Assembly: GCA_015227615.1 (NCBI GenBank)
Contig: JAALGZ010000049.1
Coordinates: forward strand, 210,037 to 274,036
Reading direction: 5' to 3'
Source: Labyrinthula sp. Ha
Lineage: Eukaryota > Sar > Bigyra > Labyrinthulida > Labyrinthulaceae
DNA: 64,000 bases
Made by a program: the position numbers and the translations under genes. Of the stretch, positions 1 to 64,000 are shown one piece after another; the first letter of the stretch is position 1, and the number at the start of each line of letters is the position of its first letter. The notes under the pieces were generated by a model. It searched no databases and had not been told where the DNA came from. It saw nothing but the letters and a program-made list of their open reading frames with translations.

Positions 1-926
1 TACAGCTATTACATCGTCATCTAAATTTGCAAATAAGAAAATACAGTACCTTCTGGAGATCTGGTTACAATGTGAGGCCGATGAAAGACCATATTTACAG
101 CTTTCGATCTTCCCTGGGAATGCACTTTCTGAAAGCATGCACTCAGGCTTTTTAACGTAAAAAAACTTTTAGCATCAAGTTCTCTAAAGGCATTAGCTGC
201 AGCTAATGAATCCAAGAAGAGAGATTCACCACCTTGAGTTTCAGAAGGGAACACATTGCAATGTAGAAACTGAAGTCCTGGCGGGGATTCATAGTAAACA
301 AGGTCTTGATGAAACTCTAATCTTTCGCTTGTATATGCAACGTTGATTGGTTCTTCAGTACTAATCACATCAAAGACTTCTCCATAAAGTTGGTGAGAGA
401 GATTACCTGTTCTTGTAGCTATCTCTGCGCAAGGGAACACTGTACTAGACTTGGCTTCCTCCACAGCTGTGGTTCCTGGAATCTCATTAACTAAACAGAG
501 ACCATGTTTGCAAAGTGCAGTTGTCAACTTATATGCTTCAGATTCTGATCTCAGAACCTTGGTGTAGTTTACTTTCTCTAGAAGGGGAGAGCAGGCCGGG
601 GAGTTTGGAAAGTTTTTCTTCACCAAGGACGAAAGAAAGGTAGAAGGTACTGTGAAGATTGCATCTGAGTATTTTATCTCCAAGGTGGGGCCCTGTACTT
701 GAAGTGAAGGAGTAGGAAGTGAAGAGGACAGGAAAGATGAAATAGATCTGTGCTTCTTCTGGTTGGATACAGTCTTTAGTTCGTTTGCGTTGTCAAGAAG
801 GTGAATTAGTGGAACTTTGGTTTTGCTATTATTAGAAAAAGTGACCTCGACAAAGGGCTGCATAAGCGTTGCATTAGCTAGCGACGGTATTGCAGAAGAG
901 AACTTGCGGAAAACTGATGTTTTCAT
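1..926 (-). CDS. Gamma-butyrobetaine / trimethyllysine dioxygenase-like protein (3' end beyond window)
   Basis: Fe(II)/2-oxoglutarate-dependent oxygenase of the BBOX1/TMLHE family, which hydroxylates carnitine precursors, usually in mitochondria or cytosol. The ATG is at 924-926. The N-terminus (MKTSVFRKFSSAIPSLANAT) is basic and Ser-rich without acids, like a mitochondrial leader. The family core is seen as LCLVNEIPG, then GNLSHQLYGEVFDV, then the metal-binding H-x-D in LEFHQDLVYYESPPGLQFLHC, and GGESLFLDS. The frame appears to stop at 21, but a 29-nt GT-AG intron at 21-49 joins SPE to DDDVIAV and keeps the frame open to base 1. The distal iron-binding His and the C-terminus lie off the left edge. 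BBOX1 and TMLHE cannot be told apart here. The gene is divergent from the 999 gene. Confidence 0.85.
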
Positions 927-998
927 TTCGTTTCCTTAATTTGATTTGATGATGTCATTAAGGTTCAGTTTATTCGTAATGACGTCATTAATTGGTTT
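927..998. promoter_or_regulatory. 72-bp bidirectional promoter with CRE palindrome and CCAAT box
   Basis: The spacer between the start codons of two divergent genes is only 72 bp. It holds a perfect CRE/ATF-type palindrome TGACGTCA at 980-987, a related TGATGTCATT at 951-960, and ATTGG (reverse CCAAT) at 991-995. The sites are seen; bZIP or NF-Y binding is inferred from known motif specificity. Confidence 0.45.
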
Positions 999-1265
999 AT
1001 GGATGTTGCGAACAAGAAGGTATTAAAGGCCGAAGCATTACTAGCCGGGCTTCTTGCTAAGGGGGATAAAGAAGCTTTGAAATATATCAACAATCCCCTA
1101 GAGTTATTGGAAAAGACAATATCTAAAGTAAAAATCAACCTGGAAGAGGTTGTTGCTGAGAACGTTGAAATGTTTGAAATGTCGGAGGAGGCAGCAAAGA
1201 GTGACGCGCTGGAGCAGATGAGACTTCAAGGTGTAGATTCGGAGATATTAGACTTTTGCCGTTAG
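999..1265 (+). CDS. Small acidic helical protein, 88 aa, unknown
   Basis: The ORF starts at ATG 999 and ends with TAG at 1265. I do not recognise the family. The product is predicted to be mostly alpha-helical and charged (KVLKAEALLAGLLAKGDKEA, then LEKTISKVKINLEEVVAENV), with no signal peptide or membrane segment and a short C-terminal tail ending DFCR. Its support as a gene comes from position and composition: it shares a 72-bp divergent promoter with the hydroxylase gene, stops 83 bp from a convergent small gene, and its codon usage resembles that of the certain genes. It could be a small mitochondrial or complex-assembly factor, but nothing in the sequence proves this. Confidence 0.6.
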   Translation: MDVANKKVLKAEALLAGLLAKGDKEALKYINNPLELLEKTISKVKINLEEVVAENVEMFEMSEEAAKSDALEQMRLQGVDSEILDFCR

Positions 1266-1348
1266 CAATACCACAATATATATATTTATTTATATGTTTC
1301 ACAAAACGATAAACAGCTCAAACCATTTCTCAAACACATTCATTTTGC

Positions 1349-1555
1349 TTAATAGGCATCTGGGTCGATGAAAACGAACCACCCAAAAGTTGGCTCATCA
1401 CTGAGCTTATGCTTTCTTTTGACAGACTTGTTTTTTACATAATAATATCTTTGTAGAATGTTTTCTTCTGTATCAGCCGGAGGAACCTTGGAAATTACCT
1501 CGTCATACAATTTTCGTGTTCCAGGCATTTCACTCTTTAGTCTCGTTTCCATCAT
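1349..1555 (-). CDS. Small basic protein, 68 aa, unknown
   Basis: The ORF begins with two adjacent ATGs (1553-1555 and 1550-1552) and ends with TAA. The product is hydrophilic and Lys-rich in the middle (YYYVKNKSVKRKHKLSDEP), with an aromatic, acidic C-terminus (FGWFVFIDPDAY). No family is recognised and there is no leader or membrane helix. It is convergent with the 88-aa gene. The Pro- and Asp-containing, non-repetitive composition differs from random AT-rich frames nearby. It could also be the last exon of a gene with tiny introns further upstream, but no convincing upstream exon was found. Confidence 0.45.
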   Translation of the reverse strand: MMETRLKSEMPGTRKLYDEVISKVPPADTEENILQRYYYVKNKSVKRKHKLSDEPTFGWFVFIDPDAY

Positions 1556-4500
1556 TATATGTTTTTTTACAATCTTTTTTGTATTGAATCTTTACAATCG
1601 TTCAACTTGGTAAGAATAAATCTGTTCACGGCTAGGTTGTGTTTCAACAAGTGTTTCAACAAGAGTTTCTTTGATTTTGCCAAACTAGAACTTTTGAACT
1701 TTACGGTATCTCTTTTAATAATTTCGTTTCCTGTTTTATGGCTAGCTTTAGTTATATTTCTCCTTGCACAAATACCTTGTAAGTTCGTCTCGGTTATTTC
1801 ATATAACACATTATCGATCGTTCAAGTTATTTCCAGATCGCATATGTCCGTCCGTCTTATATCACTCATATAAAAAGTAGGAACATAAAGGATAAAAATT
1901 AGTATAATATAAAAAAATATTATGAACTGGTTCAATTTCTAAGTTAACCAGTTCCAGTTTTCTAGGAAATTTCTATATGAAAACTATACAGAATAAATAA
2001 AATAAAAATACTTATTTATGTCTGTTTAACTAGTTTCGTCACAAAAAAAAAAAAGAAGAATAGCTAGGAGTTCCCAATATTTTATATACCCCCTCAAGTC
2101 TGTCGAGATTTGGGATTGAGAACCAAACTTTGAAAAAAAAAGAATATTTGTGTTTCAACAAAAATTAAGAATTAAGTTCTCCTTAAAAGGTAGTTTCACT
2201 TACCAAGTTATTGACTAGAATGTTTCCTCAAAAGTTGTGTCCAAGATCAATGTGTTTTAAATTTTTATCAACAAGATTAACAGAGAAATAAATATTGTGA
2301 GGGTTTAGGCCAGATAAAGTTACATAAAAGTAAAAACAAAAAACTAATATTTAAATCCATAAGTTTTACTTAGAAACAAAAAGAAGTGTGATCAACCACC
2401 TCGGAATATTCCTCAGTTACCCTATTTCATATATTTTGCACCATGTAACCCCACATTAGAACTGGGATGAGTTATGAGAAGTAGGAAAGGTCGTCATATT
2501 GCTTTCCAGAAACGCAAAACGGGAGGGAAGCCTGTAACCATATGAAAGAAACAAGAACATGGGTAGTGTCAGTTAAGGAAATTTCAGGTTCAATGAGCAT
2601 CCTACCACAAACTGAACTGACCTTTTCTTTGAGACTAAGCAAGTATACATCGAATATATGAGAAATGTTAAAATTTATCATCCATATCGGCTACCATTTG
2701 CCTGGAATGTCCCCACGAAACTGAAGAAAGAGAATGATTAATATACCGTTGCTATTAAAAAATTCGAAAATGCAGGACGTGTAGAGAATACTGCACCTGC
2801 TTAAGGACAAAGGGAATGTACGTATGTACTCTCCTCTAGTTGATCTCGCCAGAAACAAGACCTTGGATTGCCACATATAATCTTCTGACGCCGTGTTTAG
2901 AAATAAATGGAATACAAACAAGGATAGATACGAAATGCGTACATTAATATTACAGATAAAACCAAAGGCAAAGGAGCTCAAGAGAAGAAAAACTACAGGT
3001 AGGTCTGTAGAGTAAGCTCTCATTGAAGACTTATCCAAACTTTTGAGAGAGCTCAGTTTCATTACTGAGTCTTGATGATACTTAAAGCTGTGCAAATTCA
3101 GTTTAAGTTGGTTTGAGTTTGAGGGCCCTCAATCTCTCAGTTTGGAATTATGTCAGTCTGCCCCCCTATCCAGAACATGGTCAATTTGGTGAGAGAGGGC
3201 AGAAGGGGTGGAATTGTTTGATGCTCACGATCATCGCTGCTCCAAACGATAAATGTTGGCGTCTACCCTGGAGGTATTGTCTAAACCTCTGGAACCAATG
3301 TTGAGCTAGTTTCATCGGTAATAATACTGGAGCGGATCTCAGCTCTGAAATGATAAGAAAATAATCCCTTCAAAGCTAGATAACCTGCAAAATAGTAAAC
3401 AGTGCCGAGACTCTGCACCATATCTAGGTGTATCAGCATCCTTTGAAACCAACCTACATAAATCGCTGAAGAGCAAGTGTAAGCGCATGATGTACCTATT
3501 ATTTGTAAGTGGCAATAATGTTCAGAAAGAATATAAGCTCAAAGATATTATTCACCGCATTTTGGTGGAAGTCTACGTAACAAATAAGAATTTCTGTTCA
3601 TCTTATCTTTTCATCACTATTAAGCGCCTGTCGAAAGGATTAGTCACCACTCACTGCATCAACGGTGCAGATGAACTCCTTTTGGTTAACCTTTCTTCTT
3701 TGGCGCTGACTTGTAATTATTTAACTATAATTTGTCATGGATTTTTAAACCTGAAAACTTACTGACAATGGTAGGAATGGGAGGGCCCTGTAAATACAAG
3801 AAAGGAAAAAACAATATTTGGGAATGTAGATGAAGACACATTTATACCGCAATTCTGTTAGTCTTTTATGTCACCTGATTTGACTCTGTATTCAACAAGA
3901 AACTGAATTAAGATATTGCAACTTCATTTGCTTTTAGCAGTTAACAGATCTAATTTTGCCATTGAAACAAGTCTTCGATAATGTAGCCCTCTTTACAGAT
4001 TTTTTTTCAAATAAACTATCTTGGTATCTTTGAGTTACTATGATTAAGGGAATACCTCTCGTGGAATGTTTTTGACTTATTTTGCTGATCTTAAGACTAT
4101 CCAACTTTCTTATCATAATTTTATGAGAGTTTTGATGGTTAATGGAACTCATGTTTGGAGGCTCATAGCACAGGAAATAAGATGGCTGAGTATTCTTATT
4201 TCTTAGAGAAACCCACCTCTTCCAAAGAATACATGCAGTGACTTTAATTCTTTGGATTCAGCGATATAAACGTTGTTTCTTCGTCAGACCATCCTCTGTA
4301 CCAGTTGCTGTAAGTAGGCTTGTATTTTGCTGCATATTGTAAATACTCGCATGATTATTTTTTTGATTCCATTTATTAATTTAATAGGCGGCCTTTTCGC
4401 TTTCTTGAAATGATTTTGATTTTGCTATGTTTGTTAATTCAATACAAGTGAGAAATGAGAATATCTATGTTACTTTTTAAATCAATAGAAAAGAAAACTA

Positions 4501-7500
4501 TACTGCTATATAGCTCAATTAGCAAAATTCAGAATACATCCGTAGCTATGAGTCTATAACTTTCTCAATTTCTGAGCTATTGTGACTCCATTTGCAAAGG
4601 TAGACTCTGTAGGACAGGAAGATAGAGCATTCAGTTAGGTGTTTTCTTACTGCTGGTATTTTAGTCCGCTAAGTTATGTTTGCGGAATCTCATCTATCTA
4701 CACATCAGCAATAGTTATGTTTTGATAAATTTATTAATATCACCAACATCAAATTTTTCAGACACGAGATTAAATATGAGTAGTAACTCCTCCAAACAAA
4801 TGAGATTCTCATTTATCAAAATGAGTGGTACTAGGAAATATCTAATACATCCGTAGAATTGATTGAAACCTTTTTCAGGTTTGTCTAGGATTGATATCTT
4901 TGAAAATGGGAACACCTCACTGCCTGACCTTGGAACATAGTATAAGATATCTCGTGCAAGTGCAAAGGCTAAAATATGGTGTAAATTCTGATACATTGAA
5001 AATCATAGTTGCTGCTTTATATTTTGCGTAAAGCTGGAAGCTATAGTCTTAGCTGCATCTTTCAAGTATGCAATGATGACTACTAAAAGCAGTACCTTGC
5101 AGTTAACTCTTAGTTACGGGAATATCAAGGTGGCTCAAGAGATGTTACTATTACATTCAGTGAAGAATTCAGAATATGTGGTTTCTCTATTTCTGGAATA
5201 ATGTGATACTTAATTAAAGGTTTCTAGGTGTGCATTTCGAGCAAGATGTCGTTGAACCTGAAATAAGAAGAGCTAGAGAGTAATTAAAGGTATCATTGGA
5301 TACCTATGGGATGAAACTAATTAAATGTAGACCAAAGTATTTCACGAAATGAGGAAAAGTTGAATTCGACTCAATAAAAACTAAGAGGAAGATTCATATC
5401 ATATGTTGTGATATTTCAAGAAATCGACAACAAATTTGAACATATCTGCGAGAATTTTATTCAAATAAACATACTCTAGGTATTTTACGCTCATCAAACG
5501 TTAACTATGTCATTAGCTTATGATTATTACCCTTTATACACCATTGACTTATTAGGCTTTAATCGAAACCAAGGCCTTTCACGAAATTGCACGTAGATTA
5601 CAAGGTGTTGGCGCAACAAAACCCTTTGTATTTATTACCATTTGAAGTTCTGTGCTAACAAAAGTTGTTCGTGAAGTGGATGGAACCCATATACGGCGTC
5701 TCAAATATTTGTTACAACGTATGACATATTGTAAGAAAATCATTCAGTAGACGTTATTTGAAGCAATTAAATTGGCAGTGCATAAAGCTCTCCTTTCTGG
5801 TTTTGAATCTGAAGAGATTCTTGAAAATTGTCTTCGACATATGCTGCATAACTATAAATAAGAACACCAAGAAATTTCCAACAAGGTTAAGTGAAAAAAT
5901 AAAACAGCCGTTTGTTGCACCTATAGAGGAGAAATATTTATGGTTGCCACAGATCCAGTAAAAAGTTAAGGCTCTTAACGTAATTTTGAAAGGTAGACGT
6001 ATACTGAGCTCCAGTAGGAGTAATGCCATTGATCAACTTCTTGCTTATCATCATCAAACTGTTGAGAGACATTAATATAAAAAAGTGGATATTTTTAAGC
6101 ACGGATCAAAGAGGGCTTATCCATGTTACCAATAGAGAGAGTTTAGTCAGTGACAGAGTAAGAAACGGTGCTGGGATGCTACATAATGCCGAATAGAGGG
6201 AATAAACTTTCCAAGTAACAAGGAAAATTTGTTGGCAACTGTTGAGTGTGAATTATGCTCCCCATCTGTGGATGCAGTGCGATATCAAGCATATAGCTGA
6301 AACATTTAAACAAAGTTAAACCTGCAAAGTACAAAAAATGCATATATTTGATACAAGCAGCACAATAAATATATTTGCAAATACATTGTGATTCTACGGG
6401 ATAGGAGAACCAGCAACAGTCTTGCTATGGTTTGGCTCCAAAATTAGTGGGAAACTTAACAGTTGTGAAAAGGTGGAGTTTAAAGTAAAGATATTATCTT
6501 TCTACATGCTTAACGTACACACAAGCAAAAAGCAGAAATCTATAGAGTTCTGATAGGTGTAAAAGAAGCTTCTTCATAAAACAAAAGGGAGATAGGTGAG
6601 ATGGAAGAAAGCATTTGCTGCTGTTGTCTGTATAAGAGATGGTTGAAGAGTCAACCTGATGGATGGTTTTCCGAATTTGAGGTTGTTCTCTCGCAAGAGC
6701 CATCTTCAGCTTTTCAATCACCTAGAAAGAGAAAATCTGATCTCACCAGATTACAAAGTAGGTTAAATATAGATAGATTGCTAAAAAAATGAATTTTTCT
6801 AATGTGCTCATTCATAAAGTCATACCACGATAAGAGTTCACTACCACTGATTTACAAATAAGGTAACATCCTTGCCTGTTTCTAATGCACTAACTCAAAT
6901 TCTGACTAACTACAAGTTAATTACAAAATCGTAACCTAGTGTAGATAAATGCATCTCAAGTAAATGAAAAAAAATCCTTCTACCCCATTTCAAGATTAAC
7001 ACCCCTACCTTCAAGTTTCCATGGCAACCTTTCATGTAAATCATATTGACTTTGTGCCATGTGACAGCGACAACATTCTGCGGGCTAGACCCCTTTCTTT
7101 TTTTAAGTCAACTATTGATAGTGCAAAGAATTTATTCAGCTTTGAAGTTTTTCTGTTGCTTAGTTCTTAGGATTTAATACTTGTTTTATTTTTAGAATGG
7201 CTTGTTTTTTTCTCATATTAAGAGTCTAAATATTAATAAGAATAAAAATATTGTATTTTGTTTGTTTATCTTAGAACTTGGTTTGCTTGGACCTTGAAAT
7301 TCTCTAATTGAAAATTTTCTTCACCAATTCCTTTCATATGTTTCATTATCTCATCATTGAAAACTTCATGGGCATTAACTGCACATAGACTTCAACATTT
7401 CGTTATAAGACATTCACAAAACATAAATCGCTAAGTTTCTATTCAGCTGCTTCTGTTATGTTGCATGTTATTATTGTTTTGCCCTAAATATCTATCATCT

Positions 7501-8499
7501 TCCTTGTTTTCAGGGTTTCCTTTATCATGTTCGAAAGTTTCACAACTTGCTATGATTATGCTGTATTTAATGGGTTTCTGTCTTTTCATCTTGGGAAAAT
7601 TGTATCTTGTGAAAGTGAATCATCCGCTGCAATCAGTAGGCTGCAATACTCTCGCCTACAAAAATCATAATTCAAGCACCCAGTTTGAAAGACTTAACAA
7701 GATTTGACAAAAGCCACATTATTCTCTTTTAGTTTCTAAATATGTTTCTGAAATACCCAGGAAACCCAAGCTATTAATCAAAAATTTGCCACTATAAAAA
7801 TAAAAGTTAGATGAACTTCTGATTCTGGCGAGGTATTAGTTCCACAAATTAAAAAAAACTGAAAGATTTGCTCTCTTGGATAGTATGGTGGGCAGCATAA
7901 TAGGATTCTAGCTCAATAAATAATTTTTCTAGTTTAGTAAAAGAATGCTGGTAGCACTAAAACGTTATCAAGGCAAACGAAAAGACCTGAGTTCTAAGCA
8001 CATCCAAAGAAAAAAAATACTCCGAGTAATAAATGAGTATTAAAGCGGATTATATTGTTATCTCAGCAAATCTATTGGCGACCTTTGAAATCTTTATTGA
8101 ACACCTGTACCTGATTAAGAGAAAGTAAGAGAGATATTGATTTTATTTAGGGTAACCCAAAATGCAAGATCGTAATCTAGATCGTTCTTATATCTACCCT
8201 AGAAACCTGAAGTGGGCCTATGATATGCAATTAACTGAATGTAGGAGACTGGGTAACATCAATAAAGCTGTGTTGATAATTAACTGCAGGGTTGCTATTT
8301 TGATGAGAACAGTTACGTAAGTATCACGGCATTTAAGCGTCAGGAAATATTTATCTTTGCATATGCTAGGAGCTTAAATGTCTCCACATAGTAACTGATG
8401 CAGTCGAATATTATAGCATGAAATTAATCTGGCGATTTTCTGCCAACAAGGTCTGTTCCTGCATAGAAAAGAGTAAATTGTAGTCCAAATAGAATTAAG
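1556..8499. other. Gene-poor AT-rich stretch, 6.9 kb
   Basis: No frame here reads as a recognisable protein. Open frames are short, start with non-ATG codons or have low-complexity, hydrophobic AT-rich composition. One stretch near 5,555-5,850 (plus strand) keeps a nearly open frame with gene-like residues and is listed separately. No rRNA, tRNA or simple-repeat array was seen. The stretch probably consists of decayed mobile DNA, by analogy with 10.9-13.7 kb. Confidence 0.6.
5555..5850 (+). pseudogene. Fossil coding stretch, origin unknown
   Basis: One plus-strand frame stays open except for two stops across roughly 95 codons and has protein-like composition, for example ETKAFHEIARRLQGVG, then VVREVDGTHIRRLKYLLQRM, then AVHKALLSGFESEEILENCL. 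Interrupted frames with balanced charged and hydrophobic residues are unlike the surrounding random AT-rich translations. I cannot assign the family; a retroelement remnant is plausible but unproven. Confidence 0.3.
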
Positions 8500-10254
8500 T
8501 TATTTCTTACCGCTTCTCAACACACCTGCAGCAATCAACTTGCTAATCTTACTATAAATTTCTGGGTTTTTCAAATGTGCACCAGCTGCAGCAGGATTAA
8601 CTTGCATTTCCTGTATAACAGACTTCATGATAGGATCTCCAAGAATACTTCTTATCTCAGGATCTTCCATAGCGCGTCTGGCACGTTCCTCTTCTTCATC
8701 ACCAACAGGCATATTCTGTGCTTGCTGAATTGCATAATTTGTCCTGTCCAAGCCATTCTTGCACTCTGCATTCTCGGGGTCTATTTCTAACCCCTTATTA
8801 AACGTATCCAAGGCTTTGTGATACTCTTTCAAGAACAACTCAATATTCCCCTTTCGCGAAAAAGCTTTCACATACTTTGGATCAAGCTCTATCGCCTTTT
8901 TACAATCATCCATAGCTCGTCCGAAGTCAGCTAGTTTCATATAGGCAGCAGCCCGGTTATTATAGTAAACAGCGGTTTCAGGATCTCTCTTAATAGCTTC
9001 GGAATATAGCTTAATTGCTTCAGGAAAATCACCACCTTTAAACTTTTCATTTCCAGCAGCTTTTGCTTCTTTCGCCTTTTCGGGATCCAAGTAGGCCTGT
9101 TCATCCGCAACTTTTTTCTTTTTCTCTACCATTTTCAACCTCTTTGCCACCGCTGGGTTCTTCTTCTCTAATTGAGCCTTTTTGTATTGGTCAATAGCTT
9201 CATTAAATTTATTGTGCTTATAATAAGCATTTCCCATTCTTGCGTACGCCTTGGCTATTGTACCATAATCGGCGTAGTTTTTTCGTCCAATCTGAATGGC
9301 TTTTTCGCACAAATCAATACATTTTTCCAAGCTATCAGGTTGTTGTCTTTCAAGTTCTACTGCAGCTTTATTGGTATAGAAAGACATTTCTTTTGGATTC
9401 AACTGAATAGCTTCATCATACTTGCTCACTGCCTCATCAAACTTTTTCTCCTTGTACAACTTATTTCCTTCATCTTTCAGAACATAACTCTTCTTTTTAT
9501 CAAGAACCTCTTGCTGTTCTTCAGGTGACATAGCATTAAACTCATCCTCTTCTCTTTTCTTTTTTTCTTCTTCTTCTCTTTTTTTCTTCTCTTCTTTCAT
9601 TTTCCTGTTCCTCTCTTCAATCTCTGCTTGCCTTTGTCTCTCTTTGTCTCGATGCTCCTTCAACACGTCTGGATTGTTCATGACAACAGCATTCACAGTT
9701 TCCATGAATCTAGGATCCTTCATATACTTCTCCATGTTGTTGGGGTTCTGTTGTATTTCTGTGATCATCTGCACGAAGTTAGGGTCCTGCAAATATTCCC
9801 TCAGTTTAGGATTGTTTGCTACTGTTTGAGCCAGGTTTGAAAACATGCTTGATCCACCTGGAGTTTTATCTATTTCATCCCTTTGTTGCTTGACTTTCTC
9901 CAAACCGATCTTTATGCCTGGGTTTTCTGGGTCAAGTTCCAACCCCTTTTCATAGGCTTCCACTGATTTATCAAATTGCAGCAGCTTATGCAAAGCAGCA
10001 CCTTTTCTTGAATAACCCTTTGGCCAATCAGGTTTTAAATCAATTGCTTTATTTGCATCTTTGAGTGCTGATTCCGCGAACCCTTTACTCAGGTAGGCTG
10101 CAGATCTGTTGGAGTAGTAGACGTGGGACTCATTGAGCTTTATTGCTTCTGTATACCAGTTAATAGCTTTATCATAATCATTAAGTTGGAGAGACTCATT
10201 TCCTTTTTGCTTGCATTCCTCTGCATCTGCCACTCTGTCTCTTGAAGCTGACAT
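8500..10254 (-). CDS. STI1: STI1/HOP co-chaperone (Hsp70-Hsp90 organising protein)
   Basis: Adaptor that links Hsp70 and Hsp90 during client transfer in the cytosol. At 584 aa it has the usual STI1 size and order: TPR1 (about 8-115, ending ELDPENPGIKIGLEKV), DP1/STI1 motif (about 130-195, NPKLREYLQDPNFVQMI), a highly charged linker (about 200-245, EERNRKMKEEKKKREEEEKK), TPR2A (about 258-375), TPR2B (about 395-505, GNEKFKGGDFPEAIKLYSEA) and DP2 (about 530-584, DPEIRSILGDPIMKSVIQEM). The C-terminus AAGVLRSGKK matches the family end (yeast AGIIRTGR), so a GT right after it is not used as a splice site. The gene is uninterrupted, starts at ATG 10254 and ends with TAA. It stands alone between two gene deserts. 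Confidence 0.97.
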   Translation of the reverse strand: MSASRDRVADAEECKQKGNESLQLNDYDKAINWYTEAIKLNESHVYYSNRSAAYLSKGFAESALKDANKAIDLKPDWPKGYSRKGAALHKLLQFDKSVEAYEKGLELDPENPGIKIGLEKVKQQRDEIDKTPGGSSMFSNLAQTVANNPKLREYLQDPNFVQMITEIQQNPNNMEKYMKDPRFMETVNAVVMNNPDVLKEHRDKERQRQAEIEERNRKMKEEKKKREEEEKKKREEDEFNAMSPEEQQEVLDKKKSYVLKDEGNKLYKEKKFDEAVSKYDEAIQLNPKEMSFYTNKAAVELERQQPDSLEKCIDLCEKAIQIGRKNYADYGTIAKAYARMGNAYYKHNKFNEAIDQYKKAQLEKKNPAVAKRLKMVEKKKKVADEQAYLDPEKAKEAKAAGNEKFKGGDFPEAIKLYSEAIKRDPETAVYYNNRAAAYMKLADFGRAMDDCKKAIELDPKYVKAFSRKGNIELFLKEYHKALDTFNKGLEIDPENAECKNGLDRTNYAIQQAQNMPVGDEEEERARRAMEDPEIRSILGDPIMKSVIQEMQVNPAAAGAHLKNPEIYSKISKLIAAGVLRSGKK

Positions 10255-10289
10255 CTCTTTGATTTTCCTTTGATATTTTTTTTAACTTA

Positions 10290-10297
10290 TTCTCGAA
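10290..10297. promoter_or_regulatory. Heat-shock-element-like palindrome upstream of STI1
   Basis: TTCTCGAA, an inverted TTCnnGAA unit, lies 36 bp upstream of the STI1 start codon. Yeast STI1 is heat-inducible through HSF. Only one perfect pair of units is visible, while functional elements usually have three, so the call is tentative. Confidence 0.35.
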
Positions 10298-10979
10298 CTT
10301 TTTTGGATAAGGATACGACCTTTTCGGACAGGTCGGTATAATCAGAAATTACGGTAAAAAGTTTTGGGCTTTGAAAATCAAGAACAAAAGATCTTAAATT
10401 TGGAGAACAACGACCTAATTGCTCACCAGAGAGGGTACTCAGGGTATATGAGCCCTTATAGTTCGTCAATCCATATGATTACTGTTGTCTTGGTGGTATA
10501 ACTGCGCTCAAGTTGAACTGTCCCTAAGGTTTGACTAGGGACGTGAAAACACTCATCTTAAGGCTACAAGAAATGGCAGGGTTCTAAAAAATATGCTCTA
10601 AATCATGCTCCAACGACGCTTAAAATCAAATTTTTAGCTAAATCTAGGTTAACTCTATATGGAAGATTTATGCTGCATGTCACTACAAATTCCACACTTG
10701 CATTTCGCTAACATTAAAATTTGCCAAACAGTTTCACGGGTAGAAAAATAAGTTTCGGCATCCGGCGCAAATTTTTGAGTCTTACTCAGTGCTAAAGACG
10801 GGATCTAAGATGAAAATCTCGATCTAGTGTACTTTTCCTGAACGCTGAGAATGAGGTAGAAGAGGCTTTGAAAGACTAAGATAAATTATGAATATCAGCC
10901 GGGAAAGTCACGCGTGGTCTTTAACAAAACCATCTGACTCTTCCAGGAGCGTAGAGATATTTCTGAAAGAGAGAATATA

Positions 10980-13690
10980 TAGTCAACTATGTTCTCTTGG
11001 AGTCAAGAACGGTAGGCTCCTAGAGATGACGAAAGAATTGAAAGAGAAAAGAAAAATTATTCATTAGAACTATCACGCACCACAATGTGGGCTAGAGGCC
11101 AACACTTACAAACCATTCTTAGGTATTTTAGAATATTTTCTAAGTAAAGAAAATAAAAAAGATGCGTGATTTTGACCTGGGATATGAATGCTCAAGTCAA
11201 AAGAAATGAGTTAAATATTAATAATAAGGTAGGATACTATACTAGAAACAACACTAATGGTACACTAATGCTCCAAACGCTAAAAGAGCACAAATTAAAT
11301 ACTCTCAGTCACATATAAAAGACAGGAAAGAAAGAGAGAAAGTAACATGTAATCTGCTACTATACCACTCTCATAATAAATCCAAGGGAGAAAGTTTTCG
11401 TAATAACAAGACTTGTACCTGACTGAGAAAACTGAAACACCATAGAAATATTAGCAAGAAGGTCTATGTGTCCAAATGATTTTATCATGCATTTCAATAA
11501 GTAACACATCTTCGGTCATTTTTTTTATTACAAATTACAAACCAAATAGAACCGGCCTAGCAGTGCTCTCAAACTCACAATAGGTCAAGAGTGTTCTTTA
11601 CCACAAGATGACGGTGAAACATAAAGAAGTTACAGACAACATTGTCAACTATCAACTGCTATTGAATGGAATTTTACAAGCCACTAAGAAACTTGTACCG
11701 ATAAAAACATCTACAGTTTCTGGACAGAGTTAACCCAGTAGAAACAGTCCACTAGCACATGCAGAATCGAATGTTTGAAAAACTGATATATTGGCTAAAT
11801 GCACGGAATACACTAAATTACTAAAGAAATCTGCACTTGCAGATTGTAAACAGTAGATAAATAGTATTAAGACTGGTATGTAGCAGTGTTTCGTAAAAAG
11901 TAATAAAATAAGAAGACATACATCACTAAAAAACTGAGGATAGCTGATAAAAATCTGTGCCAATAGCTAGCAAAGCAGATGGGAACTATGTTAAGCCAAC
12001 TGAGATAGTAGATATACTTGGATAGAGTCTAGAGCAAAAGGGATTTAGATTTTTGAAACAAGTGTCAAAAATACACGGCATTCTATTGGACTAATTCAAC
12101 TTGCACAAATTGTAAATCCAAAACTTCACTAATCCAGCAGAAAAGTAATGTTGATGAAATTGATGGCAACATTGGCATCCCAGACGAGGGCATTAATAAA
12201 GACACGAGGAGAATGAAAGACTCCCCGCTGGTTCAGGGTGATACATCTACCCAGTTGTTCCTCTGATGCTGGGCCATATTCACCAATTTACTGCTCCACT
12301 ACCCCTTAACTTTGTCTAGGTAAAAAAATGGGCCATACGGCTATTTTCATATCACTCAGCCAATCAAATTCAGTTTATTCTTGTTATATGTGTCAAAAAC
12401 CGAACACAAAACAACAATTAGTTTTATTCTGTCCACACTAAGAATCTATGAAAAAACAAGTCACCGCAGTGCGCTAGTGCGGCAGCTAATGCCCCCGTGG
12501 ATTCCTCAAATCATCAAGGCTTTATGGGTAAGGTATTTAGCTTTGAATGATTCGCTCCGTGGATTATGAATGATTCAAGTTTTCAGTGCTATGGCAAGAA
12601 AACGTGCCAGGGGGTTGGTTTAGTGGGTTCAAGTCCCACACAACGCAAGAAAGGGTTTTGGATCAGCTGTGTCCTACTTCTGAGACCTAAGGATTTTCAA
12701 TCTCCAAGTAGCCCCCACCAAAAAAAAAGTCAGTTTTATTGCGAGCAAAAATTTGGATCCCCTACTTAACCTTAAATTGTTACATCAACCCATCACAAGA
12801 TGAGGTGAAAAAAGTCAAGAAAGCCCCCAAAATAATACAGATTCTGGAGTGTTTAGAATCTATAATGAGATCCCATTAATATCATCAGAATCAAAGAAGA
12901 TAACCTCAACATCATCAAAGATATTCTTAGAAAAAAAGATCTCGCACAATCTTCCAAACCTAAATTATGCTCAAGACACATCGTCCAAATATACGAACAA
13001 AAAGATCGTGAAGCTAATTATTATTCTTATTGGCCTGTTACACTTTTGAACCCATTCTTCAAACTTACAACAAAAATATTCCCGAATAAGTCTAAACCCC
13101 TTTGTGGCAAAACTCCATTCTTATGAAGTAGGTTTCTCTGAAACTAGCAGAATAGTTTAAAAGTTTGATTTATCGGATAAACTCATTAGCTAGATGCTTG
13201 ACGAGGGTATTTAGTTCACCATAATTTTTATGAATTTTCATAAAGGATTTGATTCCAAAAATCATGGCATATTGAAACTTGTTTTAAATGAATATAGAGC
13301 ATCTAACAAGTAAATAAGATAATAAATGCATGATATGCCAACGAAACTGTGCGCCCAGAGGAAAAAAATATTTTTTTAAAGGAAGTTTCTCTTATAATAG
13401 CGGTTAGGCAAGGTGATGTTTTCTTATCTACAATATTTATTTTTTGATTGGTCTCCATGATAATTTTTATATAACCAAACTGACACTGTAACCTAAATGG
13501 AAATACAAGATATTCAACTATCTTTTCCGAGTGATATAGTTATTATAATTCACACAGATGAATAAATTGTTTCACTTATCACGCAGTCTCAACAACTTGC
13601 AGTGTCATAGGTCTTCAGATAAATACAATTAAGATCGTAGTGCTGGTTACTAATACTGAAATTGGACTTCCAGACTGAACTCTAACCTAG
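10980..13690 (+). mobile_element. Decayed LINE-type (non-LTR) retrotransposon: endonuclease and reverse transcriptase remnants
   Basis: Interrupted frames on the plus strand line up in the order expected for an RTE/CR1/Jockey-like LINE. At 10,990-11,070 the frame reads LGVKNGRLLEMTKELKEKRK, like the start of the APE endonuclease. At 11,167-11,320 it reads ILTWDMNAQV, then YTRNNTNGTLMLQTLKEHKL, the GD(F/M)NA catalytic block and following helix. At 13,380-13,446 it reads IAVRQGDVFLSTIF, the RT GVRQGDPLSP motif. At 13,500-13,564 it reads LSFPSDIVIII, where the FADD catalytic box has become FPSD. At 13,605-13,680 it reads VIGLQINTIKIVVL, the GLKINxxKTKV motif. Many stops and frameshifts show that it is dead. 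The ends are not defined. Confidence 0.65.
12580..12650 (+). other. tRNA-like sequence with Pol III A/B-box character (possible SINE or tRNA relic)
   Basis: A perfect T-arm (GTGGG, loop TTCAAGT, CCCAC) at about 12,624-12,640 contains the B-box GGTTCAAGTCC. About 35 nt upstream a D-arm-like hairpin GGCA, 8-nt loop, TGCC (about 12,593-12,608) carries a TGGCAAGA A-box. The DNA between has no anticodon arm of normal size, and the sequence after the T-arm (ACAACGC) has no 5' acceptor partner. It is therefore not an intact tRNA. It may be a tRNA-derived SINE head inside the decayed LINE region, or coincidence. Confidence 0.25.
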
Positions 13691-16519
13691 AGCATCAACC
13701 AACTAATTTCTTACTTTCGCTGCAAAACCTCAGGTAAGACCTTTCACAGTATAGTGTGCTATCTTTCCCATCCTTTCTCTAGGTTATTCTATGGGATAAT
13801 ACTAGTGGCCGATCTGGAGTTTTAGTAGTAAACCATTCTAAATCTCTAAAAGAAAATATTGAGATATCCTCCATGAAACTGACTGGTGTAAAAAATATCA
13901 TAATCTAATTTATTTGTGAATTTTTCACCATAGAGAAACCATGAAGCCAAATAGAATATACAAAGAAAATATCTTGGAAAAATTGAATCCTGCTTTAAAA
14001 TCTTTATTCAACTAACAAGATAATATTTTAATAAATATGTTTACTATGAACACACACACAAAGAACTTACTTTAAGCTACCGGTACAAAATTCTTATTTT
14101 AATAACGTACGAAATTTGACCTAACTCTCCTGGAGTTATTAGAAAACGATATTTCCTTTCATAAAAGCAAAATAAGCCCTAATTCATACAACAATGGAAC
14201 ATGAAAATGAAATTGGGGGTCTTGAAAATTAAACTTTGTAATTCTGAACTGCGAACAGCATATAGTGATAAAGCATTTTTTTCGAACAAACCCCAAGCTT
14301 AACCATCACAAAGCTATCAGAAACATTCGAGAAATCTAAAGTACAACAAAATTTCAAGCCTTCTCATACGATGGTGCAAAAGGTTTCCTCGATAGCTAAC
14401 ATATCCTTTTCCCTTAATCTCCAAGGATACTTTTTGTTCAGGCCAGAAACACATACAACTAGAGGGGTCGGGTCAGGCCCCACCCAGAGTCCACTCTTAA
14501 CTTTCCAAATGGGTGTGAAGCTTAATTCCTTTCAAACTCACCACCCTTGATCGTAATCTCGTCAGTCCTACTTTACATTGAGACAATAAGGAGAGCACTA
14601 GAAGGTAACGAAAAGGTTTCAACCAGAATCTGGTAGAACATATTGTAAACCTATGCAGAGTAAACGACATGATGTATATTATTGATAGCACAATAGCTAA
14701 AGAACGCGAGTAATGGTTGAAAGCAGTTACTACTTTTCCTCAAACCACATCCAAATGTTCTAAAAACAAAAACAGCAACATCTTCGAACTTAATACGGGT
14801 TGCCTAAAATAGATTCAAGGAAACTCGATATACTTTCTTAAACACCTTCTATGCAAATCTTTTGCACGTCTTAATTTAAATCATATCATAATGAAACTTG
14901 CCCTCTAGTATTATTGAAATCCAGAGTTGGAATCATAGAAGAATCTTGAGAAGTGGAAATATCTGCCTGAAGATACAGTTGATCTCAGGAATATTTGTAA
15001 AAAAGTTTAAATCAGGACTCCGGGGCATACTTTGAATGCTGTTGGGAGTAAACCATAATAACAGAACATGCTCTGATCTAATGCGATGTTCCTGAGTTTG
15101 TCTTATAAACAGACTACAGCTTAATTACAAACAAAATTCTAGCTAAGGCCATTATATGCTTACCCAATCTTTTCTGGATAAAAGCCTTTCCACCGAGACA
15201 GTCAGTTGCATGTATGTAAGAATTAGTATTTAATGTCAATCAAGATGACCTTGAATATGGTAAAGCTACCAGCAATATTTCCAGCTTAAGGGATGAACCA
15301 ACTGAAAAGAGAAGTGACAAACTATCCTTTTGTATTAGCCTAAGATTTTTGAGAATCCTCAAAGTTGTCCTTTACCATATAACCGAAATATAGCTAATAA
15401 GCAGCTAAATAAAACTAGTCTCGACTCAATAGTTATGTTCTTGACTCTAATTTCTTACCTTGAACTTCTCTCACTTAAGCAGCAAGAATAATGGTTGCAG
15501 TGCAACAATTAACAAGAGAAACAGTTGAAGATGGAAACTTAACTCATTAAATAACACTGATTTGAGTTTTCTTTTTCCCATCGTCATATGCAGTCTTAAC
15601 ATCTAGATTTTGTTATGCTTGCTACTAAAGAAAAAGTATGTTATTCACTAGATATCAAAGGTTTTTCAAAGATTACCTTAGGAGATGAACTATTATGACA
15701 CTTGGCAAAATGGGAAAACTGTGAAATGGATTTTAAATTTCTCAACAGCAGCTATGTAGAAGGTAAATCAGAATAAGTCATTATAAGAAGCCTTATTAGT
15801 TTCTGTTTCTACCTAGTTGCAGAATTCATTCTGAAGCCATGTTAAACCTAGGAAATGGTATTTGTTAGACTATTTCAGGCTTTAATAATCTCTCTAGCTA
15901 GCATAACATAGTGTGACTTTGATCTCTGAAAGCTAAGCTCTGTTTGTATTTAGATTTTTTAACCCTAGATAGGATGGGTCATAGAACTGTATGGACCGAT
16001 TAGATCTAAGCTTTTCCTTATGAGTTAAGAAAGAGATATGAAATATGCAATTAAGTCTTGATTCGGGGAAAAAAAATTCCGGAATCCAAAACGAAAATTT
16101 TATATTAACGTTGACATTTGGCATGTTAACTTCCTCAAGCGGTGAATTCAAAGCACAGGAGCACAACCAATAATAGGCTCAACAAGAACAAACCAAAAAA
16201 CAAATATATAACCCAGGTAAACCACTAAACTGTGAGAAAATAATAATTCCCTTCGATGGATTCCTATTAGCTTTTATGTCTTTTTGGCGTGTGCTTGCCT
16301 TAACTTTGACTTGTACTAACACACTCTCAACCTCAGCTAGGAAAGACTCCTCAGCTGCTTCTACGACAACGACAAGTGAGTTATTTGAGTGTAGTTACAC
16401 TTAAAGGTTAAGATAGAAATGGGTGTTGATAGCAACTGTTAAAACATGGAAAACGAAACGGGATTTTGCCGTTCCGCTTCGCATGCTGCAATTTTTTTAA
16501 ATTATATTCTAAGAAACAA
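13691..16519. other. Gene-poor AT-rich stretch, 2.8 kb
   Basis: No supported gene, RNA or repeat array was seen. The nearest open frames are shorter than 80 codons and have no recognisable motif. The last 350 bp upstream of the zinc transporter contain a CCAAT box at 16,167-16,171, too distant to assign. Confidence 0.5.
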
Positions 16520-17752
16520 ATGATGAACGAAGAAAGCTATCTCTTAAATCCAGAAAAGAACCACCATGAACACAGCCACAGGTACACATTTTCTTTGCCG
16601 AGACATTGTAAGCTTCTTTTACTTTTTAGAGATGATCATATATCTAGCTCTAAGGTAGCAAAGGCAAAGAATAAGTTACTTATCGCCACTGTACTATGCA
16701 CAATATTCATGTTGATTGAGTTAATTGGTGGATACATTGCTGGAAGTTTAGCTATTATGACTGATGCAGCTCATCTTCTCTCTGATGTAGCTGGATTTTT
16801 AATATCTCTATTTGCACTTATGGTTTCTGAGTATGCACCGACAAAGGAGCTGAGTTTTGGTTTTCATCGAGCCGAAGTGTTGGGTGCTCTATTAAGCGTA
16901 GTGTTTATCTGGTTTCTTACTCTTGGACTCGTTTATCAAGCAGTTTTTCGAACAAGAGCTATTTTGAACCACACTTTGGGTGAGCCTATTAATGGAGAAG
17001 TCATGGTTGTGATTTCTGGGATTGGGTTGTTGTTCAACTTGGTATTGTTGAAAATCTTCCATCAAGGTGACCATGCCCATGGACACTCTCATGGCTTACC
17101 TGGTTCAGAGCACAGTCATACTCATGGACACGGACATGGTGAAGGTAAAAGTCTTAATATTTCAGCGGCTTATGCTCATGCTTTAGGAGATCTGCTCCAG
17201 TCTATAGGAGTCTTTCTTGCAGGGTTTATGATTTGGACACATCCAGCAGATAAGTATCCACATGTTCAACTTTTTGACCCATTTGCAACATTTTTATTCT
17301 CTGTTTTTGTATTAAACTCAACTAAAGGTGTTTTTAAAGAAAGTGTGTCGATTTTGATGCAAACAGTTCCGAGAAATTTGGATGCCGCTGAAATTTACCA
17401 AGGGATTTTTAATCTTCCTGGAGTTGTTGGTGTTCACCATCTACACATTTGGTGCTTGACACCTGAAAAAGAACATATTTCTTTATCAGTTCATGTACAA
17501 GTTGAAGATGAGAAAAATATGAATACAGTATTGAAAATAGTGCAGCATTATTTACGAGAGAAAGGATTAACACATAATACCATTCAACTGGAAGTTTTAG
17601 AGGAAAAAGTGTGTAATGTTAAAATTTGTAAGTCAGCTAGCGAAGAGACTTTAGAAGTTCCGATGTGCGATAAATATGCTGAAGATTGTTTGGCTTCTGA
17701 TAACCGCTGTCATAAATATGCGTCAGAAGATTCGATTGAATCAAAGGTATAA
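16520..17752 (+). CDS. ZnT/MTP-type zinc transporter (cation diffusion facilitator)
   Basis: Proton-coupled zinc exporter of the CDF/SLC30 family, acting at vesicle, vacuole or plasma membranes. The first in-frame ATGs are at 16520 and 16523; codons before them begin at TTG only. The protein is about 410 aa with six helices. TM2 holds MTDAAHLLSD and TM5 YAHALGDLLQ, the two HxxxD zinc sites. Between TM4 and TM5 lies the His-rich loop (HAHGHSHG, then HSHTHGHGHG) typical of zinc-selective members. A C-terminal domain (VVGVHHLHIWCLTPEKEHIS) follows, then a Cys-rich tail. The segment RYTFSLPRHCKLLLL near residues 22-36 is odd: it lies in a 48-nt in-frame GT...AG segment (about 16,582-16,629) that could be an intron, which would join HSHR to DDHISSS. 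The gene is convergent with the TMD0 gene, 50 bp away. Confidence 0.95.
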   Translation: MMNEESYLLNPEKNHHEHSHRYTFSLPRHCKLLLLFRDDHISSSKVAKAKNKLLIATVLCTIFMLIELIGGYIAGSLAIMTDAAHLLSDVAGFLISLFALMVSEYAPTKELSFGFHRAEVLGALLSVVFIWFLTLGLVYQAVFRTRAILNHTLGEPINGEVMVVISGIGLLFNLVLLKIFHQGDHAHGHSHGLPGSEHSHTHGHGHGEGKSLNISAAYAHALGDLLQSIGVFLAGFMIWTHPADKYPHVQLFDPFATFLFSVFVLNSTKGVFKESVSILMQTVPRNLDAAEIYQGIFNLPGVVGVHHLHIWCLTPEKEHISLSVHVQVEDEKNMNTVLKIVQHYLREKGLTHNTIQLEVLEEKVCNVKICKSASEETLEVPMCDKYAEDCLASDNRCHKYASEDSIESKV

Positions 17753-17802
17753 ACAAACAAACAAAACTCTGTTGCTTAAGGTTCATAGCGGTGTTTTCAA
17801 GT

Positions 17803-18768
17803 TTAACTTAGTTCAATATCATCTTCTTCATCTTCTTCGATTAACTTTTGTAAATGTTCCTGAAGAGTCCTTTGATTGTTCAAAGGGCCTGTAAGTGGAT
17901 CTGTATCTTCTTTAGCATAGCTAAAAAAAGTTTCATTTTCTTTTTTCATTTGTTCCTTTGATACTTTAGAGCTGGATGAAAACTTTTGAATTTTCTTTTT
18001 TAAAGTTCCAAACACACGTTTTGTTGAACTTTCTCTTCTCTTAGGTTTTCTTGGACTTATTAAAGATTCACTTTCACTAAAAAGTTGGTACTCATAGAGT
18101 TTTCCATCTTCTTCATCTTCACTCTCCGTGTAATCATTCCAATGGTGTAGATTAATCGAATCCTCTTCCTTTTTATTGTTTTCAGCTTGATATATATCTT
18201 TTTCATCATCTTCTCCAGAAATTGCAAAGAAAGCTAAAACAGTGCTAATTAGAAACACAAATAGTTCTAGTCCCCAAAAATCCGTGATTATTCTAGAATT
18301 GACTCTAGATTTAAATAATGAGAAGGATATTATGTCCAAAAAAAATTGACACAGATAAAAATTGCGAACAATACGTGACTCAGTTAATCCCTTCTTGTAC
18401 TCTAGATAGATTATGATTGTTGCAAAAAACCATATGACAAACTTAAAGAGATATGAATAGAATCTAGCTATAGAGAAAAGAAATGATAGCTTATAATGAA
18501 TAATAAAAACAAAGGTAATCACAGGGGTTAAAGTTTGAACACAGGAAAAACTGAACTTTGCCTTGTATCGTGATGTGGAATGTTTGAAAGAAAGCAAGTC
18601 AGGCAAGTTAATAATTCTTTTAAAGAGAAAATAAAAATATATAAGGAATAAACAGTAAGCCAAAGTATCAGGAAGAAGTTCTGAAAAGCAAGGGGAAATT
18701 TCTGTGTTATTTTCAATGAAGGGACCAAATCCTTCTTCGTCGCACAAATACATATTTATATAGGCCAT
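17803..18768 (-). CDS. Free-standing ABCC-type TMD0 membrane protein
   Basis: The first ATG is at 18766-18768 (an upstream GTG extends the frame by 26 codons). The product is about 321 aa and starts MAYINMYLCDEEGFGPFIEN, then EISPCFSELL. This is the luminal N-terminus of long ABCC/MRP transporters (a Cys followed by EGWGP-like and TxCF blocks, as in yeast Ycf1). Five helices follow, with the TMD0 hallmark YLEYKKGLTESRIVRNFYL between helices 3 and 4 (MRP1 has LERRKGVQSSGIMLTFW). After about residue 185 there is only a charged, Ser-rich tail (SESESLISPRKPKRRESSTK, acidic end EEDEEDDIEL) with no ABC core. It ends with TAA 50 bp from the zinc transporter, so no downstream core exists. The family match is strong; a stand-alone role is inferred. 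Confidence 0.75.
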   Translation of the reverse strand: MAYINMYLCDEEGFGPFIENNTEISPCFSELLPDTLAYCLFLIYFYFLFKRIINLPDLLSFKHSTSRYKAKFSFSCVQTLTPVITFVFIIHYKLSFLFSIARFYSYLFKFVIWFFATIIIYLEYKKGLTESRIVRNFYLCQFFLDIISFSLFKSRVNSRIITDFWGLELFVFLISTVLAFFAISGEDDEKDIYQAENNKKEEDSINLHHWNDYTESEDEEDGKLYEYQLFSESESLISPRKPKRRESSTKRVFGTLKKKIQKFSSSSKVSKEQMKKENETFFSYAKEDTDPLTGPLNNQRTLQEHLQKLIEEDEEDDIELS

Positions 18769-21667
18769 GGTAACGCCACACTGTGATTTACAGAGTTTCT
18801 TTCGCACTTGTCCGCGAACATCAAATTGCTCTCTATACAGTTCCACTTCAGGAGAATAGGTATTTGAAAAACTATTGTAAGCTAAAAAGTATTTAATATG
18901 CTCCCTTAAAAGGCTATTTAATATTTAAGCTTGTGTAATCCTATGCGTTCTGCATCGATACTGCTTCTGCAATATGAGTTACCATAATTCTTTCTAATTT
19001 TCTTGAAACAACGTTTAAATCGAACACAGATGATGTAAAAGTTGATCAAGTTACGGTTACTAGTTGTTACATCATCATTTATAGTACTGTAAAGGTTCGA
19101 AGAAAATGATTCTTGAACAAGATCAGAATAGTACTCTGAGAATGCCATTAGCTTTAGTAAAGCTATACTAGGAGTAAATTTCTTCTGTTTCGATACTGAG
19201 CGGCCTCTCCTCAACAAAAAAACTAAGGAAGCATAATGTTGCATGGTCCATGGCATAGGGTTTTAGAGAAGAACTGCTGTTAGAATAGCTTTGGACTCAG
19301 TTCAACATACTTGTAAGTCCCGTTGTGTTCTCCCGAGCATAAACTATCAACCAAAGCAACCTCTAGTAAAGGATTGCTGGCTAGTTCTAGATAGTACTCG
19401 AATTAAAAATACAGTGCAACTAAGGCCACTGGAATTTAAAGGGAACTCATTGGTAGTGAAAATGCAGGGCTTTGTACTAGTCATGTCGCCCAGGAATATT
19501 TTGTCTATTCAAGCAAGACATCACAACACCACTAAGAATTCACAAGCCTTTATATGTTTCGCTAGTAGCACAAACATTCCTTGTCGGTAGGGAACCAATA
19601 CTATGTAGTACATGAGAATGAAACCTAGGGTAAGAATAGTAATTGTAAGTAGGCATCGTTTTTCACAAAATTTATCAACAACTATTAGATTATGTTTTTA
19701 ATTATGATTATCAACGAGTGAATTGGCATTTCAATTTGTTTCAAATAATTCTGATTCCACTGTTGTATTCACTTGATTGTCAATAATCAAAATAGTATTC
19801 TCAATGTTAATGTTTATCAAGAAAAGAAATATGGGCAAAAAGTTTTTTTGATAAGTTTTCAACCAACCAGCCAAATTCAACCTCTAATCGTGGAGGACTC
19901 AAAGTCTTTATTAAGTGAATAAAAAATTTTGAACTAGAGTGAGTCGTAAGAAGAGCGATTACTGGAGTTAAAATTAAACATATGACAACAAAGAACTCTT
20001 AATGCGTGTAGTGTCTTATTAAACTGTTGATGCATGTAGAACAAAATGTTACCTTTTACCAAGTTTAAACTTAGATTACACTTTCAACTTTATTTGCTAG
20101 AGTCAAGTTACCAAACCTAGTCAAGTGGTGCCCAAAAATATCTTCGGTTTTGGGGTCTTCGTTAATCCTGGCTATTACTAGTGCTTCTGTGTTTCTTCTA
20201 GAGTTTGTATTCTAGATTGTAGGTTCTAGGAATTAAAGCCGAGGGAATAAATTATACCGCGACCGGTTACAGCTAACAAGATATCGGGACTAAATCCCAG
20301 CGTCATTACACTAGGAACAATATATTATTGTTTATTCATCCCTTTTTCCTGGAACCTGGAAGAATTTAAGGAAGAATAATTCCCTGGAATTACCAAAGTA
20401 TCCTTGAGATTAAAAGTTTAATTTGTAAAATGTTTATTTCGATCATATGTCTACTCGAGAATAAGATATATTTTGGCTAGAAATTAGTGAAATCTAAGAT
20501 AAAATCTTTATGCTGTGAAGAATAAACCCTAGAACGCAAAAAATTACTGAGCTATCAGATTTCAACCTCGAAAATAGGTATATGACTGTGATGACGAACT
20601 CGAGGTTATGCATGTAATAACAAATATTATTTTAAGCCTCTATTGAGTCTTGAATTCATATATCGAGTTCAAATAAAATTAAATTGAGGAATATAGCTTA
20701 AAACTCGTTTTCCCATGGTAATGCGCTTTGTTGTAATATTGTAGAACTTCAAAAACAGGCTGCTTGATCAAATGAAAGTTGACCTTAAACTAGAAAAAAA
20801 ACTCTAGCCCATGAAACAAAGTAACTTTCTGGAGCATTTAAGAAAGAAGTGTATCCTTTTTTAATTTTATTTGGAGTTCTCTCATCCCCAAACTAGTCAC
20901 ACAAATATTTTATCCATGGTTTTGGATTCTTGTCGGTAAGAAACTACCAGAAGCAAGTCACTTTTCTATATCGCAGTTCAAGGCGGAAAAGTAATTGCAT
21001 AGCGGGGAACCCTATTCTCCGCACTTAATTAAAAAATCAAAATAGAGGACACCTTTGAAAACTACAAAAGTATTTAAAAGCTCCAGGTACAAACAATTAT
21101 ATTCAAGTCTAGTAAATCTGAACAGTACCAAACAGCAAAAAGTCCTACTATGCAACCTAACTAAATATTCTTCTTGCAACTTAATATAATTTTAAGCAAA
21201 TTGTCACTAAAATAATACTTGAGGCTATGAGGATATATTTTTATTTTAATAGTATTATACCCATGTAGAAAAAATAGAGAAATAGAATTTTTCAAACTGT
21301 CTAAAAATATATATATATATATAAGAAATTTCCATGGAATGACATATAACTATAATATTTACCGGAATTTATATGGAATGGGTAATAACACATAAAGAAC
21401 TAAACCATATGTTCAGCCCGGTCTGCCATGCGAATACATACAATAGCTTGTATTCCCAGTTAGCTCGTAGGAGAGTTTTTGCTGACGGGGTATATATTAA
21501 ACTGTTACAACTCCACTTCTTGTTATTTTCAGTTCCCTTTTTTGAAATACTATAGCTCGAGAAATGTTACTGTCATACCGCATATAAATTGGAACGATTA
21601 AGACGACAAACTACGCTAATTAACTGGTCATATACCATCTGATTAAAATAATTTTTGCTTAAGTACT
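18769..21667. other. Gene-poor stretch, 2.9 kb
   Basis: No supported gene. Frames at 18,918-19,256 (minus) and 19,291-19,590 (plus) are open for about 100 codons but show no motif and lack corroboration. A short (AT)n run lies at about 21,307-21,322. Nothing else is recognised. Confidence 0.5.
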
Positions 21668-22513
21668 ATGAGCGAGACTGGGGAAGAGTTTTCAGAAGAG
21701 CAAGCTGAGTTCTTACAAGGTGCTTTGTTGCCGAAAGACCAAACATTAATGTCTCCTCTAGATACTTTACTAAGCCCTGTAGCAACAAACTCAGCTCATC
21801 AAAGGGCTGTTGAACCAGATGCCGAATCCACTTTGTGTTCGGAAGTAGAGCTCTTAGTTCGCTGCATTCGACTACACCTTGTAGAATGTAAACCAGATGA
21901 GCATCCTAGCCAGAAAGTACTTTTTACCACAATTCAGAATCCAACTACTATTCTCAATAACTTTAAGATTGAATACAGTACGCAGACACACCAGTTTCAC
22001 GGCAGGAAAACTGTGTTCTCGTTCAAGCTGACTGCACGCATTGAGGCAGATAAATTTCAATATATGCTTTTACTGCGTGAAAAAATTCCCTTTGTGTCTC
22101 GGATATTATTTTTTCATTACTTGAAACTTTCAGATATTGCGGTTGCTGCATCAAAGGCTAAAGTAAATTCCAAATATGTATTAGTCAAGTTTTTTGAGTC
22201 CTTGGAAACTAAGAATTCGTACGCGTTATCATTTTTGAATAGCAATTCAACCAATGAATTATTTTTTGAAAGTTCTTGCACGTCCTGGCCATGTACAAGA
22301 GAGGGTTCTTTTATTAAAGGAGAACAAAGAGGAACAATAACCTCTGGTGTACACACGCCTAATTCCGATTTCTTATTCTTTCTATCTGGGAACATTCCGT
22401 CACCCAGTCAGACTGAAGGCAATGACCTAGAAGAACTATTGCTTCATTTCAATACGAGAAACGGACTTCCAAACTTGATACTGAGATTAATACAGATGTT
22501 CAAGACCGAGTAG
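21668..22513 (+). CDS. Orphan protein, 281 aa, unknown function
   Basis: The ORF starts at ATG 21668 (MSETGEEFSEEQAEFLQGAL) and ends with TAG. I do not recognise the family. The first 55 residues are acidic and probably disordered. Residues 56-170 look like a folded alpha/beta unit (SEVELLVRCIRLHLVECKPD, then FHGRKTVFSFKLTARIEADK). The rest mixes Ser/Thr-rich loops (SSCTSWPCTREGS) with a helical end (EELLLHFNTRNGLPNLILRL). There is no signal peptide or clear membrane helix. It is convergent with the ABCC gene (127 bp apart). Balanced composition and length support a real gene. Confidence 0.65.
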   Translation: MSETGEEFSEEQAEFLQGALLPKDQTLMSPLDTLLSPVATNSAHQRAVEPDAESTLCSEVELLVRCIRLHLVECKPDEHPSQKVLFTTIQNPTTILNNFKIEYSTQTHQFHGRKTVFSFKLTARIEADKFQYMLLLREKIPFVSRILFFHYLKLSDIAVAASKAKVNSKYVLVKFFESLETKNSYALSFLNSNSTNELFFESSCTSWPCTREGSFIKGEQRGTITSGVHTPNSDFLFFLSGNIPSPSQTEGNDLEELLLHFNTRNGLPNLILRLIQMFKTE

Positions 22514-22640
22514 CATCTCTTGCTGTATACGAATTGGTTTCACGTGAAGTCCTTTGCACTATCTTTTTATTTGATTTATAGTTATTTCACGCGTTAGATG
22601 TTTTTTGGTTAGTATCGTAAGTATGTTTTTGTTTTTTTCC

Positions 22641-25600
22641 TTATATAACGGCGCTTTCACCTTTTAACTTAGATTCATAGGCGGCCTGCGCGATTTCGCG
22701 CAGTTTTTCTTCGCTTTCAGGGCCCATTTCAGCGACCATTGCGGCAAATTCGGACTTTTGCAATTCTGGCAAGTATTCCTCTGCATTTAACAACTTGTGA
22801 GGATGTTCAAACTCGGCTACTCTTCCCGCATTGAGGAAGCAAATTTTATCTGAGTCTATGATTGTTTGCAATCTATGTGCGATTATAATCATCGTGGGTT
22901 TTGAGTTATCCTGCTTAGATCTAAACTCTGTTCTAATAGTCTCTTGGATCAATAGATCGGTTGTTGCATCAACGCTTGCTGTAGCTTCATCTAGTAGCAC
23001 TATTTTACTTCTCCTTATTAGAGCTCGGGCCAAACAAACGAGTGCTCTTTCGCCAACAGAAAGGTTGGACCCATTCTCTGCAATTTCTGATTCAAGCCCG
23101 TTTGGCAAGTTATTAACTGTATCTATCAGATGAGCTCTTTCTATTGCCGAATTTAATTCCTCATCAGAGTAGAGTTTGAAAGGATCAATGTTTTCTCGAA
23201 GAGTTCCAACAAACAGCACAGGATCTTGAGGAATAAGAGTCAAACTAGAACGAAGCTTTGTCTTAGATACCTTTGATATATCAACCCCGTCAATAATGAC
23301 CGTGCCTTTCATCAGATCAACTATTCTAAAGAGAGCCATCATAATGGTCGACTTCCCAGCACCTGTCCTTCCTACCAAGCCAATGGTTTCCCCAGATTGG
23401 ATTACTAATAAATTAAGAAAAAAGAAAAACTATTACCCATGTTGGCGTCTCTCAAGGCAGGTTCTAAATTTTCTCTATAACGAAGCCAAACATTATTGAA
23501 GACAATCCGCCCATTCTCAGGCCAACTGCTTAAGGCAAGCGGTGGAGTTTTATTTTCAATATCAGTGTCTCCATTTTCCGACATCCCTTCCTCTTTTTTT
23601 GTTTCATCATCATTACCAAGTTGTTCTATTGGAAGTTGGGAATATTCTTGCACCCTCTCTACAGCATTCATATATGCCTAAAAAATTAAAATAAATGATT
23701 GAATACCTCAACTTGTGTACTCATCCTCATACCTAAGTTAAGATTGATAGTGATATTCAAAGCCAAACTTAAGCTCAATCCCGCAAGACCTGGCTGAATC
23801 TGTCCATTTTCAGCTGTTATTATCATTGCTACTGCGCAAAAGAAAATAATGAACGCTCCAAGAAATTCTAGACGCATTCCTAACCATAACTGGGATATTT
23901 CAAATGCGAATCTGGCCCTATGAGTATGATCAATTCTTTCTTTCGACAATTCTTCCCAAGTTCTGACAATGTTAAAGGCCCGAATGGTAACAACTCCAGA
24001 CAGACTCTCACCAAGTTGGTTTAAAACTGGGGATCGAGATATTGACTCGATTCTTTGCATTTCTCTACTAGTAGAAATATAATACTCCCTCAATCCAAAA
24101 TATATAACAAAAACAGGCACGATAACAACACTGAAAATAGGGGCTACCACACAAAAATAAGCTAATATCCCCAATACCCTAACAACCGTCATAATTACCC
24201 ATTGCCACACAAAGGGCAACCGGTCATCAATATAGTCTGTATCTCCACCTAGACGATTAATAACAGTTCCTAGAGGTGTCTCCCAGAAAAAAGACATAGG
24301 AAACTTGAGTACTTGCTCGACCATACTTCTGTATAAATTTTTAGCTGCCTCCACTCCAAACTTTGCGAAACCGAAACTACGAACAAACACAAGAGCCAGA
24401 TACAAGAGAGTTATCCCCCAGTAACCCCCAATAAAAGTTTGTTTTGAAACAGCGAGGCCATCGTCGCCTTCGTTACTTTCATCGTTTTGAGTGAACAAGG
24501 CTAGCCACGAGTCTATGCATAGATACACAGCTTCACAGAGGAAGAACGTACAAGTTAACATGATAAACAGAGTCAGCGAACCTCCTGTTCCAGATTTGCC
24601 ATATGCTGAAACGGTTGCCCATGAAATGCCACCACGTTGGCGTTTCTCAACACTCACTAATTTCCCCTTCTCGAGTTCTTTGGCGGTTTCCTCGGCGACT
24701 TCAAACTCAGATGAGGTATGACTAATTTGTGAAACCGGCCTTTCAGTTTCGAGGTTGTCTGTAGACCCCTGGGGCTTTGCTTCGGTAGAATGAGCTTCTT
24801 CCCCTTCTTTTTCCTGATTCTGAGAAACTAGATCCTCGAGCAACTTCCTCAAATTACCAGTATCATCTTCCATCAACTTTTCGTACGTCCCGCACTGGAC
24901 TATGCGCCCTGCATCTAAGATTACTATGCGATCAACTTTCGGTAGAAACTGAACTTGGTTTGTAACTAAGATCTTAGTCTTACCTTTAAGTGATGATTCT
25001 TCCCCGTTATTTAAAACTTGGTTAAACAGAAGATTGCCAACTTCTGGATCTACTGCAGCCAAAGGATCATCGAAGATATAAAACTCGTTTTGCGAGTACA
25101 CAGCCCTTGCTATGCTAACTCTTGCTTTTTGTCCTCCCGAGAGAGTTACTCCTCTTTCCCCTATCTCGGTCAGATCTCCAGCAGGAAATATCTGCAAATC
25201 TGATTCCAAGCAAGAAGCCTTAAGGGCTTGCTGATAGCGCTCTTTATTATAAGGTTTCTTGAATAAAATATTTTCGCGCACTGTTGCATTGAAAATAAAA
25301 GCTTCTTGAGAGCAATAACCAATACTGGAAAGGAGGGCATCCGACTTCTTTATATCTCCAGACTTCAAAGGCATCTCCTCAAGTACTGCTGACACAAAGG
25401 AGGATTTACCCTGGGCTACCCGACCAATTAAAGCAACTAGCTCCCCCTTCTTAACTTGTAAGTTTAGATTATGAAGTTGGAAGGGTTGGTGATCGATGAT
25501 CTCTGCACTCTCATCTGCGTTCTCCTTGGCAGCTGACGCCCATTGAAAATTTGCATTTTTCATCTCCAGAACAACTTCATCATCCTCAGGTCTTTTAGAA

Positions 25601-26914
25601 TTAGTCTCAAGGGATGGAAAATATAAGAAATCAGCAATTCGCTTGAAACTAACTATGGCTTGAGAAAAGGTGGCAATTGCAATAGGTATACTAATAAAAG
25701 GGGAACGGATCAGCTGAAAAAGAGAAACAACTGTGAAGGCATCTGCGGGACTAATACTGTCATGAGTAAGATAGTACACAGTAAAACTTGTAACTGAAGC
25801 AATATTTGGAACAATCAGAGCCACCGGAACAGTAAAAGCTCGAAGATACGCAATTTTTAGAAGAGATACAAGCTCTGTATCTCTTAATCTTTTCAAGATT
25901 TTCTCTACCGGAATTTCCCAAGCATATAACTTTACTATTTTTATGCCCTGTAAAACCTCTTTTGCATACTTTATTCTACTGTCCGTACGTCCAAGTTTTG
26001 TTCCTTAAAATAAAATGAGAAATAAAAAATACTTTGTGCCCTAAGTTGAAGCTGTCCAAAGTACAAACTCAAGGGTACAAACCCAGCCAAAACAGCAACC
26101 CCTGCAAATGTAGCAACGCCAATATAATAATAGATGTAGATCAACCCACCAACTAGACTGAATGGTGCTATGAGAGTTCTATTCAAAGACCTCCTAATAA
26201 AATGAAAACCAAAAATAATAATTACAACATCTCCAATACAGTCTGTACATCAGTGTTTAGAAAGGTGTTCATCTGGCCTGTGCTCGTTTTTTGTTTTGAC
26301 GCATTATCAAGAAGCATGACTTGCTTGAAAACAGCAACTGAAAACATGCTTCTACCTTTGAGTCCAACAGAAACCCAGATAAAATCTGAGTAGGTTAAGA
26401 GAATTGTGGACACAACTTGGGATAATCCAAGCCCTAAACCATACATATAGGCTACCCACAAAGGCTCATCTGTATCACCTTGAATATATGAGGTCAATAG
26501 TTGCAAGAAAAACGGTCCTAAGAATCGCAGAAGCGTGTACAGGGCATGCAAGATGAAGGAAAACAGCAACTCTCCTCTAAAACTCTTGTAAAGAATTTTC
26601 CATAGAATCCATTTGGACTCTATTCCTTCTTTCTTGTACTTTTCAAACAGCGTATTGAATTGATCTTCAAGAAATTTAGCTTCGGCATCCTCAGAAAGAT
26701 ACCATAGATCCGCTGGTTCTAGTCTTCTCTTATACCCATTTGCCACAACAGGGTTCAGCCAAGTTAGAAACAAGCGCGAAATAAAACCTCGACTTTCTAT
26801 GTCTAGTGCAGCGTCATAGTCCACATATCGTTCTCTGTATTTATTCACATCTATTGCCTTTGTTATTTGGTCTTCTTTTGCTTCAGGTTTGCCATTTTTT
26901 TGCGAATTTTTCAT
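22641..26914 (-). CDS. ABCC (MRP-type) ABC transporter core lacking TMD0, five exons
   Basis: ATP-driven exporter of conjugates or xenobiotics in a cell or vacuole membrane. Four GT-AG introns restore one frame: 26194-26225 (32 nt), 26004-26032 (29), 23678-23706 (29) and 23405-23436 (32). The exons total 4,152 nt, giving 1,383 aa. The order is: cytosolic N-terminus with the ABCC entry motif (FISRLFLTWLNPVVANGYKR), TMD1, NBD1 (about 440-650), linker, TMD2, NBD2 (from about 1,120). NBD1 has LSGGQKARVSIARA and FDDPLAAVD, with Asp in place of the catalytic Glu as in other ABCCs, but its Walker A is GRVAQGKSS, with Ala for the fourth-position Gly. NBD2 is canonical: GRTGAGKST, LIPQDPVLF, LSVGERALVCLARAL, LLDEATASVD, IIAHRL. 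There is no TMD0 at the N-terminus; a TMD0-only gene lies 4 kb away. Confidence 0.95.
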
Positions 26915-29900
26915 ATTTCCGTTCTCCGTTTTTGTTGTTCTTTTGTTATTCGGATATTTTAAACGGATAGGAGCGATTTTGATTTGCGAGAAAGAGAACC
27001 TAACTTAACGGAATTCCCCGATTTTTTGTACCTGTTGGTTTTCTCAAGATGACAAAAACAAGATAGCGTTACCAATGATTAAGGGGATGGGATAAGATAT
27101 ATATATATTGAAAACTGATGAATAAATATTTGGCCCATATTATTTTTATTCACAATCATTAATATTGGTAAAACCATTCTTACTTGATAGTTAAATATCA
27201 AATGAATATGATACCTAGGTTAGACCACATGAACCTAGGCCGAACAGCAAAGAAATAGTTTTCCTTCTTGTACCGTATGAAATTATTTTATTATGGTTAT
27301 GTGTTATGGGGATAGTCTGGAGCAAAATGCAATTGAGCCATATGGCGCATCCTTGTAATGATAGCCAATTGATAACTAAATTAACAACAGAATCATTTGA
27401 TACCAATCTAAATTCATAATCTCTTCTTGTTAGTCAGAATCAAAACAATTATCAAATAGTCTTTGGTAAATTTTACCCAGTACGATGCCTACCATGACAA
27501 AGGTGCACACAACACCCAAAATTTAGAGAGTGTGCATTTCGCTCATAGACAGGGATCAACAATAGGCCGGAAGAGTGGATATCACAGAGGCGTCAGAGTC
27601 GGTAAAGGAATTCCACCATTGGTAAACCATAGAAAAAAATTCGTATGATGTGCCACTTCAAATGAATCCTAGAATGGTCAATGTTTGCAGAACGAAACAG
27701 ATATACTTGATTCCGAAGTCAGATAATCCAGATACTGATTGGATGAATCAATCTCCTAAGAACCGAACACAGAACACAAGGAACCAACCAGAAAGCATGG
27801 AGGCAAGGTGAACATAATATAAGAGAAAAAAGAAGGCCATTACCTCTGGAGCGGAATGATTCATACAGGAGGGGAAGGAAAAAGCCACTTTCTTAAAACT
27901 TTAGTGCTTACAAGAAAAATAATTTGTCAGAGCACAAAATCTTTGGACTAAGGCATAAATGTAGGAAGATACAAATGTTTCATACAAGGTGGAGAATAAT
28001 GTCAACTTGAAAGAACATATGAATTAGTACAACGGATATAATAAATGTCGGTTCTAAAATCTTACAAATCCGCCATAACCCAGAAAATCATTGTCAGAGC
28101 AAAGCAGAATGTTCTCTTAGAAGAGATATTCTACTAGGGGTAACTAAGCAGCTCCACAAAAAAAAACACTGAACATCTATATATGCAGAAATGAAACGAA
28201 AAAACCTTGTAAGAAAAAATATTAGTAGATTTTGAAAGCACTAAATAACGATATGAAATGGTTGCAAAAACTAGGGGAGGAGAAGGCAGCTCTGCCTTTT
28301 TTCATATTAAGGGGTTTAATCACACATGGATAAGATTCAGGAATAAATGATGTTCAACATATATTTTGACTTAGGTACAATCCTTTATAGTCTAAGTGCC
28401 AAATTGGTTAGGTTTAACCCTGATTTTGACGATGTTTACATTCAACTATTTATTATTTCTATAAGAAAGTAATTGGATTTGGACTCTCAATTTATTTTAA
28501 AATATTTCTTACTAACAAGAAGCGAAATTGATTCATGATTCAAAGATATGTATTTGGGGCTGATGATGTCTAGGGTTAAAAGATTCTAGTTCCAGGAAAA
28601 GCATTGAGGGATCAACATTAAAGAGAATGTTTTGAAAGATGATGGGAAGGAGTTAGGGTTCAAGTCAGGGTTGAATGTTCTTACATCAGGGTTTAAAACC
28701 TAGATCGGTCTAGCAGTTAACGCCGTACTTTTCTATGGTGTTCATAAAAGATATATCATGACCTCTCCTTCTAACTTTCATTTTCTTTTGTGAAATGACT
28801 CTTAGCCCAAGTGAGCCCAATAGCCACTATACTTCCTTGACCTTCCGTCCAGATTTTATTTCAAGGCGATACACTATATAGGCGTTGTAGAATATATTTT
28901 CTAACAACCATTGTTTAGTTTTTATTTTTTTCAAAGAGCTAGTTACAAACATACAGAATAATGAGTACCTAACCTTTGGCACTCTTGGCGCTCAAGTAAT
29001 AATAATAAAAACATGTTTACATTGGGCTTCAATTTCTCTTTTACCTAAGCATTAAATCTTTCTTGCTTTCTAGTTTTCGTTATAGCTACAGGTTGCTTCA
29101 GGAAATTTCTAGAAAATAGTAAATTCTCCTCAATATATTTTGTCCTCTTTATATTGCATATCTTAGTCAAATGACAGTACAGGATAAGCACATTTTGATA
29201 AGGGCTTTAACTACATCTGAATCAAGCACCTCAGTTCTTGTGGGGCATATTATGTTTAAGTCATTTTTATCGCGCTATTGATTCAAAAACTTCACAGATT
29301 CTAAGACCTAACCAGTTCTGAGCTCAGCACCAATGTATCAGCTTAACTACCATCCGCAATAACGCTAGAACCTCCTTGCAAATGCATTTTTTTTTCTTTA
29401 TTGGTTCCATTATATCATACAAAATTCTTTTTAAAGTATATTCTCTGATTGTTTTTGTGATAGATACATATATAATCTAATGCCTCTAAATTAAAGTTAT
29501 AGCCGAAAGTCTCTTTTTCTGGAACAGATACATGATGCAGATACAGCTTTCGCGCTGGTCAATGTTAGAACAGAAATTACTTCTTCACACATCCTCTACA
29601 CATGTCCTTTGTTGTTTCCTAAACTTGATACCGTTGTTCCCTCATTTTTTTAAGAAATCCCTCTGAAATTTATCGAGATTATGTGTGAAGTCAACATAAA
29701 TTGCTATGTTTTCTTAGAGCTCCCTGTTAAATATCAATATTTCGTTTCTCTTTAAACATCTTTTTTAGGAAGGGATGGTTCCAAGTATATGCTTTGTGTA
29801 ATTGACATATATTTTGCTGTAACATAGTGCTCACTCACTTAATTTAGTACTGCTATCTGATAAATTAAAAGGATATCTCACAGTACACGGATGCACCAAG

Positions 29901-32900
29901 ATCTCAAAACGTTGTGTTATTCATCTATCCTACTAGCACGCATCCAATTTGGATTTTGCAAGAGATCTAATCAATTTCTGCGGGGGATCATGGCGAGTAG
30001 GTGACTCTTTCTAAGCCCTTGAGTGGTACCCGATAGATTGTAGCCTCTATATGATTAACTCATTCTCTTATACATCCGCTAGTGAAAGAACACATCACAG
30101 TGCGCCACCTTCTCAGTTATAGAATTATCCTTGTAACACTATTTTCACGTTTTATTTGCAGATATTGTCACCATGATGTGGCAAATATCAATACTTCGAT
30201 CTTCTCAGTGTTTTGGCATCTATTTGCGATATTCATAATACCGGATATTCTTGAAAAAATAACTCGTAATATATTCTTCAAGTTTAACAGACTGGTTGCT
30301 TAGGTCTGAATAGCTGAGATATGTTGTTCAAATACTTTAATCTGGTCAACATATGGTTTGTCCTTAGAAAAACTCAGTACCACAAATGTTAAATTTTCTT
30401 ATTTATGTGGCAGTGCATGGCATATCATTTTTCAATTTAATTTATTCAGTCTAACCTCAAAAGATACAAATATTTTTATTTTTCTAACGGTACAAGATTC
30501 TCTATTTAACATGTCAGACTTGACCTATTAGAAAAATCGATGGTTTCCAACTCCATGCGCTTCGTGCATTCTTACCACTGGCACTTGAGTATATTTCAAA
30601 ACATTATTTTCTTCAATCCTTTTCATTATTATTAATAGTGAGAAATCTATTTTACCTTGTCACTTTTAAGTTAGATCATTCATTCCAATGCTGATAAACT
30701 TCATCACCACCGTCCTATAACTCTTACTTGAAATAAACACAAATTTCGAAAATAGGCAATTCCACAGTTCTATATGAAAGGTAAAATTTAATGGCACGTT
30801 GCTTATGCATTATCATATCTTAAATGTGTGGCTGGAGGTTTTCAATTCTGGTCTATTCTTACTTGTTATTTATCATAGTTTTTCTCCGAAACTCTGCTAA
30901 AATTTAGATTTTATTTTATAGAGAAGACACAAGTATAGATTAACTTTTTAGTTATTTCCCTATTTATATAGTAGAAAAATGTGATCCAATACTTTTCCAT
31001 TAGTTTTGATTTACTGCATATCACAAATATTTTGGCGCAACTAAATAAATTCGTCCAATCTTAATAGTCGTCTGCTCCATTGTTGGTACGTTATAGCGCA
31101 AAATGTTTGACTTCTTATGTTACAGAGTTTATGGTCAGCTGACCTTGTGTAGATAGGAAATATAGTTTACAAAGAATTTTCATATTGAGACAGACCGTTT
31201 CATCCAAGGCAACAGGGCCTAGTACAAACAGACAATTTTGGTAATACATCTTCAAATATCCTTTATGCTGTGGGGTGTACTGTTATACCCAGCTGGTACA
31301 GCTTTGCATTAACTTCCTTATGTGTTGGTCAGCAACACAGAATATCACTTCACGGTTGACAACCCTTATAGTTCTTCTAGTCAATTACCCTCTCCTCACA
31401 AATATATTGAGGCATATTATTGAGCCAAAATCCTGATTATATATACCAATTTGTAACCTTCATAAGACCGAGAATGCAAATATACCTCTTCATTCTATAA
31501 CATCACTGTACCGTCGTAACAATGCAGTAGATGTTACTTTTTCTGTCAAAATATATCTCTATCAAATTGAAAATATATTTTTATGGTTTTTTCAATGAAG
31601 GAAGAACAAAGATAATGGATATGGTTCATAGCTGAGACACATTTTACAGATTAAGAGACGGACCTATGAATGTATTGAAAACATTTTGTGTGATAAGGTT
31701 GATATATTTATTGGGGTCAAATTTTAAATTCAAGTATTAGCTACAGTTATTCTCTGCATTCGTCCGTTAAAGTCCGGTCCATAATAAAATGTCACTCTGG
31801 TGCTATTTTCTTGGAAAACATCTTCATATTTAAATACCTAAGGGAATTAGGTAACGTGAATTAATATTGAAGTCAATCTTTGATCGCTTTCGATTATATG
31901 TAGGTATGTTGAGCTCGGGTATGTTCTCATGTTATATTAATTTCAAGCTTTTTGTCATCGGTTCAATTATATCTTAAAATATTTAATTATCATCACAGTA
32001 AAAACACTTCCATAAACTATAAACCAAATCAAAAGAGCTTTTGCCAAACGCTCAGCACCATTTAGTATTTGAAAAAGTCATATATTTTCATTTAAACATT
32101 TGGTTCATTCATTTTTTTTCACATGGGCGTTTTCCTGGAACCATGTCTATTCTTTCATCTAATATATATGAGGATAAATGTCTTTATCTATGTTAGCCAC
32201 AGACATGAATATAAAATAATTTTCTTCTTTGATTTGAGCAAAAGGCGACATTTCATTCCTTAGGAACGAAAAGTTGTCGTTAAACTAAAGATGGAACGAA
32301 GTCAATTAGTCCAAAATTATTGTGACTCCAACCTGAAAGAGTTCAAGAATAGCGAATATTCAAATATAAGATTATTGTTGGTAGTGGGTTTGATAATATG
32401 TTTTTGGAGATGCGCTTAATGGGAATTTCTTTGGTCTCGGTTGACTAATCTATAATTATTCTGCATTTTTACTAAAATAACTCTTATAAGAGCACGGTTT
32501 CAAAGTAAGTAGAATGGCAATTGACAAAAAATTGCATATACCTATATAACCGCTGAATCATCATCTCCTCGAGAAATAGTTTTATCATCTCATTACCTAC
32601 ATTTTTTCTCGGTCATCTTACAGTAACTTGCAGCTTCCCCATTATTGGTGGTAATAAAAATCTTGTTAGCTATGGTCTGGGTTTATTAAATGGACTTTTA
32701 ATTTGTGTAACTGAAACTCTGATTCATCTCATCTCTAACGGCTTTCCTCACATACATCATATTTTAAAAGATTAATGCATCTAGCCTGCATTTTTTCATT
32801 TCCGCGACCAGAGGGAACAAATAGTTTTGGGCGTAAGAGACTTCGTAATGTAACATATTTTCAATGAACAGGTTGATATGTCCTTATAGCTTATATCTCT

Positions 32901-35062
32901 ATAGTTAACAACGACAATCTGACACCTCACCTCATGTTTACTTTTTATACCATCAGTGTCTGATGCAACAAATTATTTACTATTGTGTTTGTATAAAGCT
33001 CTGTGTTAATAGATTATTTTTCAAAAGAAGGGATGTACTTATGACATCTTCCGTAGATGTTTCTGGGCAAGTAAGCCAAGAAATTCTTTGGTATCGCCAC
33101 ATATGGTCTTCTCTGCACTTTTTAATGTGTGTAGAATAGCTAATGTTTTATATATTAGTGGATAAAATTTGCAAATAGGCTGTATTAAGTAATTAGCTAA
33201 CTTTGTTTAGGCTATTTCGAGGGAAAAAGATACTGTAATACACACACATCACACTTAACTTCTTATTTTGCATTCACCCAGTATGATGTACTTTCATGTG
33301 ATAATTATTTCTTCCACATTGTTTACAGCTTTGGAGTCTTTCTGAAAAAGATTGGTTTTGGACTAGAAGTTCTTGATGAGAAAATAAGCACATAAACCAC
33401 TCTATTAGAAGTATTTTCAACTGGATAGGTCCTCTGAAACTATTATGAAAAATCGTAGGAAACTACAAAGGTTTAAATATAGGCTCAACACACTTTCAGA
33501 AATTAAGAGTTCTTAGCACAAAATAAGCCCAACATCCTATGATCAAAGAGCCATCTTTGAAAGTGAAAGGCACAGCCCAGGTAGGAACACTGAAATAAAA
33601 AATTTATGAAAAAAATCTGATATTTCCTCTAGATGAAAATGCCCAACAGAAGCGAAGTTAGTTAATAGCTAATCATAGGTATCATCTTAGTGTTTTTCAT
33701 AAGGCTTGCTAATATTCAATACTTTGAGACGTGCTTATATAGGTTTCGATGGGAGCACTGACGGGAAGTTTTCTTTCGTAGCGTATAATGATGTTGGCAC
33801 GAGTAGAATACAGTGCTCATCATGTTAGTACCGACTAGCTGTGGCGAAAATGAAAACGTAGAATTGGTTTGAAGCAGTGTTTGAGGGAAATTAATATCTA
33901 ATTAAAGCTTGCAGTGATCTTTCCCTGGGTGGATAACCATTGTTAGAGATACTTTCCCATGAGCTAAGTGTTCACCCCTTGCCTTTTGCTTTGGAAAATC
34001 ATCTTAGGGTTGATTCTATTCGCTACACAAAGAGAAGCGTGGGTAGAGAACAAACGATTGTGGTCCCAGAGAGTGGCGTTGATCCTTCTAATCTCTGAAT
34101 TTGTTCCACTTAGTTGTTATTGTCTATGATCCACCCAACATTCTTGTATTAATTACTAAGGCGATAGAGCAACCTGAGAATCATTCTTCATTAGTTGAGT
34201 TTGCTAGGAGCAGGTCTTGAAAAATGTATTAAAATTTTGAAGGAAGAAACCAACGGCAATGAAGTTTCATGTTTTAAGACTCTTTATGGGAAAAAGTTTT
34301 ATACATTGGCTGACTTTTATTATAAGCATACCCTTCAGCACACCTCCTACGGGATTCTAACCACATAAGGCTTCCATGGTGTTCATTCCTTCTATCCCTT
34401 ACACGAAGCTATTCTTACCCAAATAGATGAAAACTACATGTGAGATTTGCCACCGGAAAGAATATGATTGTTTTCTCTTGACTAAATTAAAAAACCAAAC
34501 TGTGTTTAAGCTCGCAGTAGCTATTTTTTCTCTGGTTCGTAAGAAAAAACGTTCTATACTTGTAAAAGATTACGAATTCACTTAGATTATAATTTAGATG
34601 TTAAGTTTTTCCTTTAGTTTTCTGCAAGAAGTTGTTGTAGACACAAAACCTAATGTATATAATTAATTATTTATAGACCCATAGTCGCCCAAAATAAAAT
34701 ATTTTCAGTCATTGCCGGAGAAGTTATTCAATTTCCGTTTTTCATCGGGTTTCCGAGCATCTCTTCCAATGACCAACCCCGTCAAAAATAGGTTTTTTTA
34801 GTGATATAATGACCTTTAGTATCGTTCAGAAGCATTTTGAGACCCTTCGGAAGCTTTATTTAGGTAAAATATAGACAATCGGTTTTCGGAGTGTGAACGG
34901 AATATCAAAGTTTGATTTCCATGATGGCATTACCACATATTGGTAAGTATATAAAGCCGACGGGGTTTCTGGAGTGAAATCCGGTAACATAAAATGGAAA
35001 TCTCGGAATTTCGTTGTCCGGCTGCAACAGACCAAAAACAAATAAATTAGTGAAAACAACAA
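26915..35062. other. 8.1-kb gene desert
   Basis: No supported gene. Open frames are few and below 75 codons. Minor structures: an AT run at 27,100-27,111 and an 8-bp inverted repeat CCTAGGTT / AACCTAGG at about 27,212-27,239. A plus-strand frame at about 33,930-34,095 reads like fossil protein (LENHLRVDSIRYTKRSVGRE, then TIVVPESGVDPSNL) but the family is unknown. The stretch is probably degraded mobile DNA. Confidence 0.5.
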
Positions 35063-36382
35063 ATGTATTCAAGAAGATTAATTTCAACGATTAGAACGCT
35101 TGCAACTAAAAGGCAAGTATCAAATCTTGCTAGAAAAAATTTATTTGCAGCGCAAACGCCTAGAATATCTTCTTCCTTCACTTCAACTTTTCAAATCCAA
35201 CAAAAAGCCTACTTCTCTTCGCCAGTTCCTCATGGCGGAGATTTAGTATCGCTTATGCAGCCAGAAAAAGAAAGTCAACTTCTTTCTGAAGTAACCAAGA
35301 CCATTGATATCAATGAGAGGCAATCATGCGATGTACAGCTTTTAATGAATGGTGCTTTCTCCCCACTTGACGGTTTCATGGACAAAGATACATACACCTC
35401 AGTAGTTGACACCATGCGCTTGCCAGAGTCTCATGCCAAAGGCAATCTTTTATTCGGACTTCCAGTTGTTTTGGACTCATATCTTCCAGAATCTGAGTTT
35501 ACTCCTGGAGAGAAAATTCTGCTTAAATTCGAAGGAACCAACATGGCTGTTCTTACCCTAAAGGAAGCATATACACCAGACAAGGCCGTTGAATGTAAAA
35601 AATGTTACGAAACCTCTGAGCTAGAGCATCCTGGTGTTAGAATGGTTGCAATGGAGCGTGGACCTACCTACATTTCTGGTGAAATCACTGGTTTGAACTT
35701 TCCTGAAAGAATTTACCCATCCAAAACACCAGAAGAACTTAGAACTGTTTTAAGTGAAATGACTCAAGGAGATGTTGTTGCGTTTCAGTGCAGAAACCCT
35801 ATTCACAGAGCACACTATGAGCTTTTTACCAGAGCTCTAGATGCTCCTAATGTAAGTAAAGATGGAATTGCATTAGTACATCCTACTTGCGGGCCAACAC
35901 AGGAGGATGATATCCCAGGAGATGTTAGATACAAAACCTATGAAGTATTGAAGGCAGAGAAGCAAGATCCTAGAGTAGCTTACGACTACCTTCCATACTC
36001 CATGCACATGGCAGGACCAAGAGAGGCTATTCAACATATGATCATCCGAAAGAACTACGGATGCACTCACTTTATCATCGGAAGAGATATGGCAGGAAGC
36101 AAGAGTTCCATCACTGGAGAGGATTACTATGGTGCTTATGACGCTCAAGATTTGGCTAGTAAACACTCTGAGGAACTTGGCATGCAGACTGTTCCTTCGT
36201 TAAATCTTGTTTACACTGCAGAAGAAGGTTACTTAACTGCAGATGATGCAGAGAAGAAGGGACTAAAACCAGTAAAATTATCTGGAACCGAATTCAGAAG
36301 ACGATTGAGAGCTGGAGAGGACATCCCAGAGTGGTTTGCTTTTAAATCTGTAGTAGAAGTTCTTAGAGCGGCTCAAAAATAG
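35063..36382 (+). CDS. ATP sulfurylase with predicted organellar leader
   Basis: Sulfate adenylyltransferase: ATP plus sulfate gives adenylyl sulfate (APS) and pyrophosphate, the first step of sulfate activation. The ORF is 439 aa from ATG 35063. The first 55 or so residues (MYSRRLISTIRTLATKRQVS) are rich in Arg, Ser and Thr without acids, like a mitochondrial targeting peptide. The core starts at LVSLMQPEKESQLLSEV. It has the PUA-like N-domain (LMNGAFSPLDGFM), the catalytic QCRNPIHRAHYELF (QxRNPxHxxH), GRDMAGSKSS, and GTEFRRRLRAGEDIPEWF near the end. There is no APS kinase domain, unlike animal PAPSS or fungal enzymes, so it is a single-function enzyme. It is convergent with the SLC35F5-like gene, 50 bp apart. 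Confidence 0.97.
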   Translation: MYSRRLISTIRTLATKRQVSNLARKNLFAAQTPRISSSFTSTFQIQQKAYFSSPVPHGGDLVSLMQPEKESQLLSEVTKTIDINERQSCDVQLLMNGAFSPLDGFMDKDTYTSVVDTMRLPESHAKGNLLFGLPVVLDSYLPESEFTPGEKILLKFEGTNMAVLTLKEAYTPDKAVECKKCYETSELEHPGVRMVAMERGPTYISGEITGLNFPERIYPSKTPEELRTVLSEMTQGDVVAFQCRNPIHRAHYELFTRALDAPNVSKDGIALVHPTCGPTQEDDIPGDVRYKTYEVLKAEKQDPRVAYDYLPYSMHMAGPREAIQHMIIRKNYGCTHFIIGRDMAGSKSSITGEDYYGAYDAQDLASKHSEELGMQTVPSLNLVYTAEEGYLTADDAEKKGLKPVKLSGTEFRRRLRAGEDIPEWFAFKSVVEVLRAAQK

Positions 36383-36432
36383 ATTGAATAGTTTTTTTTA
36401 AATCAAAATAACATTACTTTGTTTTATTTACA

Positions 36433-37404
36433 CTACGCAAACAGCCAAAAGCCTATTGTTACAAAGAATCCCCCTAAACTAGAAAAAATACTCAGAGGGA
36501 TGCTGTTTAATAACCAATCAAAAAGCAAACCAAAGGGCATTGTTAAGCTTAGGCCTAAAGAAGTAAATGAAGCGCTTGTCCAGAGAACAGACTTCGCCCA
36601 CAGAAAATCAGCAACAACATTATTGAAAAAACCATTAACGAACACCAAGGAGATCCCAGGTTGCTTCCAGAATTGATCATGGTGAGAAATCAAAAAAGGG
36701 TCGACAAACCATAAGAGCAGAAAAATCACTAGACTGAGTAATCCAACTATACCAAACATAGCTGAAACGGCGTTTTCGTTGATAAATAGCTTTATGTAAA
36801 TTGAGTACAATGCGTAAAAAACAGCTGAAGACAGGGCAAGTAGATCGCCATCAAGTTGGTTCTCTTTTGAGCACGTATTACTTGTTTGTTTAGAACTTGA
36901 GGAATCCAGAGAAACCAACAGAGTTCCAATAAAGGACAAAGACAATCCTAAGCCTTTGTACAACGAAAGTGAACCTTCTGGAAATTTAAGTATCCGTTCA
37001 AATGCGAAGATCAAGAAAGGGGAAGTACCACTTAGCAATGTGCTTGCTCCCACGGATGTGGAGCAAACACTGTAGTTATAAAGTAGATTTGCAAAGAACC
37101 AAAGGGGAAAGAACCCGAGAGAAACTTTCAATATTTGTAATGGGTGATCAGGTTTCTTCCATGATCTCAGGAGAAATGAAATTGAATAGACACTAAACAA
37201 CGATGTATAGAGAAGACTCAAACCAAAAGGGGTAAACTTTGCACTATCCTCAGTAGACTGAATAACAAAAGAGGAGACTGTCCAAATAACTACAATACAG
37301 GCAATTGCACAAACTCCAAGATATTTTTCTTTGTTATGTATATCCTGTACTTCTAATTCCCCGACTAAAGGATCTTTTTGATCACTCTCTGATCTCTCCT
37401 CCAT
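36433..37404 (-). CDS. SLC35F5-like drug/metabolite-superfamily membrane transporter
   Basis: The 323-aa protein has about ten membrane helices, with the arrangement and signature segments of the SLC35F5 group of the drug/metabolite transporter superfamily. It has a cytosolic acidic N-terminus (MEERSESDQKDPLVGELEV), LGFFPLWFFANLLYNYSVCS, then TSVGASTLLSGTSPFLIF (the conserved T-x-x-S-x-S-x-F block), KGLGLSLSFIGTLLVSLDSS, GDLLALSSAVFYALYSIYIK and a C-terminal NGFFNNVVADFLWAKSVLWT followed by SLGLSLTMPFGLLFDWLL. SLC35F5 relatives are multi-pass proteins of internal membranes; the substrate is unknown. The start is ATG 37402-37404 and the stop TAG. It shares a 145-bp divergent promoter with the CDF-like gene. 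Confidence 0.85.
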   Translation of the reverse strand: MEERSESDQKDPLVGELEVQDIHNKEKYLGVCAIACIVVIWTVSSFVIQSTEDSAKFTPFGLSLLYTSLFSVYSISFLLRSWKKPDHPLQILKVSLGFFPLWFFANLLYNYSVCSTSVGASTLLSGTSPFLIFAFERILKFPEGSLSLYKGLGLSLSFIGTLLVSLDSSSSKQTSNTCSKENQLDGDLLALSSAVFYALYSIYIKLFINENAVSAMFGIVGLLSLVIFLLLWFVDPFLISHHDQFWKQPGISLVFVNGFFNNVVADFLWAKSVLWTSASFTSLGLSLTMPFGLLFDWLLNSIPLSIFSSLGGFFVTIGFWLFA

Positions 37405-37549
37405 GAATTCAATGCAAAATGGGGGACAAGCTTAAAATATTTATTTCCTGGTTTCAAGTTTTCGCGTCATTTGATTGGTAGAATCTTCGCGTATCCAATC
37501 AGGTAGGAATTAGCGTGCAGACAGGATTTCAAAAAGAACACGCGAAAAA
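37405..37549. promoter_or_regulatory. Bidirectional promoter with paired inverted CCAAT boxes
   Basis: The 145-bp spacer between two divergent start codons contains ATTGG at 37474-37478 and CCAAT at 37495-37499, in opposite orientation about 16 bp apart, plus two TTCGCGT words (37461-37467 and 37486-37492). The repeated arrangement suggests shared control. The sites are seen; function is inferred. Confidence 0.4.
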
Positions 37550-38521
37550 ATGTTGCCCACAGATGAACCTAAAAGAAAAAGAGGAAACACTTTCCTGAGC
37601 GATGGATCCACAGATTCTACTGATATACATGAAATTAAGCTCTTTGAAAATGTTCCAGAAGAGGAGTTCGTCCATAATCTGAAGGAGTACAACTCAGACA
37701 GAAGTGTTATCTCTAAAGTTGTTTCGTTTCTCAACTGCTTCAACCTCCCACATGATGTCTTTGTACTTTGGACTATGTTATTCTTCAATGGAACGTTTGC
37801 AATGGCTGAACTTTTTGGAGCAGTTAGAGCCAATAGTCTCTCTTTGTACGGAGATGTTAGCACTATGCTACTAGATTCTTTTACATATATGCTCAACATA
37901 TATGCAGAAAGCCAGAAATACAAATCAGATGTCGATGTGAACTCATTGAGACATAAAACTCGTATAATGAAGATTGAGATCAGTGTAACTGGTTTCAGTA
38001 TAGCTATTTTGTTTTCTGTAACAACCTTCCTCTTAAACGATGCAATACGAAGGCTGAGAGCACCAGAACAGCATGACAAAGGCGACGATGAAGTATCATC
38101 AACTATATTGCTTCGTTTTAGTTCAGTTAATCTACTCATTGACATAATAGCATGTTTTTTTTATTGTACTCGATATTGGCAACCTACAATGGATGCTTCT
38201 CCTGAGACTGGTGGTTTTATCGGTGAAGAAGCAGATCAACTTGGAGTGGAATCATTAGAAGAAAACGAGGTACAAGAGAAGGAAAATGAAAAAAATTTAA
38301 ATATGGCCTCTGCGTTTTTACACCTTGGTGCAGATACGATGCGTACTGTCACTGTAATGGTCATTGCAATTGTTATGAAAACAGAAGATGATGAAGTATC
38401 GAGTACAGATGCAGATGCTATTGGTTCTCTAATAGTTAGCCTTGTTATTATTCTGATGGGACTAGTACTTTGCTATGAGCTTTTTGAGCTTGTTTCAAAG
38501 TATAGAAAGCTGGCATCTTAA
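37550..38521 (+). CDS. Divergent CDF-like six-helix membrane protein without C-terminal domain
   Basis: The 323-aa ORF runs from ATG 37550 to TAA. It shows the cation diffusion facilitator fold in outline. TM1/TM2 read FNGTFAMAELFGAVRANSLS, then LYGDVSTMLLDSF, and TM5 reads NMASAFLHLGADTMRTVTVM. TM5 keeps the HxxxD metal pair (H258, D262). In TM2 the usual first His is Thr (T105), leaving T105-x3-D109 plus D102. The His-rich loop is absent; an acidic segment (GEEADQLGVESLEENEVQEK) sits in its place. The protein stops right after TM6, so the cytosolic dimerising domain is missing. It could transport another cation, or act as a non-transporting partner of a CDF subunit. It is clearly distinct from the zinc transporter at 16.5 kb. 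Confidence 0.7.
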   Translation: MLPTDEPKRKRGNTFLSDGSTDSTDIHEIKLFENVPEEEFVHNLKEYNSDRSVISKVVSFLNCFNLPHDVFVLWTMLFFNGTFAMAELFGAVRANSLSLYGDVSTMLLDSFTYMLNIYAESQKYKSDVDVNSLRHKTRIMKIEISVTGFSIAILFSVTTFLLNDAIRRLRAPEQHDKGDDEVSSTILLRFSSVNLLIDIIACFFYCTRYWQPTMDASPETGGFIGEEADQLGVESLEENEVQEKENEKNLNMASAFLHLGADTMRTVTVMVIAIVMKTEDDEVSSTDADAIGSLIVSLVIILMGLVLCYELFELVSKYRKLAS

Positions 38522-39380
38522 TATGTCAAGTGTTCTTAGCAGCAGAATTGTTTCAAGTAGGTTCTCATTAGGTACAATACTTGTTGGAAAAATTAAGGAA
38601 GGTCTTTGTTTGACTGGCAGAAATGATAATTTATTTTGGAGTTTTTTTGCCCTATATTGACATTCATTCTTGAAAGGAAAAAAAAAATCGTGGACGTCAA
38701 GTTGCCCCTCTTTGATATATCTAAGTTTAGAAGATGAAGTTATAACAAAGCAAAACTGCAAAGGTAACTGGGTTCTAATAAAGCTAAGTTCCATTTTTTT
38801 CTTTGTTCTCTTGCTAAGTGGAGTATTCTGTCAATCATATGCCGTCTACCCATAGTTTGTTTTGACACAATGTTTTGTTCAACTGCAAGAAAACAAAAAA
38901 CAAAGTATTTGTGCAATGAGTTTGCGACGATGTCAGGAAAAAGCTTTTGAAATATAGCAAAGGAGTTTCCAATCTTGTTTGAATTTAAGATTTCTATTTA
39001 GTTTGTTTTCCTCAGGGTATAATTTGTTACATTTTTCTTAACTCTTACTAGAGACTAGTCGTTATTCTCCGGTGTAGAATAACCTTCTTCTGGCCAGTAA
39101 ATCTGTGTTTCTCTTTATTTTATAAGTTTTATGAGTCGTTCGTCTGTTTTCGTAATTGATCGTATTAACGCTTAATATATTTCAGTGTAATAGGACTATT
39201 TCAAAGTCCAAAAGTAGCCTATTTTACATAACGTAGTATTATTAGTATACATATAATACTACTAAGACAAAACAACAGTTAATAGTGTTAATAATACATT
39301 ATTTAATTAAGTTATACAGTCTGCTAAATTTTGAAAAATAATCAGTTGTTTCCTATTATCTATATTACCGAACACTTTTT
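38522..39380. other. Intergenic stretch, 0.86 kb
   Basis: The stretch separates the CDF-like gene from the convergent seven-helix gene. No frame is convincing. It contains one perfect AT-rich hairpin at 39,233-39,262, listed separately. Confidence 0.5.
39233..39262. repeat. Perfect 10-bp inverted repeat (hairpin)
   Basis: GTAGTATTAT and ATAATACTAC form a 10-bp stem around a 10-nt loop, in the 3' region between two convergent genes. It might affect 3'-end formation; no function can be shown. Confidence 0.4.
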
Positions 39381-40415
39381 TTAGTTTACTATATTCTCAG
39401 ATATGACTTTTGATTTTGGTGCAGTTGTGTTCCGAGTGGGTTGCAAATATGGAGTACCTTTTCTTGAAGCCTGTTTCACATCTGTTTCACCAGTTTTATG
39501 TGGAAGAACAAACTTCCCATAAACCAAACATATCGGAGCAAATGAAATTGGGTTAAATATTGTGCATAGATTAAACCAAATGTAAATCTCTTCCATCTGA
39601 GCAACAGAAGGAATTATTGCTGCAATGTCAAGTACAATGAACGTGACCACCCCGTTAAGAGAAGAAAACCTATACAATTTGAACTTTAAATTCATCCCCT
39701 CCATTTTTTTCTTCTCCTCTTCTTTTGCAGTTTTTGAACTTATCTAGTCTAATCTTTCGATTAACTGTTTTACAAGCATTTCTACCAAGTAACCTAAACA
39801 GAAGATTACAGGCATCAAACTCCAGTACAAGTACGACATGTGACCAAAAATTCCAATAATGTCATTTTTGAGTAGGAAAAACCATAAAAAAAAGGACACA
39901 AGAATCTGAAGGGGAACTACTCTAAGCGTACCGAAAACAGTTTCTTCTATTTTTCTTGACAAGCTAGTAATCTGCATGATCTGAATTATTACCGGGACAA
40001 ATTGAAGATGAGAATGAACAGTAAAAGTGATAGCAGAAAAATTTCCAAAAGCAGAAAGTTTTCCTCTTGATGTTTCCAAGCCTTCTTGTTGCAACATCCC
40101 AGTGAGTATATAAACTTCACCACTAAGCATAGCAAGGAAAGCGAATATCAGAACTAGGATATTTGATTTGAGAAATTGCATGTCTCTAGACTGTAGAGTA
40201 AAGAAACTCTTATGTGAAAGATTTTGAATTTTCTTCCTATTCTTCAAAGCGAAGTTAATTAAAATCAATGAAATTGTCACAAAATAAATACCATAAAATG
40301 CTCCTGCGATTAATTGGAAGTTTCTTAGCAATCCATTGTAGACTTCAAAAAGGGATGAATTACAGCCAGTAGTATTTTCTAAATGTACAAGAGGGAGATC
40401 ACAATCATTTTCCAT
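39381..40415 (-). CDS. Seven-helix membrane protein (receptor-like), two exons
   Basis: Two frames join through a 30-nt GT-AG intron at 39744-39773. The spliced product is 334 aa, with 214 codons before and 120 after a phase-0 junction. Without splicing the first frame stops after five helices. Helices are near residues 33-57, 80-105, 118-145, 165-187 and 190-212 (exon 1), then two more in exon 2 (VVTFIVLDIAAIIPSVA and WFNLCTIFNPISFAPICLVY). The join creates a basic loop (SSKTAKEEEKKKMEG) between helices 5 and 6, the place of the long third intracellular loop in G-protein-coupled receptors. The last helix has NPISFAP where rhodopsin-like receptors have NPxxY. The N-terminus carries N-x-S/T sites (NTTG, NSSL). 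No family is firmly recognised. It lies in tandem with TCTP. Confidence 0.65.
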
Positions 40416-40572
40416 CTCTTTAAATTAGTTTTCTTTCGAACCCGTGCAAATAAACCAACCGTTAAATAGACAAAAAAGTTCAAGTTCTATACGTTGTTGC
40501 AATAATGGAAATCAGCACAATAAAGCTAAAAACTGGAAAGACATAGCGGTCCTTATCGCTTAGTTCTATTAT

Positions 40573-41139
40573 TTAGTATTTTTCTTCTTTAAGCGCATGT
40601 TTAAAGTAAATAAACTTAGGTGCACCGACTTTGTTTGCCTCATCGTCCCACCATCCAATAACAAATGTCTCAGTATTAAAACTCTTCGGAGCATAGATTT
40701 CACAGTTCTTGAACTCCTTCTTTAAAAATGGCATAAATTCCTTGGCACTTTCCATAAATGGTTTTCCCAACTTCTCTTTTCTTTCTTCTAGTCCTTCTTC
40801 TTCATCAGGTTTAACCAAAATTTTTCTTACCTTTTGACACCATGCCTTGTACAGAGTAACAAACTCTTTTGCAGCTATAGTATTAGGTCCTTCGTAGCCA
40901 AAGCCAATAAGTCCATCCTTAATATCAACAACTTTCTCAGCTCCATCATCAAGTTCTTCTTCCCCAGCCTCAGCACTTGCATTTGCTCCAGTGTTGATCT
41001 CACCAAGACTTTTTGTAACCATTTTTGATTGAACAACCATAACACCTGGGATTTTGTTCCCATCATATTCAAGCTCTTTCCATGGGAATGAGTCAGAGAG
41101 AACTTGGTCCTCAGATACCAAATCAATATACACTAACAT
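40573..41139 (-). CDS. Translationally controlled tumour protein (TCTP)
   Basis: Conserved cytosolic protein linked to growth, calcium and tubulin binding and Rheb/TOR signalling in other eukaryotes. The ORF is 188 aa, slightly longer than the usual 170 or so. It starts MLVYIDLVSEDQVLSDSFPW (family: MIIYxDxxxxDExxSD). TCTP signature parts are NTGANASAEAGEEELDDGAE (family GGNASAEG...) and FVIGWWDDEANKVGAPKFIY near the end (family LxxYREDGxxPYxxFxK). The start is ATG at 41137-41139 and the gene is uninterrupted. It is divergent from the Rho-like gene over 166 bp and upstream of the seven-helix gene on the same strand, 157 bp apart. Confidence 0.95.
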   Translation of the reverse strand: MLVYIDLVSEDQVLSDSFPWKELEYDGNKIPGVMVVQSKMVTKSLGEINTGANASAEAGEEELDDGAEKVVDIKDGLIGFGYEGPNTIAAKEFVTLYKAWCQKVRKILVKPDEEEGLEERKEKLGKPFMESAKEFMPFLKKEFKNCEIYAPKSFNTETFVIGWWDDEANKVGAPKFIYFKHALKEEKY

Positions 41140-41305
41140 TCTTCTTTTTTTGTGGCTTTCGAGAAGATTGTTTTTTTTTGTTTCGTTGAAATTTGTGAAT
41201 CGACTCTAAGTGACCAATATGGCCAAGGATTAAAATATCTTGTAAAACAATATAATCTGTTCTTATAGGAGCTCATTCTTTTCTTCTCTTATCCCATAAA
41301 TCATA
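41140..41305. promoter_or_regulatory. Shared divergent promoter, TCTP / Rho-like gene
   Basis: The 166-bp spacer contains a CCAAT box at 41214-41218 and, next to the TCTP start, a T-rich run (41170-41181) that is A-rich on the TCTP strand. No TATA box stands out. Use by both genes is inferred from geometry. Confidence 0.3.
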
Positions 41306-42034
41306 ATGCAACAGTTCATATGTAATGTAATAGGGTACCATTTTTTTAAAGTCATAATCTTTGAAGTGATGAGGGAGTTGGTAAATCCTGTATGATTATG
41401 TCCTTTGTGAAAGGTGTTTTTCCTGAAGATCAAGCTCATGTAGCCCATACTGACTACACTAAAAATCTGATGGTTGACGATAAACAGGTGAGTTTTTGTA
41501 TATGTGAAATACTTCGTATCTTCTTCCCAGATTCTTTATTTCTAGTACGTGCGTCTTGTGGAATATTACTCCCCGTATATCATGAAGACACTGCTGTGTT
41601 TATAATATGCTATGCTGTTAATCATCAGATCAGTTTTGATAATATGAAAGTGAAGTGGGTGCCGGAGATAAAGGTATTGTACCGAGATAAACCTTTTTTA
41701 TTGGTTGGTACGAAGGTATTAGGTATTTATTCCTTTCACACCTTAGACAGATACACGTGATGGTCCTAACAGAAAGCTGCCCAGTAATCGTTATATTTCT
41801 ACAGATGAAGGTAGAAAGTTCGCAGAGGAGCAAGGAGCATATACTTTTGTTGAGTGTTCAGCACTTACGGGTACTAACCTGAAAAGAGTTTTTGATTTAG
41901 CTTACAGATGTTATATCCACAATAAAGAGGTTAAGGAAGCAAAGGAGAGTATAGATACCGTTTATCCCTCATCTAACTCCCTCCATCAGAGTACCAATGA
42001 AAAATTTCGAAAAGGATGTTGTATAATTTTTTAG
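41306..42034 (+). CDS. Atypical Rho-family GTPase lacking the DxxG motif, four exons
   Basis: Three short GT-AG introns (41335-41366, 32 nt; 41516-41545, 30 nt; 41716-41746, 31 nt) leave 636 nt, giving a 211-aa Rho-type protein that aligns with Rac1 without gaps through residue 61 and beyond. The start is MQQFICNVIGDEGVGKSCMI, with ATG at 41306. Rac numbering shows E12 in the P-loop (K16 and S17 kept), V35 for the switch I Thr, and C56-E57-I58-L59-L60-R61 where Rac has WDTAGQ. G4 (VGTKTD) and G5 (ECSALT) are intact, and the end CIIF is a CAAX prenylation box. It should reach membranes and may bind nucleotide, but normal switching and hydrolysis look impossible, like Rnd-type constitutive G proteins or pseudo-GTPases. 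Confidence 0.85.
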
Positions 42035-43551
42035 ATGCGTGATGAAAACTTAGATATTAGTAGTGGTCTCTTGATTTCTAGTCCTTTTTGCATATATGTT
42101 GTCTCTTTATGTGTTTTACAGCACTGTTTATGGTTTGTACTTATTATTATTCTTTTAAAAGAAAATTGACTATTTGCTAAATTATATGCTTGATTTTCAA
42201 CCTTTACCATTTTAAATACCTAAAGAGGCTTGTTTTGCATAGATAAATCTCAGTTCAATCCATTCTTAACAAATTCAGACAAAACTGTTACTACAACTAT
42301 ATTTCTTATTTTACGTGATATAAATATAGAGAAAATGATGAGTGAACTCAAAAGAGCTATATATTAGGTATTTTTTTAATAAAAAGACTTGGAAATGTTT
42401 TTCCAGGTAAAAGCTATGTCCATGCCTAACTTCTCAGCTGCAAAATGAAGACTCGTATCTGAAACTCTTATGGTTCCTATTTTATCAGACACTATAAAGG
42501 AATTGAAAGAATCAAAAGGAAGAGAGCGACTGGATGTAATTCTTTTCTCCTTTTTCAACTGTAAATATAAAATATTACTGTCCGTAGTTCTGTAGGGAAA
42601 ATGTACTAGTTAAAGCCTTTGTCCTCTGACTTTCCTACAATCAAAGCAAATATGGCAGGTGTTAAAAGTTTCATGTTTAAGTTGATCTTCATGCTTATTT
42701 GATATTGCGTACATTCTCAGTAAGGAAGTAAAAATTAACTTAGTAGAAGCTCCCTATGAACCTGTTCTTCTTCTCATAAGCTTAGCATAGCTCAAATTTG
42801 ATAGTGCGTACGACTTGGAATAATTCTAACAGGAAATTTTCTCCTTTCAATTTGAAAATTCACATGATGAAATCTGTTTGCATTGAGAAAATCTTAAGTT
42901 TTAGTTTCAATTTATAAGGATGTTTTTTAGTAAGCAAATCGTCTTACAAGAGAGCTTTATATAGAGCAAGGTAATTACTCGTCAGTTGACATATAACTCG
43001 ATTCAGCTTCTTTTTCCAATGTGATATGGTTATAAATAAGTTGAGATTCTATAGAGCTGTATAGAAACAAGATAAGGTTAACTAACACATTTTAAGCTAG
43101 AATGCTGTTTGTGAACTAATTTAGGAATAGTATGTCTCAATAACAAAGACTTCAATAGAAAGATTGAGCCTTCTTTTGGGAGCTTCATACTTCAAATTTT
43201 ACAAACTCAAACTCTTTCTGTTCCTGGGCAAGCATAGAATGTCTTCTCACCTTCATAGTTACCCAGATAGAACGTAATTTCTGACCTCTTAGCAAATTCC
43301 AGAAACCGCCATATATCCTCTGAAGGCATCAGTATAAAACAAAGAATAAAAACTTTGCGAAGATGCATTTCTTTGAGCTTTTTTTTTGCTGTTAACTCCC
43401 GTTCCCCTTTAGTATTATTGATTTAGTGAATTAATTTCAACCATTTGTAAATGATTGACCGCTTCAGACTCGTAAAATAAACATGTAACAATAATTTACC
43501 CTTAGTGTAACCAGCAATAATACAAGAAGAAAACATAACTATGTAGGAACA
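42035..43551. other. Intergenic stretch, 1.5 kb
   Basis: No supported gene. A 60-codon minus-strand frame at 42,376-42,558 begins at TTG after a possible 3' splice site, but no upstream exon could be confirmed. No RNA gene or repeat was seen. Confidence 0.5.
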
Positions 43552-45447
43552 TTACTTTCCAGCACCAGTGGGTACATAAACTACCTCCAGTTCATCTTCT
43601 TCGCTGGAATAGTCATCTTCATCAGCTGGTTTTCTTATCTTGAAAATTTCTTCAGGTTCTATATCGGAGCCTGTTCTACAGCCTTCAATGTCATCGTACA
43701 CACCCATCTCTATTTCAACCTCTTCCTCACTAATAACTTCTTCATACTGTTCAACTTTTTCAGAAATTGAATCAATAGTGTGAGTAGCAGGCTGCACTCT
43801 ACTAAGCTCTACTACCTTTTGCCTCAAGTTTTCAATTTCTGCCTCTGCCTTGGCGACTCTCATTACCTCCTTTAGGTATTCCTCTCTAAACTCTCTCAAC
43901 TCCTGAACAACCCTGTCAACTTCTTCAGCACTTGCACCTTGAACAACCTGCTTTACACTTTTTCCATCTAAACTACCTAGTATCTCTAATCTACTAAAAT
44001 TTCCCTTCGAATCACCTGAAATTGTAGAGGGATTCTTAGATGTATCTAAACTTGCATTATATGCAAATTTCTGGAAGCGTCTTTGCTCCTCCTCTGTTAA
44101 TAGTTCTAGAGGGCCATTAGTGGATCCATGAAACCCGCGTTTTACATAGCTCTTTAGTTCAGCGGCATCTAAGCGTGAATCAAAATTACTCACAAACTCT
44201 CCCGCTTCTGCCTTTTCCACTACATCAGCCTCTATATCTGCTTTCACAAATGTTCCATCTAAATGATCGGACTTATTGGACAATGGAAGTGTTAGACCGC
44301 GTAACAGCACCTTCTTATGCAAGATTAAGCCATCAACATATCGATCCCAGTTAATTTTTTCTTTTCCATTAAAGAAGGGTTGTTGGAGAATTCTAACTTC
44401 ACCTTCTCTCCCCAACTCGCACCCGATGCGTGTCGATGGGTTGAATTTCAGCCAGCCGGAAACAAGGTCCAATGCATCTGGATCCTTAATCAAACTCTTC
44501 TCAAATGCACCATTTTTCATCTTTCTAAGCAACTCAACATTTCTTTCCTTTCGAGTTCTTTTCTCCTTTGTTAATCTATTACTCCTTGTAGCTTTAGAAC
44601 CTTTCGTAGTCCTTGTTCCTGCCTTGCTCTCACTCTTTGATTTAGACAACCTTGACACCCTTGTTACCTCATTACTTGTATAAGAGTCCACTTTGAAGGG
44701 CAAAGAGCCAGCAAGAAGAAAAAAAAGCACACAACCAGCACTAAACCAATCACAAGCAAAAATAAACCCTTTTCCACTTCTCAAGTAAATCTCAGGTGCA
44801 CGAAATCCTTCGGAGCCCCATCCATCTCTGTGTCCTATGGTTCCTGCCTCTACGGGACTCAACTGAAGAGAAACATTCAAATCAGTGAGTCGTAGATGCC
44901 CATTATGGTCCAAGAGAAGATTTGCAGGCTTTACGTCTCTATGAACAATGTAATGCTCGTGGAGAAATGTTAGTGCTAAAACCAGCTGAGCCATCCAATG
45001 ACGAACAACTGAGAGAGGTATGAAAGATGAGGGTTTAGAACTTTGCTTAATTTTGTCAAGATAGTGTGAAAGTGATCCGCAGAGCATTAAATTTGATACC
45101 AGGAAAAGATTATACTTGTCTTGAAAGGCAAAATGGAGGTTAACAATGAAATGATTCTTTGGAAGTTTTTTCAAGATGTTGAACTCATTGAGCACATTTG
45201 ATACTTCTTTATGCTTCAGGATTTTATATTTATTCATTTGCTTTATTGCATATAAATGTGAGTTCATTTTGCCTGCAAATACAGTTGAAAATGTTCCCTT
45301 TCCAAGGTTATGGACAAAAGCTGGGGTCTTAGTGCTGGAAGAAGTTTGCTTCGACACTGTCTCAAAGCTAGATAAGGAAACATGTGGATATCTAGATGAT
45401 TTCTTTCCTCGTTGACCTTTTTGACCTTGGGGTTGAGTATTTCCCAT
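43552..45447 (-). CDS. AGC-group Ser/Thr protein kinase (GRK/STK32-like), predicted N-myristoylated
   Basis: The 631-aa ORF runs from ATG 45447 to TAA. The N-terminus MGNTQPQGQKG fits an N-myristoylation signal (Gly2, as in PKA MGN). The kinase domain spans about 45-370: glycine loop GKGTFSTVFAG, AIKQ Lys, HRDVKPANLLLD catalytic loop, metal-binding motif DLN instead of DFG (STK32 kinases have DFN, GRKs DLG), RAPEIY, and DWFSAGCVLFFLLAGSLPF. A basic Ser/Thr-rich insert (VSRLSKSKSESKAGTRTTKG) splits the C-lobe at about 260-300. An AGC-like end RIGCELGREGEVRILQQPFF follows. The C-terminal third has a coiled coil (EELREFREEYLKEV type, about 515-555) and acidic tail segments. All catalytic residues are present, so it is probably active. 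The substrate is unknown. Confidence 0.85.
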   Translation of the reverse strand: MGNTQPQGQKGQRGKKSSRYPHVSLSSFETVSKQTSSSTKTPAFVHNLGKGTFSTVFAGKMNSHLYAIKQMNKYKILKHKEVSNVLNEFNILKKLPKNHFIVNLHFAFQDKYNLFLVSNLMLCGSLSHYLDKIKQSSKPSSFIPLSVVRHWMAQLVLALTFLHEHYIVHRDVKPANLLLDHNGHLRLTDLNVSLQLSPVEAGTIGHRDGWGSEGFRAPEIYLRSGKGFIFACDWFSAGCVLFFLLAGSLPFKVDSYTSNEVTRVSRLSKSKSESKAGTRTTKGSKATRSNRLTKEKRTRKERNVELLRKMKNGAFEKSLIKDPDALDLVSGWLKFNPSTRIGCELGREGEVRILQQPFFNGKEKINWDRYVDGLILHKKVLLRGLTLPLSNKSDHLDGTFVKADIEADVVEKAEAGEFVSNFDSRLDAAELKSYVKRGFHGSTNGPLELLTEEEQRRFQKFAYNASLDTSKNPSTISGDSKGNFSRLEILGSLDGKSVKQVVQGASAEEVDRVVQELREFREEYLKEVMRVAKAEAEIENLRQKVVELSRVQPATHTIDSISEKVEQYEEVISEEEVEIEMGVYDDIEGCRTGSDIEPEEIFKIRKPADEDDYSSEEDELEVVYVPTGAGK

Positions 45448-48400
45448 TTCTTTTTATCGTTGTCCTTGTTTGAATAACGGTTAAAGAATCATGGCCTTTT
45501 TCTTTAATTAATGGAACCTTAATTGCCCAAAATGTTAATCAATTTGAAATACGAGTACTAAAACGATTTATATAGATTACGTCAAGTATCAAAGTAGGTA
45601 GTTAACTCAGTAAATGACACCAGAACTAATGGTGACATATTATTCAATTAGTGCAACTTAAAGTGAGAACTTTAGATAATGCTTAACATTCAGTATAAGC
45701 CTTAAGGGAAAGCATTCCTTATTATGCCATACATATTAATTGAGTTAATAAGCAAGTTCCAAGCAACCTCCACACACACTAGCATGACCACATATCTATT
45801 TTAATCATGGCCAAAATATTGCTATTTATATATTAACCATTGTTCCTGTTGTGAATGTGGACAGTTTCTTAGGCTGTGTACCTAAGGATGGAGGTTTCTT
45901 GCACCCAGCTTAAGCAAGCAGGTAGATGAAACTCCCATATAGGTTACGATAATACCAAACTAAAGAAACCTAAGAATAGAATAGAGAACTATAGCTATAC
46001 TGGAAATAGTTAATTTTTTAAGAAACAAGTTTGAAATATACACACTCTGAACTAAAGTTTGTTTATCTTAACTACTTTAGAAAAGGTAGAAAAAGCATTC
46101 AAGCAATACCTGCTACAAAATCTGGATTTATTACTCTAGGAAATGATTAGATCTTTCTTGAAGTGAAAAAAGAAAAGGTAGTATTACATGGGCTATGTAG
46201 TCCACTTGGGAAGAAGCATATTACCATTAATTAATTTTTCAACTTTGTCGCAGGGGCAAAGTTAACAAGGGCAGTATACCTTATTAGTACAATCTGTACT
46301 CTTAGCTGAATATTGTAAATGAATGGTACACAGTTTATATCTCAAATAAGCGGAATTCCCTAGTATCCTTGCACTCAAATGGCGGAAAAACACTTAAGAC
46401 AGGGAACACAAGGGACTCAACGTATAATTCAATTTAGCCTTCAAATGTTTGCTGTAGTAGTATAGTTGATGTTCAAACATAACGTCTCAATTTTATCCAT
46501 AAAAAACCTCAATATTTAGAAAACCAAACAAGTTTTATCTCTGCAGATAATGTGGAAAACTCGGACTTGAACCAAATCCATAGAGTATAGATAAGTTCCT
46601 TCTTAAATGCCAAACCTTTGTCGTGAATCAAGAGCAATAACTATTCTTATATCAAATGCTAAGCTAAACCTACTCTATGGTATTAATGCTCAGTTTAGAG
46701 GTTAATTATATGGGATTAGTCTAATGGTAAAATTATATGACCATGAGATTGAGGGAGCTTCATATGAAGAACTATGGAAATCTAATATGGAGATTTCGAG
46801 TCTAGTGTGTGTGCAACAAAAATAACTCGCTTTCAAGAAAACTAGTCTGCTCAGAAGGGTGGGAGAACATAAAGAATTAACTAAAAGCTTTCAAAATAAG
46901 TAAAAATTTATAGTTCTATAATAAATACTAGATTTTTTGGTTTTAGACTTCCATATATTAGAAAATACGCTAAAAGCAAGTAAGTGACAATGCACTGAAG
47001 TGATTAATTCCCAATACACTCTCTTGTCTGCTAAAATTATAATTAAACTCAAATTTAATAACTAAGAAATACAAGATTAAAAATGGACCAAGACATTATG
47101 TACCGATTTTTTTCTCAGTAATAGATTTGGCATAAGGGGCTTATTTAAAGTATACCAGTATTATTGGCGAATATCTTCCGTCCACACCATTTATCAAGAT
47201 AGTCCTTTAAGCATCACAAAGCAATGCTTTGCGTTGCATGATAAAGAGTTAGAAATGGGCTTACCTGTAGAATTTACACTGTATTTACTGTGAATTTAAA
47301 GATTGCTCAAAATTCGTACTAAATATCGAATAAATATTGAATTCGAGATAGGAAATATCTGCTACCATCCTGAAAGTTATCCTGGCTGGATACATTATAT
47401 CATATCCTCTTTAGGATTAATTTTAATGCGTATGGATTTATTTTCTAATACATAAAGTTTAGATACAATTTAATGCTCCGAGTTGCTTCAACTGTGCTGC
47501 AAGTTCGGGTACAGTGTTAAATTTTAAGCGGTCTTGTACATTATAGAGAAAATTGTATTCTTATTAATGGGATTAAGAAATATAGGAAGTACTTTTCGGT
47601 ATAAGTAATGATTATTATAGCTCGCACTAAGAAGGAATCCATATTTCCAAAAACTGATTTTCACATTGGATAACCACTATCACTTGCCAGCTCAACACGG
47701 GTTTTGAGAGAACACACAATACTTAGCCAACCCCCGCTATTAAAGATGTTCTCTATGCTCCAGCTATACCCCTTAAGCAATTATATCTGGACTACAGCAC
47801 GCTATCTGAGATGCAGGTCAGATATCTTTTTTGAACAAGTCTGAGAAAGCAATGATACATATTTACAAGTACCTAAATATTAAGAACAATCATTTGAATG
47901 AGATTTAAAAATTTCAAATTTTCAACAAGAAAATTAGTTCAACTGGGTTTGGTGTTACAAGAGAAAAGATCTTATGGATATGAAAATACGGAATTAATTA
48001 GCATGAACTAACTATTTTAGGTGCAAAATAGTCTTCTTCAATGGTTCCTGAGAAGCTATTACAACAGTTAACCAGCTGGATATCACAACAAGTACTGGTT
48101 TTATTTGTCTTTTAGAAGCCTTTCCCTTGAGAAATTATATGTTTTGCTAAAACGGATTCTTCTATCGTGTTCATTAAGCTTAGCTATGATAGGACCTTTT
48201 TATAACTCTTAATTCAATGCAAACAAGTTTTTCTGGAAATAATTAAAACTGCATTTACCTGGTGTCTCCGAAAGAATCAACGAAAGAGCACTAAGAAAAT
48301 GTGAATTCTAAGTTTGTAGAATTAACTGGTAAAGCTATCTAGTGACATTAAAATATTTGTTTTCCTCGATGTTACTTCCTAACAGCAATCATTTGCACTT

Positions 48401-50433
48401 TATGATATGTAATGAACCAAGTTGAAAATACTTTAACTTGCAATAAGTTGAAGTTTAAGTAACGTGGCATTTTAAAGTCATGAAGTAATTATAGTACCAC
48501 AAATCAAAAAAAAAATCTCATATTACTGTTAACTATAAGGCTATAACTCTACGGAGCAGAACCGTTGCTTTCTTACTCAACATTTCTGGATAACTGTTGT
48601 GCTATTCAGATATTAATAGAGGTTTTTAATTTACTTTGCTTCAAACAATACAAAATGACATTTTATCTCTAGACATGATATTTTCTATTCTATCTAAATA
48701 TTCTTCTGATAGTAACTTTGGTTGGAAACCTCAGGTTAGATTTTAGAAATATGTTCAAATAGAATCCTCGTGTAATTCGCTAAGGTTTGCTTAGGATTAT
48801 ATTAACTTGATCAATGTTTTCTGCGTTTAAGCTTAGCATCAGAAATTTAAGCAAGATGACATGTGCTTAAGAGCATCACAAGGAGCACGTTAGTACCTTT
48901 CCAAGTCTTTCTAAGTTTTACTCTGACCCATATGCACTGAATTCCGGATGGGTCATCGATTGAGTACACATAGACCACGCATTCGGATTTCATAGAAAAT
49001 TTACTAGTGGTTGTTTTAGTTTTGAAAATAGATATAGTGAGCAATCAACGAAAAATGAGGAAATCATCGAGGTTTTCGAAATCAGGAATTTGTTAAGTCA
49101 TAATGAGTGCGGAATGAGGAAATCATTCAGAAATTGACTGATGCTGTTTGACAATCTCTGAGTGGATGAATCAAGATTTGTGAAGGTTCTCAGCAAATTT
49201 TCTCATTGAGCAGTGTGGATTTCATTATTAAAGCTTGCAGATCCAGCAAATTCAAAATATGCTTCGATTGAGTATAAGTTAGAGGGATTAAATCCTCAAT
49301 GAAGAAATCTCCCCAATATGCACCACTACGGATCAATCACGTATGTTTAACAGAAATATTATGATTTCAATTTTTGTTGCTGAGGAGCAGTTTCTACACA
49401 CTTAGCCAGGAATCAGCGTTTGGATTTGAGAAAGACCATCGGCGGGAGTTTTTGGGAAGCAGGAAACTGATGAAAATATGCTTATTTAAGAAATAACCAA
49501 GCTATGAAGTTTTTTTCCATAGCAGTAGTATGTTTTTTGCAGCATCAAAGCTATTTAAGCTTCACAATTTAATTTGGTTACAACGCAAATCTGCATTTTC
49601 TCAATTTCGGCATTCAAAATTAATGCTCTTAAGACTCTATTTGTCTTACATCAAACATGTGGTTACTAGTATTACGCATACTTTAACATATCAATGTTCA
49701 ATAAATTGACATTCATGTAGATCCATTCTCACTTTCATCGAGTATCGTGTCATGAGGGCCATTATTGAAGACGTACGGCAACTCAAACTTCAAGTGTTAA
49801 GTTTGATTAAAATCAAAAGTTAATATAGTTCTAAAGCATAAGAAGAATAAAACAAGTTGGGATTGAGTTCTTAACTTTTATTATTGATTTAGTACCTTGT
49901 AGCAAGCTTCATTTTTTTCTCGCATTGCTCTATACTTAACCAAAGTATGGTAAATTACCATTCTGCGTATCGTTGATTTCGGTGAAGTATTGTAAAACTT
50001 GTTTTTGGGTAATTACTTTGACCAATCAGTTTTCGAGTACTTGATTCTATAGTAAAAAAAACGGATTGTTATTTCTATAGGAATAGAAGAATTAACTTCA
50101 CTCAGATAATGAACATTTCGACTCTATCTTTGAAAAAAGGTGATATTGAAACTTTGGCAAAGTTGTCAAGTATTGGAGTTATTCTTATAATCCTGCTGCA
50201 GAAGTATCTCATAAAAAGGTATTGACCTGTTTCTAACAAACTATAGCTCTAAATTAAATAAAGAAACAGCGCAAGGTTTTATAGCAGCTTATTTGCGACT
50301 TACTCTTAGTTACTTTATAATTATTTATGTTTTCCAGGAACAAGATGTTCCCATCAGCTTATCCAATACTCTCAGTTTGTTTCTTTGCTGGATCTTTGGA
50401 CAAGTTGTTCCACAAGAGTTGTTCCAATAATTC
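45448..50433. other. 5-kb gene desert
   Basis: Almost no open frames occur: only one of 65 codons (48,847-49,044) appears, with no motif. A tRNA-like A-box (TAGTCTAATGGT, about 46,717) with a weak T-arm 75 nt downstream was considered and rejected as a tRNA. No repeats or RNA genes are supported. Confidence 0.5.
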
Positions 50434-52008
50434 TCAAGAAAGGGAACAAATTTTCCAGTTCCCAACTCTATTTCCACTTTTTTTTTTCTTGATATCACGA
50501 TAACTCTCTGTAGTGCAGATTGCTGAAGACACTGTTGATCCAGCTTCAATTGTACTGGCCTTTAATTTGAGAGGATCTAATTTTTTCGGAAGTAGTACAT
50601 CTTTTCTATTAGTTTCATCCTGCCCTGTGCATCCTACCTGCAGTTCTGAATTACATCCCCATGTATATACATCGCCCTGGGTACTTAAACACATTGAATG
50701 CTTTCCCCCTGCTGAAATTTGTGCAACATCAACATCTGAGATACAATCTAGCTGAATAGGACACTCTTGCCTCTTCAAACTGGAACCATTGCCAAGGCGC
50801 CCATTACAACCGTTTCCCCAAGAATATATAGTTCCTTTGACTGATAAAGCTAAACAATGACTATCACCACAAGATATCTTATTAAACTTTGGAGGTTTCG
50901 GAAAAATCCGCACATCTAAAGGTCTTTTCTTCGATTTTCTCCCTGGAGTTACAATTCTTGGTGCTTCAATCTGCCCAAAAAAAATAATTTGTGAAGGAAC
51001 AGGAATGTGTTGGCTATCAGCTCCTTTATTATTCTTAAATGTCGCTGTTGCTCGTTGCAGCAACAATGAACTGGCCGATTTACGTCGTGTTAGTATATCT
51101 GATTCCCCCGCAGCTGCTTTGGTTATACTTCGCTTCACAGATTTGTTTGTTGTAGGAAAGATATATCTAAACGTATCTGTTGAGTTTGTAAGGTCAAACA
51201 TTGAAAACGTTTCCTCTTTTAAGAGGCCCAATTGCTTAAATTCATTTGCTCCCCAGGAAAATATTTTTCCGCTTTCACAGAGTGCCAAAGAAAATTCTCG
51301 TCCTGCATCAACCTGCTTAACTTTTTCCACCTGGGCATCCGCACTGTTATCAAGTAAAGCGTACTGTAAAGGTACTCGGTGGAAAAATGTATTAAGTCTC
51401 TCAGTTGCTGTACCTAATGCACCTTTACTATTTGAGCCACAAGTGTAAAAGTTGTTCTCCATATCTAATATTATTGAGTGATGCAGTCCACCTCTTGCCT
51501 GTGCTATTAGTGGTGTCTCCTCAAGTTGTTCTCCTGATTCATTACAAAATACTGTAACCTGATTTGGCTCTGGAATATTTATATCTGCTCCAAAACCAAG
51601 TTTTCCTTGTTCTCCGTTTCCCCACGAAAATAAATCTCCATCTATTGAGAGTGCAAATGAATGAGAATAACACGCTGAGATTGACCGGATTTTTATCTTT
51701 GCCAGTGATTTAATTTTCCTTGGAATCTTATGATATAAATTTAAGTTTCCAGATCTTAATGATCTTTGTGCAAATTCATGACCAAGCTGTTCGTTCTTAC
51801 CAAACCCCCATGAATATACTACTCCACCTTCACTCAATATCAAAGAATAGAAATATCCGCAGGAAATCATTTTAATACTTTTTCCCTGTGTCAAAACTCT
51901 GTCCATAATTGTAGGAACTCCATAATCCATCTCATTCCCAGTGGCTAGTTGTCCATATTTTCCGTTTCCCCAAAGACATAGCTCTTTTTCTGGGAGAGGT
52001 GGTCCCAT
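50434..52008 (-). CDS. RCC1-repeat (beta-propeller) protein
   Basis: The 524-aa ORF runs from ATG 52008 to TGA. It has seven RCC1-type repeats, each with a W/C-G...LG core: LCLWGNGKYGQLATGNEMDY, VVYSWGFGKNEQLGH, LFSWGNGEQGKLGFGAD, FYTCGSNSKGALGTATE, IFSWGANEFKQLGLL, IYSWGNGCNGRLGNGSS and VYTWGCNSELQVGCTGQ. A poorly conserved insert of about 100 residues (about 268-370, basic and Ser-rich, including GRKSKKRPLDVRIFPKPP) separates repeats 5 and 6. RCC1 folds act as guanine-nucleotide exchange factors or as scaffolds, ubiquitin-ligase parts or kinase domains. No other domain is present here, so the partner is unknown. The short basic C-terminus (DIKKKKSGNRVGNWK) may be a nuclear signal. It lies 46 bp downstream of the MsrB-like gene on the same strand. 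Confidence 0.9.
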   Translation of the reverse strand: MGPPLPEKELCLWGNGKYGQLATGNEMDYGVPTIMDRVLTQGKSIKMISCGYFYSLILSEGGVVYSWGFGKNEQLGHEFAQRSLRSGNLNLYHKIPRKIKSLAKIKIRSISACYSHSFALSIDGDLFSWGNGEQGKLGFGADINIPEPNQVTVFCNESGEQLEETPLIAQARGGLHHSIILDMENNFYTCGSNSKGALGTATERLNTFFHRVPLQYALLDNSADAQVEKVKQVDAGREFSLALCESGKIFSWGANEFKQLGLLKEETFSMFDLTNSTDTFRYIFPTTNKSVKRSITKAAAGESDILTRRKSASSLLLQRATATFKNNKGADSQHIPVPSQIIFFGQIEAPRIVTPGRKSKKRPLDVRIFPKPPKFNKISCGDSHCLALSVKGTIYSWGNGCNGRLGNGSSLKRQECPIQLDCISDVDVAQISAGGKHSMCLSTQGDVYTWGCNSELQVGCTGQDETNRKDVLLPKKLDPLKLKASTIEAGSTVSSAICTTESYRDIKKKKSGNRVGNWKICSLS

Positions 52009-52054
52009 TGATTAAAACCTTCTTTTCCTAATATTAACGGTTAAATCTGATATA

Positions 52055-52867
52055 CTATATTTCCGCTTCTTCTAGAAAATATTGAACATTACGAAAAGGA
52101 ATCCAGCAGTCTTCTTCTTTTAGTTTGGAAAAATCTTGTTTTTCTTTTTGTTTTACTGCAGAGACTTTTAACCAGTTCATTCCTTTAACTTCAAACACTA
52201 CCCCTTTAAGTTGTGCACCATCCCGTGGCCAGTCTGGCACTGAACTTTTTACCCTCCAGCCTCTTTTGGCTCGTGGATCACTGCGCCAAAATAACCCAGT
52301 ACATCCAGAACCATCTTTTTTCATATCAAAAATTTTTTCCTCGATTTCAGCTTTTACTTCTGTACTTTCACCTTGTTCCCTAGGATAACCAGCTATGCAG
52401 CACAAGTTGATGCAGTACCGATTTCCCTTTGCATCTGGTAAGTTGTGACCTAGATGAGTTCCATCCACGCTAACAGCTTCTCCACCTGGAAGAACTCTAT
52501 GGTTCTCCCAATTTACTTCCTGATCTCTAAAACTAGGCCATCCATGTTTCCTGGACTCAGCTAAGAACTCCTCAAAACTTCTTCCGACTGGTGCTGTGTA
52601 CAACAACTTTCCAGAGACTGAGTCATAGTACTCAATTGGACCCTGATCCTGAACTTCATCTATCCAGGCAGTACTCAGAAAAGTACCGCGTTTTTCAGCG
52701 TAATGACGATTAAATGAACAAATCTTGTCTGCCTCCTTTCTATCAACATTCCATCTCAAGTTCTCCTGCACAGGCTTTTCTGTTGTTCCATGTGCTTTTT
52801 TTTTCATCAACGATTCTGTTCCCATAACTACTGGTGAAGGAAACTCTTTCTTTTTGAAAAAATTCAT
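52055..52867 (-). CDS. MsrB-like protein without zinc cysteines, with extra C-terminal domain
   Basis: The 270-aa ORF runs from ATG 52867 to TAG. Residues about 60-175 match the methionine sulfoxide reductase B fold: YYDSVSGKLLY, then SRKHGWPSFRDQEVNWEN (family GWPSF), AVSVDGTHLGHNLPDAKGNR (family GxHLGHVFxDGP) and RYCINLCCIAGYP with the catalytic-site Cys in RYCIN. Both zinc-binding CxxC pairs are replaced (DSVSG and SVDG). After about residue 190 comes a separate module (CTGLFWRSDPRAKRGWRVKS, then GVVFEVKGMNWLKVSAV, then DCWIPFRNVQYFLEEAEI) resembling an SH3-like barrel; its family is not recognised. It may reduce methionine-R-sulfoxide, or be a binding protein derived from MsrB. There is no targeting leader. 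It is followed 46 bp later by the RCC1 gene on the same strand. Confidence 0.75.
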   Translation of the reverse strand: MNFFKKKEFPSPVVMGTESLMKKKAHGTTEKPVQENLRWNVDRKEADKICSFNRHYAEKRGTFLSTAWIDEVQDQGPIEYYDSVSGKLLYTAPVGRSFEEFLAESRKHGWPSFRDQEVNWENHRVLPGGEAVSVDGTHLGHNLPDAKGNRYCINLCCIAGYPREQGESTEVKAEIEEKIFDMKKDGSGCTGLFWRSDPRAKRGWRVKSSVPDWPRDGAQLKGVVFEVKGMNWLKVSAVKQKEKQDFSKLKEEDCWIPFRNVQYFLEEAEI

Positions 52868-55800
52868 TTTTTCTATTTATTATACTTGAATTAAGTTTTA
52901 ACTCGGTATGTAAGTTTTCTCAACCCCGGTGCCCGGATGTTTCTATATATCAAATTAGCCGAGGTAATGTCAAGTTGATTTCTAATTCCCGGCACCTCTC
53001 GGAGAACCCAAAATACTATTTCCTTGAACAGCAATGAGGGATTACTGTAATTGTTCTCTAAATTATATTCCTCATGGGTATGCATCATTCTCATAGAGCT
53101 AGTATGATTATTCGTAGAGTTTCTGATTAAGTAAAACCTTTAATCTTTGAGGCTAGGGGTTTCTTACATAGCTAGTTTTTGAGAGAGTTCCAAAGGTAAG
53201 TGCTACACTTTGAGATTGAGGTGAGAGGTTTGTAACTACTTTCCACCGAGTTCGCTGTAAATTTCGTTTACCGAATAGGGTCGCGTGAGCATCCGAGCTA
53301 GTACGAACACAGCGAAATAAGATATGAAAAAGTCTTCATAGCTGTGCCTTGATCGGACTTCTGTGGTGATGGACTAAAATTACTCCAACACAACTTCCGA
53401 AGTAATGTCGTGATAATCTGCTATCATCCGCCAAATTTTCAAAACTGTGTTCTTTCGCACTAAATTGGAATCATTCACGCAATAGCCCAGATCACTGTTG
53501 CTCAGATAGAAGCCAATCACAAAAGCTAGATTTCGGTTCAAATTCGTGCTCGACCGGTAAGAAATTATCTGTCGAGCTCGAATAAGCTTAGGCCATTTCC
53601 ATTAGGTTTTTGTTAAGTTTTACAATCTGTTTGGTTCGTTTAGGGGTTTTATAGAATGGTTAACAAAATTTGATTCTCATAGGATGGGTAGTTGGTAGGA
53701 GGGGATAAAATTGTAACGATTAAAGTCGACTGTAATATAGATTTTACCGAATATGCAGCTGCAAGAATGGTTACTCTTTACGAACCTCGGACTCACTATA
53801 TTCAATTACTTTGAGAATAAAAAAGAAAACAGCAAAATAGTTTCTATGATTTCCCATTACTTAAAGCGAGGAAAAGACACCTACGCTGGTACGTTATTTT
53901 AAGAGTGGACGAGGTGTTCCTCGTGCCCTAGTAGTCACCTCCATTAGAATATTAATAACGAAAATAGTACATAGTTATAGCCAACACTTACTTTCATGCT
54001 ATAGAAAACAGCTATTAAATAATGACCACGAAATTAATACCTTATTTTAACAAAGCGTAGGACTACTTATAGGTAACAAAACATTTTTGGTTATGACCAA
54101 AGCAAGTGAAACGAGTACCGTATATTTCAACAGGTGGTGAAAATCTGAGTTGGTGAACCAGGTTACAGAGCTTTTGAAATATTTAGAGAGATTTAATTAA
54201 GACACGAATAAAGAGATAAGATACTGATGCTAAACCAAAGGTTGAACAAAACCAACAGCCGAAATTATTTGTTCCATATCTCCAAAAAGTATAAGCGTAT
54301 AGTCAACTCTTAAACCATATTTTTCTGGTGATCATCGACTCGAAAAGTTTTTCTTACTGTACAAATGCTTATGGTTACTAATCTATCTGCTGTAGTTAGG
54401 AAACCATTACAGTAGTTTACGATCTATCAGGACTTAATATTAGATTTTGGAACTAGTGTTCCAAAGCTTCATGGTCGATCCAAGATCCTGTTTGGCGCAT
54501 ACTAGCAAAACTCTTGATGGCGTACTTATAAAGAATTGTTCCAGTTGTTAATCAAATTATTTAATTTAATTTCATCCTTGGGTTGAACGATCTTCAATCA
54601 ACTGAACAACTTTTTCTCTAGCAGTTAGCGCCATGATACATGCAGTAGCTAATTACGCCTAAAATTAACTCTAATGATTCTAACACACTAAATACTAATC
54701 ACACTATACTGATTGTACTGAAGTTAAGACCTCGTGAATATTATCTCATTTTCTTATCTACTTTGATTTCAAAATGGTTGTTCAGCATCAAAGCATCAAG
54801 ATTTGCAATATCAAAGCCACTCTTTTTGCTTCGATGATGTAGGTATTTCAGAAACATGCCTCAGCTACTTCAGTTTTGACCATTGTTTACATTGTTTCAT
54901 ATAAAGCAATGGATCAAACTATATCACCATAATTGCTTTGTCATGCTTTTCTTAAGCCGATTAGACAACATTTTGATCTGCCGGTATAGCTAAACCCCTT
55001 TCATTGGATTCCGTGTCAAGACTTTAAATACAACCAATAGTTATAATGTCTGGAGAAATGGTAGGTTTATGACTGTGGGTCCTGTATAACATTTGGACTC
55101 GATGACTTAATTTCATTAGAGTCCCAACTAGGTGCTATAACGATGTTTTGCCCTTTCTTTCTAAGATAAAATGTTTAAAATATTGGGTGCATTTTTTCAA
55201 GAATCTAACTGCTCTGGTTCTATGAGCTTATCTTAGTTCTGTTGATAGCTTCAAAAAGGTATTTTAGAAATATATTTCGAACATGCTATCAAGTCCAATT
55301 TGCCAATTTTCACTTCTCCGAAGATATTTTTTCAATGGAAAATAGAATAAGTTGAAAGTTAATTATTGTATTTCTTTACTGCTTAGGGTTCCTTTGTTTG
55401 GACCATATATATGCACTTGACCATAAATGTGTGCATTCTATTTATTCCCATACGCTTAGTTAAGGGTTAAAACGGAAAACATCCATAAGCAGAACCTAAC
55501 AATATTCATCTTTTCCACAAAAAAATAGAATTACAATATTTTCTACGGTTCCTCATAATTCTTGGGGCTTATTTTTTCTTTTCAAGGGAGGGTTTTCTCT
55601 TGCAGCCCCATTTTAATACTTTGGAACTAGTGATGAAACTTTCTGATGCGTTAGGAAATAGTTTTAGATTCTGAGCTCCCGTTAAAGCACAGATTTTTTT
55701 TCTCTACAAATACTATGTTTTGTATATAATCCTAATTCTTATTCTCAAATTATAGTGAACTTGCAACACTGCTTTGGTAAAAAGTAACAACAAAAATAAG

Positions 55801-57856
55801 ACTTCGCTCTATACTTTTCTTGGATATTTGTGTTTGACTCGCAAGAAAATAGAAGACATATCTGTATATATTGGAATCTACTGCATTGTGATGTATTTTG
55901 CTCCAATCATTACTGTCCCACTATGTGGTACAAATTTTATGAAGGTTAAGTTGTGCTCCCCATAATAAAAGTTCACTGTTACTAGTTTGATACTTGTTTA
56001 AATTCATGGACCAATATCAGTCACATAAATGCAAGTACTTTAATCTAGGACCGATCAAGCTATTATATCCACAATTTTATTTACTCTTTCCTTTGCTAGA
56101 ACCAGAAGCACACACAAGAAGTTGTTTTCATTTCTTATAGGCCACTCTCTAGCAGAGGAGCGCCATAACACTTTAATATTAGCTGCTAAAACAAAAAAAA
56201 TAGTCTATATTGCTTGTTGCTATAGTTCTGCCACTGTTGAAGTAATTTAACTCTTCTACCACAGGCATAACCTAGAATCATAAAACTATGTGTTCAGTTT
56301 ACTATATTAAAGAAAATTTTGGTTTTTGTTTTCTCACAGGTAATTTTCCTGATGTTTCTAAAAAGAGTTCTATTCTTTGTTCCCTAGCGTTATTGATTTA
56401 CTACCTATGTTAAATATAGCTTCTGAACCCAGCTCTAGCTTTAAACTCTTGTTCTTGCTATTTGTGTAATGTTGCGTTGCATAGATTCATTGGCCACTAT
56501 AACTATACACCATGTAACTACCTCCACGATATACTAAACCAACAATAAGCCTCTACATAAGCTTCTGGAAACGAGGGCAGCTTCTGGTAAAATTGCACAC
56601 TTTGCCTTAAGCTTTACTTTAAGAAAGATTTTCTTAATATTCTTACATTACAGCGCAGAGTAACAAGAATTCGGTACTATGTGGTGCAATAAATATATTT
56701 GGTTGCTACCAAGTTTCTGTAGAACCTTATAGGAAGTTAATCTTTGTCTTTACTGTATTATTCCCCTGCACTTAAATATGTCTTCTACCTAGTACTATAG
56801 AACCAGAGTTCGAAGAAACGTAGAAACTTAAGAAAACTAACCGATAAGTTCCGATAAGTTTCGATAAGGAAAGTTGCACTTATAACCAGTCAAAATTATT
56901 AATCGGATATTCTGTCGAATTCCATAAAGTTCCGTCACAGCATTATCTATCATAAACAAAAATAAAACTGAAACAGGATGATAAAATAAAAAAAATCACT
57001 TTATACTCTAAAGAATTATTTGGAAAGACCAGCTATCTTCATCGATGATTTTTGCTCAGCTAAGCAACCCTTGCAAACGTTTTTCTCTCAATTAAGAACA
57101 CCCGAACAAGTATACAATCTTTTAGACAATCCTTCCACTTCAGCTTGACAAAGGAAAAAACTGTGACACTGTAGTATAACGTTTGGCATAGAACTCAGAA
57201 TATAAAAGCTTGTTCTGAAATGAGTTATGAATCTTGTCAGTTTTCTACTTTACTTTTTGGGTTAGACGAACAATGAAAATAGAAAGCTTTAAACCAAGAA
57301 GAATTTACATTCTTCAAACCGACCATTACTCTCTAGGTAAACACTGTTTATATTTTTCTTTTTATGGAATTTAAAAGCACAATGAAAAAACATGATAATT
57401 TTTAAAAAAGAAATAAATATTTTCTACAAAGCTTTTAATGCTTTAGGTGCGGATATTGTTGAAGTTTCTAATCTCTCAACAAAGAAAAGTTGAAGAACCC
57501 ACCGTGAGTTTTAAACACTCTAGCATTATTAAAAGCAGCCTCCACTAAACTCGGTTTGGCTCCAATTAAAACAATTCACTTAGCGGAGGCCCTCTTGTTG
57601 TGCAGAAACATTAGCTAACCTTGATTAAAGACATAAAAGTACCCCTGTTCTATAAACACAACCCCTATTATGAAACAATATCAACAAGTTATTTTTCCCT
57701 CTTCATATATCATTTGGGCATTGGAAGGGTGGTCAATACTATTGGGAAACTCAACTTGAGTATAGATGTTGGCGATCACCCACTTATAGCGCCTATGGGA
57801 TTTAGTATAGGACTCTATTCAAGTTCTTCTCAGTAGGGAAGTACTTATGGACTTAT
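52868..57856. other. 5-kb gene desert left of the copia element
   Basis: No supported gene. A 67-codon minus frame just upstream of the MsrB-like start (52,891-53,094) cannot be spliced to it in frame. A small tandem repeat lies at 56,841-56,868. Nothing else is recognised; the DNA looks like degraded mobile sequence. Confidence 0.5.
56841..56868. repeat. Short tandem repeat, 10-bp unit about 3 copies
   Basis: CCGATAAGTT occurs twice in tandem, followed by TCGATAAGGA, a third diverged unit. Confidence 0.5.
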
Positions 57857-58041
57857 TGTTAGATTTTTTAATGCTTATTTTTAACAGTTAAATTCTGGTT
57901 TTCAACAATACATATAAAAGCACTGATAAGCTAACTTCCTATCTTATAATCCAGGTACCAGTCTTTCTCAGAGCAGACCCTTACTACCTTCATACGCAAC
58001 TAACCAATACTCGACAACTGCTCCTTTCGCACTATTTTACA
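57857..58041 (-). repeat. 3' LTR of the copia element
   Basis: On the plus strand it begins TGTTAG and ends TTTTACA, giving TG...CA ends on both strands. It shares blocks with the right LTR: AACAGTTAA, GATAAGCTAACTTCCTATC, ACCAGTCTTTCTCAG and TTACTACCTTCATAC. It is shorter than the right copy because about 48 bp between CATAC repeats are absent. Confidence 0.7.
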
Positions 58042-61000
58042 TATTTTTATCTTGCTCTTCTTCTAGATTGGTAAAACAGTTCTTTCGATTTTTTAAAAGC
58101 ACTTTTCTGGCTACAGCTTTTGTCAAAACATTTGCGTCATTTTCTTTAGTGTTCAAATACTTAATATTAAATTTATCTTACTCCAATATCCGCTTCAAGA
58201 AATAATATTCTATTTTCAACCACTTTATCCCCAAATAAACTTTTTTTAATACCCATCTTCTTACAAGTGCCTTCACTATCCGATCTTATGACTCAATAAT
58301 CAAACTTGATTCTTTTAATACTAAAATTAATTTGTAACCATTTTATTTGCTTTACCATTAAAGCACATGCTACTATCTCCGACTCAGTAAATGAGGTTGC
58401 TATCATCTTCTGTTTCTTCATTTTATATACTAATTCTGCATTGTTTCTTTTCAAAGTAAATCCAATCATAGAACATCTTTTATTAATGGACGCATGAGAT
58501 GCGTCACAAAAAGTCTCAAAGTTCAAAACGTCTGCTTTTTCTCATAATTTAGTCCATATCTTTTGATTTTAAGTAAATATCCAACAATGCTTTACGTAGC
58601 ATAAAGCTGAGTCATATTGGGCTTGCTACAGCATTTGGCAAACATATTTGTTTGAAACACTATATCTGGGCGACCCACTCTACAAACAAATATTAGTGAA
58701 CACAGTATTCATTGATACTTCTTTTTTGAATTCTGATGCTTTAGTTTGACCCGGTTTGACAGTCTAATAATTAACCACTTATGGGATAATTTTTCTCTCG
58801 TCTTTTTCTATTTCAAAAACATCAGGTAGTTCTAAAATATAGTTTTCTGCTGTTAAATGCATTTCTTTTTCTTTATGTGCTATCTCGAAACCCACATAAT
58901 TATTCACTTGAAAAGCATCATTAACATCGTACACTTCTTTTGATTTTTTAAGAATCCAGTTTAGCTATACGTCGTCCTATTATGCAAACAACACGTCTTC
59001 CACATAGAGCAGTACTAGAATAATTCTTTGTCTAAGAAAGAAAATAGTATTTTCCTTTATGTTTACTTCAAATTGCAACTTCTTCATCGTGTTTGCTGTT
59101 TTTAGACCAATGAAGTGGTGGTTATTTAAGCCAAACAGTGCTCTTGATGATTCCCAAACAAAACCTTGGTGGAAATTTCGTAACTTTTGTGCCAGATCCT
59201 AATGATATACCTTATCGAAAGTAGCAATGAGAAAAGCCTTCCCAACATTCACTTGCTTTCATTTCATATTCTCAGATGCAACAAGAAAAAACAAACATAC
59301 GCATTAACTTTAGTCTTGCTGCTGGTGAATAAAATTTAAGATAATAATTTTGCATATTACCACCAGCAACAAACTGGCACTTAAAAATCTGCTGTTTGGA
59401 TATACTATCTGTTTTCTTGGAATACTCCTCCATGATTGGTATTATTTCTTTCTCTGAGTTATCTGATTTTTTAACGAGTTCCATCTTTCCAATATATATC
59501 AACTAATTCAGCACCTTATCATCGGCTTGATACCATTTTTCTGCTTGTGTATGGTCTTTTATTTGAAAATATAATTTTGGAATAGAGTTATCCTTTACAA
59601 CTTTTGCTGATGCAAAATTAATTAAATTTAGTTACAGAAATAGAAGAATAACATCTTAGAATATATACTTTGTGTCATTAGGAAGAACATCGGCATAAGT
59701 GAGCCTCTCAGGAGCTTTGATAGTTCTTGTTGAGCATCTGAAAAACCTTCATGTGGTAACAAAGTCTCTTCCTCTTCATTAAAGTTATTTTGGTCATCGT
59801 GCTCTTTGTTTTTTTGCAATTTCTTCTGTAATAGTATCACTCTTCTCATTCAGTTCCGGTTCATGACAATAAGGAGTAATATTTTCAGTACTAATATTGT
59901 CATTGAACCTATGTTGCCCTTCTTCAGCTGTATTTCGCTTTTATATCTTAAAATTTCTGGTTTTTGCCAAATGTCTTTCTTCTTTGTCAATAATTAGTCC
60001 TACATCAGGCAGAAAATTATATCCATAAAAAATTTTCCAACATTTTTGCATCTATCTTTGAACGCACCTCTTTGAAGTAAGTAACAAGTATGTGGAGAAT
60101 ATGTATTTTGTTTTACTTCGGTTTCTTTTGGAGATAGTCTGAAGCTCCGCTGCAAATCTCGATTCTTCTGTAACTTTAATTTAAAAAATATACTGAATAA
60201 TGTACAGAGAAATGCTAATAAAACTTTTCTTCCAACATACTAGGATTTATCAATGATCTGGTTCTGTTCAAAACAAGCTGGTTACTCGGTTTTACAATAT
60301 CATTGTGCTCAGGTACATGAGGAGCAGAAACTGTAGATTTAATGCCTTTTCATTCACAACACTGGATTGTTCGGCTATTATATAACTCCCTACCTTGGTC
60401 GCTACGTATTCTTTTTATTTTAGTGTTAGTCTGTATTTCAAGTTTCCGTAAAAGCTGAATTAGTTTTTCAGCAATATATTTTTTTCATATAACAGTAGAT
60501 GTATCGGTATTTCATATTAACTTCAGTAAGTAAAATGAATGCAATGTTTCCAGTTCTTTCTACGTTTAAAACTTCCACTAAATCGAACACGAAACACTTT
60601 ACTAGTTCTATTTCAAATACAACTTTTCCTTTTCTTAAAATAGCCATCTACTTCATATTTCACAATTAAAAAATCTTACATCTAAAATTTTTAAGTGTAT
60701 CAGATGATAGTTCTATTCCATAATATTTTAAAGTCTGTTTAAAAGAGCCAATATCCTGATGACCAATGATGTTATGCTAGTACTCAGTTTTCGTAAGATT
60801 AACATCCAATTGTGCGACGATAGGTTGTTCCAGTTTTATTTCTCGTGTTTGATCGTAATCTTTATCTGGGATACTTTGTTTGGATTTACACTTCAATACA
60901 AATAAGTAATTTGTATTCTTCTTGACTTCATATAATAATGCATTATTCCTAATTTTAGAGATAATATCATATTTTGCATTTAAAGACATCCATTTATTCA

Positions 61001-62200
61001 CAAGTGTGGCCATAGAAACTAAGAATATGTTTAGCTCTTCAAAAATAACCACATGCTCTAATATAATTCTCTGATTATTTTCCAGTATAGCATCAAAAAT
61101 TTTTTCTTATTCGTTTCACAAGTTTTCCTTTAGTTGAGCTAATTTTTAGAATTCTAAAGTATTTCAATATTTTTCATATGACATAGTAATTGTTTATCAC
61201 AAATATGTCAACTTCCTCCATCGTCTAAGATCAATATGTTCTTATAATAAATTGAATTATCTAACTTTAATATTGAATCTGAACTTCTTTTCAATCAGAT
61301 AATACAAATACATACTTTCACATTTTGTTTCAACCTAGTATTCTGATCATACTTCAAATTACCCTTCAACTTTTCTTGTTAACATGTATATTATGTGTGT
61401 CCTTGAGTTTTAGAAATGGCACAATACTCCTCATTTGGGCAATTTATTTTCTGAGGTCCAGTTTTGTTACACTTGAAGCAAAAAATAGATAAAGATACTC
61501 TACTGTTGATAATTGGTTTCATATAATGTTCATGTACTTTTCAGCTAGTTGATGTAACTTACTATAATCTTCATTATATATAGGTTTCCTGCCAGGTTGA
61601 AACGTAACAGAGAGTCTCCGTTGTTTCTTGAAAAGTAAAATATCTATTGTTGCGGATGCCATAAAAAACAGATTGTGTGTAAGTTTTTGTTGATCTAGTT
61701 GTCTATCAAGCATCTTGAAGTTTTGATAAGATTTGTTAAAGCTATTAAGATGATCCCATAAGTACATTCGCCCTGGTTTATTTAGTTATTCCTCTAGATT
61801 AAGTAATATCTCCTTCTTGTTTCCAATACAATATTCCTCAATCACCTTTATGGCCCCTTGTGGTTCTTTTATGCCGCGGATAAGAAAATAAAGACAAATG
61901 TCAAGATGCTTACGTATAATCTTTAATATAATTTACTTGGAAGAGTTTGAAGTGATGGTTCTGAAGAATTATCCTACTGGATTAACAGTTGTATCTTGTT
62001 CGATAATATCTTCTGACATTAATAAATGGTCCAAACCTTTGCACTCCACGAGTATATTAACATACTCTCTCTCTCTCTATTCCATAAGAATTTGCTTCCC
62101 TTATAACATAATTATCGATGTATTTCTTCCTTGTCCCATTTTTATAATAATTTTGGTAACTTGTACTTTAAAATTTATTAGTGGTATTATCTGTTAACCT

Positions 62201-62433
62201 TGTTATATGTTTTTTAGATTTATTATTAACAGTTAATGTCTGCTTTTTGAGCAAAACATAAAAACCAATAATAAGCTAACTTCCTATCATGTGCACCAGT
62301 TACCAGTCTTTCTCAGCACAGGTTCTTACTACCTTCATACACAAACAAAAAGAACTATGATTCACTTATAACTCAACTACCACTAACCCTCATACGCAAA
62401 TAATCAACACTTATAGTTGATAACTGTGTCACA
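62201..62433 (-). repeat. 5' LTR of the copia element
   Basis: Direct-repeat partner of 57857-58041, with the same conserved blocks and TGTT...CACA ends (an alternative start at 62192 is possible). The two LTRs differ by many substitutions and an indel, so the insertion is old. No matching 5-bp target-site duplication is visible outside the pair. Confidence 0.65.
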
Positions 62434-62526
62434 AATTAGGCCGTTCAGACAGTTTTCGCATTTGCAAAGATAAGAGTTAAATATGATTCAGATAGCAGCG
62501 TTGAATTAAGTGGGAATGGGATAATA

Positions 62527-64000
62527 AAACCCGAATATCTTGCGACACTTGGTGTAATTGATGGTTCGTATGAAGAGGATCATATGGGGATCACGTGTTC
62601 AGAGTAATTTTTGGGGTTGATGCCAAAGCTAAGGAAGCAAGAGTAGCCAATAAGGAGACAATAAGGAGACAATGAATATAAAAAAGCATAAGTCGGGATA
62701 AGTACAGAAAAGAAAGTACCCTTGCAAGTGGTGAAGAGCCTAGTTATCTTCAAAATCCGGGCTCCAGAATTAGAGTTCATAGAGCAAAACAGGAATATGA
62801 CTGCATGTTACTGTGAGATGTGAGAAACATAACTCATACTTACAACTGTCCTTGACATGTTCCACAGAATTCAAAACTATGTCAATTTATCAAAATTTAA
62901 ATGTTTTAGAAAGTTCTCTACTTCTTTAAGTTGTATTTTTGAAAGAAAAAGAATTATTGAAAGCTTACACCTTCTTCAAGGAGAGTATAGTTTTTTTCAG
63001 AAAGGTATTTATTTTACTTTGAACATGTATGGAAACATGTCTACTAAATGTTGCGAATCTTTGAATTAAAACCCAAACACTAATTTTCCTCAAACTACCC
63101 TGTTGGGTTTCTTTGACAAAGTATCTACAGGTTCTTATTTTTCCACTTTTTATACTCATCAAGCTCCGTACTAGTAACAGGGTAAATTTGGGGGAAACAA
63201 CCTGTAACCCGTGGAAGATGAGTAAGCGAAAAAAAATTGTGATCCGGGTAAGAGTTTTTACTTTGGGCAGAGCTTATTTATGCAATAGGATACGGATACT
63301 CTGTTCCAACTGCTAGAAAACAGATAATTTCCCCCTACAGTCCCCTGTTGCAAGTACGTAGTTTGATGAGTTTAAGAAGTGTAAGAATAAGAAACCTGTA
63401 GATACTTTGTAAAAGGAACCCAGCAAGCTACTTTGTGAAAAAATTAGTGTTTGGGTTTTAATTCAAAGATTCGCAACATCTAGTAGATATGTTTCCATAC
63501 ATGTTCGAAGTAAAGTAAATACGTTTCTGGAGAAAACTATACTCTCCTTGAAGAAGGTGTAAGCTTTCCATAAGTCTTTTTCTTTCAAAAATACAACATA
63601 AAGAAGTAGAGAACTTTCTAAAACATTTAAATTTTGATAAATTGACATAGTTTTGAATTCTGTGGAACATGTCAAGGACAGTTGTAAGTATGAGTTATGT
63701 TTCTCACACCTCACAGTAACATGCAGTCATATTCCTGTTTTGCTCTATGAACTCTAATTCTGGAGCCCGGATTTTGAAGATAACTAGGCTCTTCACCACT
63801 TGCAAGGGTACTTTCTTTTCTGTACTTATCCCGACTTATGCTTTTTTATATTCATTGTCTCCTTATTGTCTCCTTATTGGCTACTCTTGCTTCCTTAGCT
63901 TTGGCATCAACCCCAAAAATTACTCTGAACACGTGATCCCCATATGATCCTCTTCATACGAACCATCAATTACACCAAGTGTCGCAAGATATTCGGGTTT
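62527..64000. repeat. Large inverted repeat, arms at least 670 bp, about 130-bp spacer, open at window end
   Basis: The left arm (62,527-about 63,200) is the reverse complement of the right arm (about 63,330-64,000), with positions pairing as p + q = 126,527 in the outer part. The outermost 290 bp or so are identical; differences rise steadily toward the spacer. Each arm has a TATA-like TATAAAAAAG, a direct 12-bp duplication (AATAAGGAGAC twice) and a TG...CA-bounded 80-bp block near the spacer. This suggests that mobile-element ends form the palindrome. The right arm is still pairing at base 64,000, so the full length is unknown. Confidence 0.9.

Follow-up and report, generated by a model that had tools for sequence, protein, structure and literature searches.

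TMD0, the domain that joins the ABC core through L0 in long ABCC transporters, has so far been studied by excision from MRP1, Ycf1, SUR1 and TAP. In excerpts of PMC4410673, the activity of MRP1 and MRP2 is stated not to need TMD0 and core-MRP2 and core-Ycf1 are mislocalised; similar statements on TMD0 in trafficking stand in excerpts of PMC6077975. The TMD0s of TAP are described as autonomous, recruiting tapasin even in the absence of the core (PMC3437018, abstract), and the TMD0 of SUR1 alone associates with Kir6.2 and alters the expression and gating of this channel (PMC3870925, excerpts). For MRP1 and SUR1, the TMD0 helices are said to make no contact with the core (PMC6199259, excerpts). 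Excerpts of PMC3724490 add that human ABCC4, 5, 11 and 12 lack TMD0 and that short ABCC transporters function without one, and name the spider mite protein tetur28g01950, which belongs to a long-MRP clade and in which the authors were unable to identify a TMD0. Titles and abstract openings among the literature matches listed, a set largely outside the subscription journals, describe no natural TMD0-only gene, which is weak evidence that such a gene is not in print. Here we describe a locus of Labyrinthula sp. Ha at which this domain, normally part of the pump polypeptide, may function as a protein in its own right.

The whole stretch of DNA analysed (the window) comprises 64,000 nucleotides of contig JAALGZ010000049.1. 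It contains, on the minus strand, an ABCC core gene (22641..26914) encoding 1,383 amino acids, for which Pfam, an intron model and an alignment to PDB proteins give the order TMD1-NBD1-TMD2-NBD2 and no TMD0. Four GT-AG introns (26225-26194, 26032-26004, 23706-23678 and 23436-23405) measure 32, 29, 29 and 32 nt, respectively, and the spliced model has a single, terminal stop. Pfam places ABC_membrane in exons 1 and 3, and ABC_tran in exons 3 and 5. The best PDB alignment (771.6 bits) covers core residues 42-1367 and starts at residue 231 of an 'ABC transporter C family member 2', which we take to be the Arabidopsis ABCC2. Because the alignment starts at residue 42 of the core and 231 of its partner, the part that bears TMD0 is missing from the core, which is complete from about the segment following TMD0 and L0 in long ABCCs, the lasso, onwards. 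ABCC proteins have asymmetric nucleotide sites, with an Asp in the Walker B motif of NBD1 and a Glu in that of NBD2, and the core translation contains YIFDDP and VLLDEA. By its predicted domain order with an N-terminal lasso segment and by these asymmetric sites the core classifies as an ABCC; unlike the long (MRP-type) ABCCs, it has no TMD0 fused to its N-terminus. The core starts at 26914 and has an in-frame stop upstream of this start. In the window no tRNA was found, and there was no Rfam match at the gathering score.

A single-exon ORF on the same strand (17803..18768), with its own start and stop, encodes a stand-alone TMD0-like protein of 321 amino acids counted from the first ATG. From stop to stop its frame extends to 18924 and spans 373 codons, exceeding the longest stop-free run in 100 of 100 windows shuffled by 200-base blocks (240 at most). 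An intron-like stretch of 55 nt, which is no multiple of three, lies within the TMD0 domain (18522-18468; pattern scan with GTA and GTG donors only). Codon likelihood was 0.013 per codon for residues 1-206 and 0.062 for the whole ORF, both of them values also reached by non-coding ORFs (mean -0.024, SD 0.055, maximum 0.133, n=70), and a coding-like 0.150 for the tail; for ten clear gene pieces the counts used in scoring included the pieces themselves, so that their likelihoods are somewhat flattered. Synonymous codon usage was uninformative for this ORF, a test that is weak also because core exon 3 sat in the pooled training counts; the value for this exon itself, taken one base off its frame, is left out of account. 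Codon statistics are thus no proof that the ORF is expressed.

The sole Pfam family found for this ORF at E up to 1 was TMD0_ABC (PF24357), whose profile of 159 positions matched residues 9-151 of the whole ORF with its positions 4-144 (E 4.6e-6). The score, 27.3 bits, lies 0.3 bits above the curated cut-off of 27, and by this cut-off the ORF would belong, marginally, to the ABCC-type TMD0s. The TMD0-like domain alone (residues 1-190; 18199..18768, minus strand), which is supported by this match together with hydropathy, charges and alignment, reached 29.2 bits (E 1.2e-6); the same model gives 39.8 bits for the TMD0 of MRP1 and 167.8 bits for that of Ycf1. None of 9 reversed or block-shuffled controls matched TMD0_ABC (asked at E up to 10, although the HMMER filters remove most matches above 0.1), nor did 3 multi-pass-looking proteins of the window (36433-37404, 37514-38521 and 39744-40415) at E up to 1. 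In Smith-Waterman alignments the ORF scored 61 with Ycf1 and 61 with MRP1, which score only 42 with each other, and 61 was reached by 2 of 500 (Ycf1) and 3 of 500 (MRP1) shuffles. With a two-sequence profile of Ycf1 and MRP1 the ORF scored 3.5 bits, which 3 of 500 shuffles equalled or exceeded, and it was outscored by several further ORF fragments from the window, so that this profile did not set the ORF apart. When phmmer was run with Ycf1 or MRP1 alone, 8 and 12 of 500 shuffles, respectively, scored at least as high as the ORF. A phmmer search of the ORF against PDB returned no ABC protein, NCBIfam gave no match, and no relatives were found in viral contigs. The relationship to TMD0 is one of remote homology, barely or not supported by single-sequence tests.

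The motifs to which the earlier note had pointed were recovered in the alignments: Cys9, Cys27-Phe28 and the E-x-K-K-G-x-x-x-S loop line up with Ycf1 and MRP1, and the EGFGP block is shared with Ycf1. The TMD0-like domain also holds a sequon (N20-N-T) and 5 hydrophobic clusters, the fourth of which is weak. Lys and Arg are absent from residues 1-27, before the first helix (helix limits set by eye), and the charges fit an N-out, C-in topology. Two AlphaFold2 models, of 321 and 190 residues, had a mean pLDDT of 52.3 and 57.9; they are poor because no relatives entered the prediction. Of 86 Foldseek matches of the 190-residue model in PDB at E up to 10, none reached 0.001, and the best 50 included no ABC protein. 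The Pfam score is marginal, the profile of two sequences failed as did phmmer and the searches of PDB, and the fold search gave no structural support, all of which would suit an unrelated multi-pass membrane protein that matches TMD0_ABC by chance or composition. However, the match spans most of the model, the Cys pair and the loop motif are aligned, the charges fit an N-out protein, and neither the controls nor the other multi-pass-looking proteins match, so we regard an unrelated protein as improbable.

The earlier note had described the 321-residue protein as a TMD0 that then stops. The TMD0-like domain stands, but the protein does not end with it: residues 191-321 (17803..18198, minus strand) form a highly charged C-terminal tail without a Pfam match at E of 0.01 or below. 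This tail includes YQLF and ESESLI, which fit the consensuses of sorting motifs. Because 18.3% of 20,000 shuffled tails hold motifs of both types, we place no weight on them; they are expected by chance and were rejected as evidence of sorting signals.

We then considered the layout of the 2 genes. The core lies 5' of the TMD0 ORF, and about 3.9 kb separate its stop from the start codon of the latter. Between them an ORF encoding 281 amino acids runs on the opposite strand (21668..22513, plus strand; best Pfam family DUF1410, E 0.093, not significant), which makes a shared transcript of core and TMD0 unlikely. Downstream, a convergent CDF-type zinc transporter gene (16520..17752, plus strand; Pfam Cation_efflux and ZT_dimer) ends 50 bp from the TMD0 stop, leaving the TMD0 gene little space to continue; reading past this stop would go antisense into the zinc transporter gene. 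For a short intron removing the stop, no core-like donor/acceptor pair was seen by eye, and a hidden intron of kilobase scale would be out of character because the core introns have only 29-32 nt. A missed TMD0 exon in the approximately 2 kb upstream of the core was not supported by open-frame, tblastn or Pfam searches: open stretches in 26850-29000 are short (minus strand: at most 72 codons), the score of a weak tblastn match at 27814-28113 was reached by 14 of 200 shuffled queries, and the three minus-strand frames of 26915-28900 gave no Pfam match and no TMD0. Likewise, tblastn with the three largest exon pieces of the core, the two short exons being omitted, found no second core in the window for the TMD0 ORF; at E up to 10 it returned the core itself, cross-matches between its own NBD1 and NBD2, and a single further match at E 7.8. 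Nor did the window yield any remnants of such a core. Altogether, the TMD0 ORF and the ABCC core look like separate genes. The earlier note is thus upheld in placing a TMD0-like domain apart from a TMD0-less core of 1,383 residues, some 4 kb upstream on the same strand, as the Pfam match and the start of the core alignment at residue 42 indicate, and neither an overlooked TMD0 exon in the approximately 2 kb upstream of the core nor another core in the window came to light. The case rests on one genomic sequence, and the TMD0 exon could be joined in the organism to an ABC core elsewhere. The in-frame TMD0 stop with a convergent gene 50 bp further, the core's own start with an in-frame stop upstream and introns of about 30 nt make such a gene-model or assembly artefact very improbable.

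The adjacency and the order of the genes fit a tandem duplication, and the TMD0 ORF might be a non-functional relic, the 5' remnant of a long ABCC duplicate that lost its core, next to a core that works without TMD0. A long-MRP clade is known to include a TMD0-less member, tetur28g01950 (PMC3724490, excerpts), partial ABCC proteins are listed for a mosquito (PMC7339416, excerpts), and the weak codon likelihood of the membrane part agrees with decay. Against this speak the 321 open codons with a coding-like tail and the failure to find remnants of a second core in the window. Moreover, plain truncation would leave L0 or TMD1, but the tail has no Pfam match and tblastn of the ORF against the core of the window gave no match at E up to 10. 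We consider a relic unlikely.

The explanation that we favour, with about even confidence, is that ORF 17803-18768 encodes a real membrane protein with expression of its own, made up of a TMD0 and a tail and functioning in trans as a module for targeting or docking. The product would be an ABCC-type TMD0 of five helices with its N-terminus outside, followed by a charged cytosolic tail. It would insert into the membrane by itself and target, dock or scaffold at least one membrane partner; a TMD0-less ABCC, for instance the core next to it, is a plausible one. We infer its expression, its autonomous folding, its role in trafficking or scaffolding and any pairing with this core. The locus may have originated when a long ABCC gene was duplicated in tandem, the first copy then losing TMD0 and the second the core, a reciprocal loss that would yield the order core then TMD0.

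In a narrower form, which is the stronger reading of the earlier note, the TMD0 protein and the neighbouring core would be stable subunits of one pump. Both genes lie close together on one strand, the core starts just ahead of the lasso segment, which comes after TMD0 and L0 in long ABCCs, and long ABC transporters are known to be separable into TMD0 and core (PMC4410673, excerpts; PMC3437018, abstract). Nevertheless, proximity by itself is weak, the intervening opposite-strand ORF speaks against one transcript, and the TMD0s of MRP1 and SUR1 are described without core contact (PMC6199259, excerpts); a fixed two-part transporter seems to us rather unlikely. Since it is a special case of the favoured targeting or docking module, the confidences placed in the two overlap. 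Equally doubtful is a naturally split long ABCC, in which the product of an independent TMD0 gene would dock in trans on a TMD0-less core, or possibly on several, and would possibly be an exchangeable targeting and regulatory subunit. A natural TMD0-only gene, if true, would show TMD0 to be of use on its own and provide a ready system for asking which partners TMD0 binds and where they are sent.

Among known proteins, the one we take to be Arabidopsis ABCC2 aligns with core residues 42-1367 at 771.6 bits but, unlike the core, has about 190 more N-terminal residues at the site of TMD0. The spider mite tetur28g01950 resembles the core in being an ABCC without an identified TMD0, whereas a separate TMD0 gene, as found here, is not mentioned in excerpts of its description (PMC3724490). 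The TMD0s of TAP1 and TAP2 are autonomous scaffolds, which insert and recruit a partner without the core (PMC3437018, abstract); they differ in belonging to ABCB transporter subunits and in that their separation was engineered. The SUR1 (ABCC8) TMD0, which alone associates with Kir6.2 and changes its gating, shows that a TMD0 domain can act alone (PMC3870925, excerpts), but it is an engineered fragment, and no ion-channel family occurs here among the ORFs scanned with Pfam. With the TMD0s of yeast Ycf1 and human MRP1 (ABCC1) the ORF shares the domain match, the Cys pair, the loop motif, five hydrophobic clusters, of which its fourth is weak, and charges that fit an N-out topology; in those proteins TMD0 leads via L0 into an ABC core, whereas here it is followed by a charged tail and then a stop codon.

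The TMD0 ORF at 17803-18768 (-) encodes 321 aa counted from its first ATG, and its frame stays open for 373 codons, compared with a longest open run of 240 codons in shuffled windows (100 copies, 200-base blocks). Its residues 9-151 match positions 4-144 of the 159 of PF24357 (TMD0_ABC), the extra N-terminal membrane domain of long MRP-type transporters, with an E of 4.6e-6 and 27.3 bits (cut-off 27), and the domain alone (residues 1-190) scores 29.2 bits; calibration in the same library gave 167.8 bits for Ycf1 and 39.8 bits for MRP1. None of 9 controls, one of them reversed and the other 8 block-shuffled, matched PF24357 in a search nominally set at E up to 10, where HMMER filters remove most matches above about 0.1; PF24357 was also absent at E up to 1 from three other seemingly multi-pass window proteins. 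The Cys/EGFGP/CF block described in the earlier note was borne out by a three-way alignment, in which Cys9 corresponds to Ycf1 Cys13 and MRP1 Cys7 and Cys27-Phe28 falls on the CF of both proteins; the EGFGP block is common to the TMD0 ORF and Ycf1. The E-x-K-K-G loop has a similar counterpart in MRP1, E-R-R-K-G. Hydropathy analysis gave five clusters (the fourth weak), which together with the charge pattern fit an N-out, C-in topology, and a sequon at N20 lies in the predicted outside N-terminus.

Against this match, single-sequence tests with Ycf1 and MRP1 were borderline or failing. The Smith-Waterman score was 61 to each, reached by 2 of 500 shuffles for Ycf1 and 3 of 500 for MRP1, and Ycf1 against MRP1 scored only 42, below both. 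With a profile built from Ycf1 and MRP1 alone the TMD0 ORF scored 3.5 bits, which 3 of 500 shuffles equalled or exceeded, and was outscored by several other window ORF fragments; its phmmer scores with Ycf1 alone or MRP1 alone were reached by 8 and 12 of 500 shuffles, respectively, and BLASTP aligned short stretches (22.3 bits for Ycf1, 26.2 bits for MRP1). PDB sequence searches found no ABC proteins, and a viral-contig scan no relatives. Structure models built without relatives had mean pLDDT of 52.3 and 57.9; a fold search with the latter returned 86 hits with E no higher than 10 (0 at ≤0.001), with no ABC protein named in the best 50 of the 86. Codon likelihood per codon was 0.013 over residues 1-206 and 0.062 over the full ORF, relative to 70 non-coding ORFs (mean -0.024, SD 0.055, maximum 0.133), and 0.150 for the tail, inside the clear-gene range; synonymous codon usage was not informative.

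The core gene, 26914-22641 (-), yields a 1,383-aa protein after splicing out four introns of 32, 29, 29 and 32 nt, short and uniform in length. Its exon pieces matched ABC_membrane (exon 1 and two stretches of exon 3) and ABC_tran (exons 3 and 5) in Pfam. "ABC transporter C family member 2" was among its best PDB matches by bits (771.6), and the best PDB alignment pairs core residue 42 with target residue 231 at its start, so that the core has the segment that comes after TMD0 and the L0 linker, the lasso, without TMD0 itself. An in-frame stop lies 5' of the core ATG, and TMD0 was not found in the three minus-strand frames over 26915-28900, upstream of the core. PDB scores favour some long ABCC types; descent from a long-type ABCC is only suggested by these sequence scores because Ycf1, a long type, scores lower than the short MRP4 and MRP5. 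The NBD1 Walker A reads GRVAQGKSS, compared with GSTGEGKTS in the best PDB match, and that of NBD2 GRTGAGKST; the consensus has Gly where the core NBD1 has Ala.

The analysis confirms that a TMD0-like domain is encoded apart from a TMD0-less ABCC core, and gives partial support to the earlier note's interpretation. The earlier note held that gene order excludes exon skipping. Between the two, on the opposite strand, is a 281-aa ORF at 21668-22513 (+), which lacks a significant Pfam match and so is likely, rather than proven, to be a gene; 50 bp beyond the TMD0 ORF stop is the end of a convergent zinc-transporter gene; no second ABC core was found within the 64-kb window; and a hidden long intron is unlikely because introns are about 30 nt. 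Exon skipping, a missed exon and a shared transcript are therefore unsupported, whereas their exclusion is possible only by transcripts. Only its proximity makes the adjacent core a candidate partner of the TMD0 protein.

The observed order would arise if a long ABCC gene was duplicated in tandem, the upstream copy then losing TMD0 and the downstream copy its core. We infer this origin and go no further, because no remnants of the lost parts were found in the window or upstream of the core. The TMD0 ORF might instead be a plain truncated relic; two results argue against this, namely that its charged tail (residues 191-321) matches no Pfam family and that, at E up to 10, nothing in the window's own core matched the ORF.

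The spliced genes present make the window read as eukaryotic; searches of it turned up neither a tRNA nor an Rfam family at gathering score. It encodes two cation-efflux family transporters, 16520-17752 and 37550-38521 (both +), the former being the zinc-transporter gene convergent with the TMD0 ORF; an ATP sulfurylase (35063-36382) in the same 64 kb as these and the core; and a protein kinase (43552-45447; Pkinase E 3.9e-47) with DLN in place of DFG, reminiscent of STK32/YANK-type kinases. A probably multi-pass hydrophobic protein at 39381-40424 is split over two open stretches that an intron may join, neither with a Pfam match.

In the simplest reading, the TMD0 protein would be a self-standing module for targeting or docking. 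MRP1 and MRP2 activity does not require TMD0, and core-MRP1 still reaches the basolateral membrane while core-MRP2 and core-Ycf1 are mislocalised (PMC4410673; PMC6077975). The five TMD0 helices of MRP1 and SUR1 are described as making no contact with the core (PMC6199259). The TMD0s of TAP insert, and recruit tapasin, even when the core is absent (PMC3437018), and lone SUR1 TMD0 associates with Kir6.2, changing its surface expression and gating (PMC3870925).
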